DNA from: Liquidambar formosana
Lineage: Eukaryota > Streptophyta > Magnoliopsida > Saxifragales > Altingiaceae
Reading direction: 5' to 3'
Assembly: GCA_039720395.1 (NCBI GenBank)
Contig: CM077829.1
Coordinates: 25,313,955-25,377,954, forward strand
DNA: 64,000 nt
In this document: in pieces, positions 1 through 64,000 of the stretch
How positions within the stretch are numbered: the stretch's first letter is position 1
How the letters are laid out: each line of letters opens with the position of its first letter
Notes under the pieces: generated by a model
Database searches by the model: none
What the model was told of the DNA's origin: nothing
The model's input: the letters and a program-made list of their open reading frames with translations, nothing else
Position numbers and translations under genes: made by a program

Positions 1-753
1 GGAGGATCTAGAGAATCAAAGGTCGCACGCACTGTCACGACTTAAATTAATTAAGTCGTGATCAATAGTAATAAAACAAGCTTTATTTTAATAAATTTTT
101 TGATAAAACGTAGATGACACGTGTCAAAAATCCCAACCATTTTGAAAATTTTCCGGGCATGATCCATTTGTAGATAGGACATACCATCATAAAAACCTGT
201 TATAGAATCCATTCATGAAAACTTCCTGTTATCCATGAAAGTGGTATCATCCCATGCATCGCATTCTACGAATACACAACCCTAAATAAAATAAAATTAT
301 ATTCTTAAAATATTATAAGTCCGTAGACCATTGGCACAAAATAAAACTGAATTAATATATATTATTCTTATGAAAATACATCAATAATAACATAGGCAAA
401 TTCCAATTAGGCTTGCTTCCGCCTATGATAGCATAAATCAATCCTTGGATTATCTAAAAAACATTTAAAATAATAGGCATGACTTTTACAACTCAGTAGA
501 TACAATTTAATATACTAAACTAAAGTAATGATATAAATAAAATCCAATTATATCATTTAAAACAAAATATACTAACCAAGTATATTACAAATCCAAAATA
601 AGTTATAAACCATAACTTAAAACAAAAAATGCATAATACCCAATGCATGTGACTCATGTCCAATTTACATTAATTCCAATAATTATCCAACTTCCCCACA
701 AAGGGGCCATCGCACGTGGAATGGAAGAATCACAACCCAACCTTCAAAAGGAC

Positions 754-855
754 AACACAGTAAGACATCCCTACCTAGGACCGCAGTAGCTTCATCCCCA
801 GGATAACACAGCACGACATCCTTACCTAGGACCGCAGTAGCCCAAGTTCGAGACA
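754..855. repeat. Imperfect 51-bp tandem duplication
   Basis: Two adjacent units beginning AACACAG (754) and AACACAG (805) share the phrase CCTACCTAGGACCGCAGTAGC with a few substitutions. It lies inside the candidate solo LTR, downstream of its TATA box on the minus strand. No function is evident. Confidence 0.7.
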
Positions 856-1820
856 ACACGAAGTAGCCTAGGACTAGAGGATAGGAAAACACGGCACGTC
901 ATCCCTTTTTCTTCGAGAGCGTAGTAGTTCTAGCTCCAACAGCTCTCAGCATTACCAAATTGATTGTTAAGTTTATTTATGCATGGTTATGCCCAACATG
1001 CAACACAATAAACCATAAAATGAATTTTACCCAAAATCATCTTAAAAACATGCCACATAAACCATAGTCAAAATATCTCATGATTATTCCAAATTATGAC
1101 AATTAAACAACATAATATCCATTTATGATTACAACCTTAAAATCATAAGATGAAAATATCAATTACACATGAAAATTAACCATAAAATCCATACTTCTAT
1201 ATTCCATAGAATGTATAAAGTAAACTAAAATTCGTAATAAACATAATTCCTAAATTAGATTATCAAATATCCATAATATCATTTCAAGATTTATTCCATA
1301 AATCATCTATATACACATTCTAAATCCAAGAATAATAAATACTATGATAATATATACCATATTACCATTTCAATAGTTTCAACCTATGTAAATTGCACCT
1401 ACCTCCATGAAATGCATAGAAAAATGCCACATTGATGTTGTGAGTGAGTAAATCCATGCTTAGGGTGCACATATAAGCTCCCAATTCTAACCCTAGCTCC
1501 CAAATGACTTGGTTGATGAAGAGAATGGAGATTCCAACTCTAAGATGCAACCAAACCTCACAAATTGCATAAATAAACACAAATCCTAGCCTTGTATATG
1601 AGAAATTACTTCTCAAACTCGAAATGGAGGTAAGCCATGAGTGAATCCAAGCTAGAAATGTTGAAATCCAAGCCCCTATGTATGAAATCCAAGAAAAAGT
1701 AGAAAGAGAAACTCTCTCTTTTTCTCCTCCGAACATCCAAGAGCTCTCCTAAGCTCTCTCTCTCACCCTCTCTCTCACTCTAAAATGCAGGAATGAGGGT
1801 TACAAATCGGGGTTGAAGGG

Positions 1821-1829
1821 TTTTATAAA
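1821..1829 (-). promoter_or_regulatory. TATA box of the candidate solo LTR
   Basis: The minus strand reads TTTATAAAA, followed downstream by a GA-rich leader (about 1690-1800). It fixes the inferred transcription direction of the LTR as leftward. Confidence 0.5.
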
Positions 1830-1881
1830 CTCAGAGGGGCACATGCGTTATTTCAGCTCAAATAAGCCATCAGACCAATTC

Positions 1882-2022
1882 AGTCGACTAAAATGGAGAT
1901 TTAGTCGACTGAAATGACAATTCAGTCGACTAAATTGAGGATTCAATCAACTGAAAATCCCATAATTGGAACTTTTTAGCTTCTGTGTAATTCAATTGAC
2001 TGAAATCACACTTCAATCGACT
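1882..2022. promoter_or_regulatory. Phased AGTCGACT palindrome array
   Basis: Perfect AGTCGACT palindromes start at 1882, 1903 and 1924. Variants AATCAACT (1945), AATTGACT (1994) and AATCGACT (2015) follow. Steps are exactly 21 bp within each group, and the spacer sequences differ. The array lies 53-193 bp upstream of the minus-strand TATA box at 1821-1829. It resembles the TGCGTACGCA arrays of element 1 in layout but not in sequence. Confidence 0.75.
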
Positions 2023-2590
2023 CAAACAGACAGAATACACTTCATATCCTTATTTTCATTCAAAACATTTAAGTAAAAGGGAAAATAATTACTTTAAGCT
2101 ATTTAATTAAAATAAGCAAATAACCCCCCATTTGAATCTAAATAAAATATTAAAAAAATTAAATTTCAAGTATATCAAAATCTCATTTCCAAGTTTTAGT
2201 ACAAAATCCGTCTCCCGACAGATTTTCCTAAAACAAACATGTAAGGAACCCAATCTAAACATGCTAATAAAATCCCATAAAATCACAAAAGTCTTATAAT
2301 ATTATAAACTTCTATTACCGCAAAAAATTATTTTTAAAAATAAAGATTTACGAAAATTCATTTTTCCCCAACACTTAGCCAAATTTCAACAGTTTAAACC
2401 CTTAAGTTGCAAGTAAGGCCAAACACACTCTTAAAATACCGTTGCATAAAAATAAGCATCAAAACACAAACATCATTATCACATCATACACATACATTAC
2501 CCAATCATGAGGAAATCTGATAAATCATAGGATTAAGTATAATAACCATAGCTTAACCCTTAATACCCTATTTAAAAATTACGGGTGTCA

Positions 2591-3726
2591 CACACACAAT
2601 GGGCAAATCTAGTTAATATTATAACTAGATTTAGAAAAAATTGGCACTAGAAGAAAAAAGTCGTACCAGAAGGAAAAGTCGCACTAGAAAGGAAATCAAG
2701 TTACTTTCATAATTTGTTTTGCTTATTTTTTTTCCTATTTGCTTATTCCTTTCCTATTTTCATGTTTTCCTAGGTTTGGTATAATTTGTTATTTCTTTTT
2801 CCTAATTAGTTTTACTTGTTCTAGTAGAACTGGGATTTCCTATTTCCTAGTTTTAGTTCTTTATAAATAGGCTTGTAGCCTTATGGGCAATTCAATTTTA
2901 CTTGATTAATAAGGATTTCTTTACTGAGTTTTTTACTCTTTTGCTTGTGTATTCGAGTGTGTTACCTATCGCTCATGAATTCGAGTATTTTCTAAGAAGA
3001 AAGCGGTGCCCTTTTTCTTTCATACGTTTTCCACTGCATCAATAACAGTTTAGTTTTCCATGGTTTTAAGGTACTGTTGTGGTGTCTCATAGCCACGGCT
3101 GTGGAAGGTGGACTCTCCATTATACTTGTCAACCTCTAAAAATTGGTCTTGATGCCTGTAATGCATCATATAGACCACGAAAAATTAAAATACCCGGCAC
3201 ATCATAACTAGTGCAGCTTGTCTGTGATGATTAATGCGACTCGATTAAGTTTGGGTTTAATCCCCTTAATTGAAATTGTGGGTTTGTTGGGATGATAGGT
3301 TTGATTGAGGTCTTGGTGGCTCAAATCTAGCTTACATCTAGTGCGATTAGGTTTTGTGAGATATGGATCTGGTGCGACTATAGAAGTTTAATAGGTTTGA
3401 TGGGTATGAGGGGCTGTGGGTACAAAAAGAATGATGGGCTATGATGGCATTGTTGGGTGCAATGGCCTTGATTGTGCTTCATGATTTTAGTATGACATAG
3501 AAAAATCTTGGTTGAGGGTTGTGCCTAGGTGAATGGAAGGAATGAGAACAGAATAGAGAGGGAGAAATAAAGATAAGGGGTATTTTTGTTAGAAAGCAAT
3601 AAAATGGACTAATTGAGTTAAAATAAAAGTTAGTTGACTAGTTGCCAAATGAGTGTTATTTACTTGACTATTGGCCAAATCCTCTTTAAAAAATTTTATC
3701 AAACTAGGTCCAATTTATAACTGTTA
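2591..3726. other. AT-rich intergenic DNA, possible copia LTR relic
   Basis: No coding region is visible. From about 2640 to 3050 the sequence resembles the end of a Ty1/copia LTR: CCTATTTC-rich upstream DNA, a TATAAATAG box near 2862, an AATAAGG signal near 2910 and a GCATCA end near 3036. No primer-binding site follows, so any element is truncated. From 3050 to 3726 I see only unique, GT-rich intergenic sequence. Confidence 0.35.
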
Positions 3727-4010
3727 CTTCCTCCGCTATATATAAATTGTCTTCCTTTTTATTTTTAGCCGTTTCCAAATTATTTTCCTAGTAAAAAAGT
3801 AAAGGCTTCAGTTTAATCAATTTCCCAAAATACCCATATCTATAGGAATAATTACATGATATGGACAAAACAAACTTAATTAATGACTGTACTACACTTG
3901 AGGGCAAAATTGGAATGTTACAACATAAAAGTGGATGTGAAAGCATTCGAAAGGGATTCCTAAAAAAATGTATTTTTTCAAACAAGACAGTCAATTTGAA
4001 ATAGAGGAAG
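3727..4010. mobile_element. Stowaway-like MITE, TA target duplication
   Basis: A 284-bp AT-rich segment is flanked by TA on both sides (3725-3726 and 4011-4012). The left end reads CTTCCTCCGCTATATATAAA and the right end, reversed, reads CTTCCTCTATTTCAAATTGA, giving imperfect terminal inverted repeats. CTYCCTC-like ends with TA duplication are typical of Stowaway (Tc1/mariner) MITEs. There is no transposase, so it is non-autonomous. The small reading frame inside (3788-3994) is not a gene. Confidence 0.7.
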
Positions 4011-4238
4011 TATGTGGATTTTCAATAAATCAACTCACAAATGGTTTGAAAAAAATATATATTTATGCTTTATTTTTAATAAAAACCTTAACCGATTGGT
4101 AGTAAAAACAGACAATCGAATAGTGTGAAATTAAAACTGATCAAACGTACTTTCAATTCTCCAATTTTTCAAACTTACCAAACAATCCCTTGTACATGTT
4201 GTTCGTGCTATTGGTGTTCCTTCGAATGTTTGAAAAGG

Positions 4239-4691
4239 TCAAATGCAAAAATTAAGGCATGTAAAAAGGAAAAGATGGAAGTTGTTAAATGTGAGAGAAT
4301 ATATAATTTCCTTTGAAAAAGTTAACCAGAGTTCACTTTGCTCTCTTGGGCAAGCCAGGAATTCTTGAGCTGAGTTCACATCTCCCGTTAGGGCTCGATA
4401 CACTTTTATATGGGACATAGCACTCATACCATCAACTTTCGTAATCTCTTCAAACAATTGTTTTTCAGTGAAGTTCCGAAAGTCGTCTCGATCAAGAGCT
4501 GCTGCAACTACCTCCATCCCAACTTTGATGGACCTTAGCTCTTTACACACAATATCAACAGTCGTTCTCTTCTTTTCCTTTGATTCTTTGGTTAGCTTAG
4601 ATATAGCGGTAGATCTGACTACAAAAGACGCTTCAAGCTTATCTTGCAAATAACAACATAAGTCAGCCACGTATGAGGTTAAATTCAGCAT
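4239..4691 (-). pseudogene. Relic resembling the C-terminal part of a Myb/SANT-like protein
   Basis: The 150-residue minus-strand frame includes a lysine-rich stretch (SKEKKRTTVD) and then a helix-rich tail ending in AQEFLACPREQ...LWL. The pattern of a helical segment followed by an F-L-x(2-4)-P and W-L ending recalls the C-terminal tail of plant Myb/SANT-like proteins, including those associated with Harbinger-type transposons. No N-terminal SANT domain is found upstream on the minus strand, and the last 20 residues look like random hydrophobic translation. I infer a fragment. The family assignment is by resemblance only and weak. Confidence 0.3.
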
Positions 4692-6325
4692 AAATAAAGT
4701 TCAATTGGGTTCTAATTTGCAATCAAATGTGCTTAAAAAGACCACATAAGGGATTAAATTCAAATATTGTTTCCCTCGCTGAAAGGAAGACGTATACTTC
4801 CTAATATGTTTGCATAGACTTGTTTCATTACATTATGCATGTATTTATCCATTCCCAAACACAAATGAACTTCAGATAACCCCTTTGGCTACAAATGTAT
4901 ATCCATTCTTATGGGAAAAAAAAGAAGAAAAAAAAAAATAGGGTAGGATCAAATAAAAATGCACCTATACAACCTTTGTGGATTTGCTCAGTCATTAATT
5001 CCCATACCTTATTTCAATCAAATGGACAAACCTAACACCCAAAGCAGCACAATTGCGCACACCAACTTGGCACACTTTGGTAGTGTCACTGGCAACTTCA
5101 CAATCTGCAACCATTTGAGATAGACAGACAAATAACTATTGGAAAATGGCATAATCTATACAAAGGACAAGGATAAACCCGCGAGGAAAATACATTTATC
5201 TCTTTCTTTGGGACTTTTTTTTTTTTTTTCACTTGGGACCGGATATTTATTGCAAAATAAGGATCCATAGGGACAAACAGATCCCTTTCAATGATGTAAA
5301 TCTATACCCAAAAAGGTAGAATTCCTATAGATCACAAAAAATTCCTATAGACCAAGAAGCAATTCGAAGCATGGATGAACAACACCAACAACACACACAA
5401 GATAGATTTACAAAAATTAATTTCAGACTAAAAAATGCATAACAAAACATAGATCTGCATAAAACAATTCCAGACTAAGAATGGATCTGAACTCATATGA
5501 ACAAAAGCATTACAAACCTATTTAGCAATATAATAGAAAAACGTAGAAACCCAGACTTAAATGTACCTAATCAGAGCTTGTGTTGTCCATCCGAATGGAA
5601 TCGAGGTTATTGACTAGAGGAAATAATCATCAACTGGATGAAATTGTGGGGGGTCGCTTATTAAGTCCAACGATTGTGATCGGCGCTTAGATGTCGCCGC
5701 CAATGATCGTTAATTCGTGGTTGATGGAGATTGGTGATTCGTCATGGGAGGTCACATGGTTGATGTGAGAGAGCTGAGAGAATGTGAGAGAAGTGAGAGG
5801 ATATGAGCAGGGAAAAGGAGAGTCCAATGAAATTTTCAAAGAAAATTTCCCCCAAATTTCAATTTTCCTCACTGTTTTAAATGAAAAATAAAAACCCCTA
5901 TTTTCCATTATATTTTTCCTTATACTTTTTTTTCCATCTATTTTTCCCTTGTAACCAAACAAGAGAAACCAAATTCCCTCAATTTTTTTCCTTTCCATCC
6001 TAAAATCCATGAACCAAACAAAGGGTAAAAGGTTTACTGTGTTCCATGGAGCCAGGAGAAGTAGTTTTCAACTCGCTTGACGAAGGAGCTTTCAAATTAA
6101 AGTTGAACCACTTGGTTTGAGCTATTCGGGAATGGTTCTGGTCATTTATAACCTAATCAAAGATTATCATCTAATTCATTCCATATGATGAAACAATAAA
6201 AATAAGTACTATTAAATCAATTAGATGTGTTTTTGATACAATAGGAGGGATTTGAACACCGAACCTATCCTACTCTTACTCTTTACCCCACCTTCCCTTA
6301 CAACCAGGCTAGTCCCAATTATGGC
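4692..6325. other. Intergenic DNA without a recognisable gene
   Basis: The stretch is AT-rich with several homopolymer runs (for example poly-T at 5217-5230) and no convincing coding region. The reading frame at 5687-6010 is low-complexity, Lys/Phe-rich and not gene-like. The last bases, ATGGC (6321-6325), are the left copy of the target duplication of element 1. Confidence 0.6.
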
Positions 6326-6472
6326 TGTAGACACCCCATTTTGTCCCTACATTTGATGATGATTTCCCGATGATGAGGTCCACAATGTTTGCCGTCTACC
6401 CGAGTCTCTTTCTACGCGTAAAGCAAGCAAATGGGGGTTCAAACGATTAAATTAGACAGCCAGGGAGTGTGG

Positions 6473-6565
6473 TGCGTACGCATATTTATAATATGCGTAC
6501 GCACTGGTGGTTTCATGCGTACGCATGAATAGCCATGCGTACGCATAAAATAATATGCGTACGCA
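6473..6565. promoter_or_regulatory. Palindrome array A (5' LTR, upstream of TATA)
   Basis: Five perfect TGCGTACGCA copies start at 6473, 6494, 6516, 6536 and 6556, giving steps of 21, 22, 20 and 20 bp. Spacers are 10-12 bp with unlike sequences. The array ends 165 bp upstream of the LTR TATA box. The core CGTACG contains GTAC, the core bound by plant SBP-box factors; any link to such a factor is inference. Confidence 0.9.
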
Positions 6566-6729
6566 TGAGATTCTATATTCATCATTCACTTCCCACTTCG
6601 ACCGAAAGCTTTGTCGGGGAATGATTTGGCCTTGAATTGGCCCGACCAGAATACCAAGGGGAGCGTGGGGGGGTCAAAGAAGAGGGGGTTTGAGGTCATG
6701 CATGACGACCTCGCTCGGGTGATTTCTCC

Positions 6730-6737
6730 TATAAATA
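6730..6737 (+). promoter_or_regulatory. LTR TATA box, element 1
   Basis: TATAAATA lies in the context CTCCTATAAATAGTAGGAGC, followed by a GA-rich leader. It is the likely core promoter for the genomic RNA of element 1, and the 3' LTR carries the same box near 22882. Confidence 0.75.
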
Positions 6738-7162
6738 GTAGGAGCTCTTGGGAGCTCAGGGAGGAGGACGGAAGGACGGACAGACGGGAAGAAATAGATA
6801 GGGAAATAATGAAAGGCAAGATTTTGGGTAACTGCTAGTTATTCTGAGGGTGAGAGAAATATGGGGAAGGTGAGAGAAAGAAACTGAGAGAAAAGAGAGG
6901 AAAATATAACAGAGAGTTAGACCAGTGAGGCTGGGAAAAGCTTGTATTGCGCAACAGGGGAGACGCTGCCGGGTTGATGGTGGACCTGAGGGAAGGATTT
7001 AATTTCAATTTGCTTTATTTCTAAGAGGTATGCAGTATTTATTTATTTATATAATTATGTAGGATGTTTAGAAGTTGATTTATTGTATATACTGTCCATT
7101 TTTGGCCAATAATGTTCTTCGGGAGGTCCAAATCCGCGGAGAAGATGATTTGGTGAAACCAT

Positions 7163-7294
7163 GAGTACTCGCGAAATATCATGCGTACGCATAATTTTAT
7201 TATGCATATGCATGGTATGTGCGTACGCATGGTGAGACCATGCGTACGCATGATAATACCATGCGTACGCATGGTAAGACCGCGAGTACTCGCG
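7163..7294. promoter_or_regulatory. Palindrome array B (5' LTR, transcribed part)
   Basis: TGCGTACGCA occurs at 7182, 7220, 7241 and 7262, with a variant TGCATATGCA at 7203. A different palindrome borders each side in the same phase: GAGTACTC at 7163-7170 and CGCGAGTACTCGCG at 7281-7294. Centre-to-centre steps are 20, 21, 17, 21, 21 and 21 bp. It lies more than 400 bp downstream of the TATA box, so it is probably transcribed. Confidence 0.88.
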
Positions 7295-7720
7295 ACAGTA
7301 CATTTTCTCTTATTTTCATTCTGTTAAGGCTTCCATATTTTTTATTAAATATTTATGCTTTATTTATTTATTCTATGCCATTAATCCATCATTCGTGTGT
7401 GCCATTTATTTATTGTATGATTAACAGGTGATCCGGATTTTATTAAAATATTAAATATGGTCAATGAATACAAGAATGAGGGCCGGTTTATTACCGGGCA
7501 TTGTTGGGTGCCTAACACCTTCCCAACATGTACCTTAGCTACGAACCCATCTCTGGTCAATAAAATTGGTCCTGGACCCTTCCAGGTGGCGACTCTCATT
7601 TGCACGCTAATCATAAATGGATTAGCACCATCAGAAAGCAGAAAAGCAAGTAAATATAGGTGAACTGAGGGAACGCGCGAGCGCGCGTGGCGGCGGTAAA
7701 AAAGTTCGGTGCGACCACAG

Positions 7721-7738
7721 TGGCGACTTTGCTGGGGA
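7721..7738 (+). other. Primer-binding site, element 1
   Basis: TGGCGACTTTGCTGGGGA starts one base after the LTR end. This TGGCGAC...CTGGGGA form is the type seen in Ogre/Tat elements, usually assigned to tRNA-Arg. I could not check the tRNA match. Confidence 0.8.
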
Positions 7739-8926
7739 CTGAGCTCAACCTCAAAGTATTCATTGACCATAATTAATATTTTAATTTAATACGAAAAAAA
7801 ACCAAAAAAAAAAAATGAATAAATGTTTTTGAAAAAAAAAATATATAATGTTGTTTTTTACAATAAAATACTGCACACACACACCGGCCTGTGTCTAAAC
7901 CCCGATGGTAGTTGGGTAAGGGTTCCCAGATTCCACTCGATTCTTGGGTAATTCTTATCTGCTCCATCAGCCCACAGCCTGTGCCACTAGCCTGTGATAA
8001 GCTTGTGAGTACGTTAACGGATTGCTCTCGGGCATCCTAGCTTGGGTAACCCATTGAAGGCGGAGGATATAAGGAGACCCTTGGTTTGAACTGCACGTTA
8101 AAAACATGGGTAAATTTACTTTTTCTGTACAATCCTGTGTGAATGTGTGACATGCATCATTTTCATTTTTAGGACCGGGTATGGGGCAAGGCCCAAAATT
8201 GTATAAAGGTTTTTTATCATTTCTAGGATTGGTAATGGGGCGAGGCCCAATATTGTTTAAAGTCTTTTAATTAAAACCCAAACAAAGAGTCAATCTTGCA
8301 ATTAGTTCACACCTATTAGAGAGTTATGAGACCACTGCATGTGCCTACTGTATAGAGATTACTGTTCATAGTCGTTGGAAACCTACTAGTTATAGCCTTT
8401 GGAGTGCACTCTTTCTAGCTTTTTGGGATCTGCTATTTCTAGCCGTTGTAGGTTTGTTCCTTAAGTATCCATTGTTATGCCTCTTAGATCTGCGCCTCTG
8501 TAACCATGACTTCTTCTGAGTGCCTTATAGCTGTCGTCTTGCACTTCACCCTTTTCATCTTAATGGTCAGCTTCTGTTTACGTGAGGGGGTTCCAGTGAA
8601 GGTGGCAGTTTCGTTTGTGACATTTTTTATGATGTCACTCGTGTTGATGTATTTCCTTTATTCTTAGGTCTTTAGAGGTTGTTCCATGTAAGTGTGTTTT
8701 TCCGGTTTTAGCTATGTATTCCGATCATTTTATGTGAATAAATGATAGGCTTCCTTTGTGTTCATCGGTTTGTTTTTTGTTGTGCTCCCACAAAAGAAAA
8801 AAAGAGAGAGATTTTATACACACAAAAAAAAATAAATAAATAAAAAAAAGAGAGGGGGGTGTTGTACATCCAAAAGTCCAAAAACCAGAAATCAAAAAAA
8901 AAAAAGGGGAAAGAGAGAGAGAATTG
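7739..8926 (+). other. Element 1 untranslated leader
   Basis: There is no sense coding region between the primer-binding site and gag. The leader includes A-rich runs (7794-7850 and 8820-8915) and T-rich stretches. The near-duplicate phrases GGTATGGGGCAAGGCCCAAAATTG (8168) and GGTAATGGGGCGAGGCCCAATATTG (8231) form a short direct repeat about 63 bp apart. Confidence 0.6.
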
Positions 8927-9493
8927 CTACTTGTTAGCAGCATCCTGAGGGGAATTTGAAGGCCCTGCTTCAGATTGTTTCTGAAGCCTTTCAAGTTGTT
9001 CTCGAATCTGTTCCCCGAACCCTTCTAGCTGCACAACCCTGGGCACAAGGCCTGTAGCATAGGAATCTATCATTCTTTTCACTTCGCCGTTCTCTCCTCT
9101 TAGGGACCTCATTGTCCGGTTAGATCTGTTGAGTGTTCGCTGGAGGCGTTGGATATGGTCGTTCAACCTCTGAATTTCCATGCCCCTAGCATATAGGCGT
9201 CGAGTCAGGTTAGCGGCAATTGTGGTTGCCTGAACATTTAGGGCCAAGGCACTCCTCATGATATCCACATCCGACCTCGTACTCAGTAGCACCTCATCGC
9301 GAGGAGTGATAAGCTCTGCACCCACTGCAGCTGCGTTTGTAGGGTTGTACACCAAGGTGTCACTCATCATGATTGGTTGGTCACCGGTTGGGAATACCGG
9401 GCGCCAGATGTTTGTCTGTGCTTCTGGCGCCGGTAATGCTTCTGGCACAATGTTTAGGTCTAGGTGGTTTGGAGAGGAAGAGGAAGATGCCAT
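8927..9493 (-). CDS. Antisense coiled-coil ORF between 5' LTR and gag
   Basis: This open frame of 188 codons runs opposite to gag. The N-terminus is serine-rich (MASSSSS) followed by LDLNIVP, which matches the DLNxxP form of the plant EAR repression motif. Residues about 95-170 form an amphipathic, Arg/Leu/Gln-rich helix likely to be a coiled coil (for example IQRLQRTLNRSN and IREQLERLQKQ). There is no signal peptide or membrane segment. I do not recognise the family. Coding status rests on frame length, composition and the coiled coil. Additional antisense ORFs are known in Tat elements, usually 3' of pol, so this position before gag is notable. No clear TATA box is seen just upstream of the ATG. 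Confidence 0.6.
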   Translation of the reverse strand: MASSSSSPNHLDLNIVPEALPAPEAQTNIWRPVFPTGDQPIMMSDTLVYNPTNAAAVGAELITPRDEVLLSTRSDVDIMRSALALNVQATTIAANLTRRLYARGMEIQRLNDHIQRLQRTLNRSNRTMRSLRGENGEVKRMIDSYATGLVPRVVQLEGFGEQIREQLERLQKQSEAGPSNSPQDAANK

Positions 9494-10486
9494 GAGAGTG
9501 AAGAGTTTTGTGAGTGTTGAATGATTGAAGGGGAACTGTGAGTCGCTGGCAATTCAATCTTTGTTTTTTAGAAAGGTTAGGGGTCATAAAGAGGGTCTTT
9601 TGACAATTAATGCGCTATTAGGGCACCCAGCGCGTCATCAGAGGATCCAACGGTATTAGGGTTTGAGAGTTATTTTAATCCTCTCGAGATTTGCATTTGT
9701 CGGCCAGTATCACCGTTTTGATGACAAGTGGCTAAGACTCAATATGTCAGCCACAGTGTCTGTGTCGGTAGGAATCTTGGGCAGTTGGGTGAGAGATAGG
9801 CTTCCATGTTTGGGCCCAGGGACTTGGACGTACCAAGTACCCATGGAAACAAGTTGAGTGTTATTGGGCTATTAGCCCAATACTCGTCCGTCAATAAGAA
9901 TAGGAGCCCAGGTTGATTTGAATTTCTGATAGGTTTGAAAAACTTATTGCAAGATTGAAACAAGTAATTGGGCCTTTAAGGAAAAGAAATTAAACAATGA
10001 TGTGGCCTACTTTGAACTAACCGACCCACTCGGCATGTGGATTTGGATTTAACTATTGAATCTGGCCTGGGTAATAACCTTGAAGCCCAATGTTATTTGA
10101 GTTTAAGCCCATTTAGTGTGAGGATTGTACAAAAATTGTGTAAGGAACTCATGCCCAAAAAAAAAAAATAAAAAAATAAAAAAATAATAAAAAGAAGGGG
10201 GGGCTGAGATCCAATTGAGAGTAGGATGAGTGAATTGTAAAGGGCTTAAATTCACAATGACATTGGATTTCTCTTGATTTATCTTATGCTAATTCTCTGA
10301 AGAATTAGTAGACATGACGAAAATTGGCATAAGATAAAAGGATTCTTAAAATGTTAATTATGTTGGGGTGGAACCTAAACAATTCTCGACTGGCAGAACA
10401 CAATTGGTTGCTCAACAAAATCACAAGACCTCAGTACTGCTTGGGTTAGGTCGCCGACAACAAACAGATTAAGAAAAGATAGAGCC
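9494..10486 (+). other. Element 1 leader before gag
   Basis: Non-coding sequence lies between the antisense ORF and gag, including an A-rich run at 10150-10197. Its left end would hold the promoter of the antisense ORF. No feature beyond that is supported. Confidence 0.55.
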
Positions 10487-11542
10487 ATGGTAGACTTTGC
10501 AATGATGGAAGTGTTGACTAGAATGGAGGCAACAATGGGAAAATTGGATGGGCGTTTGTCTGGGATAGAAAATCGCCTCCAAGTCTTGGAGAAAGAAAAA
10601 GAGAACGAAAAGCCAGAAGGAGAAACGACAAGTGAAGAGATACCTTCAGCAGAAAGAAAGGAGGAAGGGGCCTCAGGGGATAAAAAAGGCAAGGGAAAAG
10701 AAGAAAAAAAGGGAGTTGAAAGTGAAATGTGGGAGGAAGATGATTATGCTGATTATTTAAAGAAGAAAAAAGAATGGGAAAAATGGGAGAGATATACGGC
10801 AGGGCAGGAGGAGATGAAAGAGAAGGTGGAAAAGATGCATGCAGCAATGCGAAAATCTCAAGGTATGGATGATTTCATGTTTGTTGGAGGGTCATCCTCT
10901 GATCCTTTAGCAAATTTGCCATCCAAATTCAAAATTGCTGACACAGAAAAGTTTGATGGGGGTGGAGATCCCAAACAGCACATTCGCCAATATATGAGCA
11001 TTGTAAGAATGAAAGGGATGAACGAAGCCCAAGCTGTGGTTGCCTTTCCATTATCACTTGTCGGAGAAGCCTCTAAATGGTACTATGGTTTGGATGATGC
11101 ACAAGTTTCGTCTTGGGAAACCTTAATGAAGCTCTTCAAGGACCAGTATAATTACAATACCATGCTGGACACAACCTTGCGGGATCTTGAAATGACAGTA
11201 CAAAAGTCTGGGGAGACATTCTCTGACTTCCTAATCAGATGGAGGAAAAAGGCGATCAAGATGGTGAACAGGCCCACAGAAAGAGATCAAGTCAATTTGA
11301 TCATAAAAAATTTACAGCCTGTGTATTTCAACCGATTGTTAGCATCTCCTGTCATGAATTTTAAGCAGCTGTATGATTGTGGGACCCGTATCGAGCAAGC
11401 CATAAGCAGCGGTCAGGTGGATAGGTATGAAGGGAAGGCAATGAAGAAAACTTACGGGGCTGGAGGAAATGGTAGCGGTCAGGGAGGAAACAGGGTTGCC
11501 AATCCGCTTCCAAACTCAAGTACAGTAGCTGCTGTGAACTAA
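10487..11542 (+). CDS. gag: Gag (retrotransposon capsid region), element 1
   Basis: The 351-residue product has an N-terminal coiled-coil region with charged Glu/Lys runs (about 1-120), then a Ty3/gypsy gag core. FKIADTEKFDGGGDPKQHI opens the core (about 145-165), and the stretch ending SDFLIRWRKKA (about 245-255) is the retrotransposon gag motif. It would assemble the virus-like particle in the cytoplasm. The start ATG at 10487 is in a good context (GCCATGG). The frame stops at TAA (11540-11542), but the same frame resumes at once and carries the zinc knuckle and pol. The stop therefore cuts a single gag-pol frame, by mutation or by a readthrough stop. The homologous frame of element 2 has no stop at this point. 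Confidence 0.93.
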   Translation: MVDFAMMEVLTRMEATMGKLDGRLSGIENRLQVLEKEKENEKPEGETTSEEIPSAERKEEGASGDKKGKGKEEKKGVESEMWEEDDYADYLKKKKEWEKWERYTAGQEEMKEKVEKMHAAMRKSQGMDDFMFVGGSSSDPLANLPSKFKIADTEKFDGGGDPKQHIRQYMSIVRMKGMNEAQAVVAFPLSLVGEASKWYYGLDDAQVSSWETLMKLFKDQYNYNTMLDTTLRDLEMTVQKSGETFSDFLIRWRKKAIKMVNRPTERDQVNLIIKNLQPVYFNRLLASPVMNFKQLYDCGTRIEQAISSGQVDRYEGKAMKKTYGAGGNGSGQGGNRVANPLPNSSTVAAVN

Positions 11543-11572
11543 AGGGCTAGAAGAGAATTCGATGATCTGGGA

Positions 11573-14500
11573 ATGTCTCTATCTAAAGCTTTCGCCAATT
11601 TGATGAGGAGAGGACATCTGCAAGCCTTAGCACCGCGTCCCCTGCCTAATCCTCTCCCACCACGATATAATTTGAATGAATTTTGTCATTTCCATCAAAT
11701 GGCAGGACATAAGACAGACAACTGTGCCAGGCTGAGGCATGAGATCCAGGACTTGATTGATAATAAGAAGATTCCCAAGCCAGGAGCAGGAGCCGAACCA
11801 AACATCCATCAGAACCCTTTACCAGAATATCAAAGGAATGTGGGGCTTATAGAACAAGGCACCGGGATACGGGATCCCTCCGATCTTATAAGGGAAATAA
11901 TGGTATTAGATGTTGATGCTTGGAAGGACTGCGACGAAGTCAATGTCAAGAAAAGGGATTTCTGGGGTTCTATGGATGATGAGGATGGAATTCTGCATTT
12001 GACTCGATCTGGGAGGCATTTCAAACCTTCTTACCTGGAGGGAGATCACCCAGGAAGAGAAGCTGAGCTAAAAAGGAATAATAAGAAGTCAGATGAAGAA
12101 GATGATGAGGATCGTGTGCTGAAACAATTAAAGAAAACTCAGGCAAATATCTCTATATGGGGACTCTTGGTAGCATCCAAAAGGCATCGACAAGCTGTTT
12201 TGGAGGCCCTTGCCAGAAAAGAAGTACCTATGGAAATTTCACCAGAGCAAGTTGTAGCACTGATGGGTACAAACCCAGAAAGTGAAGCTGTAATGACATT
12301 CTCAACAGAAGATTTGCCAGCTGAAGGAGTGACACACGCCAAGCCCTTGTATATCACCGTGGAGTGCAGAGGAAAGAAAATACCGGTGGTCCTAGTGGAC
12401 AATGGATCTGCCTTAAATGTCTGCCCAATGCGCACTGCCTCCAAGTTAGGACTCACTGAAGAGCAGCTTACACCATCCGCCTTGACTATGCGAGCCTATG
12501 ATAATGGATGTCGCAAGATTGTGGGGACCTTCAAAGCCGCATGTATCGTGGGACCAGTCGAGTCCGAAGTAGAATTCTGCGTGATGGACATTGATACCAA
12601 TTTCAATCTCCTATTTGGTAGAACATGGTTACACCCACTAGGAGCCGTACCCTCTACTGTTCATCAGAAGATTAAGCTCCCCTGGAAAGAAGGAATTCTG
12701 ATAATACACGAGGATGGTGAAATCACTGCTCTAGTCTGCGAGGTAAAGGAAGAAGAAGCTGAAATGGCTTGGAGGGGATTTGAGATTATACAGGTTATTG
12801 AAAAAGAAGGACCGTATGGGATAGAAATGATTCCACCAAATCTTGGGGAAGGTGTTGGTCATATTGCTGCTCACCTCATGAGAAAGATGAATTTTATGCC
12901 TGGGATGGGTTTGGGAAAGTATAATCAAGGAGTAGCTGAGTTCCCTAATTTCAAACTGCAGGATAATCGTCTTGGTGTAGGATACAATAGCGAAAATAAC
13001 AGCTTACCGGTCAACAAGGGCACACTCAATGGGAACTTTGTTAAAGAAGGAGATGACTTTCCTTACTGTGGATTCCCAGAACCTTGGTTCGATCGTATGA
13101 CCGGAAAAACAGTCCCAGGATTGGAAATCTTTTTCAAGGCAGTGTTGAAAATCGAGGAAGAAAGGATGACCGATGCGAAGAAGGAAGAGTCTAAGACTGA
13201 AGACTGGAAGGATCTTCTGGAAGGGGAGACGATGCAAGCACTACTGGAACCCAAGCGGACTGAGAGGATTAATGCCTTGATTGATGAAGATGCTGCTGAC
13301 GACTCAGCCAATCTGATCTCTTCTGCTGATGGAAGTACCAGCACATGGGAATGGAAAAAGGGGGTTGAAATTGTAACTAGCATCATAACTGAGAATAAGC
13401 TCAAACCCAAAAATGTGACCACCCCTTTTGTTGGAAATAACATCTTTAATTCCGCGTATTTCGATGAGTCTTTCTATGATGAAACTGCATTATCACAGGA
13501 TATCGATTACATTGAAGAATTAATTAAAAAAGATCAAGAAAGGAAAGTAATACCTATTCAAGAAGAAACTATTTTAATAGACTTAGGTATTAATGAGAAT
13601 CATAAAGAAATACGAATTGGTTCCACCTTATCTGAAGAGGAGCAGGGCAAATTGATAGCTTTGTTGCATGAGTATAATGATGTGTTCGCCTGGTCTTATC
13701 AAGATATGCCTGGTATTGATCCTGAGATAGCACAGCATCACATACCAATAAAAGAAGACGCTAAGCCAGTGAAGCAGAAGTTTCGCCGCATGAAGCCTGA
13801 GTTGATGATAAAAATCAAAGATGAAGTCACTAAACTTCTCAAGGTGGGGTTCATTCAGACAATGACACGAACTGATTGGGTGGCCAATATTGTACCGGTT
13901 CCAAAGAAAGATGGGAAGATACGGATGTGCGTAGACTACAGGGATCTCAACAAGGCATGCCCAAAAGACGATTTCCCGTTGCCTCACATTGATGTCCTGG
14001 TGGATAATATGGCTAGAAGCGCAATGATGTCATTCATGGATGGGTTCTCAGGCTACAATCAGATTAAGATGGCTCCAGAAGATATAAGCAAGACAACCTT
14101 TGTGACAGAGTGGGGAATCTATGGCTACACAGTCATGCCTTTTGGCCTGAAGAATGCAGGAGCGACTTACCAGAGGATGGCTACAACACTCTTACACGAC
14201 ATGATGCACAAAGAGGTGGAGGTATATGTTGATGACATGATTGTGAAGTCAGAGACTAGAGAAGAACACTGGGCCAATCTGAAGAAGTTCTTTGATAGAA
14301 TCAGGAGATATAAGCTGAGGCTGAACCCGCAAAAATGCACTTTTGGGGTAACGACTAGGAAATTACTGGGTTACGTGGTGAGTAGCAGAGGTATTGAAAT
14401 AGATCCGATGAAGATCAAAGCCATCCTTGAAATGGCGCCTCCAAAAACTGAGAAAGAGATCAGAGGATTCCTGGGGCGATTGCAGTATATCAGCCGTTTC

Positions 14501-16831
14501 ATAGCCAAGATGACCACTACTTGTGAACCAATTTTCAAGTTACTCAAGAAAGGGGAAAGCAAAGAATGGAATGATCAATGCCAACGAGCTTTCGATGCAG
14601 TAAAGGAGTACCTTTTAAAACCACCAATTCTACAGCCTCCTAGGTTGGGAAGACCCTTATTGCTTTATTTATCAGTATTCGAGGAAGCATTGGGATGTAT
14701 GTTCGCTCAGGATGATGGACAAGGAGGTGAGTATGCCATATACTACCTCAGTAAGAAGTTGCATGATTATGAAACACGTTATTCCCCGATTGAGAAATCG
14801 TGTTTCGCTCTTGTGTGGGCTGCAAAGAAGTTAAGACACATTCTGCTGAGTTATGAAGTTTGGGTGGTGGCTCGGATAGATCCATTGAAATACTTGTTTG
14901 AGAAGGCTGTGCTGAATGGGAGAATGTCGCGATGGGCAATAATCTTGGCAGGATATGAATTGAAATATGTCACTCGGAAGAGCATGAAAGGGCGAGCAAT
15001 AGCAGAACACTGTGCAGAGCATCCAGTCGTGGGGCAAACTCTTGATGACGATTTCCCGGATGAAGATGTTTTGACGATTGAAGAAGGAAGGATGTGGAAG
15101 ATGTACTTCGACGGAGCCTCAAACCAATACGGGGATGGGGTCGGGGTATTACTAATTGCTCCAGACGGTTCGCATATCCCAATGTCCGTAAAGTTGAATT
15201 TTGAGAATTCAAACAACACAGCAGAGTATGAAGCGTGCATCGCAGGAATGGAGGCTCTATTGGTTTTGGGGATACGAGAAGTGGAGGTTTATGGTGATTC
15301 TGCCTTGGTAATATCCCAAGTTCAGAAGATATGGAGAACCAGAGAAGAACATCTCAAGTCGTACCAGGGGTATTTAGAGAAATTAGCTCGGAAGTTCGAT
15401 AAAGTTACTTATACTCCACTCCCTAGGTCACACAATCAGTTTGCCGATGCTCTAGCGACTCTAGTATCCATGATCAATGTGCCAGAAGGAGCCCCAATAA
15501 AGCCATTAAGTATAAACCAGAGGTCTCGACCTGCATATGAAGAGGCTGTAATGTTAATAGATGCAGAACCTGATGATGGGAAACCTTGGTACTACGATAT
15601 CAAGAATGTGATTGAGAAAGGGGAATATCCAGAAGGCGCTAATCGGAAGGATCGAAGGGCATTACGCCTTATAGCCGCTCAGTATATCTTGTGTGGGGGA
15701 GATTTGTATAGAAGGTCGTATGATGGGGTCCATTTAATGTGTGTGGATGAAGAAAAGGCCCGAGTTCTTATGGGAGAGGTGCATGAAGGTGTCTGTGGGC
15801 CTCACATGAGCGGCAAGATGTTAGCCAAGAAGATAGTCAGAATGGGGTATTTCTGGACAACCATGATGAGAGATTGCGTGGAGTACGTAAAGAGGTGTCA
15901 TCAATGCCAGGTATATGCCAATTTGAATTACATGCCGCCAGTGGAATTGCATCAAATGACCTCACCTTGGCCATTCTCCACCTGGGGCATTGACATAATT
16001 GGAGAAATTAAACCCAAGGCTACGGGTGGGCACAAGTATATTCTGGTTGCCATAGATTATTTCACCAAATGGGTAGAAGCTTCTGCTTATGCGGAGTTGA
16101 AGTCGTCGCATGTAGTTCGATTCATTGAACAGAACATTATATGTCGATATGGAGTGCCGCATGAAATAATCACAGATAATGGGTTACATTTCCAAAATGA
16201 GGTCAAAGTGCTACTCGAAGAGTATCAGATAAAGCATCACAAGTCTTCCCCGTATAGGCCTCAGACGAATGGAGCGGTAGAAGCTGCCAACAAGAACATC
16301 AAGTCTATCATGGAGAAGAGTACGGTCACGTACAAAGACTGGGCGGAGAAACTACCATTTGCACTATGGGGATATCGTACATCTGTAAGAACGTCAACTG
16401 GTGCAACACCCTACTCTTTGGTGTACGGGATGGAAGCTGTACTGCCAGTGGAGATGGAGGTTGGGTCGCTGAGGGTCATGGTGGAGAATCGGATACCAGA
16501 AACAGAATGGGTGAAGAGCAGATATGAACAATTGGCGTTGATTGACGAGAAGAGATTGCAGGCTCTGTATCATGTCCAAGGCTATCAGAAGAGAATCGCC
16601 AGAGCTTTCAACAAGAGGGTGAGGCCTAGAGGACTAAAAGAGGGAGATTTGGTGCTTAAACAAATGCAAGCGCAGATATTTGATCCAAGGGGCAAGTTCA
16701 GGCCCACTTGGATGGGCCCGTACATTATAAAGACGATCATGACAGGAGGCGCAGTTAAGTTGATTGATGGGGACGGTAACGAACTCATGCAACCAGTCAA
16801 CATGGATCGATTACGGAAGTACTATGTATAA
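11573..16831 (+). CDS. pol: Pol polyprotein: protease, RT, dual RNase H, integrase (element 1)
   Basis: The 1752-residue frame is in phase with gag. In order it shows a gag-type CCHC-like knuckle with His at the second position (CHFHQMAGHKTDNC, about 36-50); aspartic protease VDNGSA (about 274); a G-patch-like segment FMPGMGLGKYNQG (about 437-458); RT with YVDD (about 884); gypsy RNase H (about 1020-1150); a second, archaeal-type RNase H starting YFDGAS (about 1178); integrase HHCC (about 1403-1445); and DDE residues in GIDIIG, TDNG and GAVEAANK (about 1474-1570). It ends at TATGTATAA. The second RNase H places it in the Tat clade. No internal stop or frameshift is seen, so it may be functional if the upstream stop is bypassed. 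Unlike element 2 there is no intron between protease and RT. Confidence 0.95.
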   Translation: MSLSKAFANLMRRGHLQALAPRPLPNPLPPRYNLNEFCHFHQMAGHKTDNCARLRHEIQDLIDNKKIPKPGAGAEPNIHQNPLPEYQRNVGLIEQGTGIRDPSDLIREIMVLDVDAWKDCDEVNVKKRDFWGSMDDEDGILHLTRSGRHFKPSYLEGDHPGREAELKRNNKKSDEEDDEDRVLKQLKKTQANISIWGLLVASKRHRQAVLEALARKEVPMEISPEQVVALMGTNPESEAVMTFSTEDLPAEGVTHAKPLYITVECRGKKIPVVLVDNGSALNVCPMRTASKLGLTEEQLTPSALTMRAYDNGCRKIVGTFKAACIVGPVESEVEFCVMDIDTNFNLLFGRTWLHPLGAVPSTVHQKIKLPWKEGILIIHEDGEITALVCEVKEEEAEMAWRGFEIIQVIEKEGPYGIEMIPPNLGEGVGHIAAHLMRKMNFMPGMGLGKYNQGVAEFPNFKLQDNRLGVGYNSENNSLPVNKGTLNGNFVKEGDDFPYCGFPEPWFDRMTGKTVPGLEIFFKAVLKIEEERMTDAKKEESKTEDWKDLLEGETMQALLEPKRTERINALIDEDAADDSANLISSADGSTSTWEWKKGVEIVTSIITENKLKPKNVTTPFVGNNIFNSAYFDESFYDETALSQDIDYIEELIKKDQERKVIPIQEETILIDLGINENHKEIRIGSTLSEEEQGKLIALLHEYNDVFAWSYQDMPGIDPEIAQHHIPIKEDAKPVKQKFRRMKPELMIKIKDEVTKLLKVGFIQTMTRTDWVANIVPVPKKDGKIRMCVDYRDLNKACPKDDFPLPHIDVLVDNMARSAMMSFMDGFSGYNQIKMAPEDISKTTFVTEWGIYGYTVMPFGLKNAGATYQRMATTLLHDMMHKEVEVYVDDMIVKSETREEHWANLKKFFDRIRRYKLRLNPQKCTFGVTTRKLLGYVVSSRGIEIDPMKIKAILEMAPPKTEKEIRGFLGRLQYISRFIAKMTTTCEPIFKLLKKGESKEWNDQCQRAFDAVKEYLLKPPILQPPRLGRPLLLYLSVFEEALGCMFAQDDGQGGEYAIYYLSKKLHDYETRYSPIEKSCFALVWAAKKLRHILLSYEVWVVARIDPLKYLFEKAVLNGRMSRWAIILAGYELKYVTRKSMKGRAIAEHCAEHPVVGQTLDDDFPDEDVLTIEEGRMWKMYFDGASNQYGDGVGVLLIAPDGSHIPMSVKLNFENSNNTAEYEACIAGMEALLVLGIREVEVYGDSALVISQVQKIWRTREEHLKSYQGYLEKLARKFDKVTYTPLPRSHNQFADALATLVSMINVPEGAPIKPLSINQRSRPAYEEAVMLIDAEPDDGKPWYYDIKNVIEKGEYPEGANRKDRRALRLIAAQYILCGGDLYRRSYDGVHLMCVDEEKARVLMGEVHEGVCGPHMSGKMLAKKIVRMGYFWTTMMRDCVEYVKRCHQCQVYANLNYMPPVELHQMTSPWPFSTWGIDIIGEIKPKATGGHKYILVAIDYFTKWVEASAYAELKSSHVVRFIEQNIICRYGVPHEIITDNGLHFQNEVKVLLEEYQIKHHKSSPYRPQTNGAVEAANKNIKSIMEKSTVTYKDWAEKLPFALWGYRTSVRTSTGATPYSLVYGMEAVLPVEMEVGSLRVMVENRIPETEWVKSRYEQLALIDEKRLQALYHVQGYQKRIARAFNKRVRPRGLKEGDLVLKQMQAQIFDPRGKFRPTWMGPYIIKTIMTGGAVKLIDGDGNELMQPVNMDRLRKYYV

Positions 16832-16923
16832 GAAGAAGCATATGAACTACGAGGACCTGATTTCCCAAGAAGAAGAAAAAGAGAAAGAAATAAATCATGA
16901 TATCGCAACATTTAAGTCGGGAA

Positions 16924-16950
16924 TACGTAGGCAGCCCTGAATGGGTGCGG
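16924..16950 (+). promoter_or_regulatory. Conserved post-pol motif (TACGTAGGCAGCC ... GGGTGCGG)
   Basis: 93 nt after the pol stop, TACGTAGGCAGCC is followed by TGGGTGCGGTC. Element 2 has the same pair after its own pol (minus strand, 44397-44426), and TACGTAGGCAGC recurs near the 3' LTR of element 1 (22341-22352). Function is unknown; an RNA signal for the genomic transcript or a shared terminator is possible. Confidence 0.6.
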
Positions 16951-17178
16951 TCCATATTATGGAAGGAAAATGAGATGTTATAATCTGTGGAGGCAATGGT
17001 GGAACCAATCCGTAATTATCACGATTCTTGTTAAATACATGGGTCAATTAAAAGCGAATTCTTGAGAATGGATAACTAGTACATCCTGATCATTTTTATT
17101 TAAATTAAAAATGTAAGAAGGAAACGATGAAATGTGCAGTGAAATCTGAAGAAAGAGGCATTGGCATACGTTTCATTT

Positions 17179-17728
17179 TCACTTTCTTATCCTCTTTGAA
17201 GGCCCTTCTTCTCCAGTTGATTCTTTCCTCTTATGGGGAGACTTTGGTTCCACTTTCTTGGCATTTTCTAAATCCCTAGCCAGCCAGTCATAATAGGATG
17301 ATGGTGGGCTCACTAATGTCGGAGCCCGAAGGTTGCCCATCCGGGACCTATTTTCCCATGATGATCGAACTCGCTCGACGGCTCGAGAGAAGATGGGGCA
17401 GGTGTATCCAGCATGATCTTTAATAAGAGCATATTGATTCTTCCCAAATTGACGTGCAATACGGGACGCAGGACAGTATGAGATATCATGCAGGCCAATC
17501 AACATTACACTCCCGGGGAATACTAACTCGGTGGTCATTTGATCGATATGCCACCACGGGCAGTGCCAAAGGATGTGGTGACAAGACAAAGAGCCCAAAA
17601 ATTCTTGCAGTTTCTCATGATTGGGAAAGGGTTTAGCTAGCTTGCGATAGCGATAATGTTCTGGACGAAAAGGATATACCGTGGGCGCTTCAACCAATTG
17701 GAGACGTTCATGCAGCCATATCTGATGG

Positions 17729-17775
<47 letters not shown>

Positions 17776-18452
17776 GAAGAAAAATTTTTGTGTTGATTTG
17801 ACAGATTAATGGTATGGGAATAACTGATTACCTGTAATAGAAGAGGGCTGTCACGCAGTAAAGAAGTCCCTTTTCGCACAGCATCGTCAAGGCCATTGAG
17901 GGTTTCTGCAAGAATCATCATGCATGGATTATGGGAAGAAATGTGTTGTACCACGTGAAGGAGAGCCAGGTCAACTGAGTGGAGGTCACTGATGAGAAGA
18001 TACCCCGCTAGTAAGCATAGGCAAAGAGCCCGGAATGCATAATTGTCTGGTAAAGGAAGAGCGGTAGAAAAATGCTGCACAAGAGGCTCGAGATTTATGG
18101 TAGAATTAATGCACCATGATCTGGCCTGCTCTACAGAAATGTTTAGAGCCAAGGCAAGGTCAGGAGAATAGAGCATGGCTTGAGAAGGAAACAAGGGATC
18201 ATGGGAAACGGGGTAATTAAGAATTGCGCCAAATTCCTCTATGGTGGGGCAAACCTCTATGTTGTTAAAACGGAACACATGACGAAGAGGGTCCCAATAT
18301 TTCATAGCTGTTGAGAGGAAACCTTCATTGATCCTCACTTGGCAGTGGTGGATTAAAGAAGAAAGATGAGTTGACTCAAGTAGATGGGCTGTTTGCTGGT
18401 GGACAGACAGAAGCCACCTTTTGATATTCAGGAGAGAGAAGGAGACTGCCAT
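17179..18452 (-). CDS. Antisense two-exon gene, DUF7745-like protein (element 1)
   Basis: Exon 1 is 18452-17832 and exon 2 is 17721-17179; together they code for 387 residues. The donor is CAG|GTAATC and the acceptor ATCAG|ATATGG after a poly-pyrimidine tract of about 43 T (minus strand). The join gives LLLQ-IWLHERLQ, matching LLQ-MWLLERLN in the intronless homologue of element 2 (42966-44252), which strongly supports the splice. The core YWDPLRHVFRFNNIEVCPTI resembles the DUF7745 family common in plant genomes and TEs. The C-terminus (KRKES...GPSKRIRK) is basic and looks like a nuclear localisation signal. A TATA box (18494-18501) and palindrome array C (18624-18735) lie upstream. Because it is antisense, its intron survives retrotransposition of the sense RNA. 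The biochemical function is unknown. Confidence 0.8.
17732..17774 (-). repeat. Poly(A)/poly(T) run inside the antisense-gene intron
   Basis: About 43 consecutive A on the + strand form the pyrimidine tract before the 3' splice site on the minus strand. Its exact length is prone to slippage and assembly error. Confidence 0.85.
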
Positions 18453-18493
18453 GATATCTTGAAAGGATGGGAGAGTAAATGGGAAGGATCACC

Positions 18494-18501
18494 TATTTAT
18501 A
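18494..18501 (-). promoter_or_regulatory. TATA box of the antisense DUF7745-like gene
   Basis: The minus strand reads TATAAATA, 42 nt before the ATG at 18452. The homologous gene of element 2 has TATAAAA at a similar distance from its ATG (42910-42916 to 42966). Confidence 0.65.
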
Positions 18502-18623
18502 GAAGGAAGAATGACGATGCTGGCTGAAATAGGGAGATGCTCCCTGCACCAAAAGTCGTTTTTCATGATGAAAAGGTGGGCTGTGTTGGTCAAAGCGCCA
18601 AAAAATGAGGTTGGCATTCCCCA

Positions 18624-18735
18624 TGCGTACGCACGTTTTCTCATGCGTACGCATATTTGTGATATGCGTACGCACCATCCTTCATGCGTACGCACCCCTA
18701 TTCATGCGTACGCATATTTTGATTATGCGTACGCA
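18624..18735. promoter_or_regulatory. Palindrome array C (upstream of the DUF7745-like gene)
   Basis: Six perfect TGCGTACGCA copies start at 18624, 18644, 18665, 18685, 18705 and 18726, giving steps of 20, 21, 20, 20 and 21 bp. The five spacers are 10 or 11 bp and unlike each other. The array lies 123 bp upstream of the minus-strand TATA box. Confidence 0.92.
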
Positions 18736-19144
18736 CCCCAAGGCCAAATCCATTTTTTTTTTACTCGTTTCCTGCTTTGGTGTGTTTGTTCCTCAATCCA
18801 CTCGTTATCATTCATCTGATGACTTTGTTGGGCTTATTTCTCGTTTAAAGATGCAGATACAATAAATAAAGTAAAAGGGGAGACAAAAGGGAGATATCAC
18901 CACCGAAAGATGCAAACAAAAGGCAAGAACATCAATCATATGGATAGAAAGTACGAGGCACCCATGTGCCTAATTCAGTCAAAAGGGAAGATAGGTGCAC
19001 CCATGTGCAGATCAAATGTGTAAAATAAGAAGTAAACAAAAGGAAAAGAAATTGTTTAAGTTACACCCCAAATAATAAATTGTTTTAAGAAAGCAAAGCT
19101 AAAAGGGCCCTCCACGACGCCCTCGCCCTCGAGTACTCCTGCTC
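18736..19144. other. Spacer between the two 3' antisense genes
   Basis: No gene is seen. GGCACCCATGTGC-type phrases occur twice (18957 and 18992). The segment holds the 3' end of the PMD-like gene and the upstream region of the DUF7745-like gene. Confidence 0.5.
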
Positions 19145-21648
19145 CTAACACTTAGGGGCATGAGATGAGCTCCCACCCTGTTGAGCGCTCGAAGCCTCAT
19201 CACCACCACCTCTAGGTGGACCCCCAGGTGGACCACCAGGTGCCATTGGACCGCCATGCAGCCTCATAGAATAATCCGTCACCATAGCCTTCAGACTTCC
19301 CACTAACTGGATCATGTCTGCGGACTCAGCCATGTTGAGCTGCAATGGGGAAAATGCGGACAGTCATACATACATGTGCACATATTTTGCAAATAAATTC
19401 ATTATGCAGGAAAGAAAAAGAAGAGAAGAGCAGGTACGCACTCTGCGAGTACCAGGAGCCATGGGGTAGCCCAGAACGTTGTCCCGGCGCGGGATTTCAT
19501 TCTCAATAAAATATCCAGCGGGTGACCATTCAGTCACACGCCAGCCAGGCAACACCGGATTAATCCCTTCATCCCCACCCTCATCAGCAGGAGGAGCAAC
19601 CTAGGAAGAAATGCAATCAGCAAGAGTTCAAGTTGTACAGTAAATTGAGGCAATGAAATGTAAAGGAATATATACCTGGGGCCCAAGGAGCCGGGGTATG
19701 AGAAACTCAGCTGCAAACACATCATAATCTCCATCGGGAAGGAGACGAGCATCACAAGGTATACCTGCCTGCCAGACGCCCAAGTCCTCCTCACTGATAT
19801 TGTATGGGTAGATCATGAAAGAAGGAGGAAGCATAGGCACCCGCTGCCATGCAAGGACCTCATCAGAAAGCTGCCACATGACCCTCTCCGGCAAGTAAAC
19901 AGCTCGGGAAATAGGAGAGTCGAGTATAGAGCAGGTCAGTGAAGCCCTCAATGCTGCATCATGCATGGCCTGGTCGCCAGTAAAGGGGACACCAGTCCAT
20001 GGGCGGGGTCGAATCTGTAAGAAGAAAAGTCAAAAAATTGCAAGGAAATTAAGGTACTTGGTTAGAGAATTTTAAAGGATTATACCTTGTTCAAGGGCGC
20101 AGTGTCCAGGAATTCGCGTATACGGTCATACCCCGATATGGGACGACCATCATCCCCGGTGAAGTCGATGTAGCGGCGGGCCCAAAGCTGTGTTAAAAAA
20201 AAAAAGAAAAGAAAAAGAAAAAAAAAATGAAAATGATGACGGGCATCAAAATATAATATGGAAGCAAAGGACAAACAAAGCAATGAAAGAAAGCTTACCG
20301 CCCATAATCGCCAACATCCCGTGATGGAAGAAATCTGGTCCCTACTCAACGAATCCATGGAGGTATACAGATAAGACAGGACTGCCTGACCCCAAGCAAA
20401 CTGACTGCAAGTCTCCAGATCCTCCAAAGCTACTAGCCAGACAGTGGTCATAGACTGGGCAGAGTTTGGGAATAGAAAAGCACCAATCAAGTACAGAATG
20501 AAACTCCGCGCCATGATCTGTTGCTCCCGGGTAGTCCCCTGAGGTCCATACTGAAAGGCCTCCGCCACATCAGTATAATGACAATGGCCCGATGTGAAGC
20601 TCGTCCCTATCACCCGACGATGAAACTGTGCGATCTCCTCCCCGGAAGGATATGAGGATGGAATGGAGGAGCCAATCACCCTCAGCCCGGTCAATCTGAA
20701 GACGTCGTAAGGGGTGATGGTTAGCTCTCTACCAGCGATGTGCATGGTGTGGGTAGAGTCCCACCATCTCTCAGCGATGCAGTAGCAAAGGGATTTGCTC
20801 CCGTCATGTGTCAGGAGATCCACGACTGAGCCAAAGCCGGCCTGAATGACGTACCCCTTGGTGTTGTCATTCAACCGCTTCCACCAAGCCCAGGCAGTGG
20901 AAGCATTCCCTCGAGTGGAGAGATCGCGACGCGCCTGCCAAGAGCCAAACAGGTAAATGACAGCACAGGTATGTGATAAGTAACAATAGGTGGTACTTCA
21001 AAAAGTGCCAAAAGAAGGAAAACAGGAGAATAAGTCGGCACCACCCGAGTCATGCGTACGCATAATTTAATATGCGTACGCATGATAAGACTGTGCGTAC
21101 GCATGATAAGACCATGCGTACGCCTGGTTCGGTGCAGAATTTTTTATTATTTGTTTATCGTGTCTGTAAATGAAAGGTTCGATTTTTATGCCAATCTTGG
21201 GTTCAAAAATGAGTTTTTTCTGCCTACATGCATATGTCAGATAGGGTCAAATATTATTCTCCTGGTTTCATCAAAATATGCATTCAGTTTTGAATAGGGT
21301 GGATGTACAGTGGACCTTGCACCACAAAACAATCCAAAGATTTGATTTTTAAGGTTCGTTTACAGATTAAAGGATAAAATAATGGTTTTGGTGATGCTTC
21401 CAATCCAGATTCCACAGATATTTCATGCATTATTTCAGATCCATATATTGACAAAAACTTTATGAAAGAAAATAGGTACAAAGAGAGCGTACCTCGCCCA
21501 CCCGACAACGCCGGGACAAGTGCTCTGCTGGACGGAAAGTAGGAGTGATGACCTCGCCAGAATGGATGGTAGGCAGCCACCTTTTGTTGACTGAATCGTC
21601 CCCTTGGGAGTGAGAAGACCCATGCTGTCGTTGCCTCTTGGGAGCCAT
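19145..21648 (-). CDS. Antisense six-exon gene, plant mobile domain-like protein (element 1)
   Basis: Exons read by eye: 21648-21493, 20934-20299, 20187-20086, 20014-19676, 19600-19442 and 19339-19145. They total 1587 nt, 528 residues plus stop. All five introns have GT...AG ends and all junctions are in phase 0. The protein starts MAPKRQRQ (basic, possibly nuclear) and has the PMD-like core ERWWDSTHTMHIAGREL followed by TITPYDVFRLTGL. The C-terminal half has YPYNISEEDLGVW and FLIPRLLG, and the end is a Gly/Pro-rich tail. PMD proteins (MAIN/MAIL1 in Arabidopsis) are nuclear and linked to transposon silencing, and PMD-like genes are often carried by plant TEs. A TATA-like box (21764-21770) and array E lie upstream; array D lies in intron 1. 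All exons are open. Exon limits need RNA evidence. Confidence 0.75.
21053..21124. promoter_or_regulatory. Palindrome array D (PMD-like gene, intron 1)
   Basis: TGCGTACGCA starts at 21053, 21073 and 21094, and a one-base variant TGCGTACGCC at 21115. Steps are 20, 21 and 21 bp. It lies in the first intron, about 370 nt downstream of the exon 1 donor. Confidence 0.88.
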
Positions 21649-21763
21649 GAGAAGAGCAATGGATGAAAGAGAAAGAAGAGTTTTGGAAGAAGGAGGAGTT
21701 GTAAAGAATGAGGATGGGAAAAGACGGCTAAAAAGAATGAGAAGGAGAAAGGGTTTCAAACCC

Positions 21764-21770
21764 TTTATAA
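21764..21770 (-). promoter_or_regulatory. TATA-like box of the PMD-like gene
   Basis: The minus strand reads TTATAAA about 115 nt before the ATG at 21648. Array E starts 44 bp upstream. Confidence 0.5.
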
Positions 21771-21813
21771 GTACCGCCTCAAAAGGCGTGCGAATGCTGA
21801 GGGAATAAAACCA

Positions 21814-22005
21814 TGCGTACGCATGGAGATCCAGGCGTACGCATATTTATAATATGCGTACGCATGGTTTGACCAGGTTTGACCATGCGTACGCATGGTA
21901 GTTTTGAAACTTGAAAAAGGAGCGCGACTTTTGGGATGCTGATTCCCCATAGCATGCGTACGCATGGTATGCTGCGCGTACGCATATTGAGAATATGCGT
22001 ACGCA
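21814..22005. promoter_or_regulatory. Palindrome array E (upstream of the PMD-like gene)
   Basis: Perfect TGCGTACGCA starts at 21814, 21855, 21886, 21955 and 21996. Variants occur at 21834 (GGCGTACGCA) and 21975 (GCGCGTACGCA context). The triplets 21814/21834/21855 and 21955/21975/21996 each step by 20 and 21 bp. The two blocks share spacer phrases (for example TATTTATAATA and TATTGAGAATA), suggesting partial duplication. Confidence 0.88.
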
Positions 22006-22480
22006 TGGTTTGACTGAGGTCGAAAATTTTGACTCAAGTTTGTCTGCGGAAAACTTGATTTGCCTTGAGAGGACCCGTCCCTGATTTTTGGAAGGAATTG
22101 CTGCAGAATTCCGACATTGATGCCTGAGACTTGCTGCGGGGGTCTCGCTTTGCCCTGATTGGGCAGGCTTATAATTGGTTGGCTGGGATGCTGCGGGACC
22201 AGTCAAACCTTGATGGAATGTTTTTTTAACTAGAATTGCTGCGGGATTCTAGCATGTCTTAGAATTTGTTGAAGAAATCTTCCCTAGGATTGATTTGACT
22301 TTGATAACACGAACTACGTGAGGGTCTGATCTCTGCGGAGTACGTAGGCAGCTGGATGCGTCTAGCACGACCCGACACATTGCATGAGTGCGTGTGATTT
22401 GCATGTGGACAAAATGTTCGTCTGGAGATTTTCTTTCGAATCCTCCCCACGAAGTGGCAAGAATTCGAAAGAGGGGCAAC
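22006..22480 (+). other. Element 1 3' untranslated region and polypurine tract
   Basis: Non-coding. Short phrases around GCTGCGGG recur (22131, 22190 and 22235). The post-pol motif TACGTAGGCAGC recurs at 22341-22352. The polypurine tract AAAGAGGGGCAAC (22468-22480) directly precedes the 3' LTR and would prime plus-strand DNA synthesis. Confidence 0.75.
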
Positions 22481-22627
22481 TGTAGACACCCCATTTTGTC
22501 CCTACATTTGATGATGATTTCCCGATGATGAGGTCCACAATGTTTGCCGTCTACCCGAGTCTCTTTCTACGCGTAAAGCAAGCAAATGGGGGTTCAAACG
22601 ATTAAATTAGACAGCCAGGGAGTGTGG

Positions 22628-22719
22628 TGCGTACGCATATTTATAATATGCGTACGCATGGTGGTTTCATGCGTACGCATGAATAGCCATGCGTACGCAT
22701 AAAATAATATGCGTACGCA
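22628..22719. promoter_or_regulatory. Palindrome array F (3' LTR copy of array A)
   Basis: TGCGTACGCA starts at 22628, 22649, 22670, 22690 and 22710, giving steps of 21, 21, 20 and 20 bp. The 12-bp spacer of array A is 11 bp here. Confidence 0.9.
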
Positions 22720-23327
22720 TGAGATTCTATATTCATCATTCACTTCCCACTTCGACCGAAAGCTTTGTCGGGGAATGATTTGGCCTTGAATTGGCCCGAC
22801 CAGAATACCAAGGGGAGCGTGGGGGGGTCAAAGAAGAGGGTGTTTGAGGTCATGCATGACGACCTTGCTCGGGTGATTTCTCCTATAAATAGCAGGAGCT
22901 CTTGGGAGCTCAGGGAGGAGGACAAAGGGGGGACGGAAGGACGGACAGACGGGAGGAAATAGATAGGGAAATAATGAAAGGCAAGATTTTGGGTAACTGC
23001 TAGTTATTCTGAGGGTGAGAGAAATATGGGGAAGGTGAGAGAAATAAACTGAGAGAAAAGAGAGGAAAATATAACAGAGAGTTAGACCAGTGAGGCTGGG
23101 AAAAGCTTGTATTGCGCAACAGGGGAGACGCTGCCGGGTTGACGGTGGACCTGAGGGAAGGATTTAATTTCAATTTGCTTTATTTCTAAGAGGTACGCAG
23201 TATTTATTTATTTATATAATTATGTAGGATGTTTAGAAGTTGATTTATTGTATATACTGTCCATTTTTGGCCAATAATGTTCTTCGGGATGTCCAAATCC
23301 GCGGAGAAGATGATTTGGTGAAACCAT

Positions 23328-23459
23328 GAGTACTCGCGAAATATCATGCGTACGCATAATTTTATTATGCATATGCATGGTATGTGCGTACGCATGGTGA
23401 GACCATGCGTACGCATGATAATACCATGCGTACGCATAGTAAGACCGCGAGTACTCGCG
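23328..23459. promoter_or_regulatory. Palindrome array G (3' LTR copy of array B)
   Basis: TGCGTACGCA starts at 23347, 23385, 23406 and 23427, with TGCATATGCA at 23368. It is bordered by GAGTACTC (23328) and CGCGAGTACTCGCG (23446-23459). The spacing is identical to array B. Confidence 0.88.
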
Positions 23460-24014
23460 ACAGTACATTTTCTCTTATTTTCATTCTGTTAAGGCTTCCA
23501 TATTTTTTATTAAATATTTATGCTTTATTTATTTATTCTATGCCATTAATCCATCATTCGTGTGTGCCATTTATTTATTGTATGATTAACAGGTGATCCG
23601 GATTTTATTAAAATATTAAATATGGTCAATGAATACAAGAATGAGGGCCGGTTTATTACCGGGCATTGTTGGGTGCCTAACACCTTCCCAACATGTACCT
23701 TAGCTACGAACCCATCTCTGGTCAATAAAATTGGTCCTGGACCCTTCCAGGTGGCGACTCTCATTTGCACGCTAATCATAAATGGATTAGCACCATCAGA
23801 AAGCAGAAAAGCAAGTAAATACAGGTGAACTAAGGGAACGCGCGAGCGCGCGTGGTGGCGGTAAAAAAAGGTCGGTGCGACCACAATGGCTTGATGATTA
23901 TATGTGTTTTGACATTATGGTTTGAATACTTGGTCATGAAACATTCTCTAAGAACTAGTTTATAAGGTACTGGTTTGAGAATTTCCATTGAAATGTAATG
24001 ACTTAATTATATTA

Positions 24015-24369
24015 GGGAAAATTGCAAATAACTCTCTTTATATTTTAATTTTACCAATGCACCCCCCTTATGTTTTAATTTTTGTTAATGTGCTCTATCG
24101 TCACTCACCGTTGATGAAATTTGATGGAAATTAGTCACGTGCTATACACGTGGCACCGTTAATGGACCTATGTTGCCCAAAATGCCCTTGACTAGAGGGT
24201 GCACGTGATGGGGAGGGTGTAGGGCATATCAGTCTTTTCACGTTTACCATTAACGATGTTAAACCAATTAAATCCCCAATTGAACTAAGGGGCACATTGG
24301 TAAAATTAAAACATAAAGGGGTTTATCTACCGACCCCCCATACTTTAGGGGGTTTTTTGTCATTTACCC
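24015..24369. mobile_element. Mutator-type MITE with 9-bp target duplication
   Basis: The 355-bp segment is flanked by perfect ATTATATTA repeats (24006-24014 and 24370-24378). Its ends, GGGAAAATTGCAAATAACTC on the left and GGGTAAATGACAAAAAACCC on the right (reversed), form imperfect inverted repeats. These extend inward to a shared TTTTAATTTTACCAATG phrase on both arms. A 9-bp duplication is the hallmark of Mutator-like elements. There is no coding capacity. Confidence 0.8.
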
Positions 24370-24378
24370 ATTATATTA

Positions 24379-25716
24379 ATGGATGGTCAAAATAAGAATT
24401 ATTTTTTATTTTTACCCTTTTGCAGGTTTAAAGGGATTAGAATAATTTTTTAATACAATTGTTTGCTAATCAAATCATAATGGCAAATTATAATCCTTTA
24501 TGGTGCTAATCTAACAACATCTGAGTGCTTAATATTTATTTTTCCCAATATTGTTATTTTTCTAATTTGATGTGGTCGGCTAGGAACTTGCCACTAGTAT
24601 TGATAGCTAAAATGGAGTTGTCACATTAATATGTTATGAGATGAGATTAGGAAAATATATATGTGTGCAAATTAAAAACCGCCCAATCCATCAAACTAAA
24701 CTAATCTGTTTCATTCTGCACCGACTTAAGTGGTTTGAGAGGTTAGGCGACGCAGTTTGGGCAGATTGAGCAATAAAATTGGCAGTTTAGTTTGGTTGGT
24801 GAATTGAACTTTGTCAAACCGCCAATAAACCAAACCGTCCTGCCTTAAATATTATATGTATAAAATTCTTAAAAAATCCAAACATCTCTAATTTCGTAAT
24901 AATGTATTCTCTTATTAGTACTTTGCTAAGATGTTCAGTTTTTGGTTTTTCAACCTTTAATAACATTAACTATTACTAATTTCATCAATATTGATCAAGT
25001 TTTTTTTTTTTTTTCCTTGTAAAATCATAATTTTTATCTTTGGAATTAAAATACTATGTAAGTATCTACCAAACACCTTAAATAATTATATTATCTTGAT
25101 TTACTAGTTTGTTTACAACATATTAATTAGTTAAGGCCCAATATATTAGAAATGCCCTAATTAAAAAGGGCATGATACAACCCGCCTAAAAAAATAACAA
25201 ATACACCAGTTTTTAGCACTTGCATTTAGCGGCAAGTTGAAAAATTTGCAATCTGCCATGAGTGGATTGGTTGATAATATTTCTCTAAAATGCTCCAAAC
25301 AGACCCGCGCACAACCCTAGATGAGATGATATACCAAACTTGGAAATTGACAAAATTAAAATATAAATATATTAACAAAAACGTTCCGAAAATGAGCATT
25401 TTCTAAGAATTAAAGACTCGCATCAGATATACGCCACAGGGGAACCAACTACGAAACAGGGAACGTTGCTAATTAATTGCCAATGCTTCTAGATGGCTAG
25501 TAAAAAATTAGTACATATCACACCCACGTTCTCACCATTCATATATGTTTGGCGAGATACCGTGTACGCGAGGGATAAGATCGCAAGCACTCTTTATGAG
25601 ACCCTACTAGAAGTCAAATATTCAAGCCCAAGACGTATGCATCATTCATTTATTCCAGCAAGGTGTCTCCTTCCATCATCTCCCTCTAAACATATTCTAT
25701 ATTGTTCATATGGGGC
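24379..25716. other. Intergenic DNA upstream of LEA gene 1
   Basis: AT-rich, without a gene. From about 25405 on it is closely similar to 61895 onward, so the duplication that made LEA genes 1 and 3 includes at least 430 bp of upstream DNA. The reading frame at 25493-25786 lies in this conserved promoter/leader and ends 59 bp before the LEA start; it is not shared as an open frame with the same start in the other copy. Confidence 0.6.
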
Positions 25717-25725
25717 TATATATAT
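25717..25725 (+). promoter_or_regulatory. TATA box of LEA gene 1
   Basis: TATATATAT lies about 120 bp before the ATG, in a block (CATATGGGGCTATATATATGAC) conserved upstream of LEA gene 3. Confidence 0.6.
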
Positions 25726-25844
25726 GACTTGTTATAGTTCTTCCATTGCCACAAACAACTGCTCTACATCTTCAATTCATCTTTAGAGAAGGAAAAGACA
25801 TAGAAAATAAAAGAGATTTCTTTTCACTCTGTTAAGAAAAGAAA

Positions 25845-26474
25845 ATGGCCGAGAAGAACCAGAAGCAATCTGCAGCCGGACACACCAGAAGTGACGAAGA
25901 GTCAGCAACCTTGCAATCCAAGGAATTCCGCCGCAAGCGAAGGATCAGAATCGCTGCATATATTGTTGCCTTTGCTGTTTTTCAATCTATAATCATCGCC
26001 ATCTTCGCTGTTACTGTGATGAAGTATAGAACTCCTAAATTCAGGCTGGGAAAGATCACTGTGGAAACTCTCGTTTCCAACCCCGCGCCTTCGCCTTCCT
26101 TTAACACGAGGTTCGTTGCCCAAGTTACTGTAAAGAATACCAATTTCGGCCCATACAAATTCGACAACTCCACGGCCACATTCACATATGGGGGCATGAC
26201 AGTAGGCCAGGTAGTGATTCCTAAAGGTAAGGCTGGGCTTCGTTCCACCAAAAAAATTGATGTAACAGTGGATCTCAATTCGGATGCGTTGGCGAGCACG
26301 TCGAGCCTTGGCAGCGATATCAGTTCAGGGATATTGAAGCTGAGCACTCAGGCCAAGTTGAGTGGGAAAGTGGAATTGATGTTCGTGATGAAGAAGAAGA
26401 AATCTGCTCAAATGAACTGCACCTTGACATTTGACTTGTCAGCAAAGGCACTCCAAGCCTTGGAATGCAATTGA
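25845..26474 (+). CDS. LEA_2 family (NDR1/HIN1-like) membrane-anchored protein, copy 1
   Basis: The single-exon 209-residue protein has a charged N-terminus (1-36, ending RRKRRIRI). One membrane segment follows at about 37-58 (AAYIVAFAVFQSIIIAIFAV), then a LEA_2 beta-sandwich domain (about 85-195). The domain has the family hallmark VTVKNTNFGPYKFDN, a MTVGQ strand and a lysine-rich stretch (MKKKKSAQ) before the last strand. A short basic N-terminus plus one membrane helix suggests a type II anchor with the LEA_2 domain outside the cytoplasm, as in NHL proteins. Arabidopsis relatives are annotated as LEA hydroxyproline-rich glycoprotein family. The likely role is stress or defence related, but not shown here. 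It differs from copy 3 at only five residues. Length is normal for the family. Confidence 0.92.
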   Translation: MAEKNQKQSAAGHTRSDEESATLQSKEFRRKRRIRIAAYIVAFAVFQSIIIAIFAVTVMKYRTPKFRLGKITVETLVSNPAPSPSFNTRFVAQVTVKNTNFGPYKFDNSTATFTYGGMTVGQVVIPKGKAGLRSTKKIDVTVDLNSDALASTSSLGSDISSGILKLSTQAKLSGKVELMFVMKKKKSAQMNCTLTFDLSAKALQALECN

Positions 26475-27608
26475 AGACATGAAGCCATTTGATTTGTATT
26501 TTTTAAATTTTGTTTTTGTCATTCTTTTATTTATGAAAAAACACTGCATGAGCTGTTCTTTATTTTCAGATACCGCCTTTTTTTTTTTTTTTTTGCTTTC
26601 ATTGCTAAATAATTACACCGAAACTACACCCTGTGCATGCCTTATAGTCAATATATTAATTCTGCATAACATTAATTTGATAAACAGGTCCACAAATCCG
26701 AGCACTCTTGAAATACTTCGCTTATACGTCCAACTAGAAAATTATGAAAATTATCGTTTAAAAAGTATTTATTATTGATGGTCGAACTCAACCACTCAAC
26801 CACTCAACCACTTAATAGACTACACTTTTTATTTATCTTTTATTGCATGTCTTATTTACTTTGGATTTATTCTTTCTTTTCTTTTCTAATAATATTAAAA
26901 TATATTGTTTACACAGTGATGCGGATTTGTTCTTTCTTTTCTTTTCTAATAATATTAGAATTGTTTATACAGTGATGCGAAGGACTAGTAAGGCTTTTTT
27001 TTTTTTTTTTAATTTTTTGCGAAGTTGTTCAAGTTTGGCTCTCGTACTGTTGTTTTACTTCAAAAGATTGAAAATTTGAAATGCTTAAAATAAAGAAAGG
27101 CAAAGCGTACTCTTGTTGTAAACAGATTATAATGTAATTATGTGGAAAAAAAAGGGCAAAGGTCATGGGCAATAGGGTAGACCATTCACGTGTTGGGTTT
27201 TATATATTGCGGGTGAATTAATTGACACATGCAAAGTGGGCAATGACCTTCATGACCTTAGTTGGTTAATACCTTATTGATAAAATAAAATAAAATAAAC
27301 TCCAGTAACAGGTGACCAACTACCGTACTTAAGAGAAGAAGATAGAAATCAATAATGGTCATGGTATCTCATGACTACTAAAATACTTGTCCACGATAGG
27401 TTGACCAACCCAAACAAGCTTTCAAATTTGGCTTGAGCCATCAGTTTGCAAAGCAAAGCTCGAGCTGCCCGTGGGTATAGCTCTCTTCATTATTGACAGT
27501 CCATTCATTCACACCTTTCTCAGCTAGGTTGAATTTCACACGGGTTGTTCTAATCTCTAGCAACATATTTTGAAGGTATTCTAATTCATTTTTTATACTC
27601 CCTCTATT
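26475..27608. other. Flank downstream of LEA gene 1 with a 60-bp tandem duplication
   Basis: No gene is seen. The first 100 bases match the 3' flank of LEA gene 3. At about 26870-26980 a 60-bp unit (TCTTTCTTTTCTTTTCTAAT...CAGTGATGCG) is present twice. Poly-T runs lie at 26578-26594 and 26996-27010. Confidence 0.55.
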
Positions 27609-28164
27609 CCTTTTTTTTTTTTTTTTTTGTTTGTTTGATCAGCAAAATAAAACTTCATTTCTGTTCAAGAGGGTTTGAAGCTCACTTTTAGTTGGATGGG
27701 AAATCAATTTCCCTATGAGGGATTATATATAGTAGTAGGAATATTGAGATTTCAGGTATATTCACCTGGATGGAATCACTTTGCCTATAAAGTGCTGATG
27801 TTTTGTTTTGTTTGGTTTGAGCTTAATTTGAGTCCATGTTTAGCAATTGGAGTTTGGCTTGCCAGAGATTTTTGGGGGTTGCATCTTCTACTGAGGTTGG
27901 TGATTTGACCTTCATTTGGTGGAGCTCGTGAAGCTCGTGTGTTTGCTTCCTGGGTGCTTTTTATTAGTTTTAGTTGTTTTTGCTTTTGGGTGTTTTCTTT
28001 TGAATGTTTGTGTTAGGTGTGAGGGGTGCCTAGCTCCTTAGCTGGGGTTTAATTCTTTGTTTTTTTTTTTTTTTTTTTTTCTTGGTGTATTCTGGGGTTT
28101 TTCTTGGTGTATGGGTAATGTTTCCATCTTAATAAAATTAATTTTGCGGGTCAAAAAAAAAAAA
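27609..28164. mobile_element. Remnants of LINE-type 3' ends
   Basis: On the + strand the segment ends CATCTTAATAAAATTAATTT then GCGGGTC and a poly-A run (28150-28164), as truncated plant LINEs do. At the left a poly-T run (27609-27626) followed by TTTGATCAGCAAAATAAAAC is the reverse complement of a similar LINE tail. Two truncated insertions in opposite orientation are inferred. No reverse transcriptase sequence remains. Confidence 0.45.
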
Positions 28165-28748
28165 AAGGGGTATATTGACTTGGAAAGCAACAACTAATGG
28201 CATGTCTAGTGTCAAAATGACTTATAACATCTGTCATCTTCGAAGACAAAATCAAAGTCAAAAGAAGAAAGACACCCATACAACACCACAGGGTTAACCA
28301 CAATAAGCTATAATGAATGACAGCCAAACAACTCCATGAGACTCCCACAAGCTAACAAGCTAAAAAGGCAGCCTAACACAAATCACACAACCACACAAAC
28401 AAAGGGCCCCTAAGACGTCAAACAACGAACACTATAAATGCGCTAAAGAAAAAACTAAACAAGAAAGCCCGCTGGGAAAAGCACACCAACCTAGCAAACG
28501 GGCTATCACAATAAAGAACAAACCAACAACGATAGGGAGCCTCCAATGACTCGATCAATAGAGAGCAGATAATACTTGGCTCCTTACATTGGAGAAGCAA
28601 TTGCTCTTCCCTCCCACTCTTATTATGCCACATGTAATAGTTAATTTTAAAAAAATATGGATATGTGGATATAGATACATGGACACGTGAATACAAATAT
28701 ATAGATACATAATTATATTCATTTGGACACATAAACATATATATATAT
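28165..28748. other. Left insertion flank of element 3
   Basis: No gene is seen. 28535-28630 is related, in inverted orientation, to 58290-58360 on the far side of element 3 (both contain GAGCCAAGTATT and a GGAG..AATTGCTYCTCC block). The flank ends in a TA-rich run (28736-28748) that supplied the TATAT target site. Confidence 0.45.
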
Positions 28749-29448
28749 TGTGTGGAAATATCTCTGAACCAAGGTTCCAGCTCGGGATAGAAAGCTCAAA
28801 CCGGAAACGCTGACACGTGGCAAAGGCGATCCAACCAGGTCAGCTACAACGCACGCGATCCATATCCCACGATCCAGTTTGGGCCAAAGAGCTAAACCAC
28901 GATATTTGACACGTGGTTGATACCACGCTAGGGGATCTGCTGCGAACCACGTGACCTCCCAGATCGGGACCTTACTTTTATCTCGAGACACCTGTCCTGT
29001 GACTCACACTACAATCCAAATCCTACTACAGTCCAAAACTGTCACAGCAGCTGTAATTCCTGACACAACGGTTACTAGGAATCATGGTTCCACCCCAACC
29101 ACGATTGACAAACCATGGTCAGACGGTTATTGGTAAACCATGGTCAGATTTGACCTAACCAAGGCAGTTACCTGACCTCACATGGTCAGTCCGTACAAGT
29201 GGGTATAAAAAGAATACGATACAGCCAAATGTGGTAAGCTACAGTACCCTAATCCTCTGAGATTCATCTTCTTCCTTGCCTCATTCTCCCCAACATAGTT
29301 TTCTGACTTAAGCTTCGGAGAGGGCACGGCCAAAACCCACCTTGGCCTACCCTCTAACCCGTTTTCCAAGCTTGTGATTGCAGGTCCAGGCGAGAGAGCA
29401 AGCTCCACCATCAACACTTAGTTCGGGGAGCAGATTTTACCCCGTACA
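28749..29448 (+). repeat. Element 3 5' LTR
   Basis: 700 bp, TGTGTGGAAA...CCCCGTACA, a repeat of 57502-58201. A TATA box TATAAAA lies at 29204-29210. ACCATGGT palindromes at about 29112 and 29137, with related half-sites between 29080 and 29190, lie just upstream of that box. Confidence 0.95.
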
Positions 29449-29451
29449 ATT

Positions 29452-29471
29452 TGGCCCCCTCTGTGGGAACC
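29452..29471 (+). other. Primer-binding site, element 3
   Basis: TTGGCCCCCTCTGTGGGAAC lies three bases after the LTR end. It is close to the TTGGCGCCGTCTGTGGGAAC form frequent in Retand/Tat elements, with substitutions consistent with decay. Confidence 0.6.
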
Positions 29472-29482
29472 ATCGTGATAAG

Positions 29483-31969
29483 ATGGCTACACCACCTCCA
29501 CCCACCTATGGGCGAACAAGATCTGGAGCGAACTTTACTTGTGTAGACCAAGCTGTTGGAGGCGATGCTGGGAAGCGAATAGAAACCCAGCCTTCACAGG
29601 CCAACCCGCCATTACCGATGGCGGGAACTAGTCAGCTTCCTTCGATTCAGCCGCACCAGATCTCCTTGGAGATGTCTGCAGTTCTACATTCTCTCGATGA
29701 CCAACCTGTTCTGAAAGCCGCGTTTGATAGAGCCGTGACAAACAACCCTAACCCAGCAGCGGTGGTGGAATTGATTGCGACCATGCAATCGGAGATTCAA
29801 TCGGCGCAGCTCGCGAAACTAACTGCAGAGCAAAATTACCACCGCCACCTCCAGCGAACTTTTGCCCCTCGCGGGGTCAATGTTGTCGCTGAAGAGGCTA
29901 GCCAAACAAGCTCACTCCGTCGCACCAGGCACCAGGAAAGTTCACCCATACCTGGAGTCTCGCACCACCATCACCATAGCAGACGCAATGACGAGCCATG
30001 ACTAACTGGCCCAGAACCAAGATACTCAGGAAGGGGAGATAGACCACACCATGCGCTGGTGCAAAGATCCCCTGAGCGTAGCTCAAGGCGTTCAGATCAT
30101 TCATGAAGATGGAACGAGGACCATCCTAGACCTCGCGCTCAAGTGGATTCTGGGAACGAAACTCACAGAGACGAGAGACGACATCACAGGTCTCGATCTC
30201 TTAAGAGAAGAGGGGAGAGAAGCACTAAAGGAACGAGTAGGAAGCATTCTCGGTCACCCAGGCATGAGAAAAATGAGGAAGAAGCCTCCAAAAGACACCG
30301 GGGTAATCAAAATAGAGGGGGAGAAAGACCAGAGAGCGTTGCTGTGGCTCGGAGCCCATTCACGAGGTGGATTCAACGGGTCCCAATCCCACAAGGGTAT
30401 TCCGAGATAACCTTTACTCTTTATTCTCTTTCAATAGACCCCGATCACCATTTAAACTATTATCTACAACGTATGTCGTTATATGCTGGGAATGAGGGTT
30501 TTCTTTGTAAAATATTTCCTATGAGTTTGGGGGAGGTGGCTCTCAAATGGTGGGCCAAGATTCCAGATGAGTCTATTGACAGCTGGTACGAATTGAGCAA
30601 GCTGTTTAAAAAGACGTTCATCACTAGCTGCAAATTCCCGAGGACCATGCAGAACCTATACGAGCTGAAACAAAAAGATGGGGAAGGACTTCGGGAATAT
30701 TCTCAAAGGTTCTGGGAAGTTTACAATGAGATTGACGATCCGATTGAGAAGAATGCAATGGATCTATTTCGCCTCGGGCTGAGGAAGCCATCACCTCTAT
30801 TTAAGGAGCTCACTGTTAATCCCCCCAGAAATCTAGCCAAATTACTCTCTACTGTAGCCAACTATTCGAAGTTGGATGATTTCTACACCTCGCGGTCTAC
30901 CAAAGCCAATGATAAAGATGACAAGAAGAAGGACTCAAGGCCTCGTAGGGATAGTCCTCGAGGAAAGAGATCAAGGCCGCCTACCAATCCAAATCGGGCC
31001 ATCTTCACTGTATTTACTCTCCCCATCTACAAGTTGATGAAGGCATTGGAAAACAAGGACTTCTTCCAAAAACCTAGACCCATGCTTGCAGAGACCAAGA
31101 AGAGAAACAGAAAGCTGTTCTGCAGTTATCACAAGGATCATGACCATAAGACAGAAGACTACAAGGTTCTAAAGTACAATCTCGAAGCTTGGGCCAAGGA
31201 AGGAAAACTGAATGAGTTTATAGCCCGAAGTGAGAAAGGACAGCCATCCAAACGGAAAAAGCCCGAGAGCAGAGCTCCTCAATCCTCACAACCAAAGATC
31301 CTTGGGAGGATTGACATGATCACGGGGGGATATAAAGAAACTGCTTTGTCAACCAGCCAGCTCATGGCACAGTACAGGATGGCTTGCCAAGATGCCGAGG
31401 TTAGTGATATCGGGAACGAGCCAGTATTACTACCTCAAAGCGAAGCAGAAACTGGAGAAAAACTGCTGTTCTTTGGGGATGCGGAGACTGACGGGACAGT
31501 GCGCTGCCCACACAATGATGCCCTGGTCGTTCACATGCTCATAGGGAACTACGATGTGGGCAAAGTCTATATGGACAACGGGGCATCTGTGAATGTCATG
31601 TTCCAGAAATTGTTCAGTCAACTCGGGTTAAAGGACTCCGACCTAAAGCCCTGTCACGTCAGCCTGAAGGCTTTTAATGGCAACATGACTTTCCCGCTGG
31701 GGCAAATAACTCTCCCAATTCGGGCAGGGCCAGTGCAATCCATGGAAACGTTTGTAATAATCCAAGAGAGGTCAGCTTACAGTGTAATACTCGGGCGACC
31801 ATGGATTCATGCTATAAAAGCCAGTCCCATCCTCCTACCACCAATCCATCAGGTTCCCGAGCCCAAAAGGAATCATAGAGATAAAAGGAAACCAGGCAGC
31901 AGTCAGGGAGTGTTTTCTGGCGGAGTATTCAGGCCATTCAGCACCCTCGGAGGACAAACTGAAGCCTAG
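29483..31969 (+). pseudogene. gag: Gag and protease of element 3 (broken)
   Basis: The frame starts at ATG 29483 (MATPPPPTYG) and is cut by TGA at 29999-30001 and 30104-30106, then stays open to 31969. The gag core runs from about 30380 (WIQRVPIPQGYSEITF) to 30890. The knuckle reads CSYHKDHDHKTEDY: the last zinc ligand, normally Cys, is Tyr. Protease has YMDNGAS near 31570 and VILGRPWIHA near 31790. After about 31827 the frame slips, since the expected downstream sequence continues in another frame. The stops fit C-to-T change in CGA codons, as expected for methylated, silenced DNA. Confidence 0.85.
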
Positions 31970-32052
31970 AATCCCACGCCTTCCCAGTTCGGGAACCGAA
32001 AAAGTTAAAACCCCGAGGCAGGAGCCAGAGCAAAAGAAGAAAGCGAAAGTCG

Positions 32053-35000
32053 ATGAGGTTCCCTTGTAGCAACGACAGGGAGAGCGGCCCGAGGTTGGAG
32101 ACAGCTCTGGAACCAGCAGAAAGAACAGGGGAAGAGCTAGTAAAAAGGATAATTAATCCCGATGATCCAGAGAGGTTTTTCTGGATTGGGAAGTCGCTGA
32201 GTGAGGCTGACGCAACAGAGCTGTTTGAGTTCTTGAAAGATAACATTGATGTATTTGCTTGGTCGCCCCATGAAATGCCAGGGATTGATCCCAGAATCAT
32301 CACTCACGAGTTGCAGGTTAATCCGAATTGCAAGCTAGTGGTTCAGAAGCAACGAAGGCTGTCTGACGATCGAGCTGAGACAATTTCTGCCGAGGTAGAT
32401 AAACTCTTGAAAGTAGGGTTCATCAGAGAAATAAAGTACCTGAGTTGGCTGGCCAATCCCATATGTGTAAGAAAAAAGACAAGGGACTGGCGTGTCTGCA
32501 TTGACTTTACAGACCTCAATAAAGCATGCCTGAAGGACAGTTTCCCCTTGCTTAAGATTGACCAACTCATAGACTCTATCTCGGGATATGAGCGGCTGAG
32601 TATCTTTGATGCCTTCTCGGGCTATCATCAAATTCCCATGGCAGAACACGATCAAGATAAAACAGGGTTCATTACTCCTAGAGGGACGTACTGCTACAAG
32701 GTAATGCCATTTGGATTGAAGAATGCCGGGGCAACCTATCAACGTCTTGTTAGCAGGATGTTTGAAGGACTGATTGGCAAAAACTTTGAGGCATATGTTG
32801 ATGACACTATTGTTAAGAGCAGTTCAAAGAGAAACCATTTGGCAGACCTAACTGATGCTTTCGCCTGACTCAGGGAGTACGGGATGAAGTTGAACGCAAA
32901 GAAAAGCTCATTTGGGATAGGCTCGGGAAAGTTCTTAGGTCACTTAGTCTCAAGAAGGGGGATCGAGGCAAATCCAAGTAAGATTGAGGCAACAAGAACC
33001 CTACGTACACCAACAACAGTCAGGGATGTTCAAAAATTGAACGGGATGGTGGCAGTGCTCAGCAGGTTTATCTCGAGGTCATCAGATAAATGCCACCCTT
33101 TCTTCTAGATACTGAAGAAGAGCACTAACTTGGGATGGAATACGGAGTGCCAGAAAGCTTACCAGAAGTTAGTCGCTCATTTAGAAACACTCCCCACCCT
33201 GACCCACCCTCACCATGGGGAAACTCTTTACCTCTATCTTGCTGTCTCAGCCCATTCACTCAATGGCGTTCTTCTTGTCCAGCACGAACTTATACAAACG
33301 CCAATCTATTATATTAGCAAGATGCTGTTAGATGCTGAAACTCGCTATCTACCCCTTGAAAAACTAATCCTAGCTCTTGTCATAGCCTCTCGAAAACTCC
33401 AACACTACTTTCAGTCTCATCCTATCATCGTGCTCACCAACTACCCACTCAAAGATGTCCTCCGCAGAGCTGACTTGTCAGGACGAGTCTCGAAGTGGGG
33501 GGTAGAACTCAACGCTTACAACATTCACTTCCAACCCCGACCTACAATTAAGGGGCAAATATTGGCCGATTTTATTGCCGAATTCGTAGATCCTACCTCC
33601 AGTTCGAAACAGACAGCATTAAAATCCTCTCTGCCCGAACTGGGGGGGGTAAGACAATATAAACAGTGAAAAGAAGAAGAGATGGGAGCTCAAAGTGGAT
33701 GGGGCATCAAACGCGAAAGGGGTAGGTCTGGGAATTGTGCTGACAGATCCCGAGGGAGAGATCATCGAGCAAGCAGTTAGGCTTATGTTCCCAGCCTCAA
33801 ACAATGAAGCAGAATACGAGGCAGTTGTGGCAGGACTTGGGATGGCCCAGGCAATGGGAGTAAAAGAATTGACAGTGTACAGTGATTCCAGACTCGTGGT
33901 CAATCAACTGAATAAGGAATACGAAGCCAAAGATGAAAGAATGATTGCGTAAATACACAAGGTATGGGAATTAACTGCTGACTTCACCAGTGTTGAGTTC
34001 AAGCGCTTCGTAAGGGATCAGAATAGACATGTAGATGGATTGGCTGCCTTGGCTGCAGCATTAGAAACAGATACCCCTCGAACCACAAATGTAGAAGTCT
34101 TACAAGAGCCAAGCATCGGGACAGAAGAGCTCATCTCGGACATTCAGTCCTCGACACCGAACTGGATGGACGAGATAGTCTCCTATCTACAAAGGGATGA
34201 ACTACCCGAGGACCACAATCACAGTCACCGAATTCAAGCTAAGTCAGCTAGATTTTGGTTATCTCCATCGGGCTCTCTCTACAAAAGGTCTTATACGGGG
34301 CCATACCTGAAGTGCGTACACCCAGACCAAGTGTTAGACCTGCTGGCTGAACTCCACGATGGGTCATATGGGGGTCACACAGGAGGAAGATCACTAGCCC
34401 ATAGGGCAAACACTCAGGGCTACTGGTCGCCATACATGCAGAAGGATGCTATCAGGTATGTGAGGAAATGTCCGAAGTGTCAGGTGTTTGCCGACAAGAT
34501 ACACCAGCCAGCTCAAGAGCTGCACCCCATATCCAGCCCGTGGCCTTTCGCGCAGTGGGGATTAGATCTCGTGGGTTCATTGCCCACAGCCTTGGGGAAT
34601 AGGAAGTATTTGTTTATCGCAACTGATTACTTCACTAAATGGGTAGAAGCCATCGCGCTTGCATCAATTAAGGATTCCGATATTATCAAGTTCCTTTGGG
34701 AAAACATTATCACACGCTTTGGTATCCCGAGAGCCTTTATATCGGATAATGGAACTCAGTTCAACAGTAAAAGAACCCGGGAATTCAGCGCAGAACAAGG
34801 GATTCAGTGGTGGTATTCTAACCCGAGTTACCCACAGTGTAATGGCCAGGCTGAGGCAACAAACAAGATTATAGTCGTTGGGATAAAAAGGAGGATGGAT
34901 AATGTGAAAGGGCCTTGGCCTGATGAACTGCATTCTGTACTATGGGTGTACCGAACTACTCCGAGGAGGTCCACTGGAAAAACTCCATTCTCAATGACCT

Positions 35001-35405
35001 ATGGAATGGAAGCAGTTTTACCAACAGAACTGGGTCTACCAGGTCTCAGAACTGAGTTGTACGATGCGGCAACAAATGATCAAATTTTGTCTCAAGATCT
35101 GGATCTAGCAAAAGAAAGAAGGGAAATGGCTCGAATTAAAATGGCATCTTACCAACAAGAGCTGAAAAAAATACTACAACTAAAGAATAAAGTCAAGGGA
35201 ATTCAACGTCGGAGAGTTAGTGCTCAGACAAGTTAACTCTGGAACCCGAAATCCTGCAGATGGGAAGCTCGGGGCAACATGGGAAGGTCCTTACGAGGTC
35301 ATCCACGTAGAGGGAACAGGTTCATACAAATTAAAGAGCTTGGAAACAGGGCAGGAACTCCCGAGATCAGTTAATATAACCAATTTGAGATTATTTTACC
35401 ATTAA
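32053..35405 (+). pseudogene. pol: Pol of element 3: RT, dual RNase H, integrase (broken)
   Basis: RT includes FAWSPHEMPGIDP, PFGLKNAGATYQR and the active site YVDD (near 32798). Stops interrupt it at 32866 (TGA) and 33106 (TAG), then gypsy RNase H continues to about 33630. A run of G near 33645 marks a frameshift into the archaeal-type RNase H (LKVDGASNAKG, near 33690), which is cut by TAA at 33950. Integrase shows HDGSYGGHTG...CPKCQ (34360-34490), LDLVG, SDNGTQF and GQAEATNK. A last frameshift near 35220 precedes the C-terminal GTWEGPYEV-like part. The nonsense codons fit C-to-T transitions. Non-functional. Confidence 0.88.
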
Positions 35406-35497
35406 AGAAAGTTTTAATTACACGCCAAGTTCATTCAGTACATATACAGATGTTATTCAGGAAGATCACTGCTTATTTACCGTTTCTAACTAGAGGC

Positions 35498-35960
35498 ACT
35501 TGCCCAAGAATGGGTCCAAGTCGCGAACTGCCTAAGAATGGGCACAAGTCTCACCTAATAAATGGCTTGAGCACGATGAACCTAAGAATGGGTTAAAAAT
35601 GAAGTCTTGCCCAAGAACGGGTCCAAGAAAAATCTGCCTAAGAATGGGCACAAGTCTCACCTAATAAATGGCTTAAGCATGTTGAACCTAAGAATGGGTT
35701 AAAAATGAAGTCTTGCCCAAGAACGGGTCCAAACAAAATCTGCCTAAGAATGGGCACAAGTCTCACCTAATAAATGGCTTGGGCACGATGAACCTAAGAA
35801 TGGGTTAAAAAAGAAGTCTTGCCCAAGAATGGGTCCAAGCAAAAACTACCTAAGAATGGGCACAAGTCTTGCCCAAGAATGGGTCCAAACAAAAACTGCC
35901 TAAGAATAGGCTCAACCTAACAACGTGCCCAGGAATGGGTTCAAGCCAACAACTGTTAGA
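35498..35960 (+). repeat. 106-bp tandem repeat with small AGAA-loop hairpins (element 3)
   Basis: It lies directly 3' of pol. The phrase CCTAAGAATGGGCAC recurs at 35531, 35637 and 35743, a period of 106 bp, with shorter units after that. Inside each unit, phrases of the form arm-AGAA-arm recur: CCCA/TGGG, AACCTA/TGGGTT (one G-U pair) and GCCTA/TAGGC. The loop stays AGAA while arms differ but still pair. Confidence 0.8.
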
Positions 35961-36237
35961 AGGTGCCCAAGTCTATCACTATCCTAATTGGGATCCAGAG
36001 CCAGGTCGGGTTTAACTAAGTGTTCCAATGAAACAAAACACATACAGCAGTAGGGGATTTCATCCCGAGATCACATTCAAATGTACAGCCAATATAAAAG
36101 TAAAGAACAGATGCACACTGTGAAGAAAAATCGTGTATTTCATTCTCAGAAAAAGATATCACAAGAATCTGTACAAATTAGGGCACTCAGCCAGAAACAA
36201 GAAAAAAAACAAAAAACAAAAGAAAAAACCTAAGTGG

Positions 36238-37275
36238 CTACTTCTCCCCCGAGTCCCCAACAGCTGGAGCAACGACCTCGGGCACCTGGACAGGGTCAGC
36301 AGAGGCAGGAGGGGCCACGGGAGCCAGAAGTAGATCAGGGGCTGCCTCTATGGTGCTTTCTGTTGCAGTTGCGGGTTGATCCCCGTTGTCAGTGGCCGAA
36401 GTGTCATTGGTAGCGCCAACGACCTTCCCGGCTTCAGTGTTGGCATCAGGCTGGGATGTGACCTCGGGATCATTCTCCCCGGCCTCGTCCTCACCTACAA
36501 CTTCCACCTCAGCCTCCCCGACATCACCTCCCTCGGGTTCATACTCCGGGGGAACTTCCCTCCTTTCGAAGGGAATATCAGTAATGCCAGGGAACTGGGC
36601 AGATGCTAACTCGACCAAGGTTTCCCACGCAAATTTGTAGGTAGTCTCGAGTTCATTGGTCAACTGCCCAACGAGAGAGTCTTTTACACTCTTCCTCTCA
36701 TCGGCCACTGCCTTCTCCACAGAGGCCTTCTCCTTCTCTACCTCAGCCTCGAGGGCCCGAACCTTTCTCGCCAAGTCGCGCTTCTCCCGAGCTAATTCGT
36801 CATGGGCGTCCTTCATCTTCCTCAGCTCAGCTTCCAAATCTGCATAGTCCTTCCTTGTGAATTCTAATTTGCTGACGGCATTCTTGGCAGTAGATTTGAA
36901 AGTCTTGCACTTAGACTTTACTTTCTGAAGCTCGGACATAGCCGCAGAGCAATTTGCCTCAGCCTCTTGCAATTTCTTGTCATACTCACTTCAGACTTTG
37001 GCGACCTCGATTTGTAGTTTGCTATCCTCTTCCTCGAGGAGGTCGCCCGCAAGCAAGATTTGTTGGCAGCCCTATACAAATATCAACGAGTCAAAGATTG
37101 TGTAGAATAGCAAGTAACAAAAACCACAAAGAAATAAAGCTTACTCGGTAAAGACTTGTAAACCCGAAGCGAAGAAGGTCGGGGGCGGACTTCCTCTCAA
37201 AGTGCTCCATGTCCGCGGGAGGCCTCATAGGGTTCCCCATCTGTTTGAAGTTGTACTCCACAGAGAAGGAGCTGG
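36238..37275 (-). pseudogene. 3' part of the antisense gene of element 3, split by element 2
   Basis: On the minus strand an exon from the insertion point to 37145 (SVEYNFKQMGNPMRPPADM) ends at the donor CCGA|GTAAGC. The next exon, 37071-36238, begins after TATAG|GGCTGCC. That exon encodes a long charged coiled coil (36972-36600, with REKRDLARKVRALEAEVEKE) and an acidic, Ala/Thr-rich tail. One TGA near 36992 interrupts it. The 5' part lies at 54872-56521, beyond element 2. With it, the gene resembles the 'putative gypsy type transposon' proteins (PF04195 type) found antisense in Tat elements. Confidence 0.65.
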
Positions 37276-40063
37276 TGTGAACCCCGGAAATTGGGCCCAC
37301 GAGGGATTGAAAAGAAAGTGGGTTTGAAAAAGAAAAAGGAAAGGAGTCGCCACCTTATTTTTTAAAGGAAACAAGGAAAACCCTAAAAATCAGGTTGTTT
37401 TAGGAAAACAATTTGAATGACTCCATAAAAAAAGAAAAGGCAAAAACCAATCTTTTGAAAACCAAAGAAATCGGGGATTCGGAGGCTAAGTTATGACATG
37501 GGAAGGTTCTAGGCAAAGCCTATAGGCACCCATGTCACCCTTTCGGTCTCTCAGTTCATTTGGGCTAAATTAAAGTCTTTCCATAAAAAAATCAGCAAGT
37601 ATATCATCACAAGAATTGCATGCATATCATATATTTCATTCATCCATCCATGCATAATAAGCAAATAAAAACAAAAAATAAAGAAAAAGAAAACAAAACA
37701 AAAATAAACCTAGGATGCTTGGATCCTAGAACGGACTTGAGCCTCACGAAGAGCGCCTACGTACCATGCAACGAAATACATGGATCAAAGTCTACGTAGT
37801 TCGATTAGAACTAGGGTTAAGACCTAATATAAACCTATGGTTAAAACCCTAGGTTTCCTTATTTGATCAAAAGAGTTGAATTTGATAGAAAGTTTGATTT
37901 TAGGAAGAACTCCACAAAATGGAAACTTTAATAAAAAAACCAGAATTTTATTTATGAAGGAAACCTCTAATTAAACCATAGGATCATATTAAAAATTAAA
38001 CCTAAAGAGGGAAGATAAAGGATAAGGAAGAAAGGTGAATTGGGGCACCTTCACACCCACTTACCTGAGCGCAATTAGCTCCAAGCATTAGCCATTTCAG
38101 ACATAAGCAGCCCTATTTGCCATGGGACAAATACCACACCTATTTGTACCCTTACAAGTGCTCAAAACCATGCAAAAACACTAACATGCAAATCTGGACA
38201 GAATAGTATCATGGCCTAAAAATCATCCACTAAGCATGCTAACAGCAACACAGCGAACAATAATAAGTCCTAACATATTCCTAGAACCATATCATGCATA
38301 AAAACCCTAGAACATACTAATATGCATGCAAAACTATCATGTTTACTCTATATGCAAGACATATACAGCAAACACGAAGAAAAACCAAATAAAAAAGTCT
38401 ACTTTATCATGTTATATGAAAACAAACACAAAACAATGACTCTAAAACCCTAAACTCACAAATATGCTTAAAAACTCACAAGACATACTTTAATCATGCT
38501 AAAACGAAACTAAACAGAAATTATATCATGCATATTAACTAACTAAAGGAATATAACATGATGAAAATCCTAACTCTAACATGCAATGACACTAATCCTA
38601 GCACAAGGACGAACAGGAGTAAAAGAATCACAACTATGCATTAAAAACCTAAAGGACAGCCCTAAAGCATGCTAATCAGTAGATAAAAAATAGATATTCC
38701 ATGTATATTAACTAGCTAGAGTGTTAATACATGATAAAAAAGTTACCTTTAACATGCAATAGGCCTAACCCATATGAAAACCTAGTTTAAGCTTGAATAG
38801 AGAAGGAGAATACCTTAGGAAGGGCCTTCCTTGCTGCTGTATGCAATTGTTCGTGGCTCCTCAGGTCTTTAGAGTGAATCAAACCAACACGAATCCTCCT
38901 CTTTGTCAAAGTGGTATCACAGCAAAGAGATCAAAACTCACTCAACTTTGAAAAGAAATAGAAAACAAAAAGAGAACAAGAGAAAAGAAAAAGTGATTCT
39001 CGTCACTTTGCAGCAGCAGCAACTTCAATCGCGTTTTTGGGTATGAAAACGTTGGATTTGGACAAAGCTTGTGAAATACAAAGTTGTAGAGAATTGAATT
39101 ATCTTTCTAAAAAGACCAATTTCATCAAATTCTGACATCGGATGAAAAAGTTATGATTAAACTACGACTGCTGGTTTTCAGAAAATCTGCTTCTGAATTA
39201 TGACGAATTTCACTCCCTCCAAACCCTCTTCTCCTCTCCCTTGTTTAAAGACATTAAGAGAGTATTTATAGCTGAAATCTGGAGTTTCCCTTTCCTTCCT
39301 GGACTAGGTTTCCTTGGAGAATAATCAAAAGGTATTTTATAATGATAAAAGACTTCTAATCTAAATAGGAAAAGGAAATTGTCTTTTATAAAAATTGGGA
39401 GACTGACCGCTAACACGCATGCACATGTATCGTATGTGCGTACACACACTCATCACATACGTACACGTGTTAGTGTCATGATAAAAATGGCTAATTTAAT
39501 AAAATAATTTTCTTTTCATTTTAACCAAAAATCTCATGCTGTGATTCGCACTAATTCTTCAAGGATAATTCGTAAATAACCACACTAAACTCATCATCAG
39601 GCCATATCAAAATTGAACTTCATGAAACACTTTTGAGGGTAAAATGATGACTAATGAAAGTCAATTTGAAAAGATTTGGTTGGTAATTGTGAGTCAATTA
39701 GAGCTAACCCAAGGAAGGGTCAATTAACCAACTTGAACCACATCGAGCCATTTTAATCCCGAGCCATTGACTTACCAAATTGACACTAAAAATACCTCTT
39801 ATGCATCCATATGAACTCCAATTGACAATTTGGAGATCATTCCAAGGTCAAATGAAAAGTTTGGGACTTAAAAGACGATTATGCCCCTCAAGTCACAAAA
39901 GCTCTTATTATCCCTCAAGATCAACTCCAATTTGAACCAAAATTCATATCCATTGTCCTTGTGACTCTAGAAAACTAATGCAAGTGATTAGACTCAAAAA
40001 CAAAACAAAAACATGCATGAAATGATGAGCCCTAGTAAGGTGGTGCAAAAATGGGGTGTGACA
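37276..40063 (-). repeat. Element 2 3' LTR
   Basis: The 2788-bp LTR runs from TGTGAACC to GGTGTGACA on the + strand and is nearly identical to 52079-54866. Its minus-strand TATA box (TATAAATA) is at 39263-39270. TACGTAGGC recurs near 37755-37763. The polypurine tract (minus strand AATGAGGGGCTTC) lies at 40064-40076. Confidence 0.95.
39417..39464. promoter_or_regulatory. Phased GTAC/CATG palindromes in the element 2 LTR
   Basis: GCATGC (39417-39422), TGTGCGTACACA (GTAC centre 39441.5) and ACATACGTACACGTG (GTAC centre 39462.5) are spaced 22 and 21 bp. They lie 147-200 bp upstream of the minus-strand TATA box. The same array is present in the 5' LTR (54220-54267). It is shorter and more degenerate than the arrays of element 1 but has the same layout. 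Confidence 0.6.
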
Positions 40064-40199
40064 GAAGCCCCTCATTGGCGAACAAGTTACACTTGTGAAC
40101 CAATGATAAAGAACAACCCATTTTTGGCCAAAAAGTCCGGAGAAATCACACACTGATACCAACAATGATGGGAGGTTGAAAACCTGAGACTGAAATAAG

Positions 40200-42480
40200 G
40201 AAGTGTACTCAAGTCATGAGTATACTTAAACCACTGGGGGTTGATGATTGTCAAGAGAAGCATATTCAAGCCACTACGAATGAACATACTTTTGAAATGG
40301 AGAAATATATTCTAGTCACGAATATATTTAACCAAGTGATGAGAATGAGATCTGAGAAGTACGTTCAAGTGATGAACGTACCTTGGAAATGGAGAAGTAT
40401 ATTCAGGTCACGAATATATTTAACCAAGTGAGTGACAAAAAATCTGAGAAGTATACTCAAATGATGAGTATACCACTGAAATGGAGAAATATATTCAAGT
40501 CACGAATATATTTAACTAAGTAATCTGAGAATGAAATCTGAGAAGTATACTCAAGTGGTGAGCATACCATTGAAATGGAGAAATATATCCAAGCGATGGA
40601 TATCTTTAACCAAGTAGGATAAGAATAATCTGAGAGGTGTATTCAAGTGATGAGTGTACTTTTGAAATGGAGAAATATATTCAGGTCACGAACATATTTA
40701 ACCAAGTGATGAAAAAGATGCTGAGAAATATACTCAAGTGATGAGTATACTTAATGATTGAAAAAGACTGAGAAGTACGTTCAAGTGATGAACACACTTT
40801 TGAAATGGAGAAATGTATCCAAGTGATGGATATATTTAACCAAGTAAACTGAGAAGTACACTCAAGTGATGAGCATACCATTGAAATGGAGAAATATATC
40901 CAAACGACGGATATATTTAACCAAGTAAGATAAGAATAATCTGAGAAGTGTACTCAAGTGATGAGTACATCATTGAAATGGAGAAATATATTCTAGTCAC
41001 GAATATACTTAACCAAGTAAGTGACAAGTATGTTTGAGTGATAAACATACCATTGAAATAGAGAAATATATCCAAGTGATGGATATACTTAACCAAGTAA
41101 GTGACAAGTATGTTTAAGTGATAAACATACCATTGAAATAGAGAAATATATCCAAGCGATGGATATACTTAAGCAAGTAAGATAGAGAATAATCTGAGAA
41201 GTGTACTCAAGTGATGAGTACACCATTGAAATGGAGAAATATATTCTAGTCATGAATATATTTAACTAAGTAAGTGACAAATAATCTGAGAAGTATGTTC
41301 AAGTGATGAACATACCATTGAAATGGAGAAATATACCCAAGCGATGGATATACTTAACCAAGTAAGTGGCAAAATATCTGAGAAGTATACTCAAGTGATG
41401 AGTATACCATTGAAATGGAAAAAAAAAATATACCCAAGTGGTGGATATACTTAACCAAGTAAGTGACAAAATATCTGAGAAGTATGTTCAAGTGATGAAC
41501 ATACCATTGAAATGGAGAAATATATTCAAGTGATGAATATATTTAACCAAGTAAGTGACAAGTATGTTTAAGTGATAAACATACCATTTAAATAGAGAAA
41601 TATATCCAAGCGATGGATATACTTAAGCAAGTAAGATAGAGAATAATCTGAGAAGTGTACTCAAGTGATGAGTACACCATTGAAATGGAGAAATATATTC
41701 TAGTCATGAATATATTTAACCAAGTAAGTGACAAATATTCTGAGAAGTATGTTCAAGTGATGAACATACTATTGAAATGGAGAAATATACCCAAGCGATG
41801 GATATACTTAACCAAGTAAGTGGCAAAATATCTGAGAAGTATACTCAAGTGATGAGTATACCATTGAAATGAAAAAAATATACCCAAATGGTGGATATAC
41901 TTAACCAAGTAAGTGATAAATGATCTGAGAAGTATGTTCAAGTGATGAACATACCATTGAAATGGAAAAAATATACCCAAGTGGTGGATATACTTAACCA
42001 AGTAAGTGACAAATGATCTGAGAAGTATGTTCAAGTGATGAACATACCATTGAAATTGAGAAATATACCCAAGCGATGGATATACTTAACCAAGTAAGTG
42101 ACGAAATATCTGAGAAGTATACTTGAGTGATGAGTATACCATTGAAATGGAGAAATATATTCAAGTGATGAATATATTTAACCAAGTAAGTGACGAAATA
42201 TCTGAGAAGTATACTCGAGTGATGAGTATACCATTGAAATGGAGAAATATATTCAAGTGATGAATATATTTAACCAAGTAAGTGATAATGAGGATCTGAA
42301 ACTAGGAAGCATATTCAATGGGTGAACATGCTTTTGAAATGGAAGAATATATTCAAGTGATGAATATATTCAACCAAGTATGATAGAAAATAAGAATTTG
42401 AAACTGAGAAGCATATTCAAAGGGTGAATACACTTTTGAAATGGAAGAACACATTCAAGCGATGAATATATTCAACCAAG
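40200..42480. repeat. Tandem hairpin array with covarying arms (element 2)
   Basis: About 2.3 kb of roughly 90-110-bp units, each with two short hairpins: one in the phrase AAG...CC and one in GAGAAATATA...TTTAACCAAG. The loops are nearly constant (AGTGA, sometimes AGCGA or AGTCA), while the 9-nt arms change in both halves together. Examples: GTACGTTCA/TGAACGTAC (40359-40381), GTATACTCA/TGAGTATAC (40451-40473), GTATGTTTA/TAAACATAC (41108-41130), GTGTACTCA/TGAGTACAC (41201-41223) and GTATGTTCA/TGAACATAC (41294-41316). Not a CRISPR: eukaryotic TE context, no constant repeat with unique spacers. Confidence 0.9.
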
Positions 42481-42767
42481 TAGGATGAAAAATCAAGATT
42501 TGAAATGAGGATATATGATCAATTTATCAAGATTGAACAGGCATGGTGCAAGAGGAAAGTGACTTAACACATTGTCACTTGAGTTGGCATGACACAGGGG
42601 AAATATATTCAACCCTTTTGAACATAAAATCAATTCAAGGAATTGATTTCAAGATGGAATTTGATTGATTTTAAGCTCAAAAAGTGTTGAATATCTCATT
42701 TGGAAGGAGGTTTGATCACGCGTCAAGGCGAGACAAAGCGAAGGAGAAAGCCAAAACAAGGTGGCTT

Positions 42768-42819
42768 GGGTGACCACCAGGCCTCGGGAGGCTAGCCGCC
42801 CAGGCCTGGGTGGTTACCC
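42768..42819. repeat. Imperfect inverted repeat upstream of the antisense gene
   Basis: GGGTGACCACCAGGCCT (42768-42784) pairs with AGGCCTGGGTGGTTACCC (42802-42819), with one mismatch and one bulge. It is GC-rich in an AT-rich setting and lies about 90 bp upstream of the TATA box at 42910. Confidence 0.75.
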
Positions 42820-42909
42820 GAGCCCGAAGCGGAAATCCCACTTTGAATAGGAAACTTCCTATTCTGATGGGTTTTTTCCTATTTGAACTTGGATTTGTGA
42901 CCTTTTCCC

Positions 42910-42916
42910 TATAAAA
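42910..42916 (+). promoter_or_regulatory. TATA box of the antisense DUF7745-like gene (element 2)
   Basis: TATAAAA in CCCTATAAAAACAC lies 50 bp before the ATG at 42966. It supports independent transcription of the antisense gene. Confidence 0.65.
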
Positions 42917-42965
42917 ACACATCCAAGAGGTTCCTAAACCTACTTGTATTCATTCATTAGAAGTT

Positions 42966-44252
42966 ATGGAGGCTCTAGACAAATTTTTAGGAGGGTTTTT
43001 GAGAGTTATGAGTGCTGAAGCAAAATCTGAGTTCAAGTGCTTTGGCTTGGATCCATTGCTCTCCTTGAGGCATGTGAGGCTTGAAACGAACCTCTTGACT
43101 GCTACTACATATTTTTGGGATCCTCAAGTTCATGTGTTCCGCTTCAACTATGAAGAACTGTGCCCAACCATGGAGGAATTCTGTGCATTGTATGGAGTTT
43201 CAACGATAGGTCCTTTCATTCTCCCTACTCCTCGCCCAAGCTTTCTTACTTCTTTCTCCAATCTACTTGGGATTCACTCACAATATGCCTCTACGTTTGT
43301 AAAGGACCATATGGTAGACTTGATGAAATTGGCAACCTCTTTTTTAGCTTGTGATAGTAAAGGTATTCTGAATTTTACCTTTCCTATTAAGCATGCTCTT
43401 GCCTTTTGCCTCATTGGTCGTTTTCTTATTTCCACTGGTACTCCACATGTTCCCGTTCAAATCTGTGACTTGATTCCTCTCCTTGCCAAGGGCCATAACT
43501 TGATTCCCATGGTGCTAGCTGAAACCCTGAATGGTTTGGATAAAACTCATGAGGACCCAAAGGTTCCTTTAGGAGGTAGCCCCATTCTACTGCAGATGTG
43601 GTTGCTTGAAAGACTGAATTTCTTGTCACCAGTTGCCATTACACCATACAAGCCCCAGCATTACTGCCTTCGCCGCATTGAATTACCTGGGCAATTTTTA
43701 TTGAGAGATTGGCTAGGTTACTACCAAACCCTTTCTTGGAGGAGTGTCAAGTGGTTTGTATTCATATGGGGCTGCAGTGACCAGGTGCTTCTGCGGACTT
43801 CTGGATGCGCCATGGTGAGACTCATAGGACTGAGGTCTACTTCCTTCTATTGGCCTTCAAGGGTTCTGCGTCAGATGGGCGCCATGCAAACCATACCCAC
43901 TTCCTTGAAAGGTGACTATCCTGTGGTGCCCGCGGGTCTTTCTGTAGTGACTTGGGCGAAGGACCGATGGCCTAGCAAGTTGATACTAACCCAAGTTACG
44001 AATACTGATGGTCCGTATATGATGAGCCCTGAGTATAAGGAATGGTTGAAAAGCAATTTAGGTGAGAGAGAGACTACTCGAAGAGAAAGGATTTTTGGAC
44101 TTATCAAGAACAATGAACTTGGACCTTGGAGAGAAGATATTATGGAAGCAGTGACAACAGCTTATGAACATGACTTGAGGAAGAAAAGAAGACATGCAAG
44201 AGAGGAGAAGAAAGCTGAAGAGCGAGCTGCAAAGAAGCCCAAGAAAAACTGA
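42966..44252 (+). CDS. DUF7745-like protein, intronless antisense gene of element 2
   Basis: The open frame of 428 codons runs opposite to the gag-pol of element 2. It aligns along its length with the two-exon gene of element 1 (17179-18452): FWDPQVHVFRFNYEELCPTM versus YWDPLRHVFRFNNIEVCPTI. LAETLNGLD is shared exactly, and LLQMWLLERLN spans the site where element 1 has its intron. The C-terminus is strongly basic (KKRRHAREEKKAEERAAKKP), suggesting nuclear localisation and possibly nucleic acid binding. No catalytic motif is recognised. The frame is intact although gag-pol of the same element has several stops, which hints at separate selection or simply chance in a young copy. Confidence 0.82.
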   Translation: MEALDKFLGGFLRVMSAEAKSEFKCFGLDPLLSLRHVRLETNLLTATTYFWDPQVHVFRFNYEELCPTMEEFCALYGVSTIGPFILPTPRPSFLTSFSNLLGIHSQYASTFVKDHMVDLMKLATSFLACDSKGILNFTFPIKHALAFCLIGRFLISTGTPHVPVQICDLIPLLAKGHNLIPMVLAETLNGLDKTHEDPKVPLGGSPILLQMWLLERLNFLSPVAITPYKPQHYCLRRIELPGQFLLRDWLGYYQTLSWRSVKWFVFIWGCSDQVLLRTSGCAMVRLIGLRSTSFYWPSRVLRQMGAMQTIPTSLKGDYPVVPAGLSVVTWAKDRWPSKLILTQVTNTDGPYMMSPEYKEWLKSNLGERETTRRERIFGLIKNNELGPWREDIMEAVTTAYEHDLRKKRRHAREEKKAEERAAKKPKKN

Positions 44253-44396
44253 AGACTCAATAGAATAGGATATTTATGGCATATTTATAGTTCTTTTACT
44301 TAATACCAATGAATTGCTATGTCAATCAATTTTAGTTTTGAATAAATTGCCAATAATAAATCAAATTTGGGATTTTCTTGTTTGATTTAGACCGCA

Positions 44397-44530
44397 CCCA
44401 AGATAACTTTATGGGTTGCCTACGTATCTCCATGGTTTTTTCTTCTTTTTTTTTTGTTTTTGTTTTGTTTTTTTTGTTTTTTTGTTTTTTTTGTTTTTTT
44501 TGTTTTTTTTTTTTGTTTTTGAATGGAGAA
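44397..44530 (-). promoter_or_regulatory. Conserved post-pol motif and T-rich tract
   Basis: On the minus strand TACGTAGGCAACCC (about 44413-44426) and TGGGTGCGGTC (about 44390-44400) follow the pol stop, as in element 1 (16924-16950). Between them and pol lies a run of T7-9 G units (44438-44521 on +), that is, an A-rich tract in the sense RNA. The interval also holds the 3' end of the DUF7745-like gene, so convergent termination is possible. Confidence 0.5.
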
Positions 44531-44602
44531 TCAGGTCTTACGTAGTTCTTATGCCTTAACTTTTGCCTAGGCCGCCCTTACGGGTTTTCAACCTAGCAGG
44601 CC

Positions 44603-47600
44603 TCAAACATGATATTTTTTCAATTGGTCCAAATTAGTTGGACGAGCGAACTCAATTCCATCTAAATCCATGAGGCGAACAGCCCCTGCTGGCAATATCT
44701 CTTTGATAATGTATGGCCCACCCCAACTTGGCTTGAATTTTCCCCGCGGATCGAACACTGGAGCTCTGATTTCTTTTAGCACTACATCCCCTTTCTTTAG
44801 ACCTCGATCTTTGACATGCTTGTTGAATGCTCTGGCAACTCTCCGTTGATACCCCTGAACATGATACAGCGCCCTTAAACGCCTTTCATCCAGCAAAGCT
44901 AACTCATCATAGCGGCTCTTAACCCAGTCCACTTCTGTTATCTGGCTCTCCACGGCAACTCTTAGTGAAGGAACTTCCAATTCAACTGGCAACACGGCCT
45001 CCATTCCATAAACTAGAGAATAAGGGGTAGCCCCTGTTGACGATCTTATTGATGTTCTGTAACCCCATAGAGCCAATGGCAACTTCTCATGCCAGTCTGT
45101 GTGTGAGTCCGCAGTCTTCTGTAGTATCTTCTTGATGTTCTTGTTAGCTGCTTCCACCGCTCCATTAGTCTGAGGACGGTATGGTGACGACAGATGGTGG
45201 GCTATGCCGTACTTTTGCAAGAGCTCATGGGTTTCTTTCTGAAAGTGCTGGCCATTGTCTGAGATAACTTCATGCGGTACCCCATATCGATAGATGATGC
45301 TGTGCTGTATGAACTGTGCTACCTTCTTGGAATTCAAGGTCTTGAAGGACGCTGCTTCCACCCACTTAGTGAAGTAGTCGATGGCAACCAGGATGTATTC
45401 ATGCCCATTTAATGCCTTTGGCTTGATCTGTCCGATGATATCTATCCCCCACACCGCGAATGGCCAAGGTGACGACATACTCGTTAAAGTCATAGAAGGC
45501 AAATGTTGTCCACTAGCGAACAGTTGGCATTTGTGGCACTTCTTGACATGTGCGTGGCAGTCTCTTTCCATGGTGGACCAATAATAGCCTAACCTCATGA
45601 TTTTCTTAGCTAACATATAGCCATTCATATGCGGAGCCCCTGTCCCTTCATGGATTTCTTTAATCAGATGCTCGGCTTCCTCCTCGGTGACACACAGCAG
45701 GTGGATCCCGTCGTATGATCTCCGATATAGCTTTCCTCCACAAAGTACATAGTGACTCGCCAACCGCCTTAGGGTTTTTCTATCGATACGAGATGCTCCT
45801 TCTGGGTATTCCCTTTCTTCAATGAACTTCTTTATGTTATGGAACCACGGACGGCCATCATTTACCTCTCCTCCTCGGATTGCACAACAGTACACAGGCT
45901 TGTCTCGGCATTCTATCACCAACGGCTTCACATTTCCCCCTTCAGGTATCTCCACCATGGATGCTAGGGTCGCCAAGGCATCGGCGAACTGGTTCTTGTT
46001 CCTTGAAAGGTAGTTAAATTCTATCTCTGAGAACTCCTTGGTTAGAGCTTCCAGGTAGGCATGGTAGGGTAGCAGCTTCTCATCTCGAGTTTTCCATTCC
46101 CCTTTTATCTGACAAATGATTAGCGCCGAGTCCCCGAACACTTCTAATTCTTTGATCCCCAATTCAAGTGCCGCTTCCAGTGCTAGGATACAGGCCTCAT
46201 ACTCAGCAATGTTGTTGGTAGCTTCGAACCCCAACTTGACCGCCAACGGTGTAAATGCCTCTTCAGGTGAGACCAGCAGGACTCCTATCCCATAACCTTT
46301 CTTATTGGCTGCCCCATCGAAGTATACTCTCCAAGTTTTTCTACCAATCTCTAGCACGTCTTCATCTGGGAATTGATCGTTGAACGGAGCGGATGATGAC
46401 ACCGGACAGCTGGCTAGGTAGTCTGCGATGACGCTTCCCTTGATAGACTTCTGATTCACGTACTTGATGTCGAATTCATTGAGGAGAATTGACCATCGAG
46501 CAGTTCTGAATGACAATACTGGCCTTTCTACCAGGTACTTCAACGGGTCCATGCGACTTATCAAGAACACTTCGAAGGACATCATGTAGTGTCGGAGTTT
46601 CTGCGTCGCCCATACTAGTGCCACACAAGCCTTTTCAATTGCATTGTACTTCACTTCATAGTCTGTCATTTTCTTGCTTAAGTAATAAATGGCATTTTCC
46701 TTTGTAGACCCTTCAAGATATTGAGCTAACATAGCTCCCGTCGCGGTTTCGGTGACTGTTAAGTATAACAAAAGTGGCGCACCTTGCCGTGGGGGAACTA
46801 AGATTGGAGGATTGCTCAAGTATCTCTTAATGGTCTCAAAGGCCTCTTGGCATTCTTCGTTCCATACTTTTGGCACACCTTTCTTAAGCAATTTGAAGAT
46901 TGGTTCGCAAACCATGGTTAAGTTGGCAATGAATCGGCTTATGTATTGAACTCTTCCCAGAAAACCCCGGATCTGCTTCTCAGTGCTAGGCGGCTCCATC
47001 TCCACAATAGCTTTTATCTTCCCTGGGTCCACTTCGATACCTCTCTGAGTGATCATAAACCCCAATAGCTTGCCTGCAGTGACGCCGAAAGCACACTTCT
47101 GTGGGTTGAGACGGAGATTGTACTTTTTTGCTCGCTCTAAGAATTTCTCTAGTGCCTTGAAATGCCCTTCCCTATCCACGGACTTCACGATCATATCATC
47201 GACGTAAACCTCGACTTCCTTATGGATCATATCATGCAATAGGGTCGTAGCTGCTCTTTGGTAAGTAGCCCCAGCGTTTCTTAAGCCAAAAGGCATTACT
47301 TTGTAACAGTACGTTCCCCATTGCGTGATAAAGGCTGTTTTCTCCATGTCTTGAGGCGCCATCTTTATCTGGTTATACCCGGAGAATCCGTCCATGAAGG
47401 AGAGGAGTGCATGTCCCACCGTGCTATCTACCAACACGTCGATATGGGGTAAAGGAAAGTCATCCTTAGGGCTCGCGGCGTTGAGATCTCGGAAGTCGAC
47501 ACACATCCTCACTTTCCCATCTTTTTTAGGCACAGGCACTATATTCGACAACCACTCGGGGTACTCCACAACTTGGAGGAAACCCGCGTCTAGTTGTTTA

Positions 47601-47962
47601 GTTACCTCTTCTTTTACTTTTAGGGCCCATTCTGGTTTTAATCTTCTGAGTTTCTGCTTTACCGGCTTCTTTAGGGAATTAGTGGGGATATAGTGTTGCA
47701 CAATATCGGGGTCGATGCCAGGCATGTCTTCATAAGACCATGCAAAAGCCATAATGTTGGCTTTCAAGAGAGAGATCATCTTTTCTTTTTCAACGGGGGA
47801 GAGGGTTTTCCCAATTTTAACTATTCTTGGCAATTCATTCGTCCCTAAGTTGATTGATTCCAATTCATCCATATTAGGTTCGGTGACGCCCCTTTTCCTT
47901 TGCTCAACGAGCTCCGGGGGGACATCGTTCCTAGGATCTATATCCATGCCATAAATATCCAT
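44603..47962 (-). CDS. pol: Pol of element 2: RT, dual RNase H, integrase
   Basis: The 1119-residue open frame covers RT (WLSNIVPVPKKDG, PFGLRNAGATYQR, YVDD at about 252), gypsy RNase H (about 390-520) and archaeal-type RNase H beginning VYFDGAANKKG (about 546). Integrase has an HHCC finger (HEGTGAPHMNG...CHKCQ, about 774-815) and the D-D-E residues in GIDIIG, SDNG and GAVEAANK (about 838-935). The C-terminal part ends GGPYIIKEILPAGAVRLMD. No stop is seen. The frame starts inside the exon that follows an inferred intron (47982-48152), so the shown ATG is probably not the true start. It is closely related to element 1 pol, especially in RT and integrase. Confidence 0.93.
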   Translation of the reverse strand: MDIYGMDIDPRNDVPPELVEQRKRGVTEPNMDELESINLGTNELPRIVKIGKTLSPVEKEKMISLLKANIMAFAWSYEDMPGIDPDIVQHYIPTNSLKKPVKQKLRRLKPEWALKVKEEVTKQLDAGFLQVVEYPEWLSNIVPVPKKDGKVRMCVDFRDLNAASPKDDFPLPHIDVLVDSTVGHALLSFMDGFSGYNQIKMAPQDMEKTAFITQWGTYCYKVMPFGLRNAGATYQRAATTLLHDMIHKEVEVYVDDMIVKSVDREGHFKALEKFLERAKKYNLRLNPQKCAFGVTAGKLLGFMITQRGIEVDPGKIKAIVEMEPPSTEKQIRGFLGRVQYISRFIANLTMVCEPIFKLLKKGVPKVWNEECQEAFETIKRYLSNPPILVPPRQGAPLLLYLTVTETATGAMLAQYLEGSTKENAIYYLSKKMTDYEVKYNAIEKACVALVWATQKLRHYMMSFEVFLISRMDPLKYLVERPVLSFRTARWSILLNEFDIKYVNQKSIKGSVIADYLASCPVSSSAPFNDQFPDEDVLEIGRKTWRVYFDGAANKKGYGIGVLLVSPEEAFTPLAVKLGFEATNNIAEYEACILALEAALELGIKELEVFGDSALIICQIKGEWKTRDEKLLPYHAYLEALTKEFSEIEFNYLSRNKNQFADALATLASMVEIPEGGNVKPLVIECRDKPVYCCAIRGGEVNDGRPWFHNIKKFIEEREYPEGASRIDRKTLRRLASHYVLCGGKLYRRSYDGIHLLCVTEEEAEHLIKEIHEGTGAPHMNGYMLAKKIMRLGYYWSTMERDCHAHVKKCHKCQLFASGQHLPSMTLTSMSSPWPFAVWGIDIIGQIKPKALNGHEYILVAIDYFTKWVEAASFKTLNSKKVAQFIQHSIIYRYGVPHEVISDNGQHFQKETHELLQKYGIAHHLSSPYRPQTNGAVEAANKNIKKILQKTADSHTDWHEKLPLALWGYRTSIRSSTGATPYSLVYGMEAVLPVELEVPSLRVAVESQITEVDWVKSRYDELALLDERRLRALYHVQGYQRRVARAFNKHVKDRGLKKGDVVLKEIRAPVFDPRGKFKPSWGGPYIIKEILPAGAVRLMDLDGIEFARPTNLDQLKKYHV

Positions 47963-47981
47963 AGAGGAGAGAAAAGAGACA

Positions 47982-48152
47982 CTGCATATATAGAGAAAGA
48001 AAGCACACTTTATTGACTAGGAATAATGGGAATGACACACAAAAGAAAGAAGGAAAACAAACAAATCTGTATCAATACTATGACTCCACAAAGTGAGTAA
48101 AGTAGATACATCTTATTGAATTAGGGAAATATTACTAAACTAAGACACCTAC
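47982..48152 (-). other. Inferred intron between protease and RT (element 2)
   Basis: On the minus strand the coding frame runs to AGCAGCTT|GTAGGT (donor) and resumes after TATATATGCAG|TGTCTC (acceptor). The 171-nt segment has several stops and a T-rich 3' part. Phase 2 is kept across the join and both flanks are in the same reading frame. Ogre elements are known to have an intron at this position. Element 1 lacks it. Confidence 0.65.
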
Positions 48153-51100
48153 AAGCTGCTATCAGGTAGGCCAAGGTCTTCTTCTTCATGGATCTCCGCA
48201 ATGACACCACATTCAAGGTACCAATTCAGGAATGGCACGGTAGCATGGCTAATGGATGAACCCTAGAGTTCTTCAATGGTCGAGTCTTCCACGGTGAGGA
48301 TCATGTCTTGGAACATTTCAGTCATAGCCCCCGCATCAAGGTTCTCTGCCCAGTCTTCCTCTTTCAAGCTTCCATATAGATCTTGGATAGAGTGGTACCA
48401 ACTTGTCAAACTTTGAGGATTCGGCCCTTCTGTGAAGTATCTATCACCAAAACTTTTATCTGCCACGGCTAGGTCGGAACTTGGATAAAAAGTATATGGG
48501 ATTTACTGCTTTATAGAAGAGTAATGGCGTGATGATTCATTCAGCTCTTTCTCAATGCATTGGACATAATCAAACCCAGATAGCGGTATCGCTGCTGATT
48601 CAGGTTGTATCTCACATATAGGCACACTTGCGAGTTTCAATTCATAGTCCCCTTGAAGCGTTACTATGGCTCCTTCATATGGAAACTTCACCTTTTGATG
48701 GAGTGAAGATGGCACAGCCCCAGCGGGATGGATCCAAGGTCGGCCCAACAGCAAGTTGAAACATGACGGCACATCTAACACTTGGAATTCCACCCTAAAT
48801 TTAGTGGGTCCCATGATAAGAGGCAAAGTAACCACCCCTATTACTTCTCAGCGGGTGTTGTCATAAGCTCTTACGGTCTGCCCAGATGGAGTGAAATCAG
48901 TGGGTCCCAAACCCAAAACAGTGGCAGTTCGGAGAGGACATACATTCAGTGCGGACCCATTGTCGATAAGAACGGTGGGAACCCTCTTCCCCATAGTGTC
49001 AACGGTCACATAGAGAGCTTGAGAATGGCTCGGCCCGCTTTTAGGTAGGTCTACATCGGTGAACACGATGGTTGAGTTCTTGGGAGTTGGATTCACCAAA
49101 TGTACCAATCCCTCGGGGGATGTGTCAACGGGCACTTGTATCTGATTCAACAGTTTCAACACGGTCTGTCTGTGCTTATGCGAGGCCATGAGCAAGCCCC
49201 AAATAGTAATGTTGGCATTGGTCTTCTTCAGCTGCCTAAGCACTTCATCCTCTTCTTCTTGCAAGCTAGGACGCCTCTGCCCTTCCAAATCTTCCAACGG
49301 ATTTTCAGATTCTAGGTGGGGAGGCTTGAAATGACAACCCCCTCTGGTTATATGGTCCAACTCATCATCGCTAGCCCATATGTCATGGACTTCCTCGGAG
49401 TCATTCATCAAGTCATCTCATTCTATCATGTCGATGCTCTCCATCTCTGTCGGCAAGTCATCCCAACCTGAAGGGACTATCGGCTCATCTGATATCGGAC
49501 TTGGGCTTGAATACAGCACATAGTAATCATATTTCCCCGACGCTTCACCTAATAGGCCAACCTGAGGATCCCCTGTTTCATATCTTTCTTTCAGCTCTTG
49601 TTGGATAGATTTCTTTGGCAACAACAAAACCTTTTGGTCAATGAGGTCTTGGATGATCTTCTTTAGTATAGAACAAGCCTCGGTGTCATGGCCGGGTGCA
49701 CGATGGTATTGGCAATATTGGTGAGGGGTTGATGGTCTGGGCTTTAGTGGAAGTGGCATGATAAGGCTGTTATTGCGGCAAATGGTGAAGAGACGGGTTA
49801 AGGTCATGGGGAGCGGAGTGTATTGTCTTATGGGATGGCGAGGGCGAGAGGATTCAACCCCAATGGCATTTATGGTGTTAGGTGGGGGTATGTTGTTGTG
49901 TGATGGGAGAGGATTACGGGTGACATTTGGACGGGTTGGTGGTGAAATGACTTGCTTGTCAATGAGGTCTTGGACTTGGTGGCGAAGGCGAATACAGCGA
50001 TTGGTGGCATGGCCTTTGGATTGATGGTACTTGCAGTACTCATTCTCATTGTAGCTCTTGGGTAAGGGATTTGGTGGAGGTCTTGGGTCGAGTGGCTTCA
50101 ATAGGTCACGACTTATGAGCTTTTCAAGGACTCTTTCGAGTGGCATGAATAGGTCAGTGAATTGGCGAGGTGGGTTGACATCATTGAGAGAAAAGGGTTG
50201 GATTGGTTGAGTTATGGTGTTGACCTCGGCATTGTTCTTCCCAGTAAAGTTTGTCTTGCGACTCCTCACTTCCTCAGTCTTGATTGTCCCATCATTGATA
50301 GCATCTTTAACCTGCGTGCCAGCCCCAATGAGAGCTTTGAAATTTGGGAAATAGTGGGCAAATAGGTGCTTGTGATACACGGGCAGCAGGTTCTTAACCA
50401 CTAACTGAATTTGGTCCTCCTCATTCGGCCTATCCGTCATTCTCAACGCCTTTTGTCTCCACCTTGTAATGTAAGCGGAGAAAGTTTCATGAGCCCCTTG
50501 CTTGGTAGTTTCTAGGTCCCTTCGAGTAACGTCCACCTCTGTGTTATACTTGTAGTGCTCTGAAAACTCATTGCATATGTCTTCCCAAGTCCGGGTTCTA
50601 TTCTCATCCAAGGATAAGAACCATTTCAAAGCAGAAGTGGCCAAGGTTTCATGGAACATTTGAGCTAAAAGCTCGTCAGTAGCCCCTCGAGGGTGCATAG
50701 CTTGCACGTACATCTTCAAATGAGTCTTAGGGCAACCCGTCCCATCGAACTTTTCTAACTCCGGCATCTTGAATTGTAGTGGAATACGAGCCGTTGGAAA
50801 CAGGGATAGAGTCCGCACATCGACCATGTCATCAGCCCTGCGAATCCCTTTTATAGTTCTCTCCAATGCTTCTACCTTGCTAGCTAACACGGAATCACTG
50901 CTAGAACCTTTCCCCTTGGCTTCCCCTTCTAGGTTGGTGACCTCAGGTTTCGGGCTACTTTCCCCCCTTGTCTTGGTGTTCTCATTGGATTGAGGTCCCT
51001 CTTCGGTGCCAGCCCCATGAGGTATACCCGAGGAATGGGCCTTAGAGCCATTTTGTTCAAGATCCGCCATCTTCTGTTGGTTCTCTTGAGCCATTTTCAA

Positions 51101-51268
51101 TGCGGTATCGGATGTCTCGGCGGTATGGTCAAGCTTGGCCATGATGGCTTTCAGGCAAGCCTCAAGGTCAAAGTGCCCCTCACTAGTTCTTTTGTCGGCC
51201 ATGTCTGTCTGATGGGTAGACTCAACACTCACTAGACGCCCTTGTGGATTGCGGATCCAAGCCAGCAC
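48153..51268 (-). pseudogene. gag: Gag and protease of element 2 (in-frame stops)
   Basis: All parts share one frame. Residues about 170-330 form the gag core (KMPELEKFDGTGCPKTHL, FSAYITRWRQKALRM). Two zinc knuckles follow: CKYHQSKGHATNRC and CQYHRAPGHDTEAC. A protease region (IDNGSALNVCP near 48950, LLLGRPWIHPAG near 48740) comes next. Stops occur at 49418 (TGA), 48848 (TGA), 48503 (TAA) and 48263 (TAG); each fits a single C-to-T or G-to-A transition. A G-patch like that of element 1 is not evident. The double knuckle is unlike element 1, which has one. Without readthrough this copy cannot make Gag-Pol. Confidence 0.85.
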
Positions 51269-52057
51269 GTCTATGGATAGAAAAGTTTTAACCTTTAGCC
51301 TAAGGACTTGTCCTAAACCTCCATATTTTCCTTAATGAACTCGGTCTCTACACCATGTTCAATTAATTCATTCCTTTTATCCAATTACCTTTACAGGGGT
51401 CATGGATTAAGGGTATGTTTTAAAGAATAGGGCATAGAGTCCTTCAATTAGGTTTAATTAATCCCCTAGGACTAGCACATCACAAACATAGCTTTACATC
51501 CTATTTCCTTAATTTATTCCTCCTAACTCATGGCCTTAACGAAGGCTAGGGTTTAAAGGTCTATATTAAGGGCATAAGATATAAAGCCTCACACCACAAA
51601 CACGGCATAGCATCATTACAAACAATTGTGGGTGCATAAAGGTGAGACCGTAGTGTCCTACAAGTCTGTCTATACGGACTAATGATAAGGGTAGGCTAGG
51701 GTCCTTCACTTGCTTGAGCAATCCTTATACCTAACCACATGTGGCATCAGGAACGCCGCGTGGGTCCAGCAGTACGTGATTAACTCATTTAATATAACCA
51801 AGGGCAAGCCCAAAGGTACTAGGCAAGAGAGGTTGATAGCTTTCGCCCCAACACATGGAATCAGGAAAACCAAGGTTGAGACTAGGCCGATCGTTGGCAA
51901 GGATACATCGAGGGACATCGATCCTAACATGCAAGAGTTTGCGCACACAATGCAATAAATGAAAGCACACAATCAAGCAGATGCAATGTGATTGATTTTA
52001 ATTAAACATAAGAAATTAACCTAGCCCATTTAAACTTTATAGAGTCTAGCCCACAAA
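51269..52057 (-). other. Element 2 untranslated leader
   Basis: Non-coding region between primer-binding site and gag. Small frames on both strands (51706-51972) overlap each other and show no recognisable protein. The element 1 antisense ORF at the corresponding place (8927-9493) has no counterpart here. Confidence 0.6.
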
Positions 52058-52075
52058 TCCCCAGTGGAGTCGCCA
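52058..52075 (-). other. Primer-binding site, element 2
   Basis: The minus strand reads TGGCGACTCCACTGGGGA, three bases from the LTR end. It differs from element 1 (TGGCGACTTTGCTGGGGA) at three positions, so the same tRNA family probably primes both. Confidence 0.8.
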
Positions 52076-52078
52076 AAC

Positions 52079-54866
52079 TGTGAACCCCGGAAATTGGGCC
52101 CACGAGGGATTGAAAAGAAAGTGGGTTTGAAAAAGAAAAAGGAAAGGAGTCGCCACCTTATTTTTTAAAGGAAACAAGGAAAACCCTAAAAATCAAGTTG
52201 TTTTAGGAAAACAATTTAAATGACTCCATAAAAAAAGGAAAGGCAAAAACCAATCTTTTGAAAACCAAAGAAATCGGGGATTCGAAGGCTAAGTTATGAC
52301 ATGGGAAGGTTCTAGGCAAAGCCTATAGGCACCCATGTCACCCTTTCGGTCTCTCAGTTCATTTGGGCTAAATTAAAGTCTTTCCATACAAAAATCAGCA
52401 AGTATATCATCACAAGAATTGCATGCATATCATATATTTCATTCATCCATCCATGCATAATAAGCAAATAAAAACAGAAAATAAAGAAAAAGAAAACAAA
52501 ACAAAAATAAACCTAGGATGCTTGGATCCTAGAACGGACTTGAGCCTCACGAAGAGCGCCTACGTACCATGCAACGAAATACATGGATCAAAGTCCACGT
52601 AGTTCGATTAGAACTAGGGTTAAGACCTAATATAAACCTATGGTTAAAACCCTAGGTTTCCTTATTTGATCAAAAGAGTTGAATTTGATAGAAAGTTTGA
52701 TTTTAGGAAGAACTCCACAAAATGGAAACTTTAATAAAAAAACCAGAATTTTATTTATGAAGGAAACCTCTAATTAAACCATAGGATCATATTAAAAATT
52801 AACCCTAAAGAGGGAAGAGAAAGGATAAGGAAGAAAGGTGAATTGGAGCACCTTCACACCCACTTACCTGAGCGCAATTAGCTCCAAGCATTAGCCATTT
52901 CAGACATAAGCAGCCCTATTTGCCATGGGACAAATACCACACCTATTTGCACCCTTACAAGTGCTCAAAACCATGCAAAAACACTAACATGCAAATCTGG
53001 ACAGAATAGTATCATGGCCTAAAAATCATCCACTAAGCATGCTAACAGCAACACAGCGAACAATAATAAGTCCTAACATATTCCTAGAACCATATCATGC
53101 ATAAAAACCCTAGAACATACTAATATGCATGCAAAACTATCATGTTTACTCTATATGCAAGACATATACAGCAAACACGAAGAAAAACCAAATAAAAAAG
53201 TCTACTTTATCATGTTATATGAAAACAAACACAAAACAATGACTCTAAAACCCTAAACTCACAAATATGCTTAAAAACTCACAAGACATACTTTAATCAT
53301 GCTAAAACGAAACTAAACAGAAATTATATCATGCATATTAACTAACTAAAGGAATATAACATGATGAAAATCCTAACTCTAACATGCAATGACACTAATC
53401 CTAGCACAAGGACGAACAGGAGCACAAGAATCACAACTATGCATTAAAAACCTAAAGGACAGCCCTAAAGCATGCTAATCAGTAGATAAAAAATAGATAT
53501 TCCATGTATATTAACTAGCTAGAGTGTTAATACATGATAAAAAAGTTACCTTTAACATGCAATAGGCCTAACCCATATGAAAACCTAGTTTAAGCTTGAA
53601 TAGAGAAGGAGAATACCTTAGGAAGGGCCTTCCTTGCTGCTGTATGCAATTGTTCGTGGCTCCTCAGGTCTTTAGAGTGAATCAAACCAACACGAATCCT
53701 CCTCTTTGTCAAAGTGGCATCACAGCAAAGAGATCAAAACTCACTCAACTTTGAAAAGAAATAGAAAACAAAAAGAGAACAAGAGAAAAGAAAAAGTGAT
53801 TCTCGTCACTTTGCAGCAGCAGCAACTTCAATCGCGTTTTTGGGTATGAAAACGTTGGATTTGGATAAAGCTTGTGAAATACAAAGTTGTAGAGAATTGA
53901 ATTATCTTTCTAACAAGACCAATTTCATCAAATTCTGACTTCGGATGAAAACGTTATGATTAAAATACGACTGCTGGTTTTCAGAAAATCTGCTGCTGAA
54001 TTATGACGAATTTCACTCCCTCCAAACCCTCTTCTCCTCTCCCTTGTTTAAAGACATTAAGAGAGTATTTATAGCTGAAATCTGGAGTTTCCCTTTCCTT
54101 CCTGGACTAGGTTTCCTTGGAGAATAATCAAAAGGTATTTTATAATGATAAAAGACTTCTAATCTGAATAGGAAAAGGAAATTGTCTTTTATAAAAATTG
54201 GGAGACTGACCGCTAACACGCATGCACATGTATCGTATGTGCGTACACACACTCATCACATACGTACACGTGTTAGTGTCATGATAAAAATGGCTAATTT
54301 AATAAAATAATTTTCTTTTCATTTTAACCAAAAATCTCATGCTGTGATTCGCACTAATTCTTCAAGGATAATCCGTAAATAACCACACTAAACTCATCAT
54401 CAGGCCATATCAAAATTGAACTTCATGAAACACTTTTGAGGGTAAAATGATGACTAATGAAAGTCAATTTGAAAAGATTTGGTTGGTAATTGTGAGTCAA
54501 TTAGAGCTAACCCAAGGAAGGATCAATTAACCAACTTGAACCACATCGAGCCATTTTAATCCCGAGCCATTGACTTACCAAATTGACACTAAAAATACCT
54601 CTTATGCATCCATATGAACTCCAATTGACAATTTGGAGATCATTCCAAGGTCAAATGAAAAGTTTGGGACTTAAAAGACGATTATGCCCCTCAAGTCACA
54701 AAAGCTCTTATTATCCCTCAAGATCAACTCCAATTTGAACCAAAATTCATATCCATTGTCCTTGTGACTCTAGAAAACTAATGCAAGTGATTAGACTCAA
54801 AAACAAAACAAAAACATGCATGAAATGATGAGCCCTAGTAAGGTGGTGCAAAAATGGGGTGTGACA
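52079..54866 (-). repeat. Element 2 5' LTR
   Basis: 2788 bp, nearly identical to 37276-40063. The minus-strand TATA box TATAAATA is at 54066-54073, and the phased palindromes lie at 54220-54267, upstream of it. On its right it is followed by the GCTGG duplication and the interrupted antisense gene of element 3. Confidence 0.95.
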
Positions 54867-54871
54867 GCTGG

Positions 54872-56521
54872 TGACAGACTTATCTGTGGGTACGGGGAAC
54901 TGCACGCACATGGTAAGATATGAAGTCAGCCAGAATCCATGATAAGTTTTGAGTATGGGGCAAACATGAAACCGAAGAAAAAGCGAAGGTATACCTCGGG
55001 AAACTTTGCTATTATTTCACTACGGGAAGGAACGCTCCCACCTCCGGCCACCGTGGCATTGGATCCCCCTTGCCCAGGCCTTTGTACGGCAGGCTGGTGC
55101 TCGGGGCCCGTAGAGGGTCTCCTATTTTTCGGAGGAGCGACCATGGGAGCCTTCCCCTTCCCAGTAACCTCGGGCGCCTGGGGCCTGCCCACGTCCTGCC
55201 CCCTCATGGCGCTGGACATGAGTTTGCCACTGTTGGGGTCAGTGGACTTTTTGCCTAGCGTCCTGGCCTGCGCCTTGAGCAGCAACAGCAACAGGCTTGC
55301 TGGTCTTCTGCTACTGCTGATTCTGCCGCTGTTACTGCTGTTGCTGCTGCTAATTCTGCTGCTGTTGCTTCTGCACAGCAGCCTTCTTTTCCTGGGCCTC
55401 CTTCGCCGTCGCCCTTCTCTCAGCAACCAGAGCCCTCAAGTTTATCCCAGAGTCCTTTTTGGCCCTCTAGTTGTCAGAGTCTGTTCTTTGTCTCTTGGCG
55501 CGGGGGGGGGGGGGATTAGAGCCTCTCCTCTCCATGGCTTAGGAGATGGTCTCCTCCGAACTGGAGCTTTCAATAACGAAGGGGGCGCGGCGACCCGTCT
55601 TGTCCTGGGCTCTGATTTCCTCGACACCCTCCCCTTCAGCTCGGAGCCGGATCCCCTCTTCTTCTTCTTCTCCTTCTTGCTCTCCTCTCTCCACCTCTTG
55701 CTCCACCATGCGGGTCAGCTCGTCGTCAGGCTGCTCCCAGTGAGGGTAACTCGCCTTCCCGTAAGTCTAGTACCTCGCGTGGTAGTTGAGCAAGGTTTCA
55801 GCCGAACGGCAACGCTGGCTGACTTGGTATCCCAGTAATGTCTGGATGTCCTTCTTCTTTAACTTGTCAGCAGGCTCGTTGGCGTGAGGAGCTGCTAGAA
55901 GGAAACATAACATAAGTATCAGTATGAAGTCCAATATTTATCTCGGGGCCATATAAAACACAAAAGAAGAAAAATGATCTCGCTGAGTGCTTACAGCTAG
56001 AGCCTCTCTCACGAGGGATGATGGGAGCATCTGGGGGAAGAGTCCCATCCACAGGCCCGTACACGAAGATCACAATGTCATGAGCTCCAGAGTTAGAGTC
56101 TGGGATATGTGTGACAAAGGGTTTCTTCCTGGGCTTGAGAGAGAGATAATAGGTCGGGTTTATTTTTGAGGGCGCAGATTTTGTAGTGATGGAGTATCTC
56201 CCGCACTCCAACAGAAGTCCCTAATATCTGGTTGAGGGCATGAACCCCCAGGATGATCCTAAAGGAATTCAGCCCTAGCTGAGTCGGGACTATGCCATAG
56301 TAGAGGAGGAAGTCGTTAAGGAGGTCAGGGAATGGGACTCGAACTCCACCCTCCATGAACGCAGTAATAGGGACAGGGAGGCCATTCTGGGCATTTGACC
56401 TATAGATGTCCTCCCCGGGCTCAGCAAAGCGGAAGCTAAACTTCCCATCTTCAAAGCCGTATAAGGCTTTAAACTCTGCTATCCTTGCAGGGTTCTCCCT
56501 AATGTCATAAAAAGAAGACAT
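54872..56521 (-). pseudogene. 5' part of the antisense gene of element 3
   Basis: On the minus strand the gene starts at ATG 56521 (MSSFYDIRENPARI). Its core is GVRVPFPDLLNDFLLYYGIVPTQL with a following ILGVHAL segment, which resembles the 'putative gypsy type transposon' domain (PF04195 type). A frameshift near 56165 breaks it. The exon resumes and ends at AGCT|GTAAGC (55995). After an intron, an exon from about 55896 encodes a Glu-rich segment (55620-55700) and a Gln-rich run from CAG/CTG repeats (55268-55380), with CAG-to-TAG stops. A run of 13 G (about 55502-55514) lies within. The frame would continue into 37275 had element 2 not inserted. Confidence 0.65.
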
Positions 56522-57501
56522 CTGCCAAGTTGAAAGGGGAAGGTTAAATCCAAGAATAACTCAACCTATGCCCATATGCTCCGACTTGAAATCTCAGAGT
56601 CAAGTCCGTACAGGTATGTTATCCCTGCCTTGACAGACCCTAAAATTTTTCTAAGTATTAGCTCGGGGAACATTAAACTCAGTGTTGGGAAAAGACAAAA
56701 GAAGAGACCACTGACTTCTTTCTCAAATTCACCCTGAGATGGAGTTTTTCAAACCCTAAAAGGCAGGAAAATTGGTATCTTGGTGATTTGCCCCAAAAAC
56801 CAGAGGAAAACCCTAGGATTGTGAAGCAAACCCCAAGAACGTCGCCAACAACCGCAAAGAGAGAAAATAAAACCGAACAAATTGAAGAATAAGATCAAAG
56901 AAGAAGTTATACCTTTGCAAAGATCAAATGGTGGTCAGAAAAGCGGTCTCGTCGAAGAAACTAGACGGCGCGGTGCCAAGAAACTCCAACAAATTGCTTT
57001 TGGAAAAGTGGAGGGAACAGGAACAGTCTTCCAACAAAGAACAGCGCCGGTGGAATGATTCGTGAGGTAGTGAACAAGTACAGAACGGATCTTCTCCCAC
57101 AAACGAACGGCCTAAACAGTGGATTCCGGTGGAAAATACGATATTTTCTTGGTGAAATCAGAAGGCAGAAAGCAGAGAAAGTAGAGAGATAATGTAGAGA
57201 GCAGAGAAAGTAGAGAAAGAATGCAAAGAGCAGAGAGTAGAGAGAGAATGCAAAGGATAAAGTGAGCAGTGATTTGCTTCCCTCCAAAGACGTAATGCTT
57301 CTGGAGCATTAAATGCTATATACAGCAGATGGTACGGTCCCAAGGCACATGACATCAGCACCTTGGAATACGGAAAGGCTTAACCGCCTTCTGCCAGCTA
57401 AGCCCTAGAATGCCAAACGGCATAGGGGCACAAGGTGAAACACTTAGCGAAATAAAATTATGACAAGTCCCAACTCGGGAATGTCATAATTTGGGACAAA
57501 T
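56522..57501 (+). other. Element 3 3' untranslated region
   Basis: No coding region is supported. 57165-57260 is an imperfect tandem of AGAGAAAGTAGAGAG/AATGCAAAG-type units. The interval also holds the upstream region of the antisense gene. A weak polypurine tract (TTTGGGACAAAT, 57490-57501) precedes the 3' LTR. Confidence 0.55.
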
Positions 57502-58201
57502 TGTGTGGAAATATCTCTGAACCGAGGTTCCAGCTCAAGATAGAAAGCTCAAACTGGAAACGCTGACACGTGGCAAAGGCGATCCAACCAGGCCAGCTAT
57601 AACGCACATGATCCATATCCTATGATCCAGTTCGGGCCAAAGAGCTAAACCACGATATTTGACACGTGGTTGATACCACGCTAGGGGATCTGCTGCAAAC
57701 CACATGACCTCTCAGCTCGGGACCTTACTTTCATCTCAGGACACCTGTCCTGTGACTCACACTACAATCCAAATCCTACTACAGTCCAAAACTGTCATAG
57801 CAGCTGTAATTCCTGACACAACGGTTACTAGGAATCATGGTTCCACCCCAACCACGATTGACAAACCATGGTCAGACGGTTATTGGTAAACCATGGTCAG
57901 ATCTGACCTAACCAAATCAGTTACCTGACCTCACATGGTCAGTCCGTACAGGTGGGTATAAAAAGAATACGATACAGCCAAATGTGGTAAGCTACAGTAC
58001 CCTAATCCTTTGAGATTCATCTTCTTCCTTGCCTCATTCTCCCCAACATAGTTTTCTGACTTAAGCTTTGGAGAGGGCACGGCCAAAACCCACCTTGGCC
58101 TACCCTCTAACCCGTTTTCCAAGCTTGTGATTGCAGGTCCATGCAAGAGAGCAAGCTCCACCATCAACACTTAGTTCGGGGAGCAGATTTTACCCCGTAC
58201 A
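57502..58201 (+). repeat. Element 3 3' LTR
   Basis: 700-bp copy of 28749-29448, differing at about 27 positions, most of them transitions. Followed by the TATAT duplication (58202-58206). Confidence 0.95.
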
Positions 58202-58206
58202 TATAT

Positions 58207-58596
58207 AGACACATAAATGCATGTTTATAATAACATAACATAAGGATACATGTACATAATCAATTCTCATTTGTTTATTATACACGTGACGTAATATGAG
58301 TAGGAGGGAGGAGGAATTGCTCCTCCACTGTGACGAGCCAAGTATTGTCCATAGAGAGCCTACATTCGCTATACCCACTACTGGAAAGTCAAAGGCAAAG
58401 GGGAAATGAGCAAACATCCATACAAATCAAACACCCAAACCTAGAAGCACAACTACAGTGGGACACCGGACCTAGTCTAATAGAGTGCTTATCAAATTTT
58501 TTGTTTTTTTTCTTGGCAGCTTTTGCATTCAGTTTTTCTGGTTGACTCTATTATTCAAGCCTCTTGAGTTTATTTAGCTCCTTGTTGTCGCTGTCA
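58207..58596. other. Right insertion flank of element 3
   Basis: No gene is seen. 58290-58360 is an inverted relative of 28535-28630. The end CTGTCA carries the TCA flank of the following MITE. Confidence 0.45.
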
Positions 58597-59164
58597 GGGC
58601 ATCTCCAACCATATGAGTTAAATTAGGTGTGCTATTGTTATTTTAGCACATGTTACAGTGTCAAATGCTATAATTTAGCACAATGTGCTCCAATGATACA
58701 AATAAACGTAGTGTGTTATTTTTTGCCACAACTTCAACTCTTACCACAAATTTAAGGACTCGTAAGATAGTGAATGAGGTATATCGTGGATTAAATGCAA
58801 TGTTGCTTGAGTGGGATAAATGAGTTAAAGAAAAAGGTGTGTTTTCTGATTTTTTATTTTTTTATTTTTTTATATATAAGATTTCAATAGTATTTTTGAA
58901 AATATTGTATTTATTTATGGGATGTTTGGTTCCTGAGAAAATTTTGGAAGAAAAATATAGAAAAAGAAGTCACTGATGTGTTTGGTTGTCAGAAAAGGAA
59001 GAAAAGCTGACATGACAAATATAACAATAGTTCACCCTTGTGCCAAGTGTGAACTACTGCTATATTTTGCACATGCATTTAGCACATCATTGGAACATCC
59101 CAACTTGTGCCAAATGCTATAATATAGCAATAGCACACCATATAGCTCACCCTCGGAGATGCTC
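58597..59164. mobile_element. MITE with GGGCATCTCC ends, probably Harbinger-like
   Basis: The 568-bp segment starts GGGCATCTCCAACC and ends GGAGATGCTC. Inverted repeats extend inward with gaps (GGTGTGCTATTGTTATTTTA versus reversed GGTGTGCTATTGCTATATTA). TCA flanks both ends (58594-58596 and 59165-59167), a 3-bp duplication as in PIF/Harbinger elements. There is no transposase. Superfamily assignment is tentative. Confidence 0.6.
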
Positions 59165-59577
59165 TCATTGTTGTGAGCCAACAGGTAAAAACCTTTTTCT
59201 ATATAAAGCCAGGACAGAGCATTAAGTTGGAACGTAGTTTGGGCGGGAAGATACTCCCACCTATAAAAACAGAACATTTGACCCTCGCAACCCTCCACAT
59301 CCAACCCAAGGCTACGGATCCTATGCTTAATTTCATATAGTGAGTAAGCCGTACATCATGTCCTTACCCGAGTTTGGCCATGCGGCCTATTCTACTAATC
59401 ATATATCCTAATATATATTTTGTTTTTATTATAAAAGGTAATTACCAACCTTGATAAGAATCTAGAAGTCGATAATTCCAATCTCATTAAAACGCGTTCT
59501 TCATTAATTTAAACTTGCAACAAAGCTGTCTCCTTCCTGTGTGCTCCCTATAACCATACTTAATTGTCCATACAATT

Positions 59578-59592
59578 TTATATATATATATG
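59578..59592 (+). promoter_or_regulatory. TATA box of LEA gene 2
   Basis: A TATATATATATATA run lies about 120 bp before the ATG at 59710, at the same distance as in the two other LEA copies. Confidence 0.5.
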
Positions 59593-59709
59593 ACACACAA
59601 CTCCTTCCAATTTCACTCCTTCGCATCTTCGATCAAATCATCTTTGAGGCGGAAAGGAAAAGGAAATTACCAAAACATATTTTGGTTCACTCATCTTTAA
59701 TTAGAGAAA

Positions 59710-60350
59710 ATGGCTGAGAAGAACCAGCAGGTGTGCCCTTTAGCACCAGTAGCCGCACACCCCAGAAGCGATGAAGAGTCAGCAACTTTGCAATCCCAAG
59801 AGCTCCGCTACAAGCAAAGGATCAAAATCGCTGCATATATGGTTGCCTTTGCTGTGTTCCAATCTATAATCATTGCCATCTTTGCGATCACTGTGATGAA
59901 GTATAGAACTCCTAAATTCAGGCTCGGCAAGATCACTGTGGAAACTCTCGACTCCACCCCTGCGCCTTCTCCTTCCTTTAACATGAGGTTCGTTGCCCAA
60001 GTTACTGTAAAGAATACCAATTTCGGACCCTCAAATTCGACACCACCACGGCCTTATTCACGTATGGGGGCATGACAGTAGGCCAGGTTGTTATCCCTAA
60101 AGCTAAGGCCGGGTTTCGTTCCACCAAAAAAATTGATGTAATAGTGGACCTCAATTCTAGTGCGTTGACAAGCACCTCGAGCCTTGTCACCGATATCAGT
60201 TCAGGGATATTGAAGCTGAGCAGCCAAGCCAGGTTACGTGGGAAAGTGGAATTAATGTTTGTGATGAAGAAGAAAAAATCTGCTCAAATGGACTGCACCT
60301 TGATATTGGACTTGTCAGCAGAGACACTTCAGACCATGGATTGCAATTGA
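59710..60350 (+). pseudogene. LEA_2 family copy 2, one-base frameshift
   Basis: The reading frame from ATG 59710 matches the other LEA copies up to VTVKNTNFGP (near 60027). One base is missing relative to copies 1 and 3 (13 bases where they have 14 between GG and AAATT, about 60027-60040). The frame then ends at 60075. The rest of the gene continues in the next frame to the normal stop at 60350, with all LEA_2 strands kept. The N-terminus differs from copies 1 and 3 (VCPLAPVAAHP insertion). The membrane helix (AAYMVAFAVFQSIIIAIFAI) is intact. It is either a young pseudogene or a sequencing error. A product cut after the membrane helix would lack most of the LEA_2 domain. Confidence 0.85.
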
Positions 60351-61095
60351 AGACATGAAGCTGTTTGATTGTATTTATGTATATTTACATTGAAAAACCA
60401 CTGTATATGGCTTAAAAGAAAATTTTGATGATCAATCTTTGTATTAATGGAAGCAGTATATTTTTTAATAAGTTATTTCCTTTTTTTATTTTTTTTATTT
60501 TTTTATTTTATCAATGACCTATCTCAACATAGTACTACTTTCGTTTATTTTTAGACAGGGCTTTGCTATTTACCAACTTCCAAATTTGGTCCAAATTTGA
60601 TATTGGCAATCTTTGTAGGTCCCACCGCTCTATTTAACAGTTGATTAGACGAAAATAAGACCACTTATCATTTTCATTTTAGACGTACAATTTGTTGATT
60701 AGTCCATTTTTTTTCTCTCACTGAACAGTTTGTACTAAAAGTCCCGACCAATACTAGATTCATGACATTATATTGATTTTTCTTTAATTTAGAAAACACG
60801 TGTCGAAATCCAGGCATTCTTGAAATACCCCATCACTTTATATAGCCTTCTTTTATTCTCAAAGATAGGACTAAAAAAGAAAAATAAAGAATAAAGAAAA
60901 AAGAAACCTGTCCATCTTAAGTTTTTGAGCCAAGTTTATGAGTCCATTGAACAAGAGTAATATTACATCGATGAGATGAATCCCCCTGATTGATTCACTT
61001 GCTTGTGTGAAATTTATTTTTTCCAAGTAGAAAGAGGTTTTTGATTAGTTAGAACCATGATCTATGTCATGGACACGTCACATATAAAACTAATT
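60351..61095. other. Flank downstream of LEA copy 2
   Basis: No gene is seen. AT-rich with a T-rich stretch at 60479-60510. Confidence 0.55.
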
Positions 61096-61247
61096 AGGGT
61101 AATGTTACTTTGCCCTACATTTTATCCTACTATGTGCATTTGAAAATATTTCAATTTTTAAGGTTTAATTATATTAATGGATCCCACAACTTTACTCTTC
61201 CAAATACAAATAATAGGGCAAAGTGTGGGGTAAAGTAACATTACCCT
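61096..61247. mobile_element. 152-bp MITE with 10-bp target duplication
   Basis: Ends AGGGTAATGTTACTTTGCCC and, reversed, AGGGTAATGTTACTTTACCC form long inverted repeats of about 34 bp. AAAACTAATT flanks both sides (61086-61095 and 61248-61257). A 9-10-bp duplication suggests a Mutator-type origin. There is no coding capacity. Confidence 0.75.
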
Positions 61248-61257
61248 AAAACTAATT

Positions 61258-62260
61258 GGTTTACCATTTTTCTAGGAACCATAATAAGTAGTGTTTGACT
61301 CAATTAATGAAGGAGCTTTCAAATTAAGGTTGAACCTAGCTCAATTAGTTTGTAAATATGCTTGGACAAGTTCACTAGCAAACCATCTAGCAAGCCAACT
61401 GATCTAATGATGCAGCAGAAAATATGTGGAATAGACAAGCCCATTGAGAAGTGCAGGCAACCATAATCAATACTTACACAAAAACACGAAAGTAAAAAGA
61501 AGAGAAACTCTATCTTAAGCTATCATTAATTTAAAAAAATCAACCGTCTTCTACCATGAGGTTACAATCTTTATGCAGGAAACTAAAGTTTTAAAATAGG
61601 AAAGGCCTAATTCCACTAGAAGAAGTTAAAACCAACTAAGAAACTCATAAACATAAGGTAATAAACAAATTAAAAGAACAAAAATAGCTAAATAAACCAA
61701 CCAAAAATCTGAACCTGCGAAATTGGTAGCAATTGATGGCCACACACGCGATCGATGCGGTCTGCATCATCCTCTCTTAGGGGGAAAGAATTCACCCTCA
61801 AATTCGAAGTCTCATTTTTTGAGCTATCTTCATAATAAAATACCAAATGCTTGACATTAAACACATCGTAAGTATGAAAAAAAGAGAATTTTTTAAGAAT
61901 TAATGACTCGCATCAGATACACGCTATAGAGGAACCAACAACGAAACAGGGGACGTTGCTAATTAATTGCTAATTAATTGCCAATGTTTCTAGATGGAGA
62001 GAAAAAAATTAGTACATATCACACCCACGTTCTCACCGTTCATATATTTTTGGCGAGATACCGTGTATTCAAAGGATAAGATCGAAGCTTCTATACATCA
62101 TATCGTATAGTTTATAGGAAAACCGTAAGCACTCTTTATGAGACCACTTGCTACAAGTCAAATATTCAAACCCAGGACGTATTCACCATTCATGTATTCC
62201 GGGAAGGTGTGTCCTTCCATCCTCTCCCCCTAAACATATTATATATTGTTCATATGGAGC
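61258..62260. other. Intergenic DNA upstream of LEA gene 3
   Basis: No gene is seen. From about 61895 it is closely similar to the region upstream of LEA gene 1 (from 25405), with a TAATTAATTGC unit duplicated here and about 50 extra bases near 62090. The small frame at 62148-62330 lies in this promoter and is not supported as a gene. Confidence 0.6.
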
Positions 62261-62268
62261 TATATATA
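62261..62268 (+). promoter_or_regulatory. TATA box of LEA gene 3
   Basis: TATATATA lies about 125 bp before the ATG, in the block shared with LEA gene 1. Confidence 0.6.
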
Positions 62269-62388
62269 TGACATGTTATAGTTCTTCCATTGCCACAAAC
62301 AACTGCTCTGCATCTTCAATTCATCTTTAGAGAAGGAAAAGACAGAGAAAATAAAAGCGATTTCTTTTCACTCTGTTAAGAAAAGAAA

Positions 62389-63018
62389 ATGGCCGAGAAG
62401 AACCAGAAGCAATCCGCAGCCGGACACACCAGAAGTGACGAAGAGTCAGCAACGTTGCAATCCAAGGAATTCCGCCGCAAGCGAAGGATCAGAATCGCTG
62501 CATATATTGTTGCCTTTGCTGTTTTCCAATCTATAATCATCGCCATCTTTGCTGTTACTGTGATGAAGTATAGAACTCCTAAATTCAGGCTGGGAAAGAT
62601 CACTGTGGAAACTCTCGTCTCCACCCCCGCGCCTTCGCCTTCCTTTAACACGAGGTTCGTTGCCCAAGTTACTGTAAAGAATACCAATTTCGGCCCATAC
62701 AAATTCGACAACACCACGGCCACATTCACATATGGGGGCATGACAGTAGGCCAGGTAGTGATTCCTAAAGGTAAGGCTGGGCTTCGTTCTACCAAAAAAA
62801 TTGATGCAACTGTGGATCTTAATTCGGATGCGTTGGCGAGCACGTCGAGCCTTGGCAGCGATATTAGTTCTGGGATATTGAAGCTGAGCACTCAGGCCAG
62901 GTTGAGTGGGAAAGTGGAATTGATGTTCGTGATGAAGAAGAAGAAATCTGCTCAAATGAACTGCACCTTGACATTTGATTTGTCAGCAAAAGCACTCCAG
63001 GCCTTGGACTGCAATTGA
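62389..63018 (+). CDS. LEA_2 family (NDR1/HIN1-like) membrane-anchored protein, copy 3
   Basis: The single-exon 209-residue protein differs from copy 1 only at residues about 79 (N to T), 109 (S to T), 140 (V to A), 171 (K to R) and 207 (E to D). It has the same architecture: basic N-terminus, one membrane helix (about 37-58) and a LEA_2 domain with VTVKNTNFGPYKFDN. The upstream 430 bp, the leader and the first 3' flanking bases also match copy 1, so the duplication carried the promoter and both copies are probably co-expressed. All changes are conservative, consistent with purifying selection or recent origin. Confidence 0.92.
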   Translation: MAEKNQKQSAAGHTRSDEESATLQSKEFRRKRRIRIAAYIVAFAVFQSIIIAIFAVTVMKYRTPKFRLGKITVETLVSTPAPSPSFNTRFVAQVTVKNTNFGPYKFDNTTATFTYGGMTVGQVVIPKGKAGLRSTKKIDATVDLNSDALASTSSLGSDISSGILKLSTQARLSGKVELMFVMKKKKSAQMNCTLTFDLSAKALQALDCN

Positions 63019-63550
63019 AGACATAAAGCCATTTAATTTGTATTTTTTTTAAAATTTTGTTTTTCTCATTCTTTTATTTATGAAAAATACCGTTCACTGG
63101 ACCGTGAAAAAAAAAAATTTGATGACTTGGGAGCTCGGTTTGAAAGCTTATTATTGGCAGCCTACTCTCGTAGTAAGCAATTTTTTTAATTATATTTATA
63201 TTTGGATAAAGCTATTTGGGATGAATCATGTGTATTGAAACATGACACGACCCTCAAACATAACGTGCCAAAAGAATAATTAAAATGGTGTGTATTTGGA
63301 TTGATGCGAATTTCAGTTATAATTTAAATGAAGTATATTCTCATTTTGGAAACACAAATCAAGCCAGTAAGTCTCCCATCACCATCTATTTGTGCCACAC
63401 GTCCACATCTCCTCGGGCTCTTTCTCTTTTCTCCTTCCCCTAAGCACTACATAGACCCATTATCATCTTTAATACACCTCCCTTTCTCTCTGTCCTCACT
63501 TTCTCTCTACAATTTCCAAACGCTCAAATGCTAGCACCTAAACCCTATCA
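63019..63550. other. Flank downstream of LEA gene 3
   Basis: No gene is seen. The first 60 bases match the 3' flank of LEA gene 1. A C/T-rich stretch (63400-63510) could be promoter-like DNA but nothing more can be supported. Confidence 0.5.
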
Positions 63551-63840
63551 CAGCTAATGAAGACTTTAGTCTACCACAAAAGGTGCATAGCAATTATTGT
63601 GAGACATGCAACACCAAATCAAACTCATGTGGATGCAGGAAATCTTACCAGACACAATCACATGACTCATGCCTTGAATACATATAGGATTGGTCCTGTA
63701 AATATTTAATTGCATAAATTGTGCTTAGAATAGTTGACTTTCCATGTAAATATATTGTACCGTTGGAGAATGTTCTATATATATGCAGCACTAGCCAACT
63801 CTCAATTCAAGAGAGATTGATCTTCCTTAATACTTTGTTA
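63551..63840 (+). repeat. Probable 5' LTR of a Ty1/copia element
   Basis: The primer-binding site follows directly. A TATATATATGCAG box (63777-63788) and an LTR-like end lie just before it. The left LTR border is not fixed, because the second LTR is outside the window. Confidence 0.6.
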
Positions 63841-63852
63841 TGGTATCAGAGC
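63841..63852 (+). other. Primer-binding site of a Ty1/copia element
   Basis: TGGTATCAGAGC is the classic copia site complementary to the 3' end of initiator tRNA-Met. Confidence 0.9.
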
Positions 63853-63923
63853 CATAAGAGAAGGAACGCACTCCAACATTTTTATTTTCCTCTCTGTTTT
63901 TCAATTTTCCTCTTTGTTTTTCA

Positions 63924-64000
63924 ATGGCTGCCTCATCATCCTCAGCCACCAATACTCGGTACCCATATCCTTCTTATATCAATGTTGCGAATTTTGTTTC
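63924..64000 (+). CDS. gag: Start of copia gag, cut by the window end
   Basis: ATG at 63924 opens MAASSSSATNTRYPYPSYIN and the frame stays open for 25 codons to the window edge. A Ser-rich N-terminus 70 bp after the primer site, followed by INVANFVS, fits the beginning of a plant Ty1/copia gag. Only the first residues are visible. Confidence 0.7.
   Translation, partial: MAASSSSATNTRYPYPSYINVANFV

Follow-up and report, generated by a model that had tools for sequence, protein, structure and literature searches.

The window analysed here, a stretch of 64,000 nucleotides from Liquidambar formosana, contains at 6326..23885 (plus strand) a Ty3/gypsy LTR retrotransposon of Tat type, element 1, recognized by its LTR pair and by Pfam matches to RVT_1, RNase H, RVT_3, and rve. 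The TSD ATGGC, read by eye, flanks the element at both ends, and its 5' LTR (6326..7719, end approximate) and 3' LTR (22481..23885), both on the plus strand, are 98.1% identical as a pair. The gag gene (10487..11542, plus strand; Pfam Retrotrans_gag, 1.2e-6) and the pol gene (11573..16831, plus strand; RT, RNase H, second RNase H, integrase, and G-patch in Pfam) lie between them, and the second RNase H (RVT_3, 1180-1296) sits between RT_RNaseH and rve, which is the arrangement that characterizes Tat elements (PMC6317226). Of the features that separate Ogre from Retand (a PMD rather than a TRP28 extra ORF, and RT phylogeny), the PMD ORF is present (Pfam), and element 1 may belong to Ogre. With its LTRs, gag, RT, and integrase, element 1 is not a class II (VANDAL) transposon.

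Antisense genes occupy the minus strand. The PMD gene g2 (19145..21648) has six exons (21648..21493, 20934..20299, 20187..20086, 20014..19676, 19600..19442, and 19339..19145; splice sites assigned by eye) that encode 528 aa with no internal stop. In Pfam it matches PMD (1.1e-26) and, below the cut-off (27.1 bits versus 35.1), DUF1985 (4.6e-6), with no DUF287 match listed at 0.001. Further sub-cut-off DUF1985 scores were obtained for P0001 (3e-5) and for a type-2 exon (1.5e-4), and among the 150 of 916 genomic candidates that were scored, 74 of 83 DUF1985 matches, likewise below the cut-off, coincide with PMD loci and 9 lie elsewhere. The DUF7745/PMD-like gene g1 (17179..18452; exons 18452..17832 and 17721..17179; 387 aa) matches DUF7745 (1.3e-15) and PMD (7.5e-9) and has no DUF1985 match in Pfam, so that g2 alone of the two carries one. 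A third antisense ORF (8927..9493; 188 aa) has no Pfam match at 0.001. The PMD gene is under purifying selection: in two copies found through their arrays, each carrying one stop in g2, its pN/pS is 0.11 and 0.13, compared with 0.22 and 0.16 for pol and with 2.1 (7 to 1 changes) and 0.30 for g1. A lower value, 0.032 over 30 copies, is biased because those copies were chosen by protein similarity.

Position, spacing, and conservation of the palindrome arrays

The window has 35 GCGTACGC sites, every one of them inside element 1, and TGCGTACGCA with at most one mismatch is matched 37 times in the window versus 0.43 times expected, a count reached in none of 100 shuffles. In the 5' LTR, array A (6473..6565; five TGCGTACGCA sites) ends 165 bp before the TATA box at 6730, and array B (7182..7271; four sites and one TGCATATGCA, flanked by GAGTACTCGCGA words) lies downstream of that box. 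Their 3' LTR copies are array F (22628..22719), ending 165 bp before the TATA box at 22884, and array G (23347..23436). Array C (18624..18735; six sites) precedes the minus-strand TATA box of g1 (18494-18501) by 123 bp, array E (21814..22005; four plus three sites, two mismatched) precedes the minus-strand TATA-like box of g2 (21763-21770) by 44 bp, and array D (21053..21124; four sites, one mismatched) is inside intron 1 of g2 (20935-21492). An earlier note on this DNA had given the same three distances and the same intron, all of which are exact; its claim that one motif marks every main promoter holds for the LTR, g1, and PMD promoters and is too strong as worded, since no array lies near the third antisense ORF and CGTACG is absent from its surroundings (7800-10400). 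Nor is every array upstream of a promoter, as B and G follow the LTR TATA box by about 450-550 bp and, like D, precede no promoter.

The host genome examined comprises 718 Mb, and the searches of it scored part of the candidates (82 of 5210, 117 of 7944, 150 of 3505, 118 of 3958, and 150 of 916). Genome-wide counts are 6,483 for TGCGTACGCA pairs 18-23 bp apart, 920 for GCACGTACGTGC pairs, and 5,088 for CGTACG triplets at 20-21 bp, and the reversed-pattern control gave 0 in each case. Arrays also occur in LTRs whose blastn likeness to that of element 1 goes no further than the motif, a box of 40-85 bp, and about 20 bp of terminus; none was found in the viral_contigs database. Although spacer sequences differ, 46 of the 49 distinct spacings of at most 22 bp are 20 or 21 bp, and neighbouring sites are two helical turns apart, phased on the DNA helix.

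Change rates were taken from an alignment of 29 of 30 fetched copies (L044 was left out because of a large indel). Outside CpG, sites changed in 10 of 2020 cases versus 152 of 4927 for spacers (p 3e-13) and 106 of 16936 for exon 2; at CpG, the figures are 6 of 1348 for sites versus 54 of 2017 for other non-coding CpG (p 3e-7). The footprint of low change is the 8-10 bp word itself. The sites are thus kept like coding sequence while the spacers drift, and they are under selection. Inverted symmetry of the spacers is 0.476 versus a shuffled mean of 0.377, with none of 2000 shuffles reaching 0.476.

Motif, PMD type, and their exceptions

A sister family in the same genome (pol 68%, PMD 43%, and DUF7745 35-44% identical to the family of element 1) shares this layout, and at homologous places GCACGTACGTGC-type words stand where element 1 has TGCGTACGCA. 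When PMD genes are assigned by identity to types 1 and 2, which amount to one evolutionary contrast seen at many places, CACGTACGTG is found in 0 of 36 type-1 loci versus 6 of 6 type-2 loci. All 30 close type-1 loci carry 8-14 TGCGTACGCA and no CACGTACGTG. The six diverged type-1 loci (63-80%) likewise lack CACGTACGTG, five having GCGTACGC and three the full TGCGTACGCA: L051 (75%), L052 (80%), and L054 (73%) contain 2, 4, and 11 TGCGTACGCA, L053 (78%) contains two GCGTACGC and decayed words, L050 (63%) contains TGCGTGTGCA-like words at 21 bp that are possibly a third variant or decay, and L049 (65%) is devoid of CGTACG over 2.7 kb, with an LTR upstream of the exon. The six diverged type-2 loci (70-85%) all carry CACGTACGTG, a single TGCGTACGCA being present besides in one of them (L065, beside two CACGTACGTG). 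In C1, among the matches listed, 5 of 5 type-2 PMD hits are preceded by a type-2 pair at 112-370 bp from the exon-2 match, versus 0 of 5 type-1 hits within 3 kb; a sixth type-2 hit, outside that count, has a pair 2.4 kb upstream. At the four positions distinguishing the two families, 0.3-1.8% of cells are changed (0.3% for the inner two), versus 0-0.9% in the CGTACG core and mostly 1-7% at neighbouring positions.

Arrays and antisense genes do not always travel together. Two gag-only elements (L007/L008 and L013/L014) have arrays and lack the antisense genes, which fits candidate non-autonomous parasites of a trans factor. Element 2 (window positions 37276-54867) belongs to a different family, likewise equipped with an antisense PMD gene, and has no such arrays: a de novo k-mer scan (words of 9, at least four copies, three within 200 bp) of 37276-40064, 42480-44603, and 44603-52079 found no dispersed array, and the LTR has just two CGTACAC sites, 21 bp apart (39440 and 39461). 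An unrelated tandem array in element 2 consists of hairpin-like units whose stems vary while the loop is kept. In tblastn segments, the identity of the element 2 PMD to DUF7745-like genes is 27-33% (54% in one 35-aa piece), and the missing arrays fit this more distant PMD type; an antisense PMD gene is not always accompanied by arrays. Comparison of this PMD with PDB sequences gave chance-level matches only, and an AlphaFold model of it was discarded as too poor (pLDDT 45.8). In L066, a related gene, 611 bp of promoter contain no array. Four PF10536 hits that are split like g2 were set aside because they do not resemble the PMDs of LTR elements (the upstream exon of L056 is PB1-like by our own reading), and in these negatives the array is absent in 4 of 4 over about 1.25 kb upstream.

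The earlier note had suggested looking for co-occurrence of PMD/DUF7745 genes with the arrays; the motif does follow the PMD type, and the gag-only elements and element 2 break the pairing in either direction. Arrays in families that never carry the antisense genes, coupled with a lack of arrays in families that do, were what it had named as speaking against it, and this is seen in part, through the gag-only elements on the one side and the PMD gene of element 2 on the other.

Candidate readers of the arrays

A concerted difference of the sites at all homologous places, together with differing PMD and DUF7745 proteins, is what would be expected if an element-encoded protein reads the sites. 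The arrays are probably binding sites of such a protein, most likely g2 and perhaps with g1, that would activate or de-silence the family. A dimer of the PMD protein would read the palindrome; a spacing of two helical turns would place adjacent dimers on one face of the DNA, presumably with cooperativity; and once bound, the arrays would maintain the activity of the LTR promoter and of both antisense promoters, through lifting of silencing, as for VANC, or through direct activation. As the antisense promoters would be among those kept active, the factor is proposed to feed its own expression. We infer the binding, dimer, cooperativity, direction of effect, and anti-silencing from these sequence features. 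The self-regulation proposed by the earlier note gains from sites that are selected, helix-phased, and co-differing with PMD/DUF7745, and loses from antisense PMD genes that occur without arrays.

From one family to the other g1 changes along with g2, so that either may be the reader of the arrays. A reader that is g1 rather than g2, or a g1/g2 heterodimer only, overlaps with the preferred explanation and is somewhat unlikely: an array lies upstream of g1, g1 also differs between families, and host MAIN and MAIL1 interact (PMC8616336), yet pN/pS is lower for g2 in both comparisons and the DUF1985 match is in g2 alone. Since both motifs contain CGTACG, a host GTAC-core factor, e.g., SBP/SPL, is also conceivable, its sites having been gathered by the elements to drive the LTR; SBP domains recognize a palindromic core, GTAC (PMC12026679), and CGTAC is present in both array types and in the two element 2 LTR sites. 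This account is unlikely, as the four family-differing positions are nearly as constrained as the core, and two sister families in one genome have different words at all homologous sites. That the arrays act as RNA, through palindrome hairpins in a genomic or antisense transcript (packaging, dimerisation, or small-RNA source), would suit spacers more inverted-symmetric than chance and the hairpin-like units of element 2; it is quite improbable given a 20-21 bp spacing that a hairpin loop does not need, arrays that adjoin TATA boxes on both strands, and sites that change less than the stem-extending spacer. Neutral tandem repeats spread via slippage and conversion, of a kind frequent between pol and the 3' LTR of Retand elements (PMC11963269), are very improbable, as the ten-base word persists among spacers that vary and drift, and as arrays occur in LTRs otherwise barely alike.

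Known systems and significance

Binding by an element-encoded PMD protein, the reading preferred here, most resembles the VANC system of VANDAL21 and VANDAL6 in Arabidopsis (Hosaka 2017, PMC5735166), to which the earlier note had drawn a parallel. Both have a protein encoded by the transposable element and short motif repeats in non-coding element DNA, the motif changing together with the protein from one related family to the next (here in one contrast of two types), and a trans effect, reported there, is predicted here. VANC proteins contain DUF1985 (PMC5735166, Fig. 5 legend), and the parallel appears to be strengthened by the sub-threshold yet repeated Pfam link of the PMD protein to this domain, every score being below the Pfam cut-off. 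The VANC elements are DNA transposons, unlike the LTR retrotransposon described here; their motifs are YAGTATTAY or AGTTGTCC/AC, the string "palindrom" does not occur in the text available for that paper, and protein-motif binding was demonstrated there (PMC5735166), whereas here it is predicted. Host MAIN, MAIL1, and PP7L likewise tie PMD to a short promoter motif (DOWN) and to silencing of transposable elements, but they are host genes, and the portions of the sources seen describe neither phased palindromes nor demonstrated binding (PMC7156037; PMC9899485). The MORC1 DOWN motif CATGCAGTTT and the half-site CATGCGTAC share CATGC, a weak likeness that may be chance; in the window, CATGCAGTTT has no exact match and 7 one-mismatch matches versus 6.3 expected.

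PMD occurs in 57% of Ogre elements (Neumann 2019, PMC6317226), and Ogre/Retand elements resemble element 1 in having antisense ORFs as well as tandem arrays between pol and the 3' LTR. Antisense TRP28 proteins have been suggested to be regulatory, but the consulted parts of these papers describe neither promoter motif arrays nor motif-protein co-divergence (PMC6317226; Vicient 2025, PMC11963269). That transposable elements make their own PMD proteins against silencing has already been suggested in print, in the accessible text with neither a target motif nor evidence from element DNA (PMC8616336). A link between PMD and palindrome arrays was not found in the literature searched, whose coverage excluded preprints and most subscription papers, and the word TGCGTACGCA itself appears in 3 papers, the two listed being unrelated by title. 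A preprint on PMD-motif modules and Polycomb reportedly exists. What is new here is the sister family with a different word and the same layout.

More tentatively, the PMD proteins of Tat elements and the VANC proteins of VANDAL elements may be branches of one PMD/DUF1985 superfamily of motif-reading anti-silencing factors encoded by transposable elements, with family-specific protein-palindrome codes that gag-only elements would steal and with MAIN/MAIL1 adopted later by hosts for their own use. The PMD domain is found in many plant retrotransposons and also among the host genes that govern silencing. A single genome offers, as natural candidates, two pairings of protein and motif, along with candidate sites in the thousands and no fewer than two gag-only "cheaters" that moved recently, whereby the question of what PMD does becomes a simple one of cross-binding. 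If true, the preferred reading would extend self-recognition of the VANC kind from DNA transposons to LTR retrotransposons and would reveal in plants a new reader of short sequence words.

Genes and array positions in the two elements

Element 1 (6326-23885) is a 17.6-kb Ty3/gypsy element, flanked by the TSD ATGGC and bounded by LTRs that are 98.1% alike, in which gag and pol are followed by two spliced antisense genes between pol and the 3' LTR. Because a second RNase H precedes the integrase in pol (Pfam domain order), the element is assigned to the Tat lineage, for which this arrangement is given as the rule (PMC6317226). Both genes lie on the minus strand, with splice sites placed by eye: g2 (19145-21648; six exons, 528 aa) encodes a PMD protein (1.1e-26), and g1 (17179-18452) encodes 387 aa in two exons and has matches to both DUF7745 (1.3e-15) and PMD (7.5e-9). 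Basic, NLS-like stretches, likewise judged by eye, occur in both proteins. A third antisense ORF (8927-9493, minus strand; 188 aa) has family matches at chance level only; two further copies, 94-95% alike, were found by tblastn (one with a stop), and on weak evidence the ORF may be under selection.

Every one of the window's 35 GCGTACGC sites falls within element 1, in the phased palindrome arrays A to G. An earlier note had one motif marking every main promoter, and the distances on which it relied were exact on recheck; nevertheless, arrays B and G lie downstream of the LTR TATA, array D is intronic, so that none of these three precedes a promoter, and no array is found near the third antisense ORF. 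A second palindromic word, GAGTACTCGCGA, borders arrays B and G on either side (7160-7300 and 23320-23460).

Element 2 (37276-54867, minus strand), also Tat-type, has no TGCGTACGCA-type arrays despite its single-exon antisense PMD gene (42966-44252; 428 aa), and 611 bp of promoter sequence from L066, a related gene, are likewise free of arrays. These two promoters have in common the GC-rich palindromes GGCTAGCC and CAGGCCTG upstream of TATA. In the LTR of element 2, CGTACAC occurs twice, 21 bp apart (39440, 39461), some 170 bp upstream of the TATA box, nearly matching the placement of arrays A/F in element 1. A tandem array (40280-42508) holds 38 hairpin-like units among 43 loop matches, with an AAGTGAT-type loop kept and 20 different, mostly complementary, arm pairs; its stems vary together, a pattern seen in structured RNA or in inverted repeats that have undergone conversion. 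For the DOWN motif, known from host PMD targets, the window gave no exact match (7 with one mismatch vs 6.3 expected). A tandem cluster of strong PMD genes elsewhere in the genome (G000 C15:5576544-5610003; PF10536 up to 397 bits) looks like host genes.

Excess, phasing and conservation of the palindromes

The arrays are neither chance nor neutral. In the 718-Mb host genome, 6,483 TGCGTACGCA pairs at 18-23 bp and 5,088 CGTACG triplets at 20-21 bp were counted, vs 0 for the reversed-pattern control in each case. Among the 92 distinct spacers of the loci collected when spacing was counted, 49 give site distances of at most 22 bp (20 or 21 bp in 46 of the 49), 18 lie at 41-42 bp (two periods) and 25 are others.

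Substitutions were counted over the PMD promoter region in 29 of 30 fetched copies, with cells split into CpG and other: changes affected 6/1348 and 10/2020 site cells, 4/290 and 152/4927 spacer cells, 18/1682 and 106/16936 exon-2 cells, and 54/2017 and 586/32120 cells of other non-coding sequence, respectively. Array sites are conserved at the level of coding sequence (site vs exon 2: p 0.55 non-CpG, p 0.06 CpG). By position, GCGTACGC changes in 0-0.9%, the outer T in 1.8% and the outer A in 0.6%, and 14 of the 16 positions neighbouring the word change in 1-15%, the other two in none.

Correspondence between word and PMD type

A sister-family region (L006 and L055; C1:2332500-2348400) contains relatives of the pol (68%), PMD (43% and 33% in two segments) and DUF7745 (35% and 44%) genes of element 1, together with CACGTACGTG-type words in steps of mostly 21 bp. 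Two LTRs carry these words on either side of TATA, the upstream ones ~135 bp before it; the PMD promoter has one site, in intron 1 of the PMD gene CGTACG forms two runs of three, with a few other sites, and DUF7745 has four CGTACG sites upstream, some degenerate, and two in its intron. As an LTR separates the PMD and DUF7745 genes, they may be from different elements; an LTR carrying TGCGTACGCA sites is inserted beside the PMD promoter. Genome-wide, 920 pairs of a longer CACGTACGTG-type word were found (control, 0).

The word follows the PMD type, with types 1 (g2-like) and 2 (sister-family) assigned by identity alone; the switch is one contrast, and CGTACG is common to both words. Close type-1 loci hold 8-14 TGCGTACGCA in 30/30 and CACGTACGTG in 0/30, and diverged type-1 loci (63-80% to g2) have CACGTACGTG in 0/6, GCGTACGC in 5/6 and the full ten-base word in 3/6. 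Diverged type-2 loci (70-85% to the L006 PMD) contain one or more CACGTACGTG and neighbouring near-matches in 6/6 cases, and only one of the six, L065, has a single TGCGTACGCA besides. Among the matches listed on sequence C1, a type-2 pair precedes the exon-2 match by 112-370 bp in 5/5 type-2 PMD matches whose upstream side is covered by the listing, which extends to 37.756 Mb, and lies within 3 kb of 0/5 type-1 matches; a sixth type-2 match, just beyond that limit, has its pair 2.4 kb upstream, and for at least one listed pair, at 24843260, whose spacers are intron-like, no PMD match is listed. In intron 1 of L050, a 63% PMD relative, TGCGTGTGCA-like words in 21-bp steps (1853-1895 and near 1315) are possibly a third motif variant.

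Arrays also occur in elements without PMD. Two elements, L007/L008 (LTRs 99.7% alike) and L013/L014 (99.4%), combine gag with TGCGTACGCA arrays in their LTRs, upstream of a TATA box in L013, and neither matches the window's proteins for RT, integrase or PMD; L005 and L012 carry arrays and have no match to those proteins at 1e-5. By blastn, what these LTR regions have in common with the element-1 LTR is at most the motif, a box of 40-85 bp and a terminus of about 20 bp. This fits such elements being parasites of a trans-acting factor whose sites would suffice.

Candidate reader proteins

In two copies picked by their arrays, pN/pS was 0.113 and 0.130 for g2, 0.216 and 0.156 for pol, 2.1 (7 to 1 changes) and 0.30 for g1, and 1.07 and 0.44 for the third antisense ORF; in each of these copies g2 is interrupted by one stop and pol by 2 or 4. 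DUF1985 matches below the Pfam cut-off were obtained for g2 (4.6e-6), another protein compared, P0001 (3e-5), and a type-2 exon (1.5e-4), with none at 0.001 in g1 or the element-2 PMD. A genome search in which 150 of 916 candidates were scored gave 83 DUF1985 matches, 0 above cut-off: 70 on PMD loci from the g2-type search, 4 on those from the type-2 search and 9 elsewhere. In PMC5735166 (Fig. 5 legend), both DUF1985 and DUF287 are shown as parts of VANC anti-silencing proteins. Given its pN/pS and DUF1985 match, g2 is a better reader candidate than g1; host MAIN and MAIL1 are described as acting as a pair (PMC8616336), and g1 and g2 may, by analogy, read the sites together.

In the literature searched (preprints and most subscription papers outside its scope), nothing was found on cognate palindromes, phasing, a switch with PMD type or a DUF1985 link; that TE PMDs counter silencing is a suggestion already in print, in a passage of PMC8616336. 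Judged from sequence, it is very probable that a protein reads a self-recognition code in these elements and likely that this reader is element-encoded; that it would lift silencing is no more than plausible.
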